Of a stretch of DNA of 64,000 bases, positions 1 through 64,000 are shown one piece after another. The translations under genes and the position numbers were made by a program. How positions within the stretch are numbered: position 1 is the stretch's first letter; each line of letters starts with the position of its first letter. The notes beneath the pieces are model-generated. The model did no database searches and was not told the origin of the DNA. It was given only the letters and a program-made list of their open reading frames with translations. This stretch comes from an uncultured Cycloclasticus sp. (GTDB taxonomy: Bacteria > Pseudomonadota > Gammaproteobacteria > Methylococcales > Cycloclasticaceae): NCBI GenBank assembly GCA_913060865.1, contig CAJXTU010000004.1:92514-156513 (forward strand), read 5' to 3'.

Positions 1-1
1 C

Positions 2-301
2 CAACACGGACAATGGGCTAGAACAGATCAATTTCTGGAATATTTTCAATCAACAAATATCCAATGGCAGCCACTGAACAAAAACCAATGGATGGCTTCA
101 CAAGTTTATTTACCTCATCACAGTTATTACACGGCCAGTAGTATTGTTCAATACTTTTTAGATCGGCCGCAACAACTGCCTTTATGTGTAGCTGGGTTCT
201 TACCCGAGAAATCGACAAAACAGGAGATCAGTCGTGTTTTTTTAGTTGCAAAAGATTGGGCGAAAAATATAGATTTCACCGATAATACAGCGACCACTTA
301 A
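2..301 (+). CDS. C-terminal part of an unidentified protein (truncated by window start)
   Basis: Open frame from base 2 to the stop at 299-301 (QHGQWARTDQFLEYFQ...NTATT); family not recognised. Confidence 0.5.
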   Translation, partial: QHGQWARTDQFLEYFQSTNIQWQPLNKNQWMASQVYLPHHSYYTASSIVQYFLDRPQQLPLCVAGFLPEKSTKQEISRVFLVAKDWAKNIDFTDNTATT

Positions 302-323
302 ACCCTATAAACAGAGATATCCT

Positions 324-1514
324 TTGAGCAATAATATAGATCAACCTATAGAAACCTTCATCATTAACCATTGCCAAGTCACCTTGTTAGGCACCGCCCA
401 CGTATCTAAAGCAAGCGCCGAAGCGGTCGAAACACTCATTTCGGCAAATGATTATGACGCCATTGCGGTCGAACTTTGCCCTAGCCGGTACAACGCCTTA
501 ATCGATCCTGACAGTCTCGCTAAGATGGATTTATTTAATGTTATCAAAAGCGGTAAAGCAGCTATGGTGACAGCCAGCTTGGCGTTAGGCGCGTTCCAGC
601 AAAAAATGGCTGATGAGCTAGGGATTGAGCCCGGCGCAGAAATGAAAATAGCCGCCGACCTAGCGCAGCAATCTCATAAACCTGTCTTACTGATAGATCG
701 AGAAGTGGGGACCACATTAAAACGTGTCTACCGAAACGTGCCTTGGTGGAAACGTATGGAGTTGGTTTCGGGCCTCCTAGCCAGTGTCATGTTTTCAGAA
801 AAGGTCAGTGAAGAAGATATTGAGAAACTCAAAGAGGGCGATGTTTTAGATGCCACCTTTTCTCAATTTGCAGAATCATCCCATGAGATTTATGAGCCGC
901 TTGTTAACGAACGTGATCAATATATGGCTCACCGTATAGTTAACGATGCTAAATCAGGGCAATACAAAACCATGCTCGCGGTCATTGGCGCTGGTCATTT
1001 AAAAGGCATCAAATCTTACATTGACTCTCAACTTAAAAACGCCAAAAGCCTTGAGGAACTCGACACTCTCCCCCCATCTAGCCGATGGCCAAAAATCATA
1101 CCTTGGGTTATTGTTACGCTAGTTTTTGTCGGCTTTGGCATTGGTTTTAACCGCGCACCTGAACTCGGCTGGCAACTGGTCATCGAGTGGGTTCTCATCA
1201 ATGGAGGTCTATCTGCGTTGGGTGCTTTATTAGCAACAGCTCACCCACTAACTATTATCACAGCATTTTTAGCCGCGCCCCTAACATCACTTAACCCAAC
1301 AGTTGGCGCAGGTATGGTCACCGCTGCTACAGAGGCATGGGCAAGGAAACCTCGTGTCGGCGATTTCTCAACACTAAAAAGAGACACTGTAAATATAACG
1401 GGTTGGTGGAAAAATCGGGTTTCTCGTACCTTATTAGTTTTTTTGTTTAGTACGATCGGCTCAGCTGCAGGCACCTATATCGCAGGCTTTAGAATTTTTG
1501 AGCAGCTAACTTAA
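324..1514 (+). CDS. TraB/GumN family protein (TraB-determinant type, C-terminal TM region)
   Basis: TTG start; N-term VTLLGTAHVSKASAEAV...VAVELCPSRYNAL, internal GAGHLKGI, C-terminal hydrophobic segments. Confidence 0.8.
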   Translation: MSNNIDQPIETFIINHCQVTLLGTAHVSKASAEAVETLISANDYDAIAVELCPSRYNALIDPDSLAKMDLFNVIKSGKAAMVTASLALGAFQQKMADELGIEPGAEMKIAADLAQQSHKPVLLIDREVGTTLKRVYRNVPWWKRMELVSGLLASVMFSEKVSEEDIEKLKEGDVLDATFSQFAESSHEIYEPLVNERDQYMAHRIVNDAKSGQYKTMLAVIGAGHLKGIKSYIDSQLKNAKSLEELDTLPPSSRWPKIIPWVIVTLVFVGFGIGFNRAPELGWQLVIEWVLINGGLSALGALLATAHPLTIITAFLAAPLTSLNPTVGAGMVTAATEAWARKPRVGDFSTLKRDTVNITGWWKNRVSRTLLVFLFSTIGSAAGTYIAGFRIFEQLT

Positions 1515-3926
1515 ATTTAATAAATTCGGCTTAATAAGTTCATGGACATTTTTACGTACCTGCTGGCTCATCACTAAGCCAGCATCATCAATAATCGAGT
1601 TAAGAACCTTACCGTACGTTAACTTTCCTTTGTCGTTTGCCCAAATAATTTCTTCGTTATAGAGCATTTCAATGAAGCCTTTAAACAAGACTTTATCAAA
1701 AAACTCTGGTGAATTGAGGCCATTAAGCCTCGACAGCTTTTCAGCCATTTCACCACAAACCTTTTCCAACTCAAAACGCGTAAAAGTTCCTTCTTCGTTT
1801 TGCTTAAGCAGTAGCACCGTTAAATAGAAACGCTCTAAACTCAACAAAACACCACGGGATAGATAGGTCATAGTTTGCTGATGAGCTTTATCCACCGATA
1901 AGCTATTAGATAACTGTTTAATCAACCCCTGATCAATCAAGCTAGCAATCACTTTGTTAGCCGTATAAGTGATTTGCCTATTACTCCAATGCATTGACAG
2001 TTCATCTTTTATAAATGGATATACTAACCTGAACCAGTGCACAACTTGCTTAGGTTTCAATGATTGATGACTCAAAAAGCAACACGCGATAAAGGATGGC
2101 AAAACGAATAAGTGAACAATGTTGTTTCTGAAGTACGTCATCAACACCGCGTCACTACCTTCCACATACAAGGTATCACCACGGTCTGCCAATTTTCTTT
2201 TTACCGTACCAAATTCTTCACCGTAGGCGATAATCTCTTCGGCAGTTAACTGAATGCGTGTTACATCATTAGAGTAGGGGGCAGCCTCTAACAAGGTTAA
2301 ATAGATCTCTAATTGCTGCATTAAACTCGCTTCGCTCATCGACTGGTCAGGCGAATTTAACAGCGCCATTGCCAACAAGCCCATCGCATTAACGTGTGTC
2401 GCTTCATTAATGCCAGACATGATTTTACTGCCTAATTTACTCACTATCGTGCTAACAAGCTCCTTATTATCCGCACAGTTTTCACGTCGCCATTGGGGGT
2501 ATTCCGATTCAATCAATTGATCCAAGTAAATAGGTGAGCCGAAATTAACGTGCACTTGTCCAAAACGGTTTTTCAACGCTTTAAACGAACGCAAAACTCC
2601 CATGACTGATTCGGACTTCTTCGGCTTACCGCTCAATTCGTTAACATATGTCTCACCTTCAACCAGTTTTTCGTAGGCGAAATTAACAGGCAGAAAAACA
2701 ACTGACCGTTTATGGTCTCTAAGGTAGCTTCGTACACTCATTGCTAACAAACCCGGCTTCGCCTTTAGCTTGCGCCCTGTACGGCTACGGCCGCCTTCAA
2801 CGAAGTATTCAACAGCTGTACCGCTGCTGGCCAAATAGCCCATATACGCCTCAAATACTGCGCCATAAAGGATATTCCCTTTAAATGTTCGACGGAGGAA
2901 AAAAGCACCACAGCGCCTAAGCCATGGACCGACAATAGGGATATTTAAATTAATACCGGCAGCCACATGCGGCGGCGCCAACCCACGTGTAAATAATGCG
3001 TAAGATAAAACCAAGTAATCCATATGACTTTGATGACTCGGCACATACACAATTTGATGTTTTCGAGATAGCCGTTCGACGCGCTTGAAATGATGAAGAA
3101 CGATACCATCGTATAGTTTATTCCACAGCCAACCTAATATCTTTTCAAGCACAATTGCTGCCCGAATATTAATAACCGCTGCAATTTCAACGGCATATGC
3201 TTTGGCTTGTTTTTCTGACTCTGCCGTTGATAATTTGTTACGTTTAACCTCTCGCTGTATAGCGCGCTGAACAATATCCGTTTTTATTAAATCTTCAGCC
3301 AACCTCTTAGGCGACAACTGGTTGGGCCCAATCATTACTAGACGCGTTCTCGCAAAATGCACACGCAACACACGTGTTAACTTTCTAGTCAGGTACTGGG
3401 CAGTTTGCCCTTCAGTAGCAAACTGCTTAAGTGAAACAGGGTCACCAAACCGTACAATGGTAGAACGGCCATTAAAGATGATGGATAAGGCACGAGAAAA
3501 AAGGTTTGATTTAACGCCCTCATCGGCAAAAAAGCGACTCCAGAAACCCTCGGATTTTTTTGGCCCACGTCCCCAAAAAACGGATACGGGAACAATTAAA
3601 ATATCCTCATTCGACGCCCCTGTTTTTGCTATAAGGCGCGCCAAGCGATCCGGAGCAGGGTCTGATTTGTGTGTTTTCAAGCTCTCTAATGAAAACAAAG
3701 CCTGCTGTTCACTAATGGACTCGGCCTGAATACCATTAGAGGGTAATGGTAACGCTAAATCCCTACACACTTGCTCCAGCACGATCTGTTTTGAAGCAGC
3801 GTCACTAAAGGTCACATAACAAACTTTTTTATGCTTAAAAGCACCTAACTGTGCATCATCATTGGGTAAGACCTTCGCCTTAACCCAAAAAGACAACAAC
3901 CAACGTAATAAAAAAGAACCTAACAT
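1506..3926 (-). CDS. plsB: Glycerol-3-phosphate 1-O-acyltransferase
   Basis: 806 aa; HX4D motif HQSHMD, VEGGRSRTGR, full-length PlsB pattern. Confidence 0.95.
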   Translation of the reverse strand: MLGSFLLRWLLSFWVKAKVLPNDDAQLGAFKHKKVCYVTFSDAASKQIVLEQVCRDLALPLPSNGIQAESISEQQALFSLESLKTHKSDPAPDRLARLIAKTGASNEDILIVPVSVFWGRGPKKSEGFWSRFFADEGVKSNLFSRALSIIFNGRSTIVRFGDPVSLKQFATEGQTAQYLTRKLTRVLRVHFARTRLVMIGPNQLSPKRLAEDLIKTDIVQRAIQREVKRNKLSTAESEKQAKAYAVEIAAVINIRAAIVLEKILGWLWNKLYDGIVLHHFKRVERLSRKHQIVYVPSHQSHMDYLVLSYALFTRGLAPPHVAAGINLNIPIVGPWLRRCGAFFLRRTFKGNILYGAVFEAYMGYLASSGTAVEYFVEGGRSRTGRKLKAKPGLLAMSVRSYLRDHKRSVVFLPVNFAYEKLVEGETYVNELSGKPKKSESVMGVLRSFKALKNRFGQVHVNFGSPIYLDQLIESEYPQWRRENCADNKELVSTIVSKLGSKIMSGINEATHVNAMGLLAMALLNSPDQSMSEASLMQQLEIYLTLLEAAPYSNDVTRIQLTAEEIIAYGEEFGTVKRKLADRGDTLYVEGSDAVLMTYFRNNIVHLFVLPSFIACCFLSHQSLKPKQVVHWFRLVYPFIKDELSMHWSNRQITYTANKVIASLIDQGLIKQLSNSLSVDKAHQQTMTYLSRGVLLSLERFYLTVLLLKQNEEGTFTRFELEKVCGEMAEKLSRLNGLNSPEFFDKVLFKGFIEMLYNEEIIWANDKGKLTYGKVLNSIIDDAGLVMSQQVRKNVHELIKPNLLNLS

Positions 3927-3928
3927 CT

Positions 3929-4786
3929 CTATTTACTGGCCGACAGCGCTGGAAATACAACCGGATGAGATTCTCTCACTTCATCAACCTCTGTTGACTG
4001 AGTTAAAGTCTCGAAATCAAACAACTGCCGATCTAATAGTTGCGATGGTTTAATATTTTTCAGGCCATTAAAGATGGTCTCCACACGTCCCGGAAACTCT
4101 CGGTCCCATTGGTTCAACATATTCTTCATTTGTACACGTTGCAGGTTGTCTTGGCTACCGCACAAATTACACGGAATAATGGGATAGTTTTTTAGTTGAG
4201 CAAATTCTGCAATATCTTTTTCTCTCGAATACGACAGTGGCCGAATCACAATATGCTTGCCATTGTCACTTTTAAGTTTTGCTGGCATAGCCTTTAGCTG
4301 ACCACCATAAAACATATTAAGAAAAAACGTTTCAATAATGTCATCACGATGATGCCCTAAGGCAATTTTATTAAAACCATTGTCTTCAGCATACGCATAC
4401 AAAGCACCTCTGCGCATTCTTGAGCACAAACCACAGGTTGTTTTTCCTTCAGGTACCACACGTGTTACAACACTATAGGTATCTTGCTCAATCACATGGT
4501 ATGGCACACCTATTGATTGCAAGTATTCAGGCAAGATATGTTCTGGGAACCCCGGTTGTTTTTGATCTAAGTTCACAGCTAATAACTCAAAATTAACAGG
4601 CGCACTCTTACGCAAGTTCAGCAAAATATCCAACATCGTGTAGGAATCTTTGCCACCCGATAAACACACCATAATCCGGTCGCCCTCTTCAACCATATTA
4701 TAGTCAGCTATCGCCTGCCCCATTTCACGCCGTAAACGCTTTTGCAGCTTGTTATAACGTGTTTTAGTTTTGTCTAATGTACTCAT
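3929..4786 (-). CDS. ttcA: tRNA 2-thiocytidine(32) synthetase
   Basis: [12 protein letters not shown]-loop, [10 protein letters not shown] cysteine motif. Confidence 0.95.
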
Positions 4787-4884
4787 TCGCGCATTTTAAC
4801 AGAGAACACCCTCGCACTTTAAGTAGATGCAAGCCTGCTTGCAAAATGCTATAACAATAAAAAAACTAATAACAGGTCTGCTCT

Positions 4885-5931
4885 ATGTCTACTATTACTC
4901 TTCAAGATCGTGCCGTTGGCGCCATTATGGGTGCGTATATCGGCGATGCCTTAGGCTTGGGTCCACATTGGTATTACAACCTTGATGAACAGCAGCAACA
5001 ATACGGTGAATGGATAGACGACTATACCGACCCCCAACCAGACCGCTATCACGGTGGTATGAAAGCAGGCCAGCAATCACAATCAGGCTTAATCTTAAAT
5101 ATGCTGATTGACTCTATACTCGCTAACGGAGACTACAACGAAGAAAGCTTTTGCCAACGCTTAGATAACGATCTGTTCCCACTGCTTGACGGTACTGCCA
5201 ATGTTGGTCCAGGCGGCTTCACTAGCCAATCAATCCGAGAAGCTTGGGTTTTACGGACACAACACAACAAGCCTTGGGGTGAAGTGGCAGGTTTTACCGA
5301 TAATACTGAAGCGGCTGAACGAATTTTGGCCTTAGCGGTACGCTATGCGACAAACCCGAAAGAATTAGCAAGCAGCGTATCAAGCAACACCCTTCTCACC
5401 CAATGTGACGAAACCATCAACGCGATGACCGTTGCTTATGCCGCCGTTCTCGGTATGTTGGTGCAAGGACACCCTTTAGACGAAGAATTATCTGGCAAGC
5501 TAATGCAACTTGTTGGCGACCACCAACTTCCGTTTCACGCCATGACCATACCAGGCAGCAAGCCATCGGGTGCTGGCACGTTTGCATCACCTGATGCATT
5601 ACTCACTCCATCGAGCATTGCCCGTGCAGCACACGAAGATTTAATTCAACCTGCTTGGAAAGTGTCCATTGTATATGGCATGCCTTGTGCCGTTTATCAC
5701 CAATTTCCTGCTTGTTATTACTTAGCCGCGCGTTATTCAGATGATTTTGAAAATGCTGTGTTACACGCCATAAATGGTGGTGGACAAAACATGGCTCGTG
5801 CGATGTTAACCGGTGCTCTTGTCGGCGCACAGGTCGGCATTAAAAACATTCCCCAACGATTTATTGATGGTTTAGAAAACTCAACCGAGCTGCTGGAACA
5901 AGCAGAAAAACTGGCTGCCTTGATAAACTAA
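4885..5931 (+). CDS. ADP-ribosylglycohydrolase-fold protein (divergent metal-binding motifs)
   Basis: [21 protein letters not shown]-terminus and C-terminal GALVGAQVG; see finding on missing TDDT/GGDTDT motifs. Confidence 0.75.
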
Positions 5932-5935
5932 TTCC

Positions 5936-6631
5936 ATGGCACTCTCTAATGCACAAAGCTGGAAGCCTTACTTAGATGATGAGTTAAACCAACCTTATAT
6001 GCTCGCCCTGAAAGAATTTTTACGCTTAGAAAAAAACAACGACAAGATCATCTACCCTCATTCCTCTCACTGGTTCCACGCATTAGAAATAACACCGTTA
6101 CAGGCGGTAAAAGTTGTCATCTTGGGGCAAGACCCCTATCACCAACCACACCAAGCGCACGGCTTATGCTTCTCGGTACAACCTGATGTAAAAATACCCC
6201 CTTCACTTTTAAATATTTATAAAGAACTACAAGCCGATTTAGGTATTCCCTACGCGCTACACGGCTGTTTAGAAAGCTGGGCAAAACAAGGTGTATTATT
6301 ACTGAACAGTGTATTGACCGTTGAATATAACAAACCAAACGCACACCAAGGGAAAGGCTGGGAAACATTTACCGACAAAATTATTCGTACCGTTGCCGAG
6401 CAAAACGAACACGTCGTGTTTTTACTTTGGGGTAATTACGCACAAAAAAAAGGCGCGTTTATAGATGAGCAGCGTCACCTCGTTTTAAAAGCCCCTCACC
6501 CTTCACCCTTATCGGCCCACCGTGGTTTTTTAGGCTGCAAACACTTCAGTGCTACTAACCACTACCTTCAACAGCACGGTAAAAAACCTATTCATTGGGA
6601 GTTACCAAAAATAGCAGGGCCTGTTAGTTAA
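5936..6631 (+). CDS. ung: Uracil-DNA glycosylase
   Basis: [38 protein letters not shown] motifs. Confidence 0.97.
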
Positions 6632-6747
6632 CGTCCCAACACGGAAACAAGCAAGAAAATTATTGTCTGCTATTATTTAAATGTACGAACTCATTTTAAC
6701 AAAACTAATCATCTTCAGCTTTTCAATATAAACAATAAAACATAAAC

Positions 6748-8085
6748 ATGTTAAACGATCAGCAGTTCCTTGAACCATTACTGAGCCAGTTAGTCACCCC
6801 AACCTTTGTATTAGATGCCGAAGGTAAGGTTTTAGTATGGAATAAAGCCTGTGAACGCCTAACTGGTGTTAAAGCTGACAAACTGATAGGCACTAACAAT
6901 CACTGGCAAGCCTTTTATGACGATAAAAGAAATTGCTTAGCTGACTTGCTCGTAAAAGGCAAAACAGATGAACTCCAAGAACTTTACTGTTATCACTCAG
7001 ACAACAACCAATTTGGCTTCCACGCTGAAAACTGGTGTCAAATACCCAACGTACCTGGCCACTTTTATTTAGCTATTGATGCTGGTGCTATCCATAATGA
7101 GAAAGGTGAACTAATAGCCGTTGTTGAAACTATTAGAGACATCACCGAGCAAAAACTTGCCCAAGAGAACCTAAATCGTCTAATGCAGGACCACGTAACC
7201 CCTACTTTTGCTTTAGATGCTAAGGGAGAAATAATTATTTGGAATAAAGCCTGTGAACAACTAACCAATTATAAAGCCGAAACCTTGATCGGTACAAAGG
7301 ACCACTGGAAGGCTTTTTATGATGTACAAAGAGATTGCTTAGCCGACATACTGTTAAAAAATGATACTGACAAAATCGAAAAGCTATATTCACTTCAAGC
7401 CGACAACAATGCGAACGAACATGGGCTAAGAGTTGAGAATTGGTGCCAGATCCCTAATGTTCCGGGGCATTTTTACTTAGCGATTGATGCAGCCCCAATT
7501 TTCAACGACGCTGGCGATTTAATCGCTGTTGTTGAATCACTTCGGAATATGACTGAAGCAAAGTTAGCACAGGAGGAACTCGAACGTCTTTCGCAATATG
7601 ATGGCCTCACTGGGCTTGCCAATAGAAGGTCATTTGACCTAAGGCTTAAAGGTGACTGGAGCTTGGCAGAACGAAACCACACACCTTTATCATTATTGTT
7701 TATAGACATTGATCACTTCAAACAATTTAACGATATATACGGTCACCAACTGGGAGATGATTGCTTGAAAGCTGTGGCATCCACTATTTCTGGCCAATGC
7801 CTTCGCCCTTCTGATCTATCCGCGCGTTATGGTGGTGAAGAATTCACCATCATATTACCCGCCACTGACAAAGCAGGTGCTCAAGTCACCGCCGAGCGTG
7901 TCCGCAAAGCTGTTTTTGACTTACATTGGGAACATTCTGGCAACAGTGCAGCTGATTGTGTCACCATTAGTATCGGTATAGGCACTTGCATTCCCACCAA
8001 AGATCAACTCGTTGACACCATTATTAAGATGGCAGACGAGTCGTTATACAAAGCAAAAGAACAAGGTCGGAACCGAATCATTTAA
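6748..8085 (+). CDS. Diguanylate cyclase with two tandem PAS domains (PAS-PAS-GGDEF)
   Basis: GGEEF catalytic motif, YDGLTGLANRRSFD, two PAS repeats. Confidence 0.92.
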   Translation: MLNDQQFLEPLLSQLVTPTFVLDAEGKVLVWNKACERLTGVKADKLIGTNNHWQAFYDDKRNCLADLLVKGKTDELQELYCYHSDNNQFGFHAENWCQIPNVPGHFYLAIDAGAIHNEKGELIAVVETIRDITEQKLAQENLNRLMQDHVTPTFALDAKGEIIIWNKACEQLTNYKAETLIGTKDHWKAFYDVQRDCLADILLKNDTDKIEKLYSLQADNNANEHGLRVENWCQIPNVPGHFYLAIDAAPIFNDAGDLIAVVESLRNMTEAKLAQEELERLSQYDGLTGLANRRSFDLRLKGDWSLAERNHTPLSLLFIDIDHFKQFNDIYGHQLGDDCLKAVASTISGQCLRPSDLSARYGGEEFTIILPATDKAGAQVTAERVRKAVFDLHWEHSGNSAADCVTISIGIGTCIPTKDQLVDTIIKMADESLYKAKEQGRNRII

Positions 8086-8110
8086 CCTGTTTATTGCTTT
8101 TTTGGCCTAC

Positions 8111-8743
8111 TTATTCGGAAAACTTAACACCCGTGCCACCAAGCCCACAATAACCATTGGGGTTTTTAGCCAAGTATTGCTGATGATAATCCTCAGCATA
8201 ATAAAACAATGGACTAGGCAAAATTTCCGTCGTTATTGAACCAAACCCTGCGCTACTCAACTGGCTTTGAAAACTTTCACGCGTTTGCTTCGCCAAATTA
8301 GATTCATCTTCTGTTGTGTAATAAATGCCTGAGCGATACTGTGTACCCACATCATTCCCCTGCTGCATACCTTGCGTTGGATTATGAGACTCCCAAAAGG
8401 TTTTAAGCAAGTCGCTATAAGTAATTATCGCTGGGTCATAGATGACCAACACCACCTCATTGTGCCCGGTTTGCCCCGAGCAGACCTCTTCGTATGTTGG
8501 GTTGGGCGTAAACCCGGCAGCGTAACCAACGGCTGTTGAGTACACACCTTCTAATTGCCAGAACTTCCGCTCTGCACCCCAAAAACAACCTAAACCAAAG
8601 AGCGCTTTTTTATGCCCTGGTTGAAAGGGTTCAACTAAAGAGTGCCCTCGATATACATAATGAGAACTTGAAACCTGCATCGAATCAGAACGCCCAGGCA
8701 GTGCTTGCTCCTTAGACGGTAAAACAGTTTTATCAGAAAACAT
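8111..8743 (-). CDS. msrA: Peptide methionine sulfoxide reductase A
   Basis: [30 protein letters not shown]. Confidence 0.96.
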
Positions 8744-8956
8744 ACTTATTTGACCTTGTTTTTATAGTGACTAATACTAGTCTTATCCGTAGAGATAAAA
8801 CATTCTCATTTTAATGCTCAGATAATAACGAACTTGGCAAAAATAATATCGCCCAGCATGTGACAATACAAGCTTAATAGTGAGTTCTCTAATGAAAATT
8901 TTAATTCAGTGAATGTGCCTTTTTAGTAAAACTTTTGAAACGACTACCGCAAGTTT

Positions 8957-9859
8957 ATGACTAATAAACCGTTAAACCTTAATGCCATTACCAAATCACT
9001 TAGGGTTCCCTTTTTAATTCTATCGCCTATATGCGTTTTTTTAGGCGCGGCGACCGTCATTCAGCAGCAAAGTATTAACCTTTATATACTCGCCCTTGCC
9101 ATGGCCGGTGCACTACTGGCTCATATCGCCGTAAACACATTAAATGAGTATGACGACTTTAAAAGTGGCTTAGACTTTCTCACTCAAAAGACTGCTTTTA
9201 GCGGAGGTAGTGGGTCTTTACCAAACAACCCAGAGCATGCTCATATCGTGTTGTCCATTGGCATTACATCGTTAGTTGCTACCGCTCTGATTGGTGTTTT
9301 TTTTATGCTTAGACACGGTATTGAACTGCTCCCGTTAGGCCTGTTAGGTATTTTCATCATTGTGGCGTATACAGGGTGGATCAATAAACATCCGATACTT
9401 TGCCTCTTAGCACCTGGCGTTGGGTTTGGGGTATTAATGGTCGTCGGCACTCAATTTGTCCTGCAAGGGCATTACGCCGCCTACTCTTTATTTGTCGCTA
9501 TCATTCCATTTTCGTTAGCTAATAACTTGTTATTACTAAACCAATACCCAGACATTGAAGCAGATAGGCGTATTGGACGGCACCACCTCCCTATCGCATA
9601 CGGTGTAAAGGTGAGCAATATTATCTATGCGTTTTTTGTCTTCATCACACTAATGACCATTGTGAGCGGCATTGTACTCAACTACTTCCCAACCTTGAGT
9701 GTTATTGCCCTCTTACCACTGATATTTTCTTTTTACGCGTTAAGCGGGGCAGTAAAGTACGGTGAACAGATTGGTCATTATCCTCAATATCTTGGCGCCA
9801 ACGTAACATCTACGATACTAACGCCTATATTATTATCGATTTCGTTGATCATTGGTTAA
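8957..9859 (+). CDS. UbiA/MenA-family prenyltransferase
   Basis: Polytopic; NEYDDFKSGLD and NQYPDIEADRRIGR Asp-rich motifs. Confidence 0.75.
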   Translation: MTNKPLNLNAITKSLRVPFLILSPICVFLGAATVIQQQSINLYILALAMAGALLAHIAVNTLNEYDDFKSGLDFLTQKTAFSGGSGSLPNNPEHAHIVLSIGITSLVATALIGVFFMLRHGIELLPLGLLGIFIIVAYTGWINKHPILCLLAPGVGFGVLMVVGTQFVLQGHYAAYSLFVAIIPFSLANNLLLLNQYPDIEADRRIGRHHLPIAYGVKVSNIIYAFFVFITLMTIVSGIVLNYFPTLSVIALLPLIFSFYALSGAVKYGEQIGHYPQYLGANVTSTILTPILLSISLIIG

Positions 9860-9983
9860 CCTCCCCGTCCATTTTGTAAGCGAATACTAACAATTCACTA
9901 ATAAGCTTTTCTTAAAAACCTGCTTTGTATATTACAATGCTCCCTTGACTATTTTTAATAACAATACGCTACGGTAATTTACT

Positions 9984-10865
9984 TTGCACACTGACAGTAA
10001 CAACGATTTACTTTTTCGTTTTCTATTTAACAACCTAGGCGTACGAGGTGAAATAGTCTCGCTAGATACGAGTTTTCAAGCTTCCTTAGCTTTGCACAAT
10101 TACCCAGACATTGTCGCTGATCAATTAGGGCAAGCACTTGCTGCTTCTTTATTATTAACCGCCACATTAAAGTTTGATGGTTCATTAATCCTCCAAGTCC
10201 AAGGCAGTGGCCCCATCAGTATGCTCGTTGCTCAAGCTAGCAACCAGCAAACTATTCGAGGTTTAGCACATTGGGATAAAGAACAAGAAATTAAAGCTGA
10301 CAATTTAGCTTCATTATTTGGCGATGGGCGACTTGTATTAACCCTTAAGCCAACTAAAGGCCAAGCTTATCAAGGAATTGTTGCGTTGGAAGGTGAGTCA
10401 CTATCTGATGCACTAGAGTCTTATTTTACACAATCTGAACAACTTAAAACCCGACTCTGGCTATCGGCCAATGCTGATAAAGCTGTTGGCTTTCTACTTC
10501 AAGAACTACCCACACATGCCGGAGAACCAGCGGATTGGGAACGTATCGAGATGTTAGCCAACACCATTACTGACCATGAATTACTCAATTTGAACGCTGA
10601 AGAGGTTATTCATCGTCTTTTCCATGAAGAGTCTGTCACTCTTTATGACCCTCAAACGGTTGCCTTCAAATGCGACTGCTCTAGGCAAAAAATTGAGTCT
10701 GGGCTGCTCACTGTAGGCTATGAAGAGCTACTATCAGTACTTGAAGAAAAAGGCTCTGTCGATACCCATTGTGACTTCTGCAATCACCATTATCAGTTTA
10801 ATGCTCAGGCCATTGAACAGTTATTTGGTATTGAAAAAACCGATGATTCTCCAGTGCGTCATTAA
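9984..10865 (+). CDS. hslO: Hsp33 redox-regulated chaperone
   Basis: TTG start; C-terminal CDCSRQKIE...CDFCNHHYQF zinc site. Confidence 0.95.
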   Translation: MHTDSNNDLLFRFLFNNLGVRGEIVSLDTSFQASLALHNYPDIVADQLGQALAASLLLTATLKFDGSLILQVQGSGPISMLVAQASNQQTIRGLAHWDKEQEIKADNLASLFGDGRLVLTLKPTKGQAYQGIVALEGESLSDALESYFTQSEQLKTRLWLSANADKAVGFLLQELPTHAGEPADWERIEMLANTITDHELLNLNAEEVIHRLFHEESVTLYDPQTVAFKCDCSRQKIESGLLTVGYEELLSVLEEKGSVDTHCDFCNHHYQFNAQAIEQLFGIEKTDDSPVRH

Positions 10866-10959
10866 TTTTTTTAACACTAAGAAATACCCCATGCTGTCTA
10901 TCAGTACAGTATTCTTCATCAGATATTTCCAATAAATTGATAGACCTCTATTGCGAGCA

Positions 10960-11397
10960 CTAAGCTAAATAAGGCTTCAACCATTGCTCAAACTGTAGCA
11001 AAGTCATCACACCTGCTTGTCTTGCTACTTCTTTTCCATTCTTCATTACCAATAAAGTTGGAATACTTCTAATTTGAAAACGAGCCGCTAACCTTTGTTC
11101 CTTTTCTGTGTCTAATTTGGCAAACCTTGCTTTTGGTTCTAACTTTTTTATCGCTTGCTCAAAGGTCGGGGCAAACGATTTACACGGGCCACACCAGGCC
11201 GCCCAGCAGTCAACTACAACGGGAATATCACTTTGTTCAAAATGACGTTGCGCATTTGCCGCCTTTAACGTGACATACTGGCCAGCAAATAACTTTTTTT
11301 TACATTTACCGCAAACACCGCCTGCGTTTAATTTATCGCTTGGCAGCTTATTAACCGCATCACAATTCGTACAAACAATTTTTATTGATTCGGCCAT
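10960..11397 (-). CDS. trxC: Thioredoxin 2 with N-terminal zinc ribbon
   Basis: CTNCDAVNKLP..CGKCKKKLF and WAAWCGPCKSFAP. Confidence 0.94.
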   Translation of the reverse strand: MAESIKIVCTNCDAVNKLPSDKLNAGGVCGKCKKKLFAGQYVTLKAANAQRHFEQSDIPVVVDCWAAWCGPCKSFAPTFEQAIKKLEPKARFAKLDTEKEQRLAARFQIRSIPTLLVMKNGKEVARQAGVMTLLQFEQWLKPYLA

Positions 11398-11455
11398 ATT
11401 TTATATTCCTGAAAAGTCATTAGATAAAACAAATATGGGGGCAAAGCCTGACAAT

Positions 11456-11698
11456 TCAAGATGTTACCAATTGCAGCTTTTGTTCTCTAGTAAGTTTTTT
11501 TATCTGTGCTTCTCGACGACTTGCATCGCTCCTGTTCTTTGCATTTTCAGTATAAACAAACTTAATAGGGCGCCGGCCTTGAAAGTATTTTGCCCCCACC
11601 CCACTCGCATGTTGCTTGAAGCGTCGCTCTAAATCCGTAGTAATGCCTGTATACAGGCTACTATCACTCGTCTCGATGATATAAACAAACCAGCTCAT
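11456..11698 (-). CDS. GIY-YIG nuclease family protein (UPF0213/YhbQ-like)
   Basis: WFVYIIETSDSSLYTGITTDLERRFKQH. Confidence 0.9.
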   Translation of the reverse strand: MSWFVYIIETSDSSLYTGITTDLERRFKQHASGVGAKYFQGRRPIKFVYTENAKNRSDASRREAQIKKLTREQKLQLVTS

Positions 11699-12207
11699 AC
11701 AGCCTTTAAAAGACCTCTACAATGCCGACAAAAATAGTTTGTTTTACCTTGAACCACTTTGTTATGCCGACGAATACCCAGCTCGTGTACCTGACAGTCA
11801 CATTGGTACGCAATGGTTGAATACCGACGCTTCGGAATATCTGTTAAATCATACCGAGCAACTCGGCTGGCATTTGCCCCAAACCCCTGCATAATGGATT
11901 GCCACTCAAGCCCATGCGGGCGGACTTTTTTTGCTCCAAATTGCATATCAACAATATAATGCGCCACTTCATGTGGCACAGTCTCTTGAATATTTTCTTC
12001 GAAATATTTATTAAAAATCAATTCGTTATAGCGAATAATTTTTTTATGCTGCGACACCTTGTACATGCCAATTGTGTGCCCTGTCAAATCAAAACTAACG
12101 GGGATTATTGGAATATTTGTTTGATATAAAGAATTAGCTAGCGCTACATAGCGTGCCGTTTCTTCAATAATTTGATTTTTTTGTGTCTCCGTTAAGGCAG
12201 AATTCAT
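11695..12207 (-). CDS. sprT: SprT-like metalloprotease family protein
   Basis: VPHEVAHYIVD HExxH-type motif, C-terminal zinc ribbon. Confidence 0.88.
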   Translation of the reverse strand: MNSALTETQKNQIIEETARYVALANSLYQTNIPIIPVSFDLTGHTIGMYKVSQHKKIIRYNELIFNKYFEENIQETVPHEVAHYIVDMQFGAKKVRPHGLEWQSIMQGFGANASRVARYDLTDIPKRRYSTIAYQCDCQVHELGIRRHNKVVQGKTNYFCRHCRGLLKAV

Positions 12208-12998
12208 TCGAATAGATTAAGGTTACCTATTAACGACCGAACCTCCTGCCTAGCTGCCACATGAGACATACTGTTAACCTTCTCAAGATCCAAAATAGTT
12301 AAACCACTTGGGAATAGTTCTTTATAAATAACACGCTCATATAAGCCGGGTACATAACGGAACATAATTCGTTTTTGCAACGAATCTAAAGCATCATGCA
12401 CACGTTTATTGTTTCGTGAATCCAGCGAGGCTAAACGAGTCCGCACGACTACCCAATCCATTGGCGGCTTACCACTCGCTGAGCGATACTTTCGGCTATC
12501 CCAGACCATCTCTGTGTAAAAGCTCAGCTTTTTAACCTGAAAATTTGTCGGTGATACTTCGCCCAATAAATCCAAATCAACAAAGCTATCATTTAAGGGT
12601 GTGACTAACGTATCTGCAAGAGCATGGGCCAAACGCGACAAATACGTATCATTACCTGGGCAATCAATCACAATAAAATCTACGTCTTTTTTGAAGGCAT
12701 CTAACCCTTTTTGAAAGTTTTGTTGGTCTTCTATTTCCCGGTCCTTAATAAGGCTAGCTGTCGATTGTGCAATCACCTTAAACTCAGGCATAGCAACCTT
12801 AGCGCCACCATTTGCCATAAATGTTTGTCGATTTTGCACATACCTAGCAACACTTTTTTGCCTTGCGTCTAAGTCAATCACGGCTACTTTCTTACCCTTA
12901 TCCAGTAGGCCGACAATAATATGCATAGCCAGTGTGGATTTCCCTGTCCCACCTTTTTCATTACCTAAAACAATAATGTGTGCGTCTTTTTTGTCCAT
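12204..12998 (-). CDS. ParA-superfamily ATPase, MipZ-like
   Basis: GNEKGGTGKST deviant Walker A; DLDARQKSVARYVQNR; TPLNDSFVDLDLLG; MDWVVVRTRLA..NNKRV; RVIYKELFPSGLTILDL. Confidence 0.82.
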   Translation of the reverse strand: MDKKDAHIIVLGNEKGGTGKSTLAMHIIVGLLDKGKKVAVIDLDARQKSVARYVQNRQTFMANGGAKVAMPEFKVIAQSTASLIKDREIEDQQNFQKGLDAFKKDVDFIVIDCPGNDTYLSRLAHALADTLVTPLNDSFVDLDLLGEVSPTNFQVKKLSFYTEMVWDSRKYRSASGKPPMDWVVVRTRLASLDSRNNKRVHDALDSLQKRIMFRYVPGLYERVIYKELFPSGLTILDLEKVNSMSHVAARQEVRSLIGNLNLFE

Positions 12999-13051
12999 AA
13001 AAAAACCTTAGTCGTTCATCTAAGTTAGTAACGTAAGCAAAAGAATCTTTA

Positions 13052-14251
13052 TTAAAGTGTTTCTAGATCAAACTCTACCAATGGATTGACCTCTTGATCA
13101 TAATCAACAGAGTCAAGTTCAAACCCAAACAGGTTAAGAAACTCTTTTTTATAGCTCGCGTAATCCGTTAATTCGAATAAATTCTCTGTTGTTACAGATG
13201 GCCAAATATCTACGCATTGTTGCTGAATATCATCACGCAACTCCCAATCATCAAGTCTTAAGCGATTAGCATCATCGAGGTTCTGCTCAGCCCCAGCGTT
13301 AAATAACTGCGTTCTGAACAAACGGTTTATTTGCTCGATACAACCTTCATGAATCCCAGCTTCCTTCATCACTTTAAATACCATAGAAATATACAATGGC
13401 ATCACTGGAATTGCTGAGCTAGCCTGTGTCACGACAGATTTTAATACCGCGACATTAGCACTGCCATTTGACTGGTTAAGCTTCGTATCAATTGCTTTTG
13501 CAGCGCGATCCAGATCCATTTTTGCTTTACCTAGCGCACCATCCCAGTAGATAGGCCAAGTAATTGCAGTTCCAATATAGCTATAGGCGACAGATTGACA
13601 ACCTTTCGCCAGAACACCTGCATCACTAAGCGCATCCATCCAAAGCTCCCAGTCTTCACCGCCCATCACGGTAACCGTATCCTTAACTTCCTGCTCTGTT
13701 GCTGGCTCAACTTCGGCTTCAATAATAATATCTTTATTGGTATCAATAGCAGTCGAACGATACACCTCTCCTATTGGCTTTAAGCATGAGCGAGTGAGCT
13801 GATCGGAGCCAGGCACTTTACGTACTGGTGATGCCAGTGAATAGACCACCAAGTCTATTTCACCCAAATCTTGTTTGATTAAATCAATGGCTTTTTGTTT
13901 TGCTTCATTTGAAAAGGCATCGCCATTAATATGCTTCGCGTATAAGCCCGCTTTTTTTGCTTCAGCATCAAATGCAGCCGTGTTGTACCATCCAGCAGAA
14001 CCCGGTTTTTTTTCACTGCTAGGCTTTTCAAAGAAAACACCAATTGTCGCAGCGCCCGAACCAAACGCAGCCGTAATGCGTGAAGCCAAGCCATAACCAC
14101 TAGAAGAACCAATAATAAGTACTTTTTTTGGCCCATCTTTCACTTGACCTTGCTTCTGCGTGATTTTAATTTGTTGTTTTACATTCTCAGCGCAGCCAAT
14201 AGGGTGTGCTGTTGTACAAATAAATCCACGCGTTTTTGGTTTAATGATCAT
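13052..14251 (-). CDS. fabV: Enoyl-ACP/trans-2-enoyl-CoA reductase FabV
   Basis: [21 protein letters not shown]-terminus, [34 protein letters not shown]. Confidence 0.96.
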
Positions 14252-14400
14252 CGGGGTGCCTGTTAGTTAATCAAGATAGATCGTGTATTTTAAAGGGATA
14301 ACGTAATATTTTATAGCGCTCAATGAATCAATTTTTAAGCTGCCTATAGCGACTTAAGGGTCACCTAAAGAGGGCCCCCTTCTTACCATTATTTAAAAAT

Positions 14401-15336
14401 TCAAGTTAGCCTTTTCTTAAATACGTTTTTAAAAAGAGTCCAGCGGATAATAATGACCGCCAGAAAAACTAACACGCAGCCTATTAAATCATTCCCAACT
14501 AGCCTTTCCCCAAACCAAATTGCAGCTAATAGTGCCGTCCAAATTGGCTCTACAATCATAATCACCACACCATGGCTATTAGTTGAGAGGCTTTGAGCGT
14601 GCGTTTGCATAAAAAAGCGTAACGCTGTTCCAATAAATGCACTCGCTAAGACCCACGCCAGCAAATTAATTGAAAAATTGTCCGCTGCATGAGACCAACT
14701 CTCGACAACAAAAGACAACGTTCCCGATAAAACACCCACCGTCATTAGCGCAATAGCTGTTAATGGCAAGGTGGGGACTTTTTCACTAACCCCAATGATG
14801 TCATCTAGGGCCACTATTTCTCGATGGTTAGCGGCTCTAGAATTCAACACAAAAAACAGGGCAATAAACAGGGCGGACAGTATAAACAACAATTGCCCTG
14901 TCTGAATTTCAAGCTCACCTGATAATGACAAGTAACCAAGTCCTGCTAAAGCGAAGGGAATAGCATACCAAGTACTCATTGGAATTCTTTCTCCAAAAAA
15001 TATTCTCGCAATAATGGGCGAGAAAATTACGGCTGAACTGGTTATAAAGCTTGCAACACTTAGACTTACGCCGGAGTACAACCCCATAATCCAAAAACAC
15101 ATACCAATGGCAAAAATACTCCCCACCAAAATTGATTGACGGTACTGATTCCAAGTTAACGCTTGGAATTGATTAAAACCAACGGCTAATAACAACAACC
15201 CCGCTAACAAAAAACGTAAGCTGACGAACAAAAGCGGCGGCATTAATAAGACAGCTTCTTTTGAGAAAATCCAGCTAATAGCGGCTAATATTGTAACGAG
15301 TACCAACCAAATGTCGGCTTTTGTAGCATTTGACAA
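14401..15336 (-). CDS. DMT/EamA-family transporter
   Basis: Ten-TM pattern with two EamA halves; EPIWTALLAAIWFGERL. Confidence 0.85.
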   Translation of the reverse strand: MSNATKADIWLVLVTILAAISWIFSKEAVLLMPPLLFVSLRFLLAGLLLLAVGFNQFQALTWNQYRQSILVGSIFAIGMCFWIMGLYSGVSLSVASFITSSAVIFSPIIARIFFGERIPMSTWYAIPFALAGLGYLSLSGELEIQTGQLLFILSALFIALFFVLNSRAANHREIVALDDIIGVSEKVPTLPLTAIALMTVGVLSGTLSFVVESWSHAADNFSINLLAWVLASAFIGTALRFFMQTHAQSLSTNSHGVVIMIVEPIWTALLAAIWFGERLVGNDLIGCVLVFLAVIIIRWTLFKNVFKKRLT

Positions 15337-15418
15337 ACTTAATTAACCTTTTAAGATAAATTTTTTGAAGAACTAAGCAACTGAAACGTCGTTAGCAAAA
15401 ACATGTCTGAATTAACAT

Positions 15419-15922
15419 TCAACTCTCTTCTTTACTGTTCTGGCTTTTTATTTCCTCGGCAATGTCAGCAGATATTTCAACTTCAGTGGCAAGAGGAAAA
15501 TCGTCATCTGCTTGACCTTCAGCAGTTAAATCAGCTTCTTGGATGAGATCTGCCATAGGGCTATCTTTTAACGAGGCTTTTTCTAAATCAACAGTCTCAG
15601 GCTCTTCAGCAACATCTTCATCAGGCTTGTTAAGCAATGCCGACTCCTCTAAGTCTATGTGAAGCGCTTTTGCCTCTTCAGAGCATAACTCACCCGCTCC
15701 ACTCGCTATATGGCGGTAAACATCACGGTATTGATCTGTTAACCCCTTAAATAACACCGCTGTGTTAACAAAGTGATCATCAACCTGTTTACGATATTTC
15801 TCGTGCTCAGCTTCTAATTCCTTTATCTTTAAACTCTGATCACTACCTTTTTTGAACAACAACGATAAACAAAAACCAAAAATCGCACCGATGACAACAC
15901 CCAATACTAACTCTATTTCCAT
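15419..15922 (-). CDS. YhcB/ZapG-like DUF1043 protein
   Basis: Single N-terminal TM then LKIKELEAEHEKYRKQVDDHFVNTAVLFKGLTDQYRDVYRHIA. Confidence 0.85.
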   Translation of the reverse strand: MEIELVLGVVIGAIFGFCLSLLFKKGSDQSLKIKELEAEHEKYRKQVDDHFVNTAVLFKGLTDQYRDVYRHIASGAGELCSEEAKALHIDLEESALLNKPDEDVAEEPETVDLEKASLKDSPMADLIQEADLTAEGQADDDFPLATEVEISADIAEEIKSQNSKEES

Positions 15923-16459
15923 TTAACTAATCCTCTCCACGCGTTTACTAACATTACTTAAAACGGCCCTTTCCACCTCACAAATCAAAGCAAGCATTCT
16001 TGTCATAATTTCAGTTTAAGAACGTTCCACTGCTTATTCAATCACATAAAACAAGTTCAGCTATGTTGCCATAGCTCCATTAACCTGAAGTCATACAGAT
16101 AGTATTCCAGCCAAAGCCATTTATCTTATAGTACTTGTCACGAACTTTTATCTACTTGCTTGCCCACTGAATGACAAAATACATAGCCTTAACCCCTATC
16201 AACAGCAAGCAAAAAGCTAGCTCAAGCCAAATTAGGTTCTTGACGTTTTTTTACTATTATTCAAATGAGGCAATTTACAAAAAAACGAATAAATATTTAA
16301 CCGCTTTCCTTATTATTCTATCTCACTACATGTATTAGCATAGTAATAATTAAATCCTTTTCAGTTTATAACCCCCTAAACAGGATTAGCTCAACATAGT
16401 TCATTTCTGATCATTTAAAATATTTCATATGACTTTTAGCCTTTCTACTTAAATATACA

Positions 16460-18268
16460 TTGCCTAACTTACTAAAAAACAATCGTTGCCATACTAGCTA
16501 TCAATGGCAAACGCTATTAAGGATGGCCATGAGCCACAAACAGGCTCTAATTAAAGCAAATATTATTGCCATGCTAGCTGTTTTAGCGAGTGTACCCGTT
16601 CCACTTTTAATGCCACTACTGGTTGATGAGGTCCTTCTTAACCAACCAGATATCGCCATTCAAACAATCCAGAAGGTATCCCCTATAGGATGGCATGGCC
16701 CAGTCCTATACATTTTCGCCCTGCTGCTCCTGACCTTGTTATTACGCGGTATTTCTCTTATTTTTAATGTCATTCAAACGCGGTTATTTACCTTAACGGC
16801 TAAGGACATTACCTTTCAAATTCGTAGAAATTTATTACATCGCTTGCAATACATTTCCATGGCTGATTTTGAAACGGTAGGCAGTGGAACCGTCGCCAGT
16901 CATTTTATTACTGATATTGAAACCATTGACCAATTTATTGGCACCACAAGCAGTAAACTATTGGTAGCCACATTAACCGTCATTGGCACCTCTGTCGTTC
17001 TTCTATGGATGCACTGGCAGTTAGCTCTTTTTATTCTTTTCCTTAATCCCGCTGTCATCTACTTCACAACCATATTTGCTAAGCGCGTTAAACATTTAAA
17101 AGCTAACGAAAATTTAGCTTTTGAGAACTTCCAACAATCATTAACTGAAACGCTTGATGCTATTGGGGAAATCCGCGCCAATAACCGAAGTAAACATTAC
17201 ACAACGCTACTGACTGAGAAAGCCAACACTATTAAAACGCATGCCAGTAGTTACTCATGGAAAAGCGACACCGCAAACCGGTTAAGTTTTATGATTTTCT
17301 TATTCGGCTTCGATTTATTTCGTGCTATCGCTATGTTTATGGTGGTTTATTCCGACCTAAGTATTGGCCAGATGTTTGCTGTATTCGGTTACCTCTGGTT
17401 CATGATGGGCCCCGTGCAAGAAATATTGAGTGTTCAATTAACTTTTTACTCGGCAAAAGCAGCTCTTGGACGCATAAACTCGCTGATTGCGTTGAATGAT
17501 GAGCCCCGTTATCCGCATCAAGTAAACCCGTTTAAAAACAAGCCGTCTGTTTCTATTCAAATGAACAATATTCATTTTTCATACAAAGGAAAGCTAGATG
17601 TACTTAACGGCGTAACACTTGATATTAAGTCCGGAGAACAGATTGCCTTAGTGGGCGCCAGTGGTGGTGGGAAATCAACCTTAGTTCAAGCGCTACTTGG
17701 CTTATACCCTATTAGTGACGGTATGATCTATTTTGATCATATCCCTATTAATAAAATTGGCTTCGACACCGTTCGTGACAATGTATCAACGGTTCTTCAA
17801 CACCCCGTCTTATTTAATAGTTCTGTACGAGATAACTTAAATATGGGACGTGATATAGGCGATAACGAATTATGGAATGCACTAACCATTGCTCAGCTCG
17901 ACAAAACAGTTAAAGAAATGCCTAAGCAACTTGATACATTAGTAGGTCGACAAGGTGTACGTCTCTCTGGTGGGCAACGTCAAAGACTAGCAATAGCTAG
18001 AATGATCCTCAGCAAGCCTAAAGTAGTCATTCTTGATGAAGCTACGTCAGCACTTGATAGTGAAACCGAATTTCAGTTACATAAGGCAATGAGAAAGTTC
18101 CTAAAAGACCGAACCACCATTATCATCGCCCACCGATTAAGTGCCGTAAAACAAGCAAATCACGTCTATGTTTTTGAGGACGGCATGATCAGTGAGCAAG
18201 GTAACCATGACAGTTTAATTGAAAAACAAGGGCTGTACTCAAAACTCTATGGTGATAGGCAACACTGA
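16460..18268 (+). CDS. ABC exporter half-transporter (TMD-NBD fusion)
   Basis: TTG start; Walker A GASGGGKST, signature LSGGQRQRLAIARM, Walker B VVILDEATSALD. Confidence 0.92.
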   Translation: MPNLLKNNRCHTSYQWQTLLRMAMSHKQALIKANIIAMLAVLASVPVPLLMPLLVDEVLLNQPDIAIQTIQKVSPIGWHGPVLYIFALLLLTLLLRGISLIFNVIQTRLFTLTAKDITFQIRRNLLHRLQYISMADFETVGSGTVASHFITDIETIDQFIGTTSSKLLVATLTVIGTSVVLLWMHWQLALFILFLNPAVIYFTTIFAKRVKHLKANENLAFENFQQSLTETLDAIGEIRANNRSKHYTTLLTEKANTIKTHASSYSWKSDTANRLSFMIFLFGFDLFRAIAMFMVVYSDLSIGQMFAVFGYLWFMMGPVQEILSVQLTFYSAKAALGRINSLIALNDEPRYPHQVNPFKNKPSVSIQMNNIHFSYKGKLDVLNGVTLDIKSGEQIALVGASGGGKSTLVQALLGLYPISDGMIYFDHIPINKIGFDTVRDNVSTVLQHPVLFNSSVRDNLNMGRDIGDNELWNALTIAQLDKTVKEMPKQLDTLVGRQGVRLSGGQRQRLAIARMILSKPKVVILDEATSALDSETEFQLHKAMRKFLKDRTTIIIAHRLSAVKQANHVYVFEDGMISEQGNHDSLIEKQGLYSKLYGDRQH

Positions 18269-18360
18269 AATCGCGTCGTTTTATCACTATTTTTCACAAC
18301 TATTGAGCTAATATTTTGTTTAGCTTTTAAAGTTAAATATAACCAGCCTTTGCTGATTGG

Positions 18361-18534
18361 CTAATCATAAAATTCATCTAAAAGCCGGTCTAGTTTTCTT
18401 TGTTCCATTAACGCTTCTAATTTACGACGTGCTTCGTATTTATTTTCTGCTGCTGTAGGACTCCGACTAACAACTTCTTCATTTAATCCAATGTTTTCAA
18501 AATCATCGTCAAATGTTTCTACATCTTTTCCCAT
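18361..18534 (-). CDS. PA3496-family small protein (57 aa; not in supplied ORF track)
   Basis: Own translation: MGKDVETFDDDFENIGLNEEVVSRSPTAAENKYEARRKLEALMEQRKLDRLLDEFYD*; family by recall. Confidence 0.7.
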   Translation of the reverse strand: MGKDVETFDDDFENIGLNEEVVSRSPTAAENKYEARRKLEALMEQRKLDRLLDEFYD

Positions 18535-18546
18535 TACATTACCCTC

Positions 18547-19734
18547 TCATGAGCTATGTGTAATAAATATCGTATTTAAGCCGACTGAAGGCCCATTGAT
18601 AACGACAATTTCTGCTGTCTCTAGCGAGTTAAACCGTGTGGATGATGCTGATGTATAAGCGCCCATTTGCTTACCAATAACAAGATCACCTATCCTTAAG
18701 GGCGGCAAATTAACTTGTTCGGCAATCACATCAATGCTGTCACAAGTAGGACCCGCGAGCGTCGCTATGCTAGAACACTCGCCATCACTGAAAACAGTCA
18801 ACGGATACGTAGCATGATCGTAAATTTGCCCAGAGTATGAATTATAGACGCCGTCATCAAGGTAATACCATGTGCCGTCCGACCTTTCTGCCTTACCAAT
18901 AACACGGGAAACAGACTCCATCACAGGCGCTGACAAAAATCGCCCCGGCTCTGCAATCACATTAATATGCGCTGGCAACGTCGCTAATGCCTCGTTAATT
19001 GGATAACAAAACTGATTGATGTCTTGAGTCGAGTGCGTGTAACTCACTGGAAAACCGCCACCGATATCCAAAATAGGTAGCAACTTACCCAATTCCGCTT
19101 CAGCTTGCTCAATAATAGCGGCACATTGCCGTATTGCATGAACGTGATTGCTCGAGTCAGTACACTGGGAACCGGCATGAAAAGATAAGCCTTTAACATG
19201 TATACCCAACGCTTTGGCTTTTCTTAATAACAGCAAAACATCCGAAGGTTGGCAACCAAATTTTCGGGACAAATCAATGTTTGTTTTAGCATTAGGAAAG
19301 CTAACGCGAATTAAAAGTGCGACTCGATGTCGATACGCAACAAATTTTTCAAGCTCCCAAATATTATCAACAACAAATGTCGTACAGCCGTAACTCAGGG
19401 CATCTCGTATATCATCATCGCGTTTGATGGGATGCGTGTGAATGGTATTTCGTGCCTGTGCACGCTCTAATCTTAACAGGTCTATTTCACCTTTTGAGGC
19501 AATATCAAAACCTACATTAAATTGTAATAAAGTCCTGATCATCGCCGGATGCGGCAACGCTTTTATGGCATAAAAGAATTCAATATTTGGTAGCGCATCG
19601 CTCAGCGCATTAAACTGCTCCGCCACTTTATTGCAATCTAAAATCAATAAGGGACTACCATATTCTGCAACAAAGTTAGCGTAAGGTTCCGCTTCTTGGT
19701 TTTTTAAGACCTGAATTCTTTCGAAATTGCTCAT
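18547..19734 (-). CDS. Fold-type III PLP decarboxylase (ornithine/lysine decarboxylase type)
   Basis: [51 protein letters not shown]; adjacent to speE/speD. Confidence 0.88.
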
Positions 19735-20594
19735 TGATCTAAACCAGACTCTAGTTCATCAATCACGTATTGCGGTAAGGCAAAAGATGCTTGATGAATA
19801 GCTGGGCTGTAGTAACGACAAGGTATTGCTGATTGTTTGAAACGTTCCACTAGATCGCCGGTTGAAAAAGTCCTTAAAACGTCATTATTACTCGCCCATG
19901 CAAACGTCATCACACCACCTACGTATGTAGGTACGGCCGCACAATAAAATGTTTGATCGGTAAAGTAGGGTTGCATACGTTGAGCCGTTGTAAACACTTC
20001 ATCGATTTGCATAAAGGCGACGCCGTTTTGAGCCACCATCACACCACCTTCGCGGAGCCTTGCTTTACAATGTTGATAATAATCAGACGTAAACAAGACA
20101 TCGCCAGGGCCAATAGGGTCTGTGCTGTCTGTAATAATGACGTCAAATTGTTCGTCGCTCTGCCGAACATAATTTGCACCATCATCAATGACGATATTAA
20201 CCCGTGGATCATCGTATGCACCTGCACTGTGGTTGGGTAAATATTTTTTACACATCTCCACAACTTGAAGGTCAATTTCTACCTGAGTGATGTGCTCGAC
20301 CGAGCCGTGTTTACAAACTTCTCTAAGAATACCTCCGTCACCACCGCCGATAATCAACACGCGCTTGGCGTTACCGTGAGCCAATAAAGGAACGTGGGTC
20401 ATCATTTCGTGATAGATGAACTCATCACCTTCGGTCGTTTGCACAATTCCATCTAAAGCCATCACACGACCAAATTTAGCATTTTCAAAGATAATCAAGT
20501 GCTGGTGATCCGTTTTCTGCTCGAAATAAACTTTGTCTACCGTAAATTCTTGGCTGTATGCGTCGTATAAGGTTTCATTAAAGGCGCTTTTCAT
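19731..20594 (-). CDS. speE: Spermidine synthase
   Basis: [29 protein letters not shown]. Confidence 0.95.
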
Positions 20595-21079
20595 GCGACC
20601 TGCCCACGCAACTCTTCAACAACTTCGAGACGTTTAGGAAAGAAGGCACGCTTTAAAACGGGTATGGCATTTTCCGGCTCAGCATCACCGCACATAAATA
20701 CATCAAACGCCGCATAATCTCGCTCAGGCCAAGTATGCACACTGATATGTGATTCAGCCAGAACAGCTACGCCTGAAATACCGCCGCTGGGCGTGAAGTG
20801 ATGTAAATGGATGTGTAAGAGTGTTGCGCCACATTTTGAAACAATCTCACGCATGGTTTTCTCCATTCGTGACAGATCATCTAAAAACGTTGCGCCGTGT
20901 AAATCTAATAATAAGTGAGTCCCAGCAAATTCAACGCCATTGCGTTGAATAAAATGATCCTTGAGTAGGCTTTCACCGAGTTGCTCTATTGGGGCCGAAG
21001 GCATTGAATCTTGTTGCCAACGGCCATTTTCCACGGTGGGATCTTCCAATCCCACCTCAAAAGCGGCAGATAATTGCAT
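20591..21079 (-). CDS. speD: S-adenosylmethionine decarboxylase proenzyme
   Basis: [25 protein letters not shown] self-cleavage region. Confidence 0.94.
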
Positions 21080-21280
21080 GTGTGTTCCTCGTCTAAAACA
21101 GGGCTAGTGTTATCGCTGTTTCTAAACTTAGAAATTCACAATAACGCTATTTCTCTGAAAACATAAAAAATATCGAATTACAAATAGTTATATCGCGAGA
21201 TTTTATTCCCAATTTTTTAAAAGACAAGTTATTTTTTACGCTAAACACATAAAAATATCACTTAATAAATACAAAATACC

Positions 21281-21565
21281 TTACGGTTTAATCCAACCTT
21301 GTAGTGCAGCAATAATGCCTTCTGCCTGCGCAGCACTTGAAATATTGAATTTTGATTTTTGCTGATATTCACCATTACGTTTTTGATAACGACGGATGGT
21401 ATATTTATCTGGCCCGTATTCTTCTTTTGTGCGATTCCAGTCTTGATGTTTGTAAATGACCGTCGCCCAAGCACCCTTTGAAAGAACTACTTTATCTAAC
21501 TCTTTTACGGTTTCAATACCGCCGTCTGTATAACTAACCGTTAACTCTTCTACTGTTTCAGCCAT
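21281..21565 (-). CDS. Conserved hypothetical protein
   Basis: 94 aa intact ORF with good coding context; no confident family. Confidence 0.6.
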   Translation of the reverse strand: MAETVEELTVSYTDGGIETVKELDKVVLSKGAWATVIYKHQDWNRTKEEYGPDKYTIRRYQKRNGEYQQKSKFNISSAAQAEGIIAALQGWIKP

Positions 21566-21642
21566 GTTCTTTCCTAATTAAAAGGTTTAATTGTCAATAA
21601 ATTGGGCGCATTCTACCAATAACCTTAGCTTTATTAATAGCG

Positions 21643-23085
21643 TCACTCGCCTAAACTTTCAGCAACTTGTTCACCATAGCTCACTAAATCTTCCAGCAAT
21701 GTTTGCTGCTTGTCACTCCAAGTCTCTTCAGCAATAAGCTCATCCAAGCGCTGAAAGTAATTTAGTAACGTTAATCGACCGTCATTTTTTTCTTTAGTAA
21801 GGCACTCATAACGATACTTTTGCCTTCGGTTTTCTTCTTCAACTGTGAGTGTTTCTGGGTAATTCCTAGCTCTATAACGAAAAAGCATTTCCGCTAAGCG
21901 GTCATCCTCAAACGGTAAATCCAGTGTCGCTAGCTCACCTTTTGGGCATTCTCTTATGCGCGTCATATTTCTCGCATCTAACTGGCTAAAAAAACCGCCA
22001 CCATATAGCATTAGATCGGGGTCAGTTGCAGCTTCAAACTCATTGATTGAAAAAACTTCGGAGATTTTGTCAGTAATTTTTGCTTGCAAAACTACCTGAC
22101 GGTTTATTTCACACTGCGACAGGTCAATGCCTAACTTTTCTTTAATACCCTCGTTTAACGTACCTACTGGCGCTAACATAGGTGATTTATTCAAGTGTAC
22201 CGCTTTTAATGGAATACGTTGCTCACCATCATTCAAGTCGGCCGTCGCCGTGTAGAGACGTTTATAAATTTCATTAGCCGTTAAGTTAATTAAATCGTTA
22301 GGATCCGCTGTTAAATCAACAACGATAATAGCGTTTTTATTGATGGGGTGTTGGACTAGCGGACACACAATACCAAGGCAGTCTTGACTCGCAGGGTATT
22401 TACTCGAAATATGTACCACCGTTGCCTGTTTATTAACATCTAACAGGTCAGCGGCTTTTTTCTTATCGCGCAACCCAAAGCCCCAAGTAAAAAGCTTAGG
22501 CTGTTTCTGCTTAATAAGCTTTGCCAGGGCAATAGTTGCGTATACATCTGATAGTGCATCGTGCGCAGATTCATGGGATATCCCATTTGCCTTTGTTAGT
22601 TCTTCTAGCTTAAAACTGGGAAGATTACCTTCACGAACTGGCCACTTGATCCCTTCCGGCCGCAAAGCATGAGTCATTCGGACGACATCAATTAAGTCCC
22701 AACGAGAGTTACCCGATTTCCACTCACGTGCATACGGGTCAAAAAAGTTTCTATATAACAGATTACGCGTAAATTCATCATCAAAGCGTATGCTGTTGTA
22801 TCCAACAACGCACGTTTGCGGCACACTAAATTGCTGGTGAACTCGGGTAATAAAGTCAGACTCTAGCAAGCCCTTTTCGTTTGCAACTTGAGGAGATATT
22901 CCAGTCACTAAACACGCTTCAGGGTGAGGCAAGATATCATCATGCAATTTGCAGTAGAAAACATCCGGTTCTGCTACCTGATTAAAGCTTAAGTCCGTAC
23001 GTATACCCGCAAATTGAACAACACGATCTCTAGATGGGTCTATCCCCGTCGTTTCGTAATCGTACCAATAGTATGTTTCAGACAA
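21643..23085 (-). CDS. sbcB: Exodeoxyribonuclease I
   Basis: YYWYDYETTGIDPSRDRVVQFAGIRTD, VGYNSIRFDDEFTR. Confidence 0.95.
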   Translation of the reverse strand: MSETYYWYDYETTGIDPSRDRVVQFAGIRTDLSFNQVAEPDVFYCKLHDDILPHPEACLVTGISPQVANEKGLLESDFITRVHQQFSVPQTCVVGYNSIRFDDEFTRNLLYRNFFDPYAREWKSGNSRWDLIDVVRMTHALRPEGIKWPVREGNLPSFKLEELTKANGISHESAHDALSDVYATIALAKLIKQKQPKLFTWGFGLRDKKKAADLLDVNKQATVVHISSKYPASQDCLGIVCPLVQHPINKNAIIVVDLTADPNDLINLTANEIYKRLYTATADLNDGEQRIPLKAVHLNKSPMLAPVGTLNEGIKEKLGIDLSQCEINRQVVLQAKITDKISEVFSINEFEAATDPDLMLYGGGFFSQLDARNMTRIRECPKGELATLDLPFEDDRLAEMLFRYRARNYPETLTVEEENRRQKYRYECLTKEKNDGRLTLLNYFQRLDELIAEETWSDKQQTLLEDLVSYGEQVAESLGE

Positions 23086-23088
23086 AAC

Positions 23089-23490
23089 TTACCAAAGTAT
23101 ATCTAGCGCTCTAAGAACGTCACTTCGGCTAATTTGCCCAACCAGGTCACCGTTCTCATTAAGCACCGGATAGCGCTTGAATGCAGATTTTATAAATTTT
23201 TCTGCAAGGTCAACAACACTGGCAGTATCATCTACTGTTTCAACATCGGGCGTCATATATTCTGAAACACTACCACCCACCCAATCATCATAATAGGTCG
23301 ATTGCAATGCTACTTTAAGACAATCCTTTTCAGAAAGAATACCAACCAAGCTACCCTGCTCATCAATGACGGGCGCACCTGAGATTTTGTGCGTATTAAG
23401 AAACTGAATGGCATCAGAAATTGGTGTTTCTGGCGTAAATGTTGATAAATTTGTTGCCATGTAATCTTTAATTAATACTGACTTAAGCAT
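23089..23490 (-). CDS. CBS-pair domain protein
   Basis: Two CBS repeats: AIQFLNTHKISGAPVIDEQGSLVGILSEKD and FIKSAFKRYPVLNENGDLVGQISRSD. Confidence 0.9.
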   Translation of the reverse strand: MLKSVLIKDYMATNLSTFTPETPISDAIQFLNTHKISGAPVIDEQGSLVGILSEKDCLKVALQSTYYDDWVGGSVSEYMTPDVETVDDTASVVDLAEKFIKSAFKRYPVLNENGDLVGQISRSDVLRALDILW

Positions 23491-23544
23491 ACGTCCCTCT
23501 GTATCGTTAAATTGACCTTTTTAAAACTAAAAAACAACTTCGCT

Positions 23545-23724
23545 TTATGATGCGGCTTTTTTTTCACATTTTTTATTGCACAACAGGCATTCACCTTCCA
23601 AACCATCCACGCTGTTTAAGCCGCCACAGCTTCCCTTTATTTTTTTATTACTGAAAATAACACCCACAGCCATAACGACAACAAACAGTAGAAAAAACAA
23701 GAAGGTAACTAGAAATGTATTCAT
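23545..23724 (-). CDS. nqrM: NqrM (DUF539), Na+-NQR maturation factor; not in supplied ORF track
   Basis: Own translation: MNTFLVTFLFFLLFVVVMAVGVIFSNKKIKGSCGGLNSVDGLEGECLLCNKKCEKKAAS*; located after apbE. Confidence 0.88.
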   Translation of the reverse strand: MNTFLVTFLFFLLFVVVMAVGVIFSNKKIKGSCGGLNSVDGLEGECLLCNKKCEKKAAS

Positions 23725-24770
23725 TATTTATGCGCCTCAATAAATTTTTTAAACGATGGGGTCTGCAGTTCTTTAAAACCATCGTCCTGTTTAACCAAAA
23801 AGAGAACAGCTAATTCGTTTTTCATCGCTAAATCGTACCCTTTTTTATCACCTAACACCATAAAAGCCGTTGCCAATGCATCAGCAATCGCCGTGCTTTC
23901 ATGCAATACGGTGACGGATGCCAAATTATGCTGCACTGGCCAGCCAGTTTTTGGGTCAATGGTGTGTGTGAACTGAACTCCATCTTTCAAGAAAAAATTT
24001 CGATAATCGCCAGACGTTGCCATTGCTACATTGGTTACATTAATAACGCGATGAATGGCTCTAGCGGCAGAATCAGGTTTTTCGATCGCAATACGCCACC
24101 TATTGCCTTCTTGATTATGCCCCTTAACCCGCATTTCACCACCAATTTCAACCATATAATTGGTGTAGCCTTTTGATTCTATTAGCCTAGCCACTCGATC
24201 TACTCCGTAACCCTTGGCAATAGACGAGAAGTCGACGTAAACGTCTGGTTTTAGTTTCCTAACTTGGCTAGCTTCTACGTCAACCGATATATTTCCAAAT
24301 CCAACGTTACTCAATGCTTGTTCAATAGCCTCATTACTGGGTATATTTTCTTCTTTAAACTCGGGGCCAAACCCCCATAGATTAACCAAAGGGCCAACCG
24401 TTATATCGTACGCACCGGCTGTCAAAGAATTAATACGTTGAGCCTCAATCAACAGCCCGATAAAGTCAGCACTCTTAAGCTGCCCTTGCGTCCCCTTATA
24501 TTGATTAAACGTCGAGACCTCAGATGAATCGATATAGGTAGAAAATGATCTATTAACTGCTAATAATAATGCGTCAATTTCTGTCTGTTTTAACTCACTA
24601 GAGGTAATGTTATTATCTCTAGAAATAGTTATATGGTACGTGGTGCCCATCGTTTGCCCTGTAAAGGCCGAAGAAGTTGGACGTTGATTACAACCAAGTA
24701 CGCTGACAGCTAATATAAAAAAACCCGTTAAAAACAGTGTGTTCCTAACGGGCCGCTTAACACTATTCAA
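23724..24770 (-). CDS. apbE: FAD:protein FMN transferase (lipoprotein)
   Basis: Lipobox VLGCN, GQTMGTTYHI, DFSSIAKGYGVDRV, MATSGDYRNFF. Confidence 0.95.
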   Translation of the reverse strand: MNSVKRPVRNTLFLTGFFILAVSVLGCNQRPTSSAFTGQTMGTTYHITISRDNNITSSELKQTEIDALLLAVNRSFSTYIDSSEVSTFNQYKGTQGQLKSADFIGLLIEAQRINSLTAGAYDITVGPLVNLWGFGPEFKEENIPSNEAIEQALSNVGFGNISVDVEASQVRKLKPDVYVDFSSIAKGYGVDRVARLIESKGYTNYMVEIGGEMRVKGHNQEGNRWRIAIEKPDSAARAIHRVINVTNVAMATSGDYRNFFLKDGVQFTHTIDPKTGWPVQHNLASVTVLHESTAIADALATAFMVLGDKKGYDLAMKNELAVLFLVKQDDGFKELQTPSFKKFIEAHK

Positions 24771-25994
24771 TTAACCACCAAAGTCATCAAGCATAATATT
24801 GTCATCCTCAACACCAAGGTCTTGAAGCATTTTAATAACCGCCGCATTCATCATAGGAGGCCCACACATATAAAACTCGCAATCTTCAGGTGCCGGATGG
24901 TCTTTTAAGTACTGCTCTAACAGTACTTCATGAATAAACCCGGTCAATCCATCCCAGTTATCTTCAGGTTGTGGATCAGATAAAGCAACGTGCCAATCAA
25001 AGTTATCATTTTCTCTGGCTAGCATATCGAAATCTTCAACGTAAAACATTTCTTTTAGGCTTCGTGAACCGTACCAGAATGACATTTTACGATCAGTTTT
25101 CAATCGACGTAATTGATCAAAAATATGTGAGCGCATCGGCGCCATACCGGCTCCACCACCAATAAAGACCATTTCTGCCTTAGTTTTCTTCGCAAAAAAC
25201 TCACCAAATGGGCCTGAGATAGTAACCTTATCGCCTGGTTTAAGATTAAATATGTAAGATGACATCTTACCCGGTGGAGTACCTTCAGGTGCATTAGGTG
25301 CTGGCGAAGCAATACGTACATTTAGCATAATGATCCCTTCTTCTTCAGGATAATTAGCCATTGAATATGCACGCAACACGTCTTCTTCCACAATAGACTT
25401 ATAACGCCACACATTAAAGTGATCCCAATCCCCTCGGTACTCTTCTTCAATATCAAAATCTTTGTAGTCTGCCACGTGGGGAGGACATTCAATTTGAATA
25501 TAACCACCCGCACGGAAACCCACATCTTCGCCTGCAGGTAATTCTAAAACCAGCTCCTTAATGAAGGTGGCAACGTTATGGTTTGACTTAACAGTACATT
25601 CCCATTTTTTAACACCAAACACTTCTTCTGGCACTTCGATCTTCATGTCTTGCTTAACGGTTAACTGACACGATAATCTCTCACCAGCCCGTTCTTGCCC
25701 TTTATTAATATGTGTACCTTCAGTCGGTAGCATCGAACCCCCACCTTCTAGTACACGCACTTTACATTGACCACATGTGCCACCACCGCCGCATGCAGAA
25801 GGAACAAATAGTTGAGCATCTGCTAACGCACCCAGCAGCTTACTACCCACAGGCGCTTCGACTTCTTTTTCACCGTTAATTAATACTTTTACATTTCCGT
25901 GCGCAACCAGTTTTGATTTTGCAGACAAAATCACAACAACCAGTATCAACACAATTGCCGTAAAAAACGTAATACCTAGTCCAATTTCTAACAT
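24771..25994 (-). CDS. nqrF: Na+-translocating NADH:quinone reductase subunit F
   Basis: [12 protein letters not shown] 2Fe-2S motif, [31 protein letters not shown]-terminal MLDDFGG. Confidence 0.97.
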
Positions 25995-26007
25995 CTTGAA
26001 TTCCTAA

Positions 26008-26616
26008 TTACAGTTGAATGCCTGAGAACGCCATAAAGCCCATCGCCATAAGACCCGCAGTAATAAACGTAATACCTAAACCACGTAACCCATCCGGCAC
26101 ATCTGAATACTTTAGCTTTTCTCTAATTCCCGCAATTGCTGTTATCGCAAGCGCCCAACCTAGCCCACTACCAAAACCGAATACAACACTTTCACCCAAG
26201 TTATAGTCACGTTCAACCATAAATAACGAGCCACCTAAAATGGCACAGTTCACTGTAATCAACGGTAAGAAAACACCCAGCGCGTTATATAAAGCAGGCG
26301 CATATTTATCCATCGCCATTTCCAGAATTTGTACAACCGCAGCAATGACACCGATATAACTGATCAAGCCTAAAAAGTTTAGGTCTACGTCTGGTAACCC
26401 CAGCCAATCTAATGCACCTTCTTTAAGAATCCCTTGATAAATAATGTTATTCAACGGCATGGTTAATGTCTGAACCAAAATAACGGCAACACCTAAGCCC
26501 ATTGCGGTTGAGACCTTCTTTGATACTGCCAAGAAAGTACACATCCCCAAAAAGAAAGCGAGCGCAAGGTTCTCTACAAAAACCGCACGAACAAATAAAC
26601 TAATATACGCTTCCAT
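26008..26616 (-). CDS. nqrE: Na+-NQR subunit E
   Basis: [34 protein letters not shown]. Confidence 0.97.
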
Positions 26617-27278
26617 TAAACCGCCTCCGTTCCACTAACATCTTTTATTTTAAAGTCTGCTTCTTCAACTTGAGCAGGGCGCATAACTCGAACCCCCCAG
26701 ATCATTAAACCGATAATGAAGAATGCGCTCGGTGGAAGTAACATAAGTCCATTAGGTACATACCATCCACCATCATTAACCGTTGAAAGAATTTCAACAC
26801 CGAATAATTTACCTGACCCTAATAGTTCACGAAAAGTACCCACAAACATTAACACCAACGAATAACCTAAGCCATTTCCAATACCATCCAAAAAGCTAAG
26901 CCCCGGTGGGTTTTTCATTGCAAATGCTTCCGCACGCCCCATAACAATACAGTTAGTGATGATCAGTCCAACAAACACTGATAGCTGCTTACTTAAATCA
27001 TAAACATACGCTTTAAGCACTTGATCAACCACGATAACCAATGATGCAATAATGGTCATTTGAACGATAATACGAATCGCGCTCGGCACATGGTTACGAA
27101 TCATACTGATTGATAAGTTCGAAAATGCCGTCACTGACGTTAGTGCAAGGCTCATTACCAAAGCTGTACCCAAGTTAGTTGTAACGGCTAATGCCGAACA
27201 AATACCCAATACTTGTAAGCCAATCGGGTTATTATCAATTAACGGGTCTAATATGATTTTTTTTGATTGATTACTCAT
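26616..27278 (-). CDS. nqrD: Na+-NQR subunit D
   Basis: [37 protein letters not shown]. Confidence 0.97.
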
Positions 27279-27279
27279 T

Positions 27280-28095
27280 TTACACTCCGTTCGCTTGAAT
27301 TTTAGTCAAATAGTTTTGGTAGCCTTGCGTACCCATCCAATACTTCAACATATTACTAACACCGCGGCTGGTCAGTGTTGCACCAGCTAAGCCATCCACT
27401 TGGAACTCTTCGCCAGTAGCACCCGGCACAACTGTTCCTTTAATAACACTAATAGCAACATCACCATCAGGTCCGTATATTTTCTTACCCGACCATATTT
27501 TTTTCCACTTAGGATTATCTACTTCACCACCTAAACCGGGCGTTTCTGCATGTTGGTAGTAACTTAGCCCTACTATCGTTTGACCATCATTTTCAACTGC
27601 CAGAAATCCATATAATGTTGACCACAATCCATAGCCATTTACCGGCAAAATAAGCTGTGTCACTTTATCATCTTCTTTTACTTGGTAAACAGGCATTAAT
27701 TTAGGCCGCATTCTGATGCTCGCCAAATCATTTTCTTTAGGAATTTTAACGTTGAGCTGAGGGTCTTTAGCTGCTTTAATTTCGTCGTAAGTTGCCGCAT
27801 CAAGCTCTGTTGAATACTCTCCCGTTTCAAGATCAATCAATTTGATTTCAATTTTAGAGAATGCTGCTTCAATATCATCGCCTTCGTGATATAAACCAGC
27901 GACCTGAAGGATGTTCTTTTTCTTATCCAACTCTTTATTAAGCACTTGTAGTGGTTTTAATGCCACCGCAGAAACCGACACAAAAATAGCACAGACTAAA
28001 CAAACGAGCGTCGCCATAATAAATGTTTTAGCGGTACTATCATTGGGTAATGCTAAGAAATTCATTGAACTACCTTTTTTATTATCGTTAGGCAT
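27280..28095 (-). CDS. nqrC: Na+-NQR subunit C
   Basis: [13 protein letters not shown] flavinylation motif; start probably MPNDNKKGS at 28095 rather than 28167. Confidence 0.93.
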
Positions 28096-29293
28096 TTCGT
28101 TTCTCCCTTCTTTTGATGTTCGACTGAACAACAAAATAGTCAATGAGTGGTGCAAACATGTTTGCAAATAGGATTGCCAACATCATGCCTTCTGGAAAAG
28201 CTGGGTTTACCACCCGGATCAAAATCACCATTAGACCAATTAAAATACCGTATACCCAACGGCCGGTATTGGTCATTGCTGCACTAACAGGGTCAGTTGC
28301 CATATAAATAGCACCAAAAGCAAAGCCACCTAATACGGCGTGCCAATACCAAGGTGTTGCAAACATCGGATTAGTTTCACTGCCGATAAAATTAAATAAC
28401 GTACTGGTTACAATCATGCCCGCTAAAACACCCAACATGACTCGGTATGATGCAATACGCGTATACAGCAAGAATGCCGCCCCAATCAAACACGCGAGTG
28501 CTGAGGTTTCACCAATTGAACCTTGCATCGTGCCTAAAAACGCATCCATCCATGTAATGCCTGAGGCCATAACCGCGTCAATACCACCAGCAGCAGCCAT
28601 ACCCAATGCAGTCGCTCCACTAAACCCATCGACTGCAGTCCAAATCGCATCACCTGACATTTGCGCTGGATAAGCAAAAAACAAGAAACAACGCCCCGTT
28701 AATGCTGGGTTTAAGAAGTTTTTACCTGTCCCACCGAATACCTCTTTACCGATAACCACTCCAAACGAGATCCCCAAAGCGACCTGCCAAAGCGGTATTG
28801 TTGCTGGTAGAATTAATGAGAAAAGCATCGATGTTACAAAGAAACCTTCATTCACTTCGTGCCCACGGACGATAGCAAATAAAACCTCCCACATACCACC
28901 AACCAATACCGTCACTATATATATAGGCAAATAATACATTGCACCATGAACCATGCAGGAGAAGATACTATCGGGGTCATAACCAACCATATTGGTCACA
29001 AGACCACGCCAAGTATCAAGTGATGTAAGCCCTAAGTCAGCCATTGCCATATTAGCCATGTGGCCGGTATTCCACATCGCCATCATGACACAAGGTAACG
29101 CCGCGATAAACACGTAGGTCATCACGCGTTTTAAATCAATCGCATCACGAACATGGGTTGAACCTGATGTTACATCTTTTGGTGTATACAAAAAAGTATC
29201 AACCATTTCATAAATGGCGTAATACTTTTCATACGCCCCACCTTTTACGAAGTGCGGGTGTATTGAATCTAAATAGTTCCTTAAACGAGACAT
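28088..29293 (-). CDS. nqrB: Na+-NQR subunit B
   Basis: [14 protein letters not shown]-Thr motif, polytopic. Confidence 0.97.
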
Positions 29294-30636
29294 TAACCCT
29301 CCTTCTCGATGTGTGCCAAATTAGCGCGTAGCGCCAACCCAAAATCATGCTTGCCTGAGTCCACAAAAGAACATAAGGCCAAATCCTCTTCATCTAGCTC
29401 CAACGCACCGAGTGATTCAGCAGAATCAACATCCATAACGACAAGAGCGCGCAGTAACTGAGTAGGTAAAATATCTAAAGGCATTACACCCTCAAAAACA
29501 CCAATGGGCACCATCGCACGTGGGCTCCCATGTGCTGATGTATCCATACCCATTTTTTGTTTACGATTAAAGCTTGAGAATAAGGCGTTTGTAAACGAGA
29601 ACTTCTCGCCTGTTGGGTTTAACCAACCTAGTAATTGACGCTCACGGCCTTCTTGAAGAACAGAGAGTTGAACATGGTAGCGGCCTAAATAATTGGCCCA
29701 ATTATTTGCTTTTCGCCCCGATAGAATCGACCCGGAAATGACACGAATCTTGCCATCTTTTAATTCGCCTCTCACAAGCTCCTGCGTATCCGCACCCAAT
29801 CTTGTTTTAATTAAACGCGGCTTATTCACCATAGGCCCAGCGATAGCGACTACTCTATCAACGTTTAAGAAACCCGTTGTAAATAGCTTGCCCACGGCAA
29901 TAACGTCTTGATAACCAATTGTCCAGGCAACTTTATTAGCACTCACTGGGCTGATAAAGTGCATATGAGTCCCCGCTAAACCAGCTGGGTGCGGACCTGA
30001 AAATTCGGTCACCTCGACCATATCAGGAACAGCAACATCTACATCAAGTGCTTTATTAACATAAACCTTACCGCTGGTTAGGCGAGATATAACAGCCAAA
30101 CCATCCTTAAACGCAGCTGCATCGGCTGAAATAATAACACTAGGATCCGCCGCTAAAGGATTAGTATCCATCACCGAAACATGTATAGCGACTGGTTTAG
30201 TCGTTGGCTTCGGTATTTTGCTAAATGGGCGAGTTCTAAACGCTGCCCATAACCCAGACTCCGTTAAGTTTTTTACAACGTCCACCGCATCAAGGTTCGC
30301 TAACTTATCTGACGTGTATTTTGTAAATTCAACCTGCTCATCGCCATCTAACTCAATAACGACAGTACGCAACACACGTTTCGCACCTCGGTTGATGCTT
30401 TTAACAACTCCACAACCTGGTGAGGTAAAGTTCACCCCTTCGGTTTTTTTATCAGTAAATAAAATTTGCCCCAGTTTGACTCTATCGCCTTCTTGAACCA
30501 GCATAGTTGGCTTCATATCGATATAATCACTGCCAACAACAGCAACACTGGAAACCTGATTACCCTCTGAAATAACTTGGTCTGGCGCACCTGTAATAGG
30601 TAAATCCAACCCCTTCTTGATCTTAAAGTGATTCAT
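29293..30636 (-). CDS. nqrA: Na+-NQR subunit A
   Basis: [14 protein letters not shown]-terminus, [13 protein letters not shown]. Confidence 0.97.
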
Positions 30637-30802
30637 TGATTAGGCTTCTTTGTTAATTGTAAGTTTATTTATTCAGGTCTCTTTTTACTAATGCTTGAAA
30701 GCATCATCATTCATTGACCCTGTCATCCAGTAATTCTAGAAAAAATTACTTAAAAATTCAGCGAATTCTATCTCATCGCACCGCAACATTCAATCTCACA
30801 CA

Positions 30803-31576
30803 CTAATTCCTTATGCCAATTCCTTTAGAAAGTAATCGTAAACTGATCCCTAACAGAAAAACAATAAATGTAACGATAACGCTAAAGCCATATAACAAAG
30901 GAATATCAGATGCGCCTAAAACACTAAACCTAAACACATCAATCATATAAAGCACCGGATTAAGTAGTGAGACATTCTGCCAAAATGCAGGCAGTAGATC
31001 GATCGAATAAAAGACCCCGCCTAAATAAATCAGCGGCGTCAAAACGAACGTTGGCACAATGGATATATCATCAAAACTTCTTGCATAAGCAGCATTAATA
31101 AATCCAGCCGCAGAAAACAAAACGCCGGTTAACAAAAACACAATAACCATCATAATAGGGTGCGCGACTTGCAAGTCTGTAAAAAATAGTGAAACAATCG
31201 TTACCAAGACACCGACAATAAGCCCCCTCAAAACTCCACCAGAAATATAACCCATTAGAATTATCCAGCCCGGCATGGGCGCCACTAACATCTCTTCAAT
31301 ATTATGCTGGAATTTTGCACTGTAAAATGAAGAGACTACATTTGAATAAGCATTACTGATCACCGCCATCAAAATAAGCCCTGGAACAATAAAATCCATA
31401 TAGTCATAACCTTTCATTTGCCCAATTCTTGAGCCTATCAAGGTACCAAAAATAAGAAAATAAAGCGTCGTCGTAATAACGGAAGGTAACAAGGTCTGCA
31501 CCCAAATACGTAAAAAACGCCTAATTTCTTTATAGGTGATCGTCTGCAATCCAACTAAATATTCCTTCTTAAACAT
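30803..31576 (-). CDS. ABC-2 type transporter permease
   Basis: Six-TM ABC-2 pattern; start likely MFKKEYLVGLQT (31576). Confidence 0.88.
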   Translation of the reverse strand: MFKKEYLVGLQTITYKEIRRFLRIWVQTLLPSVITTTLYFLIFGTLIGSRIGQMKGYDYMDFIVPGLILMAVISNAYSNVVSSFYSAKFQHNIEEMLVAPMPGWIILMGYISGGVLRGLIVGVLVTIVSLFFTDLQVAHPIMMVIVFLLTGVLFSAAGFINAAYARSFDDISIVPTFVLTPLIYLGGVFYSIDLLPAFWQNVSLLNPVLYMIDVFRFSVLGASDIPLLYGFSVIVTFIVFLLGISLRLLSKGIGIRN

Positions 31577-32501
31577 CCTCCACCTCCTTTTTTGCCAGCA
31601 ACTTAAGAAAGAGTTGTTCCAAGCGGTTTGACTCATTTCGAATGCCCGTCACTCTAATACCTAGACGACTTAACTCATCGAATAAAGCATGTATTCCAGA
31701 TTCTTTACGCACACTCACTTGCCATGTTGTTTCATCGACACTTTCAATTCGACTCCCGGCAATCGAAGGCAACTGCTCTACGGGCCGATCAAGACTTAAA
31801 ACAAAAACCTCTTCATCCGATTTTTCGAGCAAACCCTTCATATCCATGTTCTCAATCACATTGCCTTTATTAATAATAGCAATGTGCTTACACAAACTTT
31901 CCGCTTCTTCCAGATAATGCGTGGTCAAAATAATAGTTGTGCCTGCTGCATTTATTTTCTTAAAAAACCGCCACATCGACCGTCTTATTTCAATATCAAC
32001 CCCAGCGGTTGGCTCATCTAGGATGAGTAATTTAGGCTCATGAACCAATGCCCGAGCTATCATCAAACGTCTTTTCATTCCGCCCGACAATTCTCTAGAA
32101 GCCTCATTGCGCTTATCCCAAAGCTCAAGCTGCTTTAAGCAAATCTCAGCTCTTGCTAAGGCTTTTTTTCGAGGGATCCCGTAATAACCGGCCTGCGACA
32201 CCACAATATCAAATACATTTTCAAACTGATTAAAATTGAACTCTTGCGGCACCAGGCCGATACATCGTTTGACCCCTTCTGGGTCAGCATCTAAATCATG
32301 ACCGTAAACTTTAACCGACCCAGAGGTCTTATTCACTAACGAAGCGACTATACCAATTGTCGTTGATTTTCCTGCCCCATTTGCACCCAACAAAGCAAAG
32401 AAATCCCCTTGCTTCACGACTAAATCAATGCCTTTTACCGCAAGAAACCCATTGTCATATCGTTTACATAGTTGATTTATTTCAAGTGCATTCATATTCA
32501 A
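31569..32501 (-). CDS. ABC transporter ATP-binding protein (partner of 30803-31576)
   Basis: GANGAGKSTT, LSGGMKRRLMIARAL, LLILDEPTAGVD. Confidence 0.93.
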   Translation of the reverse strand: MNMNALEINQLCKRYDNGFLAVKGIDLVVKQGDFFALLGANGAGKSTTIGIVASLVNKTSGSVKVYGHDLDADPEGVKRCIGLVPQEFNFNQFENVFDIVVSQAGYYGIPRKKALARAEICLKQLELWDKRNEASRELSGGMKRRLMIARALVHEPKLLILDEPTAGVDIEIRRSMWRFFKKINAAGTTIILTTHYLEEAESLCKHIAIINKGNVIENMDMKGLLEKSDEEVFVLSLDRPVEQLPSIAGSRIESVDETTWQVSVRKESGIHALFDELSRLGIRVTGIRNESNRLEQLFLKLLAKKEVEDV

Positions 32502-32612
32502 AATTATTTATTTGGAAAGTTCATATTGCAGACTAAGCCTACATAACTAGCCGCGTAGTTTAACGTATAATGTCTCCAACCTTTCAACCCCAACAACTAT
32601 TATTTAACAATT

Positions 32613-34880
32613 ATGTCTGACAAGCCCAACACGAACGCCCTGTATTATCATCAGCACCCAAGGCCGGGTAAAATTGAAGTGACGCCCACTAAAGCGCTCA
32701 GCAACCAAACTGATCTTGCTTTGGCCTACAGTCCTGGTGTAGCAGAACCTTGTTTGGAAATTGCCAAAGACCCATCTACTGCCGCACTCTATACCGCCCG
32801 AAGTAACTTGGTAGCCGTCATCACTAACGGAACAGCTGTACTCGGCTTAGGGGATATTGGTCCGCTCGCATCAAAGCCCGTTATGGAAGGCAAAGGCGTC
32901 TTATTCAAAAAATTTGGTGGCGTGGATGTTTTTGACATAGAAATTGATGAAAAAGATCCCGATAAATTTGTCGATATCGTTGCCAGCTTAGCGCCGACCT
33001 TTGGCGGTATTAACCTCGAAGATATTAAAGCGCCCGAATGCTTTTTCATTGAAAAGAAACTACGCGAAAAAATTGACATTCCCGTCTTTCACGATGACCA
33101 ACACGGCACCGCTATTATCACAGCCGCAGCTATCATCAATGGGCTAAAAGTCGCTAAAAAAGACATATCAAACGTTCGACTCGTCGCTTCGGGTGCTGGC
33201 GCTGCAGGTATTGCTTGCTTAGACATGCTCGTCGAAATGGGGCTAAAGCGAGAAAACATCCTCGTTAGCGATAGTAAAGGCATCATCCATGACGGTAGAA
33301 CAACAGGCATGGATGATCGAAAACAACGCTACGCAGCAAAGACAAGCATACGGACTTTGGCAGAAGCCATCGTTGGCGCTGACATCTTTTTAGGTGTTTC
33401 ACGTGCCGGCATGATGACTAAAGACATGGTCAAAAACATGGCCGACTCTCCCATTATTTTTGCACTGGCTAACCCAACGCCAGAAATATTACCGGAAGAA
33501 ATCAAAGAAGTACGTGATGACGCCATTATCGCGACTGGACGTTCGGACTACCCAAACCAAGTTAATAATGTACTGTGTTTCCCCTATATATTCAGAGGCG
33601 CTCTAGATGTGGGAGCAACAACCATCAACGAAGAAATGAAGCTTGCGTGCATCTACGCCCTATCAGAACTTGCGCAGAAAACAGTTAACGACGACACCGA
33701 TAGCTATGTCGGGAAAACACCTGTTTTTGGGCCTGAGTATTTAATACCTCGCCCCTTTGATCCCAACCTTATTATAGAAATACCACTCGCGGTAGCCAAA
33801 GCAGCGATGGACAGTGGCGTTGCCACCAAGCCTATCGAAAATTTCGAACACTACAGAGCCTCACTGGAACGTTACGTCTATCGATCCGGTATGCTCATGA
33901 AGCCCATTTTTGAGCAAGCCAAACTAACACCTAAACGTGTTGTTTACGCTGAAGGCGAAAACGAACGCGTTCTGCGTGCTGTTCAAGAAGTTGTGAACAC
34001 TCAATTAGCAAAACCCATTCTTATTGGACGAAGAAAAGTCATTCTTGAACGAATTGGCAGGCTCGGCCTAGACACCTCAATGTTAGATAATCTTGACATT
34101 ATCGAACCCGACAGTAACCCATATTTTCGTGAATGCGTACAACAATACCACGAGGCAAAGGGCCGTAAAGGCGTCTCATTAACGTTAGCCCAGAATTACG
34201 TACGCACCAAGACCACTGTCTTGGCGTCCCTCCTTGTCAAACTAGGTAAGGCTGACGCGATGATTTGCGGCATGGTTGGAAACTATCACCGACACTTAGG
34301 CCACATCACCGATATTTTAGATAAGAGCAGCGGTGTAGAGAAAGTCGCCGCCCTTAATGCCATTTCCTTACAAAAAGGCGTGTATTTCTTTTGTGACACC
34401 ACGGTAAATAGCAACCCCACCGCTGAAGAACTTGTTGCCATGACCTTACAATCTGCAGATTATGTCAAACGTTTTGGGATTACACCTAAAGCAGCATTAC
34501 TGTCACACTCTAATTTTGGCAGCTCTAATGACGACGACGCTAAAAAAATGGCAAAAGCCACTCGCATTCTCCATAAAAATCACCCTCAACTTGAAGTCGA
34601 AGGTGAGATTCAGGCAGATGTCGCATTACTTGAGAACTTGAGAAATGAAATCATCAATGATTCAAAATTAACTGGCGAAGCTAATTTATTTATTTTCCCC
34701 AATTTAGACTCAGCCAACATCTCATTTAATATGCTTCGTATCTTAAGTGATGGTGTAACTGTTGGCCCCATTCTGCTTGGTATAGAAAAACCAGTCCATG
34801 TGTTAAAACCACAAGCTTCCGTGAGGCGAATCTTAAATATGACGGCACTTTGCTCAGCCGAACACGAATTAACTGAGTAA
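32613..34880 (+). CDS. maeB: NADP-dependent malic enzyme with C-terminal phosphotransacetylase-like domain
   Basis: [41 protein letters not shown]-like C-terminal half. Confidence 0.95.
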
Positions 34881-34895
34881 ATATTAGGCATAATT

Positions 34896-34927
34896 ACTCA
34901 TAATGTGATGAACTTCACATTATGAGT
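34896..34927. repeat. Perfect 13-bp inverted repeat (ACTCATAATGTGA/TCACATTATGAGT)
   Basis: Arms 34896-34908 and 34915-34927, 6-nt spacer, just after maeB stop. Confidence 0.85.
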
Positions 34928-34976
34928 CCGTCTTTGTTAACTATAATCAGGACATGAATAACTATCTACCATCAAA

Positions 34977-35216
34977 ATGAACGTTGGAGTCATTAACCAA
35001 AGCGCTTTATTAGGCATCAATAACGGCCTTAATCAAGCTACTAGCGCTAGCCAAAAGCTAGCCAGTAGCGAACAACTCAATGGAGAGAAATCCAACCAAG
35101 AGACCGCTAAAGATCTGGTCGCCTTACAACAAGCCGAACAGCAAGTGCAAATATCTGCTCGAGTGGCACAAACTGCTGGTGATGTTATCGGTAGCATCAT
35201 TGACATTAAAGCTTAG
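34977..35216 (+). CDS. Small flagellar rod/hook-like helical protein, function unknown
   Basis: 79 aa; N-terminal and C-terminal heptad segments resembling flagellar rod termini. Confidence 0.6.
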   Translation: MNVGVINQSALLGINNGLNQATSASQKLASSEQLNGEKSNQETAKDLVALQQAEQQVQISARVAQTAGDVIGSIIDIKA

Positions 35217-35334
35217 ATTTCGCTGAAAAACTCATTACTACTCCTCTCTTTTCCTAATAGAATTTTCTAAACCATGATTTTTAGCGTTGCTTGTTGTAAA
35301 ATGCACGTTTTTACTTCATTTAAAGGATCGTATT

Positions 35335-35937
35335 TTGGAAACAGAAAAGCAAAAGCTTAGCTACACCATGGGCCAACAAATTGGTAGTGGCATTCAACAA
35401 GACAAACTTGACGTTGAAACTGAGTCACTCGTATTAGGCCTTACACATAGTTTAAACGGCGAACCAAGTCTTTTAAACCCATCGGAAATGCAAGCTGTCA
35501 TCGAGGCATTCCAAAAAGAAATGCAAGAAAAAGCCAATGAAGTAAAAGGCGGCAATGCAGATAAAGGCATCCAGTTTTTAAAAGATAACCTTGCTAATGA
35601 AGGTGTACAGATGCTTGAAAGCGGCATGCAGTATATTGTTATCAACCAAGGTAGTGGTGAAAAACCTAAAGCGACCGATACTGTTGACGTACATTATGAA
35701 GGTACTCTAATAAACGGCACCGTATTTGACAGCTCAATCAAACGTGGCGAACCTGCTACTTTCCCTGTTAATGGCGTTATTCCTGGCTGGCAAGAAGCAT
35801 TACAACTAATGGAAGTAGGTACCAAATGGAAAGTATTTATTCCTTCAGAACTAGCTTACGGTGAACATGGGGCTGGCGGTGCAATTGGACCTAATGAAAC
35901 ATTGATTTTTGAGATGGAACTTTTAGCCATCAAATAA
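35335..35937 (+). CDS. FKBP-type peptidyl-prolyl isomerase (FklB/Mip type)
   Basis: TTG start at 35335 after AAAGGA; VDVHYEGTLINGTVFDSS, VIPGWQEALQLM, IPSELAYGEHGAG. Confidence 0.93.
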   Translation: METEKQKLSYTMGQQIGSGIQQDKLDVETESLVLGLTHSLNGEPSLLNPSEMQAVIEAFQKEMQEKANEVKGGNADKGIQFLKDNLANEGVQMLESGMQYIVINQGSGEKPKATDTVDVHYEGTLINGTVFDSSIKRGEPATFPVNGVIPGWQEALQLMEVGTKWKVFIPSELAYGEHGAGGAIGPNETLIFEMELLAIK

Positions 35938-35948
35938 AATACCACGAA

Positions 35949-35983
35949 CATAAAAAAACCGGTCTTAGACCGGTTTTTTTATG
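35949..35983. terminator. Bidirectional intrinsic terminator between convergent FKBP gene and fabB
   Basis: CATAAAAAAACCGGTC-TTA-GACCGGTTTTTTTATG: perfect 16-bp arms. Confidence 0.92.
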
Positions 35984-35998
35984 TTTAGCGTTTTTAAC

Positions 35999-37216
35999 TT
36001 AGCTTTCGTAGCGCTTTAAAACTAAGGTTGCATTTGTTCCGCCAAAACCAAAGCTATTCGACATCACCGTATTTAGCGCAACATCCGTTTGAGTTTCTTG
36101 AACAATATTCACACTTGCAGCCGCTTCATCCAAATCATCAATATTTGCAGAGGCTGTTATAAAACCATCCTTCATCATCAATAAACAATAAATCGCTTCT
36201 TGCACACCCGCTGCTCCTAACGAATGACCGGATAATGATTTTGTTGAACCAATCGGTGGTGTCGTATCGCCAAACACAGCTTTTACGGCTTTAAGTTCTG
36301 CCACATCACCCACGGGCGTACTGGTTCCATGCGCATTAATATAATCAATCGGTGTATCAACATTTTCTAACGCCATTTGCATGCAACGAGTTGCACCTTC
36401 ACCCGATGGCGCTACCATATCGTAACCATCTGAAGTAGCACCATAGCCAACAAGCTCTGCATATATTTTTGCACCTCGAGCCAATGCAACGTCTAACGCT
36501 TCTACAACAACAGTTCCGCCGCCACCGGCAATAACAAAACCATCACGATCCGCATCGTATGCTCGTGATGCTGTTTCTGGCGTAGCATTTCTTTTTGTCG
36601 ATAATGCGCCCATTGCATCAAACATCATTGTTAATGACCAATGCTCTTCTTCCCCGCCCCCTGCAAACACACGATCCTGCTTGCCTAATTGAATAAGCTC
36701 CATCGCATTACCGATACAGTGTGAACTTGTTGCACAAGCTGACGTGATTGAGTAATTCACACCCTTTATCTTATACGGAGTTGCAAGCCCAGCGGATACC
36801 GTACTACTCATTGTTCTTGGCACCATATAAGGACCAACACGACGAATACCTTTAGTATTTAATAAGGTAATAGCTTCATCCACATTTTTTGTTGAGGCAC
36901 CACCTGAGCCCATAATTAGACCGGTTTTAGGGTTTGATACTTCTTCTTCGGTTAAGCCAGCATCATCAATAGCTTGCTGCATTGAGACATAGGCATACGC
37001 AGCGGCATCACCCATAAAGCGTCGCGCCTTACGGTCTATTAATTCGTCCAAGTTTATCTCTGGCACGCCAGCAACATGGCTGCGAAACCCTTTTTCCTTA
37101 TAACTTTCTACAAAACTAATACCCGATTTTCCGGCTTTAAGTGAATCTGCCACAGCATTAACATCACTACCCAATGATGAAACAATTCCCATGCCTGTAA
37201 TAACAACACGTCTCAT
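35999..37216 (-). CDS. fabB: 3-oxoacyl-ACP synthase I
   Basis: [54 protein letters not shown]. Confidence 0.96.
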
Positions 37217-37229
37217 AATAAATCCTTCT

Positions 37230-37754
37230 TTAGAAATTCTCAGTCGAGGTAAATAATCCTACGCGCAAATCCTTTGCTTCATAAATTACCTTCCCATCTA
37301 CTTCCATTACCGCATCGGCAATACCCATCACCAATTTGCGCATAATCACGCGTTTTAAGTCAATTTTATAAGTCACTTTTTTAGCCGTCGGTAATACTTG
37401 ACCCGTGAATTTTAATTCACCTACGCCTAAGGCTCGTCCACGCCCTAAACCACCTTTCCAACCTAAATAAAAACCAACTAACTGCCACATCGCATCTAAA
37501 CCAAGACATCCAGGCATGACTGGATCACCAGGGAAGTGACATTCAAAAAACCACAGATCAGGCGTAATATCTAATTCGGCTATGATTTGACCTTTACCAT
37601 TCGCTCCGCCATCTTCTGTAATGGAGATAACCCTATCGACCATTAACATATTTGGCATAGGCAACTGTGCATTACCAGGGCCAAACAACTCACCCCTACC
37701 ACAACTCAATAATTCTTCTCTATTAAATGAATTCTGTCTCTTAATCTCTGTCAA
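37230..37754 (-). CDS. fabA: 3-hydroxydecanoyl-ACP dehydratase/isomerase
   Basis: [30 protein letters not shown]. Confidence 0.97.
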
Positions 37755-37839
37755 AACAATGCTTCCTTAAAATGTCTATGGGTTACGCCTAAACTGTTGT
37801 GTTATATGATACTTGTTCTTGAGCAATTGAGCGAGCACC

Positions 37840-39141
37840 TTAAATACCTAGCAAATAGGCCGCCAACATTAAAACAACACAATCGCACACATAAAGCTTT
37901 AATGCATATGAAATATTCCATTTAAAAATTTGTTGCCCAGAAGCTCCATAGCGCCCATGTAAGGCAAGATTAATCCCTGATATAGGGCTGGCAGAAACGC
38001 CTATCGCCCAAGCCATTAAGAACATAATGGCCAGTAAGGTTTGGTTAGGCTCAATAGTCATAATCCAATGCCCAATAACGGCAATACTTATTACGGGGTG
38101 AACACCTAAAATAGCCAACACGAACATAAACAACAATATAATCGAAGCGGCAAGACCATCAAAATATTGAAAAGGAATCTCAATAGATAGGCCATCAAGC
38201 GCCGCCGCTAAACCAGAACCAAAAACTCCCGCAACTAAGAAAAGTAATAATTCATTTTTCATTTGTGGAAGCTTATTCACCGTATGGTTAATGAATGCAG
38301 CAGTTCCTGCTTCCCCTCCTTTCCTCCACAACAAAACAAACACACTCAATCCTAATGAACACATTGCTATCAAAATAAGCACACTGATAGCAGGAAACAG
38401 AGCATGTGCCGCAGCAACAAGCATCACTAAAATTGCCGGTAGCCACAACGCCTCAAAGTGCATAGGGTAACCCACAAACTTACCGATAGATTCACTCTTA
38501 TCCACCTTAACTTCGTACAAGGTTACAAGAAACGCAATGCTTGCCATACTAATACCAGCACTCATCACAATCGGCAAAGATGCATCAGGCGTAAAAACCA
38601 ATGCCGCAGCAAATGCTGCAAAAAATGGTGACCAATGCGCGCCCGAGGTAAAAGCCCTTGTTAACAACTTTTGTTGATTCATCGACAGCCGAGCTTCTTT
38701 GACTAAGCGATCCGCAACCAATAAAACCGCTGATAAATTAATAATAGAACCAAAAAAGTGCACACCAAAGTACGTTCTAATAAAGGCTTTAAAGCCCGTT
38801 GGCAACGATTCAGCCCCCTCATCTGCAGGCAAGGCCACTAGTTGCAAAAACTGCACTCCTATCAGCATCACAATCATTAACTGATTTGCAGACAATGCCT
38901 TAATAATCTGGGAAGTTTCGCCGGTTATCCATGCCACAACCCAGCTTAGAATAGCGAATAGACTTATCGTCAAGATGACTCTTTTTTGCTTTACTCCCAA
39001 GCTAAAGAACAAAATGCTGCCCGCAAGCCACATCAAGCCACCTTGGATCCAATCTATGTTAACTGAGGTCCAGACGCTAATAACGGTTAATGCAAAGCTA
39101 AGCAATAACAATAAGCCCGGCGCTTTATTAAGAAGGGGCAC
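37840..39141 (-). CDS. Polytopic membrane protein, probable transporter
   Basis: 433 aa, about 11-12 hydrophobic segments; family not confidently assigned. Confidence 0.5.
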   Translation of the reverse strand: MPLLNKAPGLLLLLSFALTVISVWTSVNIDWIQGGLMWLAGSILFFSLGVKQKRVILTISLFAILSWVVAWITGETSQIIKALSANQLMIVMLIGVQFLQLVALPADEGAESLPTGFKAFIRTYFGVHFFGSIINLSAVLLVADRLVKEARLSMNQQKLLTRAFTSGAHWSPFFAAFAAALVFTPDASLPIVMSAGISMASIAFLVTLYEVKVDKSESIGKFVGYPMHFEALWLPAILVMLVAAAHALFPAISVLILIAMCSLGLSVFVLLWRKGGEAGTAAFINHTVNKLPQMKNELLLFLVAGVFGSGLAAALDGLSIEIPFQYFDGLAASIILLFMFVLAILGVHPVISIAVIGHWIMTIEPNQTLLAIMFLMAWAIGVSASPISGINLALHGRYGASGQQIFKWNISYALKLYVCDCVVLMLAAYLLGI

Positions 39142-39147
39142 TAAAGC

Positions 39148-40107
39148 CTAGGATCTATCAACAGCACGACGTAATAACGTCGAGATCACCCTATTATAAG
39201 GTGCATCTTTTCCTATTTTTTCGCAGCCGCGAATAACCACCCCGCAAATTTCTTCAATTTCAAGCGGACGCCCTTTTTCGCGGTCAACCAGCATAGAAGG
39301 CTTTATTGAGTCGAACGTTGCGATTAGTTCGAACATCTCTTCCAAGTCATTACTCGACAGTTCAACATCATTTGCCTTAGCGGCTAGCACTGCTTCTTCC
39401 ATTGCACCTTTGATAAGAGGCATCAAGGCTAAATCTGGCGTAGCTTCCCCTGTTTCTAGCTCCAACAATGCGCATAATGGATTTAACCCATTATTAATAA
39501 TCAGCTTAAGCCATAGTTCCTTATTAATATCAGCTGAGATTTCAGTAGGAATGCCTGCATCATTAAAGTTATTCGCTATGCTGTTAATTTTTTTCAACAG
39601 CGAATCGTTTAAGTCTAAATGATTCGGCCACGACCCAAGAATAACTTGCGCTGGACCGATTGATTCAACAATACCCGGTTGAATAATATGAGCGCCTATT
39701 CTTCTTGCAATACCGCCTAACACAGTACCTTTAGGCAATACTTTCGCGAATTGCATTTCATTTTCAACACCATTTTGTAACGACAACATAAGAGGCAAAC
39801 TACACCCCTCATACTGCTGGTACCAACGGCTCAGTTGATCAGCAAACACTCGCGTTTGCATCGCCTTTAAACAAACAATGATGACATCAACATCACTTGG
39901 TTTAGCTTCACTAAGCCACTGTCCAAGACTCGTCGCATCAACCGGTTGGTTAAAATGCAACGAGGCATGTTTAACGGTGAGACCACGCGCTTGCATTGCT
40001 TTCAGGTGGTCACCTCGTGCAATGAGTTTCACTGCATGACCTGCTTGTATTAATTTAGCTGCGTAATAACAGCCAATTCCACCCGCACCTACAACTGTGA
40101 ATTTCAA
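39148..40107 (-). CDS. Ketopantoate reductase family (PanE/ApbA)
   Basis: VVGAGGIGCYYAAKL, LSLQNGVENE, LWLKLIINNGLNPL. Confidence 0.88.
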   Translation of the reverse strand: MKFTVVGAGGIGCYYAAKLIQAGHAVKLIARGDHLKAMQARGLTVKHASLHFNQPVDATSLGQWLSEAKPSDVDVIIVCLKAMQTRVFADQLSRWYQQYEGCSLPLMLSLQNGVENEMQFAKVLPKGTVLGGIARRIGAHIIQPGIVESIGPAQVILGSWPNHLDLNDSLLKKINSIANNFNDAGIPTEISADINKELWLKLIINNGLNPLCALLELETGEATPDLALMPLIKGAMEEAVLAAKANDVELSSNDLEEMFELIATFDSIKPSMLVDREKGRPLEIEEICGVVIRGCEKIGKDAPYNRVISTLLRRAVDRS

Positions 40108-40125
40108 TGTAACGGCCCCTTTGTA

Positions 40126-40953
40126 CTATTCAGCTTCAGCAAAGAAATCTAACACCAATTTATTAAAACGTGCATTTTGTTCAATTTGAGTCCAATGACC
40201 ACACTTTCCAAACATATGCAGTTGAGAATTGGGGAGCAACTCAAAAAATTTCGTCGATGTGATGGGTGGCACAACAACGTCTTCACGGCCATGAACCATC
40301 AGTGTTTCATGCTGAATATTTTTAATATCTTCCGGGTCACTGGCTAGCGCTTCAACCCAACGTTGACGAGGTGCAGGGAACATTTTACTAAATGATTCCT
40401 GGAACCCTGGTTGAATACTTGCTTTATAACGAAGCTCAGCTAATTCATCGGTCACTAGACTACGATCATAGGCAAATAAGTCCATCATCTTGCGCATATT
40501 TTCGACAGACGGCTCATAACCCCAAACCTCATCTAACCCTGCCGTTAATTCAAAATCAACACCAGCAGCACCCATTAAAACAAGACGATTAACACGCTCA
40601 GGGTGCTTAATAGCCAAGGCTATCGCTAAACCACCACCGAAAGAGTTACCGACCAAATGAGCTTTCTCAATCTCTAGTGCATCCATTAAATCAATCGCAT
40701 GTTGAACCCAGTTTTCCATTGAGTAGTTATAATCCTCTACTCGCTCTGTAAAACCGAAGCCCGCCATATCTGGCGCAATAACACGATGTTTTTTTGCCAG
40801 TACAGGAATAACCAAACGCCAGTTTGCCCAAGCGGTTACGCCGGGGCCAGAACCATGAATCATGAACACAGGAGAGCCTTCACCTACATCGTGGTAGTTT
40901 GTTTTAAAAGCGCCCGTTTGAATACTGTTTGCAATTTCTGGGTTTGAACTCAT
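40126..40953 (-). CDS. dmpD: Alpha/beta hydrolase, 2-hydroxymuconic semialdehyde hydrolase type (DmpD/XylF-like)
   Basis: HGSGPGVTAWANWRLVIP, LVGNSFGGGLAIALA, FGKCGHWTQIEQNARFN. Confidence 0.85.
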   Translation of the reverse strand: MSSNPEIANSIQTGAFKTNYHDVGEGSPVFMIHGSGPGVTAWANWRLVIPVLAKKHRVIAPDMAGFGFTERVEDYNYSMENWVQHAIDLMDALEIEKAHLVGNSFGGGLAIALAIKHPERVNRLVLMGAAGVDFELTAGLDEVWGYEPSVENMRKMMDLFAYDRSLVTDELAELRYKASIQPGFQESFSKMFPAPRQRWVEALASDPEDIKNIQHETLMVHGREDVVVPPITSTKFFELLPNSQLHMFGKCGHWTQIEQNARFNKLVLDFFAEAE

Positions 40954-40962
40954 GACTGTCTC

Positions 40963-41997
40963 CTAAATATTATTTGATAAACCGAACTGATGAGCCAGCA
41001 TTTTATAGGAGGCTATGCGAGGTTTAAAGGAATGAGTCACATTAACAATCATTAATTCGTCAACAGCGTATAACTCGGCAATTTGCTCTAGCTGTGATTG
41101 GCATTGCTCAGGCGTGCCTGTGACCATCGTTGCTAAGGTTTCATCATAATAAGCCTGATCTGATAGCGACAATTGTTTTTTCTTATCCATCACCTCTTCC
41201 GGTGAGAAAAAAGTGTCTATCTTGCCATGACGAAAAGCTTGAACTTTCCAATAAGTATGACTACTAGCTATCAATTCTGCTTCCTCTTTTGAGTCCGCAC
41301 AAATGGCAGCAACCGCGATAATGGCTTCCGGTTTTTCGAGACTCCCACCTTGTTGAAAGGCATTACGATAGCGTTGAATAATTTCGGGGGGTCTATCGTG
41401 CGTTCCAATAAACAATGCCAATACAAAGCCAGCACCTAACACACCCGCCATTTCAGCACTACCATCACTGGAGCCCAGCATCCAAACTGGCGGCGCACCC
41501 ACATCAGTTGGCACCACGATTGCCTGACTATAAGGATGATCAGCAGGTAAGTTATTGCTCAAATATCCTATTAAATCTTTTGTCTGACTTGGATAATACT
41601 CAGAAGGAACAGTTTGTCTTGGTGCTGAAATAGCCGCCGATGAAACGGGGTGTCCACCAGGTGCTCGCCCCACGCCCAAATCAATACGGCCAGGATGAAA
41701 TGCCTCAAGCATTTTAAATGTTTCAGCCACTTTAAAGGCACTATAATGAGGCAACATCACACCACCACTACCGACACGAATTCGTTTCGTTGCATGTGCA
41801 ACATTACTCACCATCATTTCAGGACAAGGGCTTGCGTAACCCGGTGTACCATGATGCTCAGCTACCCAATAACGGTGGTAACCTACTTCATCACACGCCT
41901 TAGCTAACTCAATAGTTGAAAATAACCCACTAGATTCAGCTTGATTATCATGCACAGGGGATTGGTCGAGAACACTTAGTTTTAGGTTTTTCATCAT
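40963..41997 (-). CDS. LLM-class (luciferase-like) flavin-dependent oxidoreductase
   Basis: KLSVLDQSPV, RYWVAEHHGTPGYASPCPE, RIRVGSGGVMLPHYSAFKVAE. Confidence 0.88.
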   Translation of the reverse strand: MMKNLKLSVLDQSPVHDNQAESSGLFSTIELAKACDEVGYHRYWVAEHHGTPGYASPCPEMMVSNVAHATKRIRVGSGGVMLPHYSAFKVAETFKMLEAFHPGRIDLGVGRAPGGHPVSSAAISAPRQTVPSEYYPSQTKDLIGYLSNNLPADHPYSQAIVVPTDVGAPPVWMLGSSDGSAEMAGVLGAGFVLALFIGTHDRPPEIIQRYRNAFQQGGSLEKPEAIIAVAAICADSKEEAELIASSHTYWKVQAFRHGKIDTFFSPEEVMDKKKQLSLSDQAYYDETLATMVTGTPEQCQSQLEQIAELYAVDELMIVNVTHSFKPRIASYKMLAHQFGLSNNI

Positions 41998-42077
41998 ATA
42001 AAGAGTTAGTTAAAAAAGTCTTTATATTAAATTAGTTTGTATTAACAAGTCGATGATAGTTATCAAATAATACAAAT

Positions 42078-42107
42078 AAGCCGCTCAATAAAAAGATTGT
42101 GCGGCTT
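42078..42107 (-). terminator. Terminator-like hairpin after tmoE
   Basis: AAGCCGC (42078-42084) / GCGGCTT (42101-42107); short T-rich tail on minus strand. Confidence 0.5.
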
Positions 42108-42129
42108 TTAAAAGAAAATGAGGTTTTGC

Positions 42130-43122
42130 CTATGCTAAGCCAAATAACTTTCGCACTGATATAACGTACGCCTTTGCATCTTCTGCGGCATCGGGTAAAT
42201 CAGTTAAAGCTGCACAATAAGCATCTATTGCTTTATCAGCGAGCGGCTGCCATTTGTCGACCCAGCCTTGGATAATGGATGTATTTGCGTCATTACTCAT
42301 AGCAAACTCCATTAAAGACTTAGTTTGACGCTGATGCCTTTCTGCATCACGCATTTGTGCATCGTTCAATAATGATAATAAGGTATCCGCATTTTCAGCG
42401 CCTGCTAAGCCTAATTGTTTTTGTACCGCCGCTGAAACGGCGGGCTTTAATATAACATTCAAAACAACAGTAGCTTCAGCCCAATCCCAAGTGACTAATG
42501 CTTTTTCAGCAAGTTCTCTGAACCCTTGCCATGCAGGATCTTTTTCCCAGTGTTCGCGTTCATTTTCACCTAAACCAACGTCAGGCCATGTTTTTGCAAG
42601 CTCACAGGTACGATAAGCACTATGAGTTACCCAACGAAGGTGATCAGCAGATTGATACGTACCTAAGTTTGAGATGGTACTAGCAGGTGATATTTGATGC
42701 AGGTAGGCAGCGCACATTTGTAATGCATGGTACAAATAGCGAGAGGGCGTGTACAAACGAGCTAAATCTGCCGCCCATTCCTTACTAATCATTTGATCGT
42801 TGCCACGCTCACTAAACTGGTTAAGCAATCCTGTTACGTAGGCTTCTTGGCCTTCTTGAAGGATATTATACGTTCTATAGACTAATTGTTCTGGGTCCCT
42901 GAACGCATCCCAGTTGTCATGCTTTAACGGACTGTTATTTCGGTACGTTATGTACCAATCATTCATTTTTGCATCTTGCCCTACTTCAAACGGTTTTTCT
43001 TTATTATTTGTATGAAAGTGTAGGTTAGTAGTAACGATCTCATATTCACTAGGTCTTTTTCTTTGCTTAGAAAGGTGTGACCACGTTTTTAACGGTTTTA
43101 ATGTTTGTGCTGAATCACTCAT
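42130..43122 (-). CDS. tmoE: Toluene-4-monooxygenase-type beta subunit
   Basis: LKTWSHLSKQRKRPSEYEIVTTNLHFH, DPEQLVYRTYNILQEGQEAYV; cluster position. Confidence 0.92.
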   Translation of the reverse strand: MSDSAQTLKPLKTWSHLSKQRKRPSEYEIVTTNLHFHTNNKEKPFEVGQDAKMNDWYITYRNNSPLKHDNWDAFRDPEQLVYRTYNILQEGQEAYVTGLLNQFSERGNDQMISKEWAADLARLYTPSRYLYHALQMCAAYLHQISPASTISNLGTYQSADHLRWVTHSAYRTCELAKTWPDVGLGENEREHWEKDPAWQGFRELAEKALVTWDWAEATVVLNVILKPAVSAAVQKQLGLAGAENADTLLSLLNDAQMRDAERHQRQTKSLMEFAMSNDANTSIIQGWVDKWQPLADKAIDAYCAALTDLPDAAEDAKAYVISVRKLFGLA

Positions 43123-43140
43123 AATATTTCCTTCTTAAAG

Positions 43141-43449
43141 TTATAACGTTTTTTCAAAGTAAAAACGAATTTGTTCAGGCGTTACCTCAATTTGACCAGC
43201 CATCGAGCCTAAATGGATTTCAATTTCATTCATTTGAAAATCACGACCTAACGCTTCTTCCATTGATTCTCTTGTGATAATCAACTCTTGCTCTGCTGAA
43301 ATACGAATGTAAGCACCCTTATCGACAACAGTAATTTCTTTATCAGGGTTATCCCACTCAGCTGCCTCTATCGCTGCTTGAGCAACATCGCCGCCATTAA
43401 ATACTGGGCCCACTTTATTTTGTTTAAATGCATCTTTTAAGTTTGACAT
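43141..43449 (-). CDS. tmoD: Diiron monooxygenase effector (MmoB/DmpM/TmoD family)
   Basis: KVGPVFNGGDVAQAAIEAAEWDNP, RISAEQELIITRESMEEALGRDFQM. Confidence 0.92.
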   Translation of the reverse strand: MSNLKDAFKQNKVGPVFNGGDVAQAAIEAAEWDNPDKEITVVDKGAYIRISAEQELIITRESMEEALGRDFQMNEIEIHLGSMAGQIEVTPEQIRFYFEKTL

Positions 43450-43491
43450 ATCAACTCTCTTTTAATTTATTCTCAAGGGTATAAGCCTTGC

Positions 43492-43830
43492 TTATGAATG
43501 AGCAGTAAATGGCTCAATGCCATCAATATCCACTAAGACATCTTCGCCTTCAATCTTCAGTGGGTATTCTGCAATCTTACAATCTGTAGGGTTTAAGCCT
43601 TTACCGTTGTTAGTATCAAACTGCCATAAATGTGCTTTACACGTCAGCACTTTGCCATCAAATTCACCTTCTACTAATTCAATTTCCTGATGTGGGCAAA
43701 TAGCTTGAAACGCTTTCAAATCACCCCCGTCTACACCTAAAACTAAAACAGATGTACCGTTTGCCGTATCAAAACAATCCATATCCCCTTCCCAAACATC
43801 ATCTAATGTACAAACCTTTTCAAATGCCAT
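43492..43830 (-). CDS. tmoC: Rieske ferredoxin of toluene monooxygenase
   Basis: CPHQEIELVEGEFDGKVLTCKAHLWQF (CxH...CxxH). Confidence 0.94.
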   Translation of the reverse strand: MAFEKVCTLDDVWEGDMDCFDTANGTSVLVLGVDGGDLKAFQAICPHQEIELVEGEFDGKVLTCKAHLWQFDTNNGKGLNPTDCKIAEYPLKIEGEDVLVDIDGIEPFTAHS

Positions 43831-43847
43831 TATTTATTCTCCTAGCC

Positions 43848-44108
43848 TTATTGATCTGCAAAAATGATATCTATCGTTTCGGTTGGTCTCCAGCCAGCTT
43901 CAGACACCTTCATATCACGTGGTAAACTCTCAGTCGCTTGATGCACCCTTACCCGCATAATTTTATCGGGTTGTGGTGCTACGCGGCGGCCAACTGAATG
44001 GTAGGCGCATTTTTCAGCCACCTGATCCATTGTGTCATCGGTATCAACAGGGATTAATTGCAATACAAAATCACCCTCAAAATTTGAACTTATCGGAAAT
44101 ACAGCCAT
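43848..44108 (-). CDS. tmoB: Toluene monooxygenase gamma subunit
   Basis: FPISSNFEGDFVLQLIPVDTDDTMDQVAEKCAYHSVGRRVAP. Confidence 0.93.
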   Translation of the reverse strand: MAVFPISSNFEGDFVLQLIPVDTDDTMDQVAEKCAYHSVGRRVAPQPDKIMRVRVHQATESLPRDMKVSEAGWRPTETIDIIFADQ

Positions 44109-44219
44109 TTTTTTCTCCTTTCTAATACCCCGCCTCTCAGCGGGGAGTCTTTTTTATTGACCTAAGCGGTCTAAATATCGCTGAATTGGAAGCATAAAAC
44201 TTCCTAACTTAACTATTCG

Positions 44220-45716
44220 TTAAGCGACTTCAGCCTGTTTTTTAAACGCTTGCGCCCACGCGTAATCATGTGCATCTTTACCCATTTCACCCGGACCTAA
44301 ACCCATGTACGTCAATGCACCGGGTAAATCAGCTGGTTGTATATCACCCGCTAAAAAGTGATCAATAAGATTTTGATGCTCTTTATACCTTTCTGGGTCT
44401 TGCTCGAAACACCAACGATCAGCTTCAGATCCAAAGTGATACAAGCGACCTTCAAACTCCAACTGGTAATCTTTCACATCCCAACCACTCCCCGGTGTAC
44501 CTACAATAGGCAACTGACACATGTTACAAACATACGGAAGTGTTTCTGGTAGCGTTAAATCTTCGCGACCATTATTTATATTGTCCGTAATAACATCCCA
44601 ACATTTACCCCATGTGTCATTCCAACCTGGGTATTTTTCTTCTAACCATTCACGATCTTCAGGTGATGCACCTGCTGCAGGGTTCCACCATACCGTCGGA
44701 CGCCAATACCAAACACCTAAATGCATACCGTGGTGAGTCACGTCCAGATCGTTTGTTAAATCTTCCCAGAACCATGGCGCATCTAGCCCCAAATCAGCTA
44801 ACTGACGTTCAAATTGGATAATGATCCACTCAACCATGAATTCTTTAAATGACTGGGATCTATGCTCAAGGGGTGTGTAGTAATCCATAATTGGCCCCGT
44901 TAACACAGAAAACAATTTCCATGCACGCCAAATAGAAACATCTACTAATTTCTGCGCTTCTTCTTTATGCCCGTTTGCAATTAATATTTTTAACGAAGGC
45001 CCACCTTGTTGAGCGTGGCGGGCTTCATCTGTTTGAACACTAGAGATTAAACTCGCAAATGTGTGATCACCTGCCTCTGATGCGTCGGCCGCTAACCCCA
45101 AGAATTGCATATTGGTAAAGCCTGTTTCAAAACCAAATGTCAGCATAATTGAAACAGCAATTGCATCACGAGTTAGCATAATGTCATCAAAGAACGAACG
45201 AGCAGCAACAGATGCCCAATCATTCGTATGCATTGCTTTATGCGCCCAATCCCATTGATGGCTACGTTTAATGTTTGCGTGTGGGAAAAACAATTGAATT
45301 TGCCCATGGCGGTTTTCATCTAAAGTTCCAAATGTCGCCATATTACGATTACCCGGCGCCTTAGAGAAACGAGCCATACGGGCTTCTGCTAAACTTGCCG
45401 CATATTCATTCACAGCAATGGCGCCGTAATGTGCAATCATCGTTGAAATCCAACCTGGATCAGCGCGATCAACATAAGCATCGCGTTCTAGCGCTGCTTT
45501 AACTGAATAAGCACCTGCGTCTTTTTCACGTTGTATAGCGACATATTCAGGGTATGAAACTTTATATGGCTCATCATAAGTTTCCCATGCTTCAATGGGA
45601 ATGCCACGAGAACCACTCATCTCCTCTGGAAATATTTCATCTTCAGACACATAACTATAAGTCCAGTTAGTAGCACGTGTTAAGTCATACCATTCTGCTC
45701 TGGGTATTTGATACAT
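44220..45716 (-). CDS. tmoA: Toluene-4-monooxygenase-type alpha (hydroxylase) subunit
   Basis: EWYDLTRATNWT, DENRHGQIQLFFPH, FETGFTNMQFLGLAADA, TDEARHAQQGG diiron ligands; colinear with TmoA. Confidence 0.95.
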   Translation of the reverse strand: MYQIPRAEWYDLTRATNWTYSYVSEDEIFPEEMSGSRGIPIEAWETYDEPYKVSYPEYVAIQREKDAGAYSVKAALERDAYVDRADPGWISTMIAHYGAIAVNEYAASLAEARMARFSKAPGNRNMATFGTLDENRHGQIQLFFPHANIKRSHQWDWAHKAMHTNDWASVAARSFFDDIMLTRDAIAVSIMLTFGFETGFTNMQFLGLAADASEAGDHTFASLISSVQTDEARHAQQGGPSLKILIANGHKEEAQKLVDVSIWRAWKLFSVLTGPIMDYYTPLEHRSQSFKEFMVEWIIIQFERQLADLGLDAPWFWEDLTNDLDVTHHGMHLGVWYWRPTVWWNPAAGASPEDREWLEEKYPGWNDTWGKCWDVITDNINNGREDLTLPETLPYVCNMCQLPIVGTPGSGWDVKDYQLEFEGRLYHFGSEADRWCFEQDPERYKEHQNLIDHFLAGDIQPADLPGALTYMGLGPGEMGKDAHDYAWAQAFKKQAEVA

Positions 45717-45794
45717 CCGCTTCTCCTAATTTATTGTTAGCGCTTTACCTCAGCACCTAGTCATTAACATTATTAAATCCTGTTTATAATATGT

Positions 45795-45812
45795 TTGCAT
45801 AATACATGCCAA
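45795..45812 (-). promoter_or_regulatory. Sigma-54 type -24/-12 promoter upstream of tmoA
   Basis: Minus strand TTGGCATGTATTATGCAA; exactly 10 nt between GG and GC; about 70 nt leader to tmoA. Confidence 0.75.
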
Positions 45813-45883
45813 AACGTAGAGCCTTGTCATGCATGCATTTTGTTACTTTGGTGATTCTCGATTGATAATAAAATGATAGGAAT

Positions 45884-45899
45884 TTCATTATTTGATAAA
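45884..45899. promoter_or_regulatory. Putative XylR/DmpR-type upstream activator site for tmoA
   Basis: TTCATTATTTGATAAA (reverse complement TTTATCAAATAATGAA), 15/16 identical to the site upstream of dmpK; about 106 bp upstream of predicted TSS. Confidence 0.6.
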
Positions 45900-45952
45900 C
45901 AACCAATCGTTGACATTAATATGATTAGTTTCACATTCACTTATATCGGGGC

Positions 45953-45988
45953 AAAAAAAAGCCCTAGTCAACTGTTGTTGCTAGAGCC
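45953..45988 (-). terminator. Intrinsic terminator of the PanE-like gene
   Basis: Minus strand GGCTCTAGCAACaacaGTTGACTAGGGC followed by TTTTTTTT. Confidence 0.85.
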
Positions 45989-46041
45989 ATTAAGGATTAC
46001 CAGTAATCCATTATTTTTTAATGGATTTACTCCATTTTCTT

Positions 46042-47058
46042 TTATCTATTACTATCAATTGTTTTAATAACACGATATGCACCGTGAAAAGTAGGGATAG
46101 CAACATTATTTTCTTTTGCCGCTTCAATTAACGGTAAAAATATGGCATCTGCCTCTGTTACTTTTCCATTAATCAAGTCTTCGTGCATGGACGTTCTAAT
46201 ACCTCTAGGTAGCGACTTCATATGCTCCCCAAGATCAAGGCATACTTGAACCGCTTCTTCAAATGTAGACTCATCCAAGACTTTAAGAAAGGAAAAGGGT
46301 GCATAAAAATCCTGCGGCGTGTAACCCTTTGACTTATAAATATCAATAAGCTCTTTGGCAATCACCACATAATGCTCCGCCCCTTCACGTACTGAAATTC
46401 CATCAGCATAGTCCAGGGCAGGAATGGCGCTTAGCGTACTGGCAGCCCACGCAGATGCACCTGACACTTGAGTCGCTTTTTCCCATAACACATGATTAAT
46501 ATCCTCAACCGACTCTGACTTTAAATTAGCCCCTGTAAATGCTTTAGCTAAGGTTTCAGTTCGCTCAGTACTACCACCGCTTAACTCACCAAAAAAAGCC
46601 GTGGTAGGTGCCGTTACGTGATTATTTACTTTTCCAGGCTCCAATAAAGTACCGCCTTCAATAATTGAGCCTCCAATTACCTTTTGTTCGCCAAAGCGCT
46701 CAATTAAAAGTGCTTCTTTACCCACACCATTTTGCATCGTTAAAGCGCACTGAATCTGATCGACTAACACAGCGGCATCTTCTAAAGCAGCCGGCGCGTC
46801 CTTCGCTTTGGTTAACAAAATGTAATAATCGATAACGCCCTCAACTTGATCAGGCATTGTTACGGCACGCAAATTATCTTTAATCAACATATCACCTAAA
46901 CGACCAACCACTTGAAGGCCGTTTTGATTAATGGCATCTGCATGCGCTTGCCGACTAATCAATGTAACCTGATGCCCCGATTTAGCTAAATAACCGCCTA
47001 TCACAGACCCTAATCCGCCTGCGCCATGGATACATATATGCAATGGTTTCTTCATCAT
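46042..47058 (-). CDS. Second PanE/ApbA-type ketopantoate reductase family protein
   Basis: HICIHGAGGLGSVIGGYLAKSGHQVTLISR; start likely MMKKP at 47058. Confidence 0.85.
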   Translation of the reverse strand: MMKKPLHICIHGAGGLGSVIGGYLAKSGHQVTLISRQAHADAINQNGLQVVGRLGDMLIKDNLRAVTMPDQVEGVIDYYILLTKAKDAPAALEDAAVLVDQIQCALTMQNGVGKEALLIERFGEQKVIGGSIIEGGTLLEPGKVNNHVTAPTTAFFGELSGGSTERTETLAKAFTGANLKSESVEDINHVLWEKATQVSGASAWAASTLSAIPALDYADGISVREGAEHYVVIAKELIDIYKSKGYTPQDFYAPFSFLKVLDESTFEEAVQVCLDLGEHMKSLPRGIRTSMHEDLINGKVTEADAIFLPLIEAAKENNVAIPTFHGAYRVIKTIDSNR

Positions 47059-47060
47059 CT

Positions 47061-48023
47061 TTAACTTACACCTAACTCTTTTAGTGTTGACTGAATACGT
47101 GCTTTTAATGCAGGTGTGCATTGCTCAATAGGGGGGCGGATAGGCCCTGCTTTCAAGCCAATCGCATCAAACCATGCTTTCATGCTGGCTAAGGCACTGG
47201 CATAGGTAAATGTTTGCACTACATCCCAGATAAAGACTTCATTATAAAACTCGCGAATATCGTTAAGCTGCTCACTCACTTTATAGGCCTCTTCCCACTT
47301 ACCTGCTGCCGACAATGCCATGTAATCTTTAACGATATGACGTTTTTTTCCATATAGAATATAAGAGAGCTCACCAAAAACAACTTGCCCTCCTTTTCTT
47401 AAATCATCACAAAAAACGGCTTCAAATGGATCAGCCACGATAAAGTCTGGGCGAATAATGCTACGTATTTTCAACGTTTCTACTCGATTCATAACACCCT
47501 GTTTTGTTCCCACCACAGTATCAAGGTCGGCCAAACGCTGCATTAAGTCCCAGCCCAATACTTTCCCAGACACAGGCGTTCTGTATAAAACAACGGCCAA
47601 ATCTGAGCTATCAGTAATAAATTTAAACCAGTTATACACTTCATCATCGCTTTTAAGCTGAACAACAGGATTGATAACTTCCACACCGTCATAACCTAGT
47701 ACTTCCAAGCGCTTCATCTTTTCAATGGTTTGATACGCACTGGGGTCTAATAATATTGAAAATAATGGGATGCGCCCGTTGACCGCTTCGGCCACCACTT
47801 CATGGTAGCGATACCATTCATCTAACGTGGCGTTCCAACATTCGGCAATAAACCCCCCCACAACCAAGCCATCCACACCCATTTCAATGAACGCTTCGAT
47901 GTTCTCACGAATGCCTTCTTCATCAAACGTAAAATCATCATTCATCGGTGAAATAGGACACATAAATAAGCCCTTTATATGCTCATTCGCCCATTCTTTC
48001 GCTGTTTCTCTTGTGTAATCCAT
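47061..48023 (-). CDS. DapA/class I aldolase family protein with non-canonical GGFIAE motif
   Basis: GLFMCPISPMNDDFTFDEEGI, LYRTP and GTKQG (Tyr and Schiff-base Lys), KAGPIRPP C-terminal motif. Confidence 0.82.
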   Translation of the reverse strand: MDYTRETAKEWANEHIKGLFMCPISPMNDDFTFDEEGIRENIEAFIEMGVDGLVVGGFIAECWNATLDEWYRYHEVVAEAVNGRIPLFSILLDPSAYQTIEKMKRLEVLGYDGVEVINPVVQLKSDDEVYNWFKFITDSSDLAVVLYRTPVSGKVLGWDLMQRLADLDTVVGTKQGVMNRVETLKIRSIIRPDFIVADPFEAVFCDDLRKGGQVVFGELSYILYGKKRHIVKDYMALSAAGKWEEAYKVSEQLNDIREFYNEVFIWDVVQTFTYASALASMKAWFDAIGLKAGPIRPPIEQCTPALKARIQSTLKELGVS

Positions 48024-48058
48024 CGTTTTCTCCTATTAAGTATCTATTATTTGTTCTT

Positions 48059-49117
48059 TTATAGTGCTCTCACAATAGCTGCTGCTAATGATTCTGTTGT
48101 CGCGTTACCGCCCATATCAGGGGTAAGGCTATCTTTACTTTGTAATACCTGCTCTATTGCTTTCACAATTCTATCGGCCGCTTCCTGCTCACCTAAATGC
48201 TCTAACATCATAGCGCCTGACCATATTTGACCAATCGGATTTGCAATACCTTTACCGGCAATATCGGGTGCTGAGCCATGAACTGGCTCAAACATGGACG
48301 GGTAATCTCCTTCTGGGTTGATATTTGCCGAGGGCGCGATACCAATAGTGCCTGCTATAGCGGGGCCTAAATCAGATAAAATATCGCCGAATAGATTGCT
48401 GCCGACGACCACATCAAACCAGTCAGGATGCAAGACAAAGTTTGCGGCTAAAATATCAATATGATATTGGTCAACATGAATATCGGGGTACTGTTTAGAC
48501 AAGTCTGCAAAACGCTCATCCCAAAAGGGCATGGTATGCAAAACACCGTTAGACTTTGTTGCTGAGGTTAGGTGCTTTTTATCACGCGTCATCGCCAGCT
48601 CGAACGCATACTTCATAACACGGTCAACACCACGACGAGTAAACACATCTGTTTTCACCACCGTTTCAAAAGGTGTTCCTTCATTTTGTCGACCACCAAT
48701 TGAGGAGTACTCGCCTTCACTGTTTTCTCGCACCACATAAAAATCAATATCTTCCGCTGTACGACCCGCTAAAGGAGAACTAACCCCTTTTAGTAAGCGA
48801 ATAGGCCGTAAATTAATATATTGATCAAACGAACGTCGAATAGGAATGAGTAGGCCCCATAAAGAAATATGGTCGGGAACGCCTGGAAAACCGACCGCGC
48901 CCAAGTAAATGGCATCCGAATCCTTCAACAGTTCTATGCCATCATCAGGCATCATTTTGCCTGTTGCATGATAGGTTTCGCAGCTCCAAGGGTACTCCGT
49001 AAGGCTCAACTTAAAACCGTGGTCATCCGCCACTTTTTGCAACACACTCAGACCCGCAGGCATCACTTCCTTGCCTATTCCATCGCCAGGAATAACGGCA
49101 ACCTCATATCGTTTCAA
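48059..49117 (-). CDS. Isocitrate/isopropylmalate dehydrogenase family, tartrate/D-malate dehydrogenase type
   Basis: EVAVIPGDGIGKEV, VRENSEGEYSSIGGR, NLFGDILSDLG, EPVHGSAPDIAGKGIANP. Confidence 0.88.
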   Translation of the reverse strand: MKRYEVAVIPGDGIGKEVMPAGLSVLQKVADDHGFKLSLTEYPWSCETYHATGKMMPDDGIELLKDSDAIYLGAVGFPGVPDHISLWGLLIPIRRSFDQYINLRPIRLLKGVSSPLAGRTAEDIDFYVVRENSEGEYSSIGGRQNEGTPFETVVKTDVFTRRGVDRVMKYAFELAMTRDKKHLTSATKSNGVLHTMPFWDERFADLSKQYPDIHVDQYHIDILAANFVLHPDWFDVVVGSNLFGDILSDLGPAIAGTIGIAPSANINPEGDYPSMFEPVHGSAPDIAGKGIANPIGQIWSGAMMLEHLGEQEAADRIVKAIEQVLQSKDSLTPDMGGNATTESLAAAIVRAL

Positions 49118-49191
49118 AATCTCTCCTTGCTTGTCTACTTTTTTTGTTTATATTATTAACGTCTTATATTTAATAAATCAATAAAAATATC

Positions 49192-50643
49192 ATGAATATT
49201 AGTAACCCGAGTCTTTTCAAACAACAAGCCTTTATAAACGGGCAGTGGGTTGATGCAACAGACCATCAAACGATGCCTATTTATAACCCATCTAGCAATC
49301 AATTAATTGGCCGTGTACCCGTCATAACTGCTCAGCAGACCCAAGAAGCTATTCGCTGCGCTCAGGCAGCATGGGCAAACTGGCGAGATAAACCGGCAAA
49401 AGAGCGCTCAACGGTATTACGACGCTGGTTTGACCTTATTCTTGAAAACCAAGAGGACCTAGCTACGATCATTACCCTAGAACAAGGAAAGCCTCTGAAT
49501 GAGGCGCGCGGTGAAATCATCTATGGCTCCACCTTTGTTGAATGGTTTGCTGAAGAAGCCAAGCGCGTTTATGGCGATACCATTCCTGCACCTAGCGCTG
49601 ATAAGAAAATCATTGTTATTAAACAAGCCATTGGTGTCGTTGCGGCCATTACCCCTTGGAACTTCCCCAATGCAATGATTACCCGAAAATGTGCGCCTGC
49701 TCTAGCCGCTGGCTGCCCGGTTATTGTTAAACCTGCTCCTGAGACCCCTTTTTCTGCCTTAGCCCTAGCTGAACTAGGCCAGCAAGCAGGTCTACCTGAT
49801 GGTATTTTGAATGTTATTACAGGTGATGCACAAATTATTGGTGCCGAGCTGACCGCTAGCCCCATCGTACGAAAACTATCGTTTACCGGTTCGACTAAGG
49901 TTGGAAAAATACTGATGCGCCAATGTGCAGATACGGTTAAAAAATTAAGCTTGGAACTAGGTGGCAACGCACCGTTTATTGTCTTTGATGATGCCGACTT
50001 AGATGCGGCTGTTGAAGGTGCCATGGCAAGCAAGTTCAGAAATACCGGGCAAACATGCGTGTGTGCCAACCGTATTTTAGTTCAAGACGGTATCTATGAT
50101 GCCTTCGCAGAAAAGCTTGCCCGTACCGTGGCTAAAATGGTGGTGGCTGATGGTCTATCGGAACAAGCAGAACAAGGCCCACTCATTAATTCAGCCGCCT
50201 TAGCTAAAGTACAAACTCACCTTGATAACGCTGTTGAATTAGGTGCTACTGTACTAACAGGCGGGCAGCCACATGCTCTAGGTGGACTATTCTTCCAGCC
50301 TACGGTGCTTAGCAATGTCAATGAAACTATGCAAATAAGCCATGAAGAAACTTTTGGCCCTATTGCCCCTCTATACCGCTTCAATACCGACCAAGAAGCT
50401 ATTGATATGGCCAATAACACACCCTTTGGCCTAGCCGCTTATTTTTATTCGCAAAACATTAAACGTGTCTGGCATATTGCCGAAGCACTTGAGGTGGGTA
50501 TTGTTGGTATTAACGCAGGTGTTATCTCTTCCGAGGTCGCACCATTTGGCGGAATAAAAGAATCGGGTATTGGCCGAGAAGGGTCTAAATATGGCATTGA
50601 CGAGTTTGTGGAAATGAAATACCTCTGCCTAGGTGAAATGTAG
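49192..50643 (+). CDS. NAD(P)-dependent aldehyde dehydrogenase, succinate-semialdehyde dehydrogenase-like
   Basis: LELGGNAPFIVFDDADLD, NTGQTCVCANRI, FGGIKESGIGREGS. Confidence 0.9.
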   Translation: MNISNPSLFKQQAFINGQWVDATDHQTMPIYNPSSNQLIGRVPVITAQQTQEAIRCAQAAWANWRDKPAKERSTVLRRWFDLILENQEDLATIITLEQGKPLNEARGEIIYGSTFVEWFAEEAKRVYGDTIPAPSADKKIIVIKQAIGVVAAITPWNFPNAMITRKCAPALAAGCPVIVKPAPETPFSALALAELGQQAGLPDGILNVITGDAQIIGAELTASPIVRKLSFTGSTKVGKILMRQCADTVKKLSLELGGNAPFIVFDDADLDAAVEGAMASKFRNTGQTCVCANRILVQDGIYDAFAEKLARTVAKMVVADGLSEQAEQGPLINSAALAKVQTHLDNAVELGATVLTGGQPHALGGLFFQPTVLSNVNETMQISHEETFGPIAPLYRFNTDQEAIDMANNTPFGLAAYFYSQNIKRVWHIAEALEVGIVGINAGVISSEVAPFGGIKESGIGREGSKYGIDEFVEMKYLCLGEM

Positions 50644-50985
50644 CGGCCTTTTTTAAATCCATTGAAAACAGACTTTTTGAGCAAACCTCTTGGGAAATAG
50701 TGTAGATGCTACTATTTCTCAAGTTTCACATACCCTAAGCATTTATAACAACGTATAAATAATTCAACTTCATGCTCAAATAAAACAACTCATGCGCTTA
50801 ATTTATTTATTTTATTTGCACGTAAAATGAAAACCCGATAGCTAAGTGACCTAGCCTGACCTCTTGTTGATTTGTTATTATCAGAGCATTAATATTAAAA
50901 CTCAAACCTTCAATGACTGTCTTATTACGAGTCATCGTCTCGTTTTTGAATGTATCATTCAGTTTTACTCTCTAGCAAAAAAAAA

Positions 50986-51007
50986 CCTAGTAACTTTTAT
51001 TACTAGG
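50986..51007. terminator. Bidirectional terminator at end of the meta-cleavage operon
   Basis: CCTAGTAA-cttttA-TTACTAGG flanked by A-run and T-run. Confidence 0.88.
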
Positions 51008-51054
51008 TTTTTATAGGTTGTCAGCAAACCATTAGTTTTTAATAGTCGAGCTGA

Positions 51055-51246
51055 TTAGCGACCTAACGATTTAGCTGTTTTACCACCAATTCCAAATTGA
51101 GTATTAGGCACTTCTTGAATTAGTACACGAACATTTTGACGCGGCGCATCAACTGCTTCACAAAGTGCATCCGTTACTTTTTCTATAACAGCTGCTTTTT
51201 GTTCATCTGTACGTCCCACCATCATATGGATATGTGCAATAGGCAT
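51055..51246 (-). CDS. dmpI: 4-oxalocrotonate tautomerase
   Basis: MPIAHIHMMVGRTDEQKAAVIEKVTDAL with Pro after Met; operon position. Confidence 0.93.
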   Translation of the reverse strand: MPIAHIHMMVGRTDEQKAAVIEKVTDALCEAVDAPRQNVRVLIQEVPNTQFGIGGKTAKSLGR

Positions 51247-51258
51247 CTTATCTCTCCT

Positions 51259-52050
51259 TTAATCTACGAAACGCATAGTGACAGTGCCTAAGTCTTGATA
51301 ACGCACTGAAACATTATCACCTGCCTTAACTGCAATGGCTGGAGTAATGGCACCCGCCATAATAAAGGTACCTGCTGGAATGACCTCGCCACGTTCTGCT
51401 AACATGTTAGCTAACATGGCGATACTCGCTGCTGGGTGACCTAAAATAGCAGCACCTGCGCCAAGTTCCACAACCTCACCATTTATCTCCATCACAACAC
51501 CGATGGTTTTAAGGTCCAAGTCTTCAACAGGTAACATACGACCACCCGTTACAAAGCGAGATGATGACGAGTTATCCGCAATTACACTCTTAAGGTCAAA
51601 TTTAAAATCCTTGTAACGAGAGTCAATAATTTCAACCGCTGGTACAATAAAGTCTGTTGCTGACAACACATCACCGATGTGGCAACCAGGGCCACTGAGT
51701 TCTTTTTTCGTCACAAACGCAACTTCTGCTTCAACCTTTGGATGAATAAGTTCAGATATTTTAATTTCAGCACCATCTGGGCAGCTAAAATAATCCGCCA
51801 AGAATCCATAACATGGTGTTTCAACACCCATTTGACGCATTTTAGCCATGGATGTTAAGCCCATTTTTAGGCCAACAATTTTGTTACCCCTTGCTTCTTT
51901 ACGACGACGAATTTCCCATTGCACATCCAGCGCTTCATCCCAAGTAATATCTGGATAATCATTCGTAATTTTTGTTACTTCTGTGCAGTTTAGTTCTGCG
52001 TTTTCAAGATGCTCTGCTAATTTTTCAATCGTTGCTTTATCTAATGCCAT
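51259..52050 (-). CDS. dmpH: 4-oxalocrotonate decarboxylase
   Basis: ALDVQWEIRRRKEARGNKIVGLKMGLTS, KVEAEVAFV; between DmpG and DmpI. Confidence 0.93.
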   Translation of the reverse strand: MALDKATIEKLAEHLENAELNCTEVTKITNDYPDITWDEALDVQWEIRRRKEARGNKIVGLKMGLTSMAKMRQMGVETPCYGFLADYFSCPDGAEIKISELIHPKVEAEVAFVTKKELSGPGCHIGDVLSATDFIVPAVEIIDSRYKDFKFDLKSVIADNSSSSRFVTGGRMLPVEDLDLKTIGVVMEINGEVVELGAGAAILGHPAASIAMLANMLAERGEVIPAGTFIMAGAITPAIAVKAGDNVSVRYQDLGTVTMRFVD

Positions 52051-52059
52051 GGTAGTCCC

Positions 52060-53088
52060 CTAAGCTGATTTCTTTTTAATTTCTAGTGCTACATCTTCGA
52101 TCATATCTTCTTGACCGCCAACCGCACCCATTTCGCCCAATGCCATTAAAATTTCTCTTGCTGGCACACCGTGATTTTTCTCAGCTCTTTTCGCATGAAG
52201 TAAAAATGATGAATAGACACCCGCATAACCTAACGTTAATGAGTCTCTGTCTATGCGTGTTGGTGTCGGCATTAAAGGAAGTGCTATATCTTCAGCCACA
52301 TCCATAATTTTATCGACATCAACGCCTGTTTCAATACCCATCCGATTACAGACAGCCACCATCACTTCAAGTGGCGTATTACCTGCACCTGCGCCAAAAC
52401 CAGCAACAGAGCCATCAATACGAACGGCCCCTGCTTCAATCGCTGCGAGTGAGTTAGCAATACCCATCGCCATATTGTGATGACCATGAAAGCCGATTTC
52501 AATATCATTACTTAATCCTGCTCTTAAAGCCGCAATTCGATCCGTGACATCATCTGGTAATAAGTAGCCTGCTGAGTCCGTTGCATAAATACAATTTGCA
52601 CCGTAATCCACCATTTTTTTAGCTTGCTCTAACAAAGCTTCAGGTGACGTCATATGCGCCATCATTAAAAATCCAACCGTATCTAATCCGTATTCACGTG
52701 CTTTTTGAATATGCTGTTCAGAAACATCCGCCTCTGTACAATGAGTCGCAACACGAATAGTTGATATTCCACAACCCGCAGCCATATCTAAGTCCTCGAC
52801 CGTCCCTAAACCCGGTAACAGTAAAGCAGATATTTTGGCATTTTTCATTTTTGGAACAACTGCCTCAAGATATTCACGGTTAGTGTGTTTTCCAAACCCG
52901 TAATTAACTGAAGAACCACCTAAGCCATCGCCGTGCGTTACTTCGATTAATGGCATACCCGCTTCATCAAGGGCAACAGCCATTCGAACCATATCATCCA
53001 ACGAAAATTGATGACTAACTGAATGCATTCCATCACGTAACGCATTATCGTGTAGCTTAATTTTTTTACCTTTTAAATTCATCATCAA
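52060..53088 (-). CDS. dmpG: 4-hydroxy-2-oxovalerate aldolase
   Basis: [36 protein letters not shown]. Confidence 0.96.
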
Positions 53089-53092
53089 CCTC

Positions 53093-53998
53093 CTAAACCA
53101 ACTTGGTTAACGTTAGCGTGCCGTTTTCAATTTCTTCGGCAAACATTTCTGCTGTTCTTGTTCCAGCAGCCGTCATAATATCTAAATTACCCGCGTATTT
53201 TGGAAGGTAATCACCTAGGCCTTCAACTTCTAAAAACACACTCACTCTATTGCCATCAAATATTGGGCCGTTTTTCAACTTATATCCCGGCACATATTTT
53301 TGAACTTCTTTGATCATGGCATGTACTGACTCTGTAATAGCCTTCTGATCCGGCTCTGTTTCAGTTAAACAATGAACCGTATCCCTCATAATTAAAGGAG
53401 GTTCGGCAGGGTTTAAAATAATAATCGCTTTACCTTTTTTAGCACCACCAATCTCTTCAACTGCTCGTGCTGTCGTACGAGTAAACTCATCAATATTTTT
53501 ACGTGTACCTGGCCCAGCAGATTTTGATGCTACCGTTGCAACAATTTCACCATACTCTACGGGCTGCACTTGACTAACAGCCGCTACCATTGGAATCGTT
53601 GCTTGGCCACCACAGGTCACCATATTAACGTTCATTTCTTGCTCACCAACATGCTCTTTCAAGTTAACAGGTGGAACACAAAATGGGCCAATAGCCGCTG
53701 GTGTTAAATCAATCACTAACACACCTTTTTCTTGCAACTTACGGTTATTTTCACCGTGAACATAAGCTGAGGTTGCATCGAACGCGATCTGAATATTGTC
53801 CTCTTCAATATGAGGAATCAAGCCATCAACGCCTTCATGCGTTGTTTTCAAACCGGCAGCTTGAGCCTTTAACAAGCCATCTGAATCTGGGTCAATCCCT
53901 ACCATCCAAACTGGGTTTAAATTTGGGCTACGTTGTAACTTAGCCATTAAGTCAGTACCGATGTTACCGGAACCGATCATTGCACAATTTATTGCCAT
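53093..53998 (-). CDS. dmpF: Acetaldehyde dehydrogenase (acylating)
   Basis: [39 protein letters not shown]. Confidence 0.96.
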
Positions 53999-54023
53999 TA
54001 ACTAATCTCCTGAAATTTCGTGC

Positions 54024-54809
54024 TTAAACAAAGCGTACAGAAGCTGAACCAATTCCACCCACGCTAACACGCATAGAATCACCCGCTTTGGCGTCAACCA
54101 TCATGCATAATGCACCTGATAGAATCACCTCACCTGCTTTCAATGTTACGCCTAATGCGCCCATAGTATTAGCTAACCAAGTCATTGCATTGACAGGAGA
54201 GCCCAGTGCTGCCGCACCTGCACCTGTATGCATCAACTCTCCATTTTTTTCGAGGGTTAAACCACAAACACTTAAATCAACTTTACGTGGATCAACGGCC
54301 GTTCCACCTAGTACTAGGTAGCCACATGAAGCATTATCAGCCACCGTATCTTGAATTTTAATTTTCCAGTCAGTAATTCTTGAATCAACAATTTCAAAAC
54401 AAGGCATAACCGCTTCAGTCGCCGCTAAAATATCGGCATTAGTTAACCCTGGCCCGCACAAGTCTTTTTTTAGAACAAACGCTATTTCACCTTCCGCTTT
54501 CGGTTGGATCATTTTTTCAGAAACAGGAATATCCTGCCCTTCTGACATAACCATATCACTCAAGAGGTAGCCAAAATCAGGCTGGTTAACGTCCAACATA
54601 TTCATGACAACTTTACTCGTACAGCCTACTTTTTTACCAACAATTCTTTCACCTGCATCAAGACGACGTTGAATCATTTGATGTTGAATTTTATACGCAT
54701 CCTCAATCGTCACTTCTGGTGAGCGCTCGGTAATGGGTGCAATCGTTTGTTGCGTAATTAATGCGTTATATAGCTCATCGCCATACTGTATTATTTTTTC
54801 TTGATCCAT
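54024..54809 (-). CDS. dmpE: 2-hydroxypenta-2,4-dienoate hydratase
   Basis: DAYKIQHQMIQRRLDAGERIVGKKVGCTSKVVM. Confidence 0.94.
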   Translation of the reverse strand: MDQEKIIQYGDELYNALITQQTIAPITERSPEVTIEDAYKIQHQMIQRRLDAGERIVGKKVGCTSKVVMNMLDVNQPDFGYLLSDMVMSEGQDIPVSEKMIQPKAEGEIAFVLKKDLCGPGLTNADILAATEAVMPCFEIVDSRITDWKIKIQDTVADNASCGYLVLGGTAVDPRKVDLSVCGLTLEKNGELMHTGAGAAALGSPVNAMTWLANTMGALGVTLKAGEVILSGALCMMVDAKAGDSMRVSVGGIGSASVRFV

Positions 54810-54819
54810 TGTTTATTCC

Positions 54820-56271
54820 TTATAGTTTTACACAAATATTGGTCAGCTCTGAATAGAACTCCAATGAATAATGACCGCCTTCACGACCTGTTCCAGATTG
54901 CTTCGCTCCACCAAATGGTGTACGTAAATCTCTTAAAAACCAGCTATTAACCCAACAAACACCCGTATCCATTTGAGCAGCAACACGATGCGCTCGAGTA
55001 ACGCTTTCTGTCCAAACAGACGATGCTAAACCATAAGGCGTATCATTCGCTAACTCAATCGCCTCTTCTTCTGTATCAAATGGTGTGATATGTGTACATG
55101 GGCCGAAAATTTCTTCTTGTACAACTCGAGCTGTTTCTGGCAAACCTGTCCAGATGGTTGGTTCAACCCAGTAACCGCCCGATAAATCCTCAGGCATATC
55201 GGGAATTCCACCACCGGTAACAATTGTCGCGCCTTCGTCAGCCGCAGCTTTATAGAAGCTAAGAACTTTATCACGGTGAGCAGCGCTGATGAGCGGGCCC
55301 AAATTTGTTTCAGGGTCTTCAGAACGACCTAATTTAAGTGCTTCGGCACCTTCTTTAAGGCGCTGTACAAACTCATTAAAAATTGGGCGTTCAACATACA
55401 GACGTTCTGTACCTAAACAAACCTGACCACAATTAGCGAATGCTGAACGCATACTGCCTTCAATGGCTTTATCCATATCACAATCGGCAAATACAATACC
55501 CGCATTTTTGCCGCCAAGCTCTAATGACGAGTCACGAACACCCACAGCAGCCGCTGCAGCAATACGCTCACCTGTTGCCGTTGACCCTGTAAAGGTAATC
55601 GCATCCAAGCCTGGATTGGTAATTAACGCTTCACCGACTTCACGGCCTTTTCCTAAAATAACGTTATAAACTCCTTCTGGAACACCGGCATCATTCATCA
55701 CTTCACCCAGAAGTGTTGATGTTAACTGCGTCTCTTCGGATGGTTTAACAACAACAGTATTGCCACAGGCTAATGCAGGGGCAATTTTCCATGTCATTAG
55801 TAATAGGGGTAAGTTCCAAGGCCCTATAACGCCAATCACACCTTTAGGTTTACGAACTGTATAATTTAACGCACCCGTACCATCAGGCGTAGGCATATGA
55901 AACGCCTCATCTGCTGCATTTTTGATGGTATCAGCAAAAATCTTAAAGTTAGCAGCACCGCGCGGTATATCAATATGACTGGCAAGAGAATAAGGCTTTC
56001 CGGTATCTAGGCATTCTGCTTCTAAAAACTCATCAAAACGCGCATTAATGCCATCAGCAATTTTATATAAAATATCAACCCGGTCTTGTATTGAATATCC
56101 AGCCCAAGGACCTTTTAAAGCGGCACGAGCCGCATCAACGGCCTGCCCAACTTGTTCGATACTTGTTGTGTGATATTTACAAACCAGCTCGCCTGTTGTC
56201 GGTGAAAAAATATCACCAAATTCGCCAGAACTAGTGAACTCACCGTTGATAAAACCCTTAACTTCTCTCAT
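54820..56271 (-). CDS. dmpC: 2-hydroxymuconic semialdehyde dehydrogenase
   Basis: ALDH: LELGGKNAGIVFADCD, NCGQVCLGTERLYV, FGGAKQSGTGREGG. Confidence 0.93.
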   Translation of the reverse strand: MREVKGFINGEFTSSGEFGDIFSPTTGELVCKYHTTSIEQVGQAVDAARAALKGPWAGYSIQDRVDILYKIADGINARFDEFLEAECLDTGKPYSLASHIDIPRGAANFKIFADTIKNAADEAFHMPTPDGTGALNYTVRKPKGVIGVIGPWNLPLLLMTWKIAPALACGNTVVVKPSEETQLTSTLLGEVMNDAGVPEGVYNVILGKGREVGEALITNPGLDAITFTGSTATGERIAAAAAVGVRDSSLELGGKNAGIVFADCDMDKAIEGSMRSAFANCGQVCLGTERLYVERPIFNEFVQRLKEGAEALKLGRSEDPETNLGPLISAAHRDKVLSFYKAAADEGATIVTGGGIPDMPEDLSGGYWVEPTIWTGLPETARVVQEEIFGPCTHITPFDTEEEAIELANDTPYGLASSVWTESVTRAHRVAAQMDTGVCWVNSWFLRDLRTPFGGAKQSGTGREGGHYSLEFYSELTNICVKL

Positions 56272-56307
56272 ATTTATTTACCTAACTTCTATTTAACTTT
56301 CAATTAT

Positions 56308-56730
56308 TTAACTAATAGCATCAATACCTGCTTGAGCGCAGATAATATCTTCTTCTTCAGAACCACCTGAAACACCAATTGCCCCAATCAGCTCATCACC
56401 TTCCATAATCGGTAAGCCACCACCAAAGGTGACGATATTTGGCCTTTGTACTATACCCGCTTGTAATTGCACATTACCTTGGAGAATTTCACTCCACTGC
56501 ATGGTTGGAAACCCAAACCCCCCAGAGGTATAAGCCTTGTCTCTAGCAACACCCATAGATGGCAAGAACGAGTTATTCATTCTTAACAATGCAATTTCAA
56601 TAGCGGAACTATCAACCACGCAAACACTAATACCGATGTTTAACTCTTTGGCTTTCTCAACGGCAGCTTGAGCTGCAACACAAGCCGCTTCCATTAAAAT
56701 ATTTTTCTTTGCAATACTGTTACTAGCCAT
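56308..56730 (-). CDS. GlcG/HbpS (DUF336) family protein
   Basis: VARDKAYTSGGFGFPT, IVTFGGGLPIMEGDELIGAIGVSGG. Confidence 0.87.
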   Translation of the reverse strand: MASNSIAKKNILMEAACVAAQAAVEKAKELNIGISVCVVDSSAIEIALLRMNNSFLPSMGVARDKAYTSGGFGFPTMQWSEILQGNVQLQAGIVQRPNIVTFGGGLPIMEGDELIGAIGVSGGSEEEDIICAQAGIDAIS

Positions 56731-56735
56731 GATAC

Positions 56736-57656
56736 TTAAGAGGTAACGCCCATGAAACTATCCACCAACTGACGTGAGTGATAGAAAATTGCTTGGCCAA
56801 TGTTATCAGCTGTCCAAGTTAAAACAGGGCTATCGGGGTACACGTAACTATCTTCGGCAAATACTTCGTTACGATTACCAGATGGATCAAAGAAATAGAT
56901 AGTTTGGCCTCGAGTTAAACCATGGCGTGTTGGACCTGTTTCCAGCGGAATATCTTCCATTGAAATAATATCACCTGCTTTTAAAACACCCTCCCAAGAA
57001 CCTAATAAAAATGAAGCATGGTGTAATTGACCTGCCTCCTCAGAACGGATAAATGCAACATCATGTGCTTTAGTACTGCAGCTTAAAAATGTTGCCAGTT
57101 TAGTATCACCATCAACTATTTGTTCCGTTAATTGAAACTCTAACGCTTCAGTAAAAAACTTAAAGTTTTCGTCAAAATTATTGCCGTACAATAAGCAATG
57201 ATCAAAACGGATGGGCTCCATTCCTTTCAAACCTCTTGGCCAAGGCGCAGGATTAGTCGTTGGAAGACCGTTACCCACTTGTTCTTTTTCAGCATATAGC
57301 TCAAAAGTATGGCCAGCAGGAGCCACAAAACGCACCCTTTCGCCACAACCATTTAATTCACCAGCGGGCACTCTTTTAGTTTCAATGCCAAAGTTTTTAA
57401 CCTTAGATTCAAAACGCCACAAATCTTGCTCTGTTGCTACCTTGAACGCCATGTGATCCATGCCTGCTCGGTCTGAAGGTTCCAACACAACCGAAAACTT
57501 ATCTTGCTCATCCCAGCATTTAAGATATACACGCCCCTGATCATCTCGATCGGTTTCTATCAGACCAATATTTTCACAATAATGATTTAGCGATTCTTCC
57601 ATATCCAATACTCTTAATTGGACATGCCCCGGACGTAAAATTCCTGTCATTGCCAT
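56736..57656 (-). CDS. dmpB: Catechol 2,3-dioxygenase
   Basis: [54 protein letters not shown]. Confidence 0.95.
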
Positions 57657-57726
57657 GTTGGCTCTCCTATCTAAATTAATTTTCTAAAATTGCGTTGCAC
57701 TATACTACAAATGCGATTTACACACT

Positions 57727-58028
57727 TTACCGTGATACAGTTTTTTGTAAACAACCAATTGCATTTAATATGATACCCGAGACTGGAAAAGCAGGACATG
57801 CCAACGCCGCGCCTTAACTTTTTTCGACGTCAGAAATATAATTTCTACTCATTATTTTAAATCTGTATTAACAGCTTACTATTTGGGTTTCACACAACCA
57901 AACCATTCACTCCCTCAATCTAATTGAGATACCGTTTGACCCAACCGAGTCACTTCAGCCTATAAATAGCTTACTTCACTGTCAGGGCAAGCCTCAGCTG
58001 TGTTTTCAATGATAATATTGAAGTTCAT
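57727..58028 (-). pseudogene. dmpQ: Degenerate dmpQ/xylT-type plant-like [2Fe-2S] ferredoxin
   Basis: Frame 1 MNFNIIIENTAEACPDSEVSYL*AEVTRLGQTVSQLD*GSEWFGCVKPK**; then shifted frame KIMSRNYISDVEKS*GAALACPAFPVSGIILNAIGCLQKTVSR*; sits between dmpP and dmpB. Confidence 0.85.
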
Positions 58029-58039
58029 CTTTTATTAAA

Positions 58040-59107
58040 TTAAATATTCCTAAACAATGGGCTCTTTTTGCTTTCAGCCTCAGCATCTGCCGCGCTAAAG
58101 AATTTCTCCATGAACATATCTTTTTCAAACAAACGCGCCCGCATTAACATCGTAATACATGCATCAATCATCATAGGAGGACCACACATATAGGCACGAT
58201 ATCCTTCAAATTTGCCCTTCATATGCTCTTTGGCTACTTCATGAATATACCCTGTTGCGCCCTCCCATTCCGGCTCAATATCGGGACCTGACAACCCAGG
58301 CACATAGGTGAAATTATCATGTTTCGCCTCAAGCTCTTCAAACAAATCTTTGTAATATAGCTCTTCAAGATTTCTTGCACCTTGGTACAAAATAACCTCG
58401 CGTGTGTCACCCGATTCCAACAAGTCCAACACCATTGACTTTGGACTGGCTAAGCCAGAACCACCGCCGAAAAACGCCATGGGTTTATCATCCGACGTTC
58501 TTAGGAAGAAATGCCCATACGGCGCAGATAGCTCCAGCGTATCGCCAACTTTTAATTCGTTATGAATCCACGTTGTGCCTTCCCCACCTGGGATTAAGGC
58601 GACATCAAATTCCAAAATGGTTTTTTCATTAGGTGATTGAGCCATTGAAAATGGGCGCGGTGTATCTAAACCAGGAATATGCAGGTTTGCGTATTGACCT
58701 GCTTGAAACTCCACCTCATCACCTTCAATTTCCAAAAACACGCCGACAATTCTTGGCGTTAATTTTTCGATCTTAACGACCTTGCCGGTAAAATCACGCA
58801 CGGGAATATTAGCCGCATCTGGCTCTTCTTCCACGTCAGCCTCTATGACAAGATCAGACTCAGGTTTCGCACAGCACGTTAAACACTTACCTTCATCACG
58901 CTCAAAATCCAATAACGCGAAAGGTGAAGCTTCATCACCAATCTCAACATCTCCTTCTAAAACATCAACTTTACACGTTCCACACAGGCCGTGACCACAA
59001 GCATGTGGCAAATAAACACCTTGCCGTAATGCAGCGTCTAAAATATTTTGATCTTCTTCGACTTCAATCGTAACACCTAAGGGCTCAATGGTGACTTCGT
59101 AGCTCAT
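58040..59107 (-). CDS. dmpP: Phenol hydroxylase reductase component P5
   Basis: CGHGLCGTCKVDVLEGD 2Fe-2S, RPFSMAQSP, FFGGGSGLASPKSM. Confidence 0.96.
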   Translation of the reverse strand: MSYEVTIEPLGVTIEVEEDQNILDAALRQGVYLPHACGHGLCGTCKVDVLEGDVEIGDEASPFALLDFERDEGKCLTCCAKPESDLVIEADVEEEPDAANIPVRDFTGKVVKIEKLTPRIVGVFLEIEGDEVEFQAGQYANLHIPGLDTPRPFSMAQSPNEKTILEFDVALIPGGEGTTWIHNELKVGDTLELSAPYGHFFLRTSDDKPMAFFGGGSGLASPKSMVLDLLESGDTREVILYQGARNLEELYYKDLFEELEAKHDNFTYVPGLSGPDIEPEWEGATGYIHEVAKEHMKGKFEGYRAYMCGPPMMIDACITMLMRARLFEKDMFMEKFFSAADAEAESKKSPLFRNI

Positions 59108-59110
59108 ACC

Positions 59111-59470
59111 TTATAACCTCGTGCCATTTATGCCATTAAGACCTGGCGTTTTAAAGCGAATTAATGACTTATGACCCACACCGTTATCTTTTAAAGATTT
59201 CCCCATATCGGGCTCAAACTTAACACCGTCTACTACCCACTGAACCGTTGACCAATCAATTTTTCTAAAGTCTGGGTGATAATTAAAAACCGACGGCATA
59301 ACATCAGAAACTAATGCCTGAAAAGGCATTTCAGGTGGCAATGGAAAAGCCTGAGCTGCTGAAAATAACAAGTGATCATCCCAACCGACATAAACTAACT
59401 GATTACCGTGAAAATTTTCTACTCTGTCTCTAACCAGATCGATATAACCATCTTTCGCTATAACTGCCAT
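59111..59470 (-). CDS. dmpO: Phenol hydroxylase P4 subunit
   Basis: RDRVENFHGNQLVYVGWDDHLLFSAAQAFPLPPEMPFQALV. Confidence 0.94.
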   Translation of the reverse strand: MAVIAKDGYIDLVRDRVENFHGNQLVYVGWDDHLLFSAAQAFPLPPEMPFQALVSDVMPSVFNYHPDFRKIDWSTVQWVVDGVKFEPDMGKSLKDNGVGHKSLIRFKTPGLNGINGTRL

Positions 59471-59495
59471 TTCTATCTCCTAAAATTGTCTAAGC

Positions 59496-61013
59496 TTAAG
59501 CCTGTTTTACCATCGCGTCGGTACCCTTCCACTCTTGCCAGCGCGCATGATCACGGGAACCAATATAATCACCCGTATCGTCTGGCGAAAACTTATACCA
59601 CTCTAGAACTTCTGGAATAGTTGCTCCACCACAATTACCTTGATAAATTTGATGCACGGGTAACCAAGCCTGTACATACTTTTCAGGCTCATACTCGAAA
59701 ATATCCTTACAACCGTCTGAACAGAAATGGTATTTATCACCGCCATGTTCGGTTACCCGATAACTAATTTGCATAGGGTCTGTTTGAACTTCAGTGAACA
59801 CCATGGGAACTTGGCAAACCTGACATAACTGTGGCAAACCTTTTTGAAATTCAAATGTTCCCTCTGCTTGTTGTTTTGCCCAATATTCAAAACGTGGGCG
59901 GTAATACTTATCAAACGTATCAGGATACTTTTCAGATAACCAAGCCATCTTCTCTTCCGTTGGTAAAAAGGTATGGAACCCAGTTGCATTACCTAGTGAA
60001 CAAAATACTGACCATACTTGATGACTAATGTGATCTGCTTCTGCCGTAGCCAATTCATGATACTTAGGCATCCTCAACCCATAACGTGACAAATCTTCAA
60101 ACAAGGCACCACCATTTTCAACAAAATATACATCCCACGCTTCTTTCCAAGACATTGGGCTGTTTGTCAGCATGTAATCTTGCATGGTTGCGACCAAAGC
60201 GAGTAAGCGATACGCACGCCAGAAGTGTTTATCCATCCAACGCTGCACAATCGGTAAGTTATCTTCATGCTGCTCAAGCATAAATTTAATAATTTCTAGA
60301 CCTAACGTCATATGACGCGACTCATCAGATTGGGCTGAAAAACCAAAAGTAACCGTCGCCATATCACCGTTATAAGCAGCACCTGACATAAACGGCACGA
60401 ATAATAAGTTTGTTAAAACGTATTCAAAGGCAAATGAAATAGATGTAATAAATTCAAAAGGCCCCGCACTAAGTGCGTCTTCAGAGAAAGCCTTTGGTAC
60501 AGATAAGTACCAGACACGATCAAACTGATGGAATGGGTCATGCAAGCCGTCAAAATGCTTATTATAATGACTAATGGTATGAACCTGTGTTTGCTGGTGA
60601 CGCAACTCATCAATCGCCTGCATTTGACACGCGATACGCGCACCATCGCCCCTAAAATGACGGCCTAAATGAGCAAAACCTCTATGCGCTGCATATTCAA
60701 TAGGCGTAACACCCGTAATAAACAATTTAATGGCGCTTAAGTAACTTGCATCGGCCAAGTTGGTTTGCCCATTATTTTGTGCGAAACTATCAATGACGGC
60801 ATATAGTTTTCTTTCTTTTTCAGCCTGAAATTTCCAGTACGCATCCATTGTTAAACGAAACGGGTCTTCCCACTTATCCCAATCTGTTATTTTGATTCCT
60901 TCAAACGTATCATAAGGAAACACATCATCCATTTTTTGATGCGTGGTTTCCCAGCCCATACCTCGTGTTAATAGCTCGTAACGTTTTCGTAAATTTAGTT
61001 TTTTTGATGGCAT
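59496..61013 (-). CDS. dmpN: Phenol hydroxylase alpha subunit P3
   Basis: IEYAAHRGFAHLGRHFRG, DELRHQQTQ, FAFEYVLTNLLFVPFMSGAAYNGD, DESRHMTLG. Confidence 0.96.
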   Translation of the reverse strand: MPSKKLNLRKRYELLTRGMGWETTHQKMDDVFPYDTFEGIKITDWDKWEDPFRLTMDAYWKFQAEKERKLYAVIDSFAQNNGQTNLADASYLSAIKLFITGVTPIEYAAHRGFAHLGRHFRGDGARIACQMQAIDELRHQQTQVHTISHYNKHFDGLHDPFHQFDRVWYLSVPKAFSEDALSAGPFEFITSISFAFEYVLTNLLFVPFMSGAAYNGDMATVTFGFSAQSDESRHMTLGLEIIKFMLEQHEDNLPIVQRWMDKHFWRAYRLLALVATMQDYMLTNSPMSWKEAWDVYFVENGGALFEDLSRYGLRMPKYHELATAEADHISHQVWSVFCSLGNATGFHTFLPTEEKMAWLSEKYPDTFDKYYRPRFEYWAKQQAEGTFEFQKGLPQLCQVCQVPMVFTEVQTDPMQISYRVTEHGGDKYHFCSDGCKDIFEYEPEKYVQAWLPVHQIYQGNCGGATIPEVLEWYKFSPDDTGDYIGSRDHARWQEWKGTDAMVKQA

Positions 61014-61039
61014 ATTAATATCCTCCTTTTTAGCGGCAA

Positions 61040-61318
61040 TTAGTGCCAGCTCAGCTCAAACTGATCTTCATCTTCATCAACATTTCCTGCTAATGAAACA
61101 AGGTTCAAATGTAATTCTTGAACATCCCATTCACGCCCTATTTGCTCCTCGACTGTTTCACGATTTACTACAAGTTTACCGGCACATTCCATCCTTACCA
61201 TACCGGGCTGGTACTGAATATTTGCCTCAGGGTTATCGACTTCAACTGCCTCTATTATTGGACGTGCATCTTCATTGTCTTGAAGGATCAAAAATACCGT
61301 GTTTTTTTTATCTGACAT
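61040..61318 (-). CDS. dmpM: Phenol hydroxylase effector P2
   Basis: VFLILQDNEDARPIIEAVEVDNPEANIQYQPGMVRME. Confidence 0.94.
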   Translation of the reverse strand: MSDKKNTVFLILQDNEDARPIIEAVEVDNPEANIQYQPGMVRMECAGKLVVNRETVEEQIGREWDVQELHLNLVSLAGNVDEDEDQFELSWH

Positions 61319-61332
61319 TCCTAACTCCTGAC

Positions 61333-62331
61333 TTAAACCGTGACGCCTTGTTTACCAAGACGGGTTAATAGCTCTTGTTTGACCTCTGCCAACTCGTTGA
61401 TACCTTCCGCACCAAAAGCTTTCAGCGCAATAGGTTCAACAGCAGCAGTTAATCGAGAGGTCCACTTCGCCACCCATTCAGATACAAGGGTCTTATTTGC
61501 GTCAGACTCTTTGACTGTTACTTTGGCTAACGCATTACTCCAACGAACCGTTTCCGCATACCAGTCATCCATAAATTCTGTCAGCATGGCAACTGTTGCA
61601 CCTCCCTCCTTAGTCAGCTTTTTCTCAAAACGGTTGTATATCAGTGGGAAAATCAAACCATCAAGCACAAAATTTTGCGCGACCATTAATTCGAACCAAT
61701 CATCTAAAACAAACATATCTTCTATAGCATGACGCAACTCTTGCCATTCAGGCGCTTCCATCCACGCTATTTTTGCAGCATCAATACTTGTTTCTTCGTT
61801 TTTATCTATTAATAAACCTATGCGAGTTACATATTGCGCCATACCTAATCGATCCATCGCGTTAAACATTGCCAAAGAACTAAAGTTAGAACCGTAGCAT
61901 TCATCGGTGATTTGGCAGTTATTCATATTAGCAGCCCATTCGACATGACGAAGAGGCACTAAAATATCCCGAACTTGCTGCTTAACTGCGTCAGGTACCG
62001 AATCAAACAAATCACGTTTATCGACAAACGAAAAATTGTGCTCTGCTACATCTTGCTGCTTTGAGCGAGTGATATTGTACGTACCATAATAATATTGCCG
62101 CGGGTCCGCAAAGCTATACCAATCTTCCATTACAATAGCAGTCCGTTTTTTGTCGTAGATCTCATGGTTTTTGTCCCAAATTGGACGAAACTGAAAATTC
62201 GCTGTAGGTTGCACGTCATAAACTGCTTCTTGATAACGTGAAGCAGGTTTCTTATTACCGAAACGCTCCTCTAGATTCCCATAAGACAACCGAATGGGCT
62301 GTATGGACTTTGCAGAAATTTCAATACTCAT
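61333..62331 (-). CDS. dmpL: Phenol hydroxylase beta subunit P1
   Basis: RYQEAVYDVQPTANFQFRPIWDKNHEIYD, DPRQYYYGTYNITRSKQQ. Confidence 0.95.
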   Translation of the reverse strand: MSIEISAKSIQPIRLSYGNLEERFGNKKPASRYQEAVYDVQPTANFQFRPIWDKNHEIYDKKRTAIVMEDWYSFADPRQYYYGTYNITRSKQQDVAEHNFSFVDKRDLFDSVPDAVKQQVRDILVPLRHVEWAANMNNCQITDECYGSNFSSLAMFNAMDRLGMAQYVTRIGLLIDKNEETSIDAAKIAWMEAPEWQELRHAIEDMFVLDDWFELMVAQNFVLDGLIFPLIYNRFEKKLTKEGGATVAMLTEFMDDWYAETVRWSNALAKVTVKESDANKTLVSEWVAKWTSRLTAAVEPIALKAFGAEGINELAEVKQELLTRLGKQGVTV

Positions 62332-62424
62332 TTATGTCTCTCCTAAACTTAATATTTATGTTATTTAGCTGTATTTATATGAACAAAATATAAACAGAGA
62401 AATATACCGTTCATTTTATTCTTC

Positions 62425-62691
62425 TCAACTCTCACCTTTAAACCCAGGCACGCCAAAACGCCATTTCAGCTTATCGTATTCAACATCAGCCTCTTGCTCG
62501 GGTGTTAGGTGGACAGCATCATTCATTTCACAAAACAATTTAAAATGCTCAAATGGCAAAACCAATTCAACGTTGATTGTTGGGTCTTCAATAGCAAATT
62601 CAAACTCAACATACTTTTCTTTCACAACATTAGTTACACGAACGTATCGCTGCCCTAGTATCCCTGATATATTTTTCTTTTTAATAGTCAT
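62425..62691 (-). CDS. dmpK: Phenol hydroxylase P0 subunit
   Basis: RYVRVTNVVKEKYVEFEFAIEDPTINVELVLPFEHFKLFC; start placed at MTIKKK because the upstream ATG falls inside a sigma-54 motif. Confidence 0.85.
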   Translation of the reverse strand: MTIKKKNISGILGQRYVRVTNVVKEKYVEFEFAIEDPTINVELVLPFEHFKLFCEMNDAVHLTPEQEADVEYDKLKWRFGVPGFKGES

Positions 62692-62702
62692 TAAAAGATT
62701 AC

Positions 62703-62720
62703 AAAGCAACATTTGTGCCA
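62703..62720 (-). promoter_or_regulatory. Sigma-54 -24/-12 promoter of the dmp operon
   Basis: Minus strand TGGCAC-AAATG-TTGCT matches TGGCAC-N5-TTGCW exactly. Confidence 0.82.
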
Positions 62721-62804
62721 TCTATCCAGAGCCCTTATGTAACCTTGATTAACTATAAATAAACAACCAAATCTATGTATCTTTAATAAAACAAATAAAA
62801 CATT

Positions 62805-62820
62805 TTTATCAAATGATGAA
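62805..62820. promoter_or_regulatory. Putative XylR/DmpR-type upstream activator site for dmpK
   Basis: TTTATCAAATGATGAA, imperfect dyad about 118 bp upstream of predicted TSS; 15/16 identical to the tmoA site. Confidence 0.6.
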
Positions 62821-63291
62821 TGATTGGAATATCATTCTGCGAAGTCGTTTAAATTTAGTCCTGGAAAAAACAGTAGAATCTTGCATTGACTTCTATTTGT
62901 TGAATATCGCCAGACATAGATTCAGAAAGCTGGGCTCTAATAGACAACATTATCAAGTGAAGAGTTAGTGTAAGAAGAAAAAATTATATTTTCGCCTTTA
63001 AAACTCGGGTATTCCTATCAAAGCAAAGATTAAATATTGAACATGTAATTACATCTCGAGCTATACGACGAATATATGCGAATCCAAACGCTTATGATAA
63101 TCATTCAGGGAAATAGTATGCTAGAGAAATGAAATAAAGAAGAGGCATAAAACAAATTGAAAAAACTCAGCTTGTCAAAACCCGTACTCACATAGTAACT
63201 AGCAACAGTTAACCAGTTAAAGAAACAAAGGGTTATCAGATAAGTGAAGAATCATTAGGTGACCATATGAATGCGAGCAAGTTAAGTCAGT

Positions 63292-63520
63292 ACAAATAAT
63301 CCCGGTTAACAAATGAGTTGTTTATTACCTGGCTCAACACTTTAAATGGATGCCTCATTAGTAGGCTAAATAAACGAACATCATATATTCCGTTAAACGC
63401 TTCGCTAGATTATCGACGACTGCAGTGAGCTCTTTTGAAAGCTGCGTGCATGATGGTGCAACACACGGTAACCCATGGCCAATTAAAACATAGGAATCAA
63501 TGGGTTAGTTTTAAAGGCAT
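63292..63520 (+). pseudogene. Probable relic of an IS3-family DDE transposase (orfB)
   Basis: Broken-frame fragments TNNPG*Q.. / ITWLNT / MDASLVG*INE / SELF*K / HDGATHGN in the order expected for ..PNQ.WSWDITYL..MD.FSR.IVGW.I.E..SELF.KA..HSDNGAPMKG. Confidence 0.45.
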
Positions 63521-63534
63521 CAAAAATAGTAAGC

Positions 63535-63560
63535 AAAAAAAACCCGCCATTCGGCGGGTT
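63535..63560 (-). terminator. rRNA operon terminator
   Basis: AACCCGCC-ATTC-GGCGGGTT with T-tract on minus strand, just after 5S. Confidence 0.9.
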
Positions 63561-63572
63561 TTTGGTGTAAAA

Positions 63573-63690
63573 GCCTGGCAGTTCCCTACTTTCACATGGC
63601 TACTGCCACACTATCATCGGCGCTAAGCGGTTTCACTTCCGAGGTCGGAATGGGATCGGGTGGTACACGCTCGCTATTGCCACCAGGCAA
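63573..63690 (-). rRNA. rrf: 5S ribosomal RNA
   Basis: Minus strand TTGCCTGGTGGCAATAGCG...GGTCGG..ACTTCC...GAAAGTAGGGAACTGCCAGGC. Confidence 0.95.
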
Positions 63691-63782
63691 ATCGGCATCA
63701 GAGACTATCTCTGCAATAATTTAGAAAGTTGTACATCAATTCATATGTTTGTTATTTAGCATATAACCCACTTGGGTGTTAT

Positions 63783-64000
<218 letters not shown>

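Follow-up and report, generated by a model that had tools for sequence, protein, structure and literature searches.

The window, by which we mean the whole 64,000-nucleotide stretch analysed, lies on contig C4 of the genome (G000) of a marine, oil-degrading Cycloclasticus and carries two monooxygenase operons, both read from the minus strand. The genus assignment follows DmpL: among the named contigs that encode its nearest relatives, many are labelled Cycloclasticus. From 42.1 to 45.7 kb there is a toluene-4-monooxygenase-type system consisting of TmoA, TmoB, a Rieske protein, an MmoB/DmpM protein and a beta subunit. The hydroxylase alpha subunit is encoded by tmoA (44220-45716; Pfam Phenol_Hydrox and YHS), followed by tmoB, tmoC (Rieske), tmoD and tmoE (42130-44108; Pfam TmoB, Rieske, MmoB_DmpM and Phenol_Hydrox). 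From 58.0 to 62.7 kb lie the DmpKLMNOP phenol hydroxylase genes, namely dmpK (62425-62691, Phenol_hyd_sub) and dmpL, dmpM, dmpN, dmpO and dmpP (58040-62331, assigned by Pfam), and then the catechol meta-cleavage genes (51259-57656, minus strand; catechol 2,3-dioxygenase and hydroxymuconic semialdehyde dehydrogenase through to dmpH), which are collinear in the related genomes G008 and G013. Each monooxygenase operon is preceded by a sigma-54 promoter on the same strand: the -24/-12 sequence TGGCATGTATTATGCA (45796-45811) ahead of tmoA, and TGGCACAAATGTTGCT (62705-62720), which is kept in relatives, ahead of dmpK.

The first-pass annotation drew attention to a 16-bp dyad shared by the two upstream regions, and its 15/16 match is confirmed. 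The tmo site TTTATCAAATAATGAA (minus strand, the reverse complement of 45884-45899) and the dmp site TTTATCAAATGATGAA (62805-62820; minus strand, TTCATCATTTGATAAA in the reading direction of the operon) differ at a single position, the latter matching the dmp-derived consensus at 16/16 and the former at 15/16. With the transcription start set at 12 nt past the -12 C, the site centres lie approximately 106 bp (tmo) and 118 bp (dmp) upstream of the predicted start, as had been proposed. Since the site, with the consensus TTYATCAWWTGATRAA, is almost perfectly palindromic, the opposite orientation also ascribed to the two copies means little. The dyad had further been likened to the XylR/DmpR consensus, which we take to be TTGATCAATTGATCAA. 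In silico, an upstream activating site of XylR/DmpR type is indeed present at both sigma-54 promoters, but its consensus is TTYATCAWWTGATRAA rather than TTGATCAATTGATCAA; the Pseudomonas dmp Po site, presumably TTGATCAATTGATCAA, differs from that of Cycloclasticus at palindrome positions 3 and 14. The part of pWW0 examined, which may not include Pu, contains no exact TTGATCAATTGATCAA.

Pattern searches of the 2.43-Mb genome show how rare the site is. Exact matches to TTTATCAAATRATGAA occur only at the tmo and dmp sites, and allowing one mismatch adds a single further match, within a potassium-channel-like gene. About ten genomic sites have at most one mismatch, and in this genome-wide search, which the annotation had suggested, those of dmp and tmo alone are intergenic and followed by a good sigma-54 promoter no more than 300 bp away.

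The palindrome is found ahead of dmp in 11/11 genomes in which a dmp operon was detected (Cycloclasticus and close relatives, that is, the genus plus G029 from another family), counts that are not independent since the genomes compared are related. In the upstream regions of these 11 genomes only the -24/-12 promoter and TTYATCAWWTGATRAA align well while the flanks diverge. The distance from the dmp site centre to the -24 element is 84-86 bp in seven genomes, 94 bp here, 72-74 bp in two and 121 bp in one. Most Cycloclasticus dmp promoters have one clear site, with no second clear site found in them. At tmo, a weak proximal site ATTATCAATCGAGAAT (45854-45869, minus strand, 12/16) accompanies the strong distal one, and the two are exactly 30 bp apart in G000. 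A tmo promoter of its own was found in five genomes; the site lies 81-84 bp from -24 in all five, and four of them have a second copy exactly 30 bp closer to the promoter. In the four split genomes other than G000 a similar promoter is some 80-84 bp from the distal site. Averaged over the five promoters, no offset does better than +30. In G008 the tmo site is weak (13/16) and without a clear partner.

Furthermore, we scored these regions with a weight matrix built only from the dmp sites of other genomes and compared the scores with those of 1000 shuffles. At both the tmo and the dmp site of G000 none of the 1000 shuffles scored as well, and at the four other tmo promoters 0-15 did so. Regions upstream of the candidate regulator gene described below gave 0-9 per 1000 in nine of 12 genomes; the signal is weaker in the other three, G001 and G008 being marginal and G029 giving no site by this matrix (237/1000). 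The shared 16-base sequence is very probably where one activator protein that senses aromatics docks.

We also considered an 18-bp element, AATGAWATTCCWATCATT, as an alternative operator. On the minus strand, at 45872-45889 and 62819-62836, it overlaps the edge of both sites and is oriented alike at each. This was seen in the present genome alone, where the next best match has 2 mismatches. It was rejected, as it lies beside both sites here but is not conserved in relatives.

The first-pass annotation described the two operons as unlinked. This is inaccurate, because tmo belongs with dmp and the meta-cleavage genes to a single co-oriented aromatic-catabolism cluster on the minus strand, contiguous in relatives and either fused or split among them. 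In G013, G007, G006 and the outgroup G029, tmoA begins tens of bases past the tautomerase gene of the dmp-meta operon, and no separate tmo promoter was found in these four genomes. In G008, G004, G005 and G014 a gap of approximately 0.25-0.5 kb, containing a sigma-54 promoter, separates the dmp-meta genes from tmoA. The genome of the window has a further block of about 5 kb (46042-50643), which G008 and G013 lack at this place. It encodes a PanE-like reductase, a DHDPS-like aldolase, an Iso_dh-family dehydrogenase and a succinate-semialdehyde dehydrogenase-like protein. Approximately 5.3 kb, including one gene on the opposite strand, here separate the dmp-meta genes from tmoA. Between the block and the tmo promoter lies a terminator-like hairpin with a T-run (45950-45990, minus strand), whose fold is weak (z = -1.4). 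The tree used to compare fused and split clusters has low support within the genus (29-86% apart from one pair); its outgroup G029 shows the fused arrangement.

A DmpR/XylR/TbuT-like gene, which the first-pass annotation anticipated elsewhere in the genome, was found outside the window. It encodes the only XylR_N protein of the genome (563 aa, G000:C2:19892-21583), with XylR_N, V4R, Sigma54_activat and HTH_8 domains, all four above the Pfam cut-off, and a GAYTGA loop, the Tyr variant of GAFTGA. Its relatives are DmpR/CapR, MopR and MobR: the best PDB match is 6iy8 (DmpR/CapR), the sensor domain also matches PoxR and MopR, and the best NCBIfam match is MobR, at a score that does not reach the 999-bit cut-off of that model. 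An XylR_N protein is present in 11/11 genomes with dmp vs 2/20 searched without it. The claim that one activator serves both operons stands in part: a single XylR_N activator that co-occurs with dmp and has the site at its own gene fits it, but the operons are not unlinked. In G001 (L086) and G010 (L085) an XylR_N activator with upstream palindromes is present and no dmp was detected, both assemblies being incomplete.

As in Pseudomonas DmpR/CapR, which has the same domains and acts at dmp Po, the phenol-anchoring His99 and Trp127 are conserved in the Cycloclasticus activator and so are, in G000, the Cys3Glu zinc ligands (PMC7264223). In XylR of pWW0 the place of the His is taken by Tyr. The His also occurs in a Marinobacter regulator next to a tmo operon, so the residue is not proof of the effector. 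Together, the conserved His and Trp hint at a phenolic inducer, possibly the reaction product, rather than at toluene or benzene. In G004 (CSGSG; L091), G013 (CRASG; L089) and also G029 the zinc cysteines of the sensor are partly replaced.

The contig that holds the activator gene, C2, starts with the 5′ part of a 16S rRNA gene (L121:1-348), and C4 ends with 5S and the 3′ part of 23S rRNA (63573-64000). Because these rRNA parts stand at the two contig ends, each on the minus strand, a single rRNA operon probably bridges C4 and C2. In G008, where the region is on one contig, and in G013, the counterpart of C2:2-23 kb adjoins dmp directly, and neither the G008 stretch nor the dmp-side half of the G013 stretch showed any rRNA. 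Taking the join from this synteny, the activator gene therefore probably lies upstream of dmp at a distance of approximately 27 kb and is oriented like it. Other genomes with both on one contig have the gene 10-24 kb from dmp on the same strand, and it is also near dmp in the outgroups G029 and G003. An rRNA operon apparently lies directly upstream of dmp here, whereas in G008 and G013 the flanking genes concerned adjoin dmp with no such operon between.

Upstream of the activator gene there are similar palindromes, in most genomes two with a spacing of 26-29 bp. Since it is the same palindrome, autoregulation is suggested, and the gene probably regulates itself through these sites, as a third target.

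Activators of the XylR/DmpR family recognise 16-20-nt palindromes that come in pairs, spaced 29-42 nt from centre to centre and located 100-200 nt upstream (PMC6449761). The characteristic -24/-12 promoter (GG-N10-GC) is present at both dmp and tmo, whose site centres fall within the 100-200 nt of the family. Pairing at the family spacing is seen at tmo in four genomes (30 bp) and nearly so at the regulator gene (the 26-29 bp noted above), whereas most dmp promoters of Cycloclasticus, unlike Pseudomonas dmp Po with its site pair, show one. In Acinetobacter, MphR, MopR and MobR have the same XylR_N-V4R-AAA+-Fis architecture and are associated with a multicomponent phenol hydroxylase operon that has a sigma-54 promoter. 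In that genus the regulator gene adjoins the operon and is read divergently from it, whereas here it is probably some 27 kb away and tmo shares the site. The intergenic region between mobR and the phenol hydroxylase genes on an Acinetobacter plasmid contains TTCATCAAATCATGAA twice, 41 bp apart, near-identical to the Cycloclasticus site, and MphR has been shown to bind the mphR-mphK intergenic region, which holds such repeats (PMC3063778). In Azoarcus, too, near-identical sites precede a phenol operon: the pheR-like region contains CTCATCAAATGATCAA and TTTACCAAATGATCAC, 40 bp apart.

Related bacteria are already known or predicted to place toluene- and phenol-oxidising genes under one activator. 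TouR of Pseudomonas stutzeri OX1 is one activator for both the toluene/o-xylene monooxygenase and the phenol hydroxylase operons, the same one-activator, two-operon plan, and we liken it to the Cycloclasticus system by this plan rather than by its sites. In R. eutropha JMP134 and R. pickettii 12J one XylR/DmpR-type activator is predicted to act over tmoABCDEF and phenol genes, in R. metallidurans CH34 tmo is probably co-transcribed with aph, and AphR is predicted to bind GCTTGATCATTTGATCATGC (PMC6449761). The Cycloclasticus system therefore belongs to a known regulatory kind. The betaproteobacterial AphR/TbuT systems are of another lineage and involve the GntR repressor AphS and a separate TbuT, whereas here there is one XylR_N protein.

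The sites and promoters, their conservation and spacing, the uniqueness of the activator, its co-occurrence with dmp and the synteny make it highly likely that a single enhancer-binding protein of the XylR/DmpR family uses TTYATCAWWTGATRAA as its upstream activating site and switches on both dmp and tmo; from them we infer binding, looping, the effector, induction and the sign of autoregulation. The activator, carrying an aromatic and probably phenolic effector, would bind the palindrome, or the tandem pair at tmo, and contact sigma-54 RNA polymerase at the -24/-12 promoter some 80-95 bp away, probably by DNA looping. Its ATP hydrolysis would then drive formation of the open complex. This would turn on dmp, with its phenol hydroxylase and meta-cleavage genes, as well as the toluene monooxygenase operon, which would be read from a promoter of its own. 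The same protein would probably bind the site pair upstream of its own gene for self-regulation. The toluene- and phenol-oxidising steps would be switched on together.

The window alone would leave room for a simpler explanation, a coincidence of AT-rich intergenic DNA with each operon under separate control. At three mismatches it contains six matches vs 3.3 expected, a weak enrichment in AT-rich sequence, and 16-mers of this type occur, with the same three mismatches allowed, 417 times in the genome. The significance of the match thus rests on the comparative evidence and not on the window. Conservation in every dmp promoter, a fixed distance to -24 at tmo and mostly also at dmp, the held-out matrix and the exact 30-bp pairing at tmo all argue against coincidence, which we regard as very improbable. 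It is also improbable, if not to that degree, that the palindrome serves another sigma-54 activator or a dyad-binding repressor rather than the XylR_N protein. The genome does encode seven clear Sigma54_activat proteins, six besides the XylR_N one, and GntR-type repressors such as AphS can co-regulate operons of this sort, but the AphS/BphS motif AAATmTCGAkATTT differs (PMC6449761). Moreover, matching sites lie close to MobR- and PheR-type genes in other taxa, and the XylR_N gene is both found together with dmp and itself preceded by the site.

The regulation could also be real with tmo expressed mainly by read-through from dmp, its local site being minor. The fused genomes, in which tmoA comes straight after the tautomerase gene and no separate promoter was found, lend this some weight. 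In the window, however, the 5.3-kb separation with its opposite-strand gene, the terminator-like hairpin and then a sigma-54 promoter with a site pair ahead of tmoA speak against it, and we consider it unlikely. Activation of both operons through the shared palindrome by the XylR_N protein is the reading we prefer.

For Cycloclasticus, which plays an important part in the breakdown of aromatic hydrocarbons at sea, this reading gives a concrete, testable regulon (activator, dmp and tmo). A genus-wide study lists toluene and phenol/toluene monooxygenase genes and does not mention their regulation (PMC12510462). As the cluster is fused in some close relatives and split in others, it offers a natural case of co-regulation surviving operon splitting. 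More tentatively, and somewhat short of probable, Cycloclasticus may have a remodelled DmpR-type regulon, with a single-site dmp operon producing a near-leaderless mRNA and tmo either a read-through tail or an independent tandem-site unit, the splitting being traceable within the genus and co-regulation kept.

In the window the start codon of dmpK lies approximately 3 nt past the predicted transcription start, and the dmp mRNA of the genus is predicted to be a conserved leaderless sigma-54 transcript. The dmpK start codon is 13-18 nt past the -12 C in 9/9 placeable genomes of the genus and in three further contigs; these loci (62689-62720 in the window; L005-L013, L102, L105 and L106) have a predicted leader of 1-6 nt and no Shine-Dalgarno sequence. 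In several other taxa dmpK starts 39-48 nt past the -12 C, in some cases with AGGAG-like sequences.
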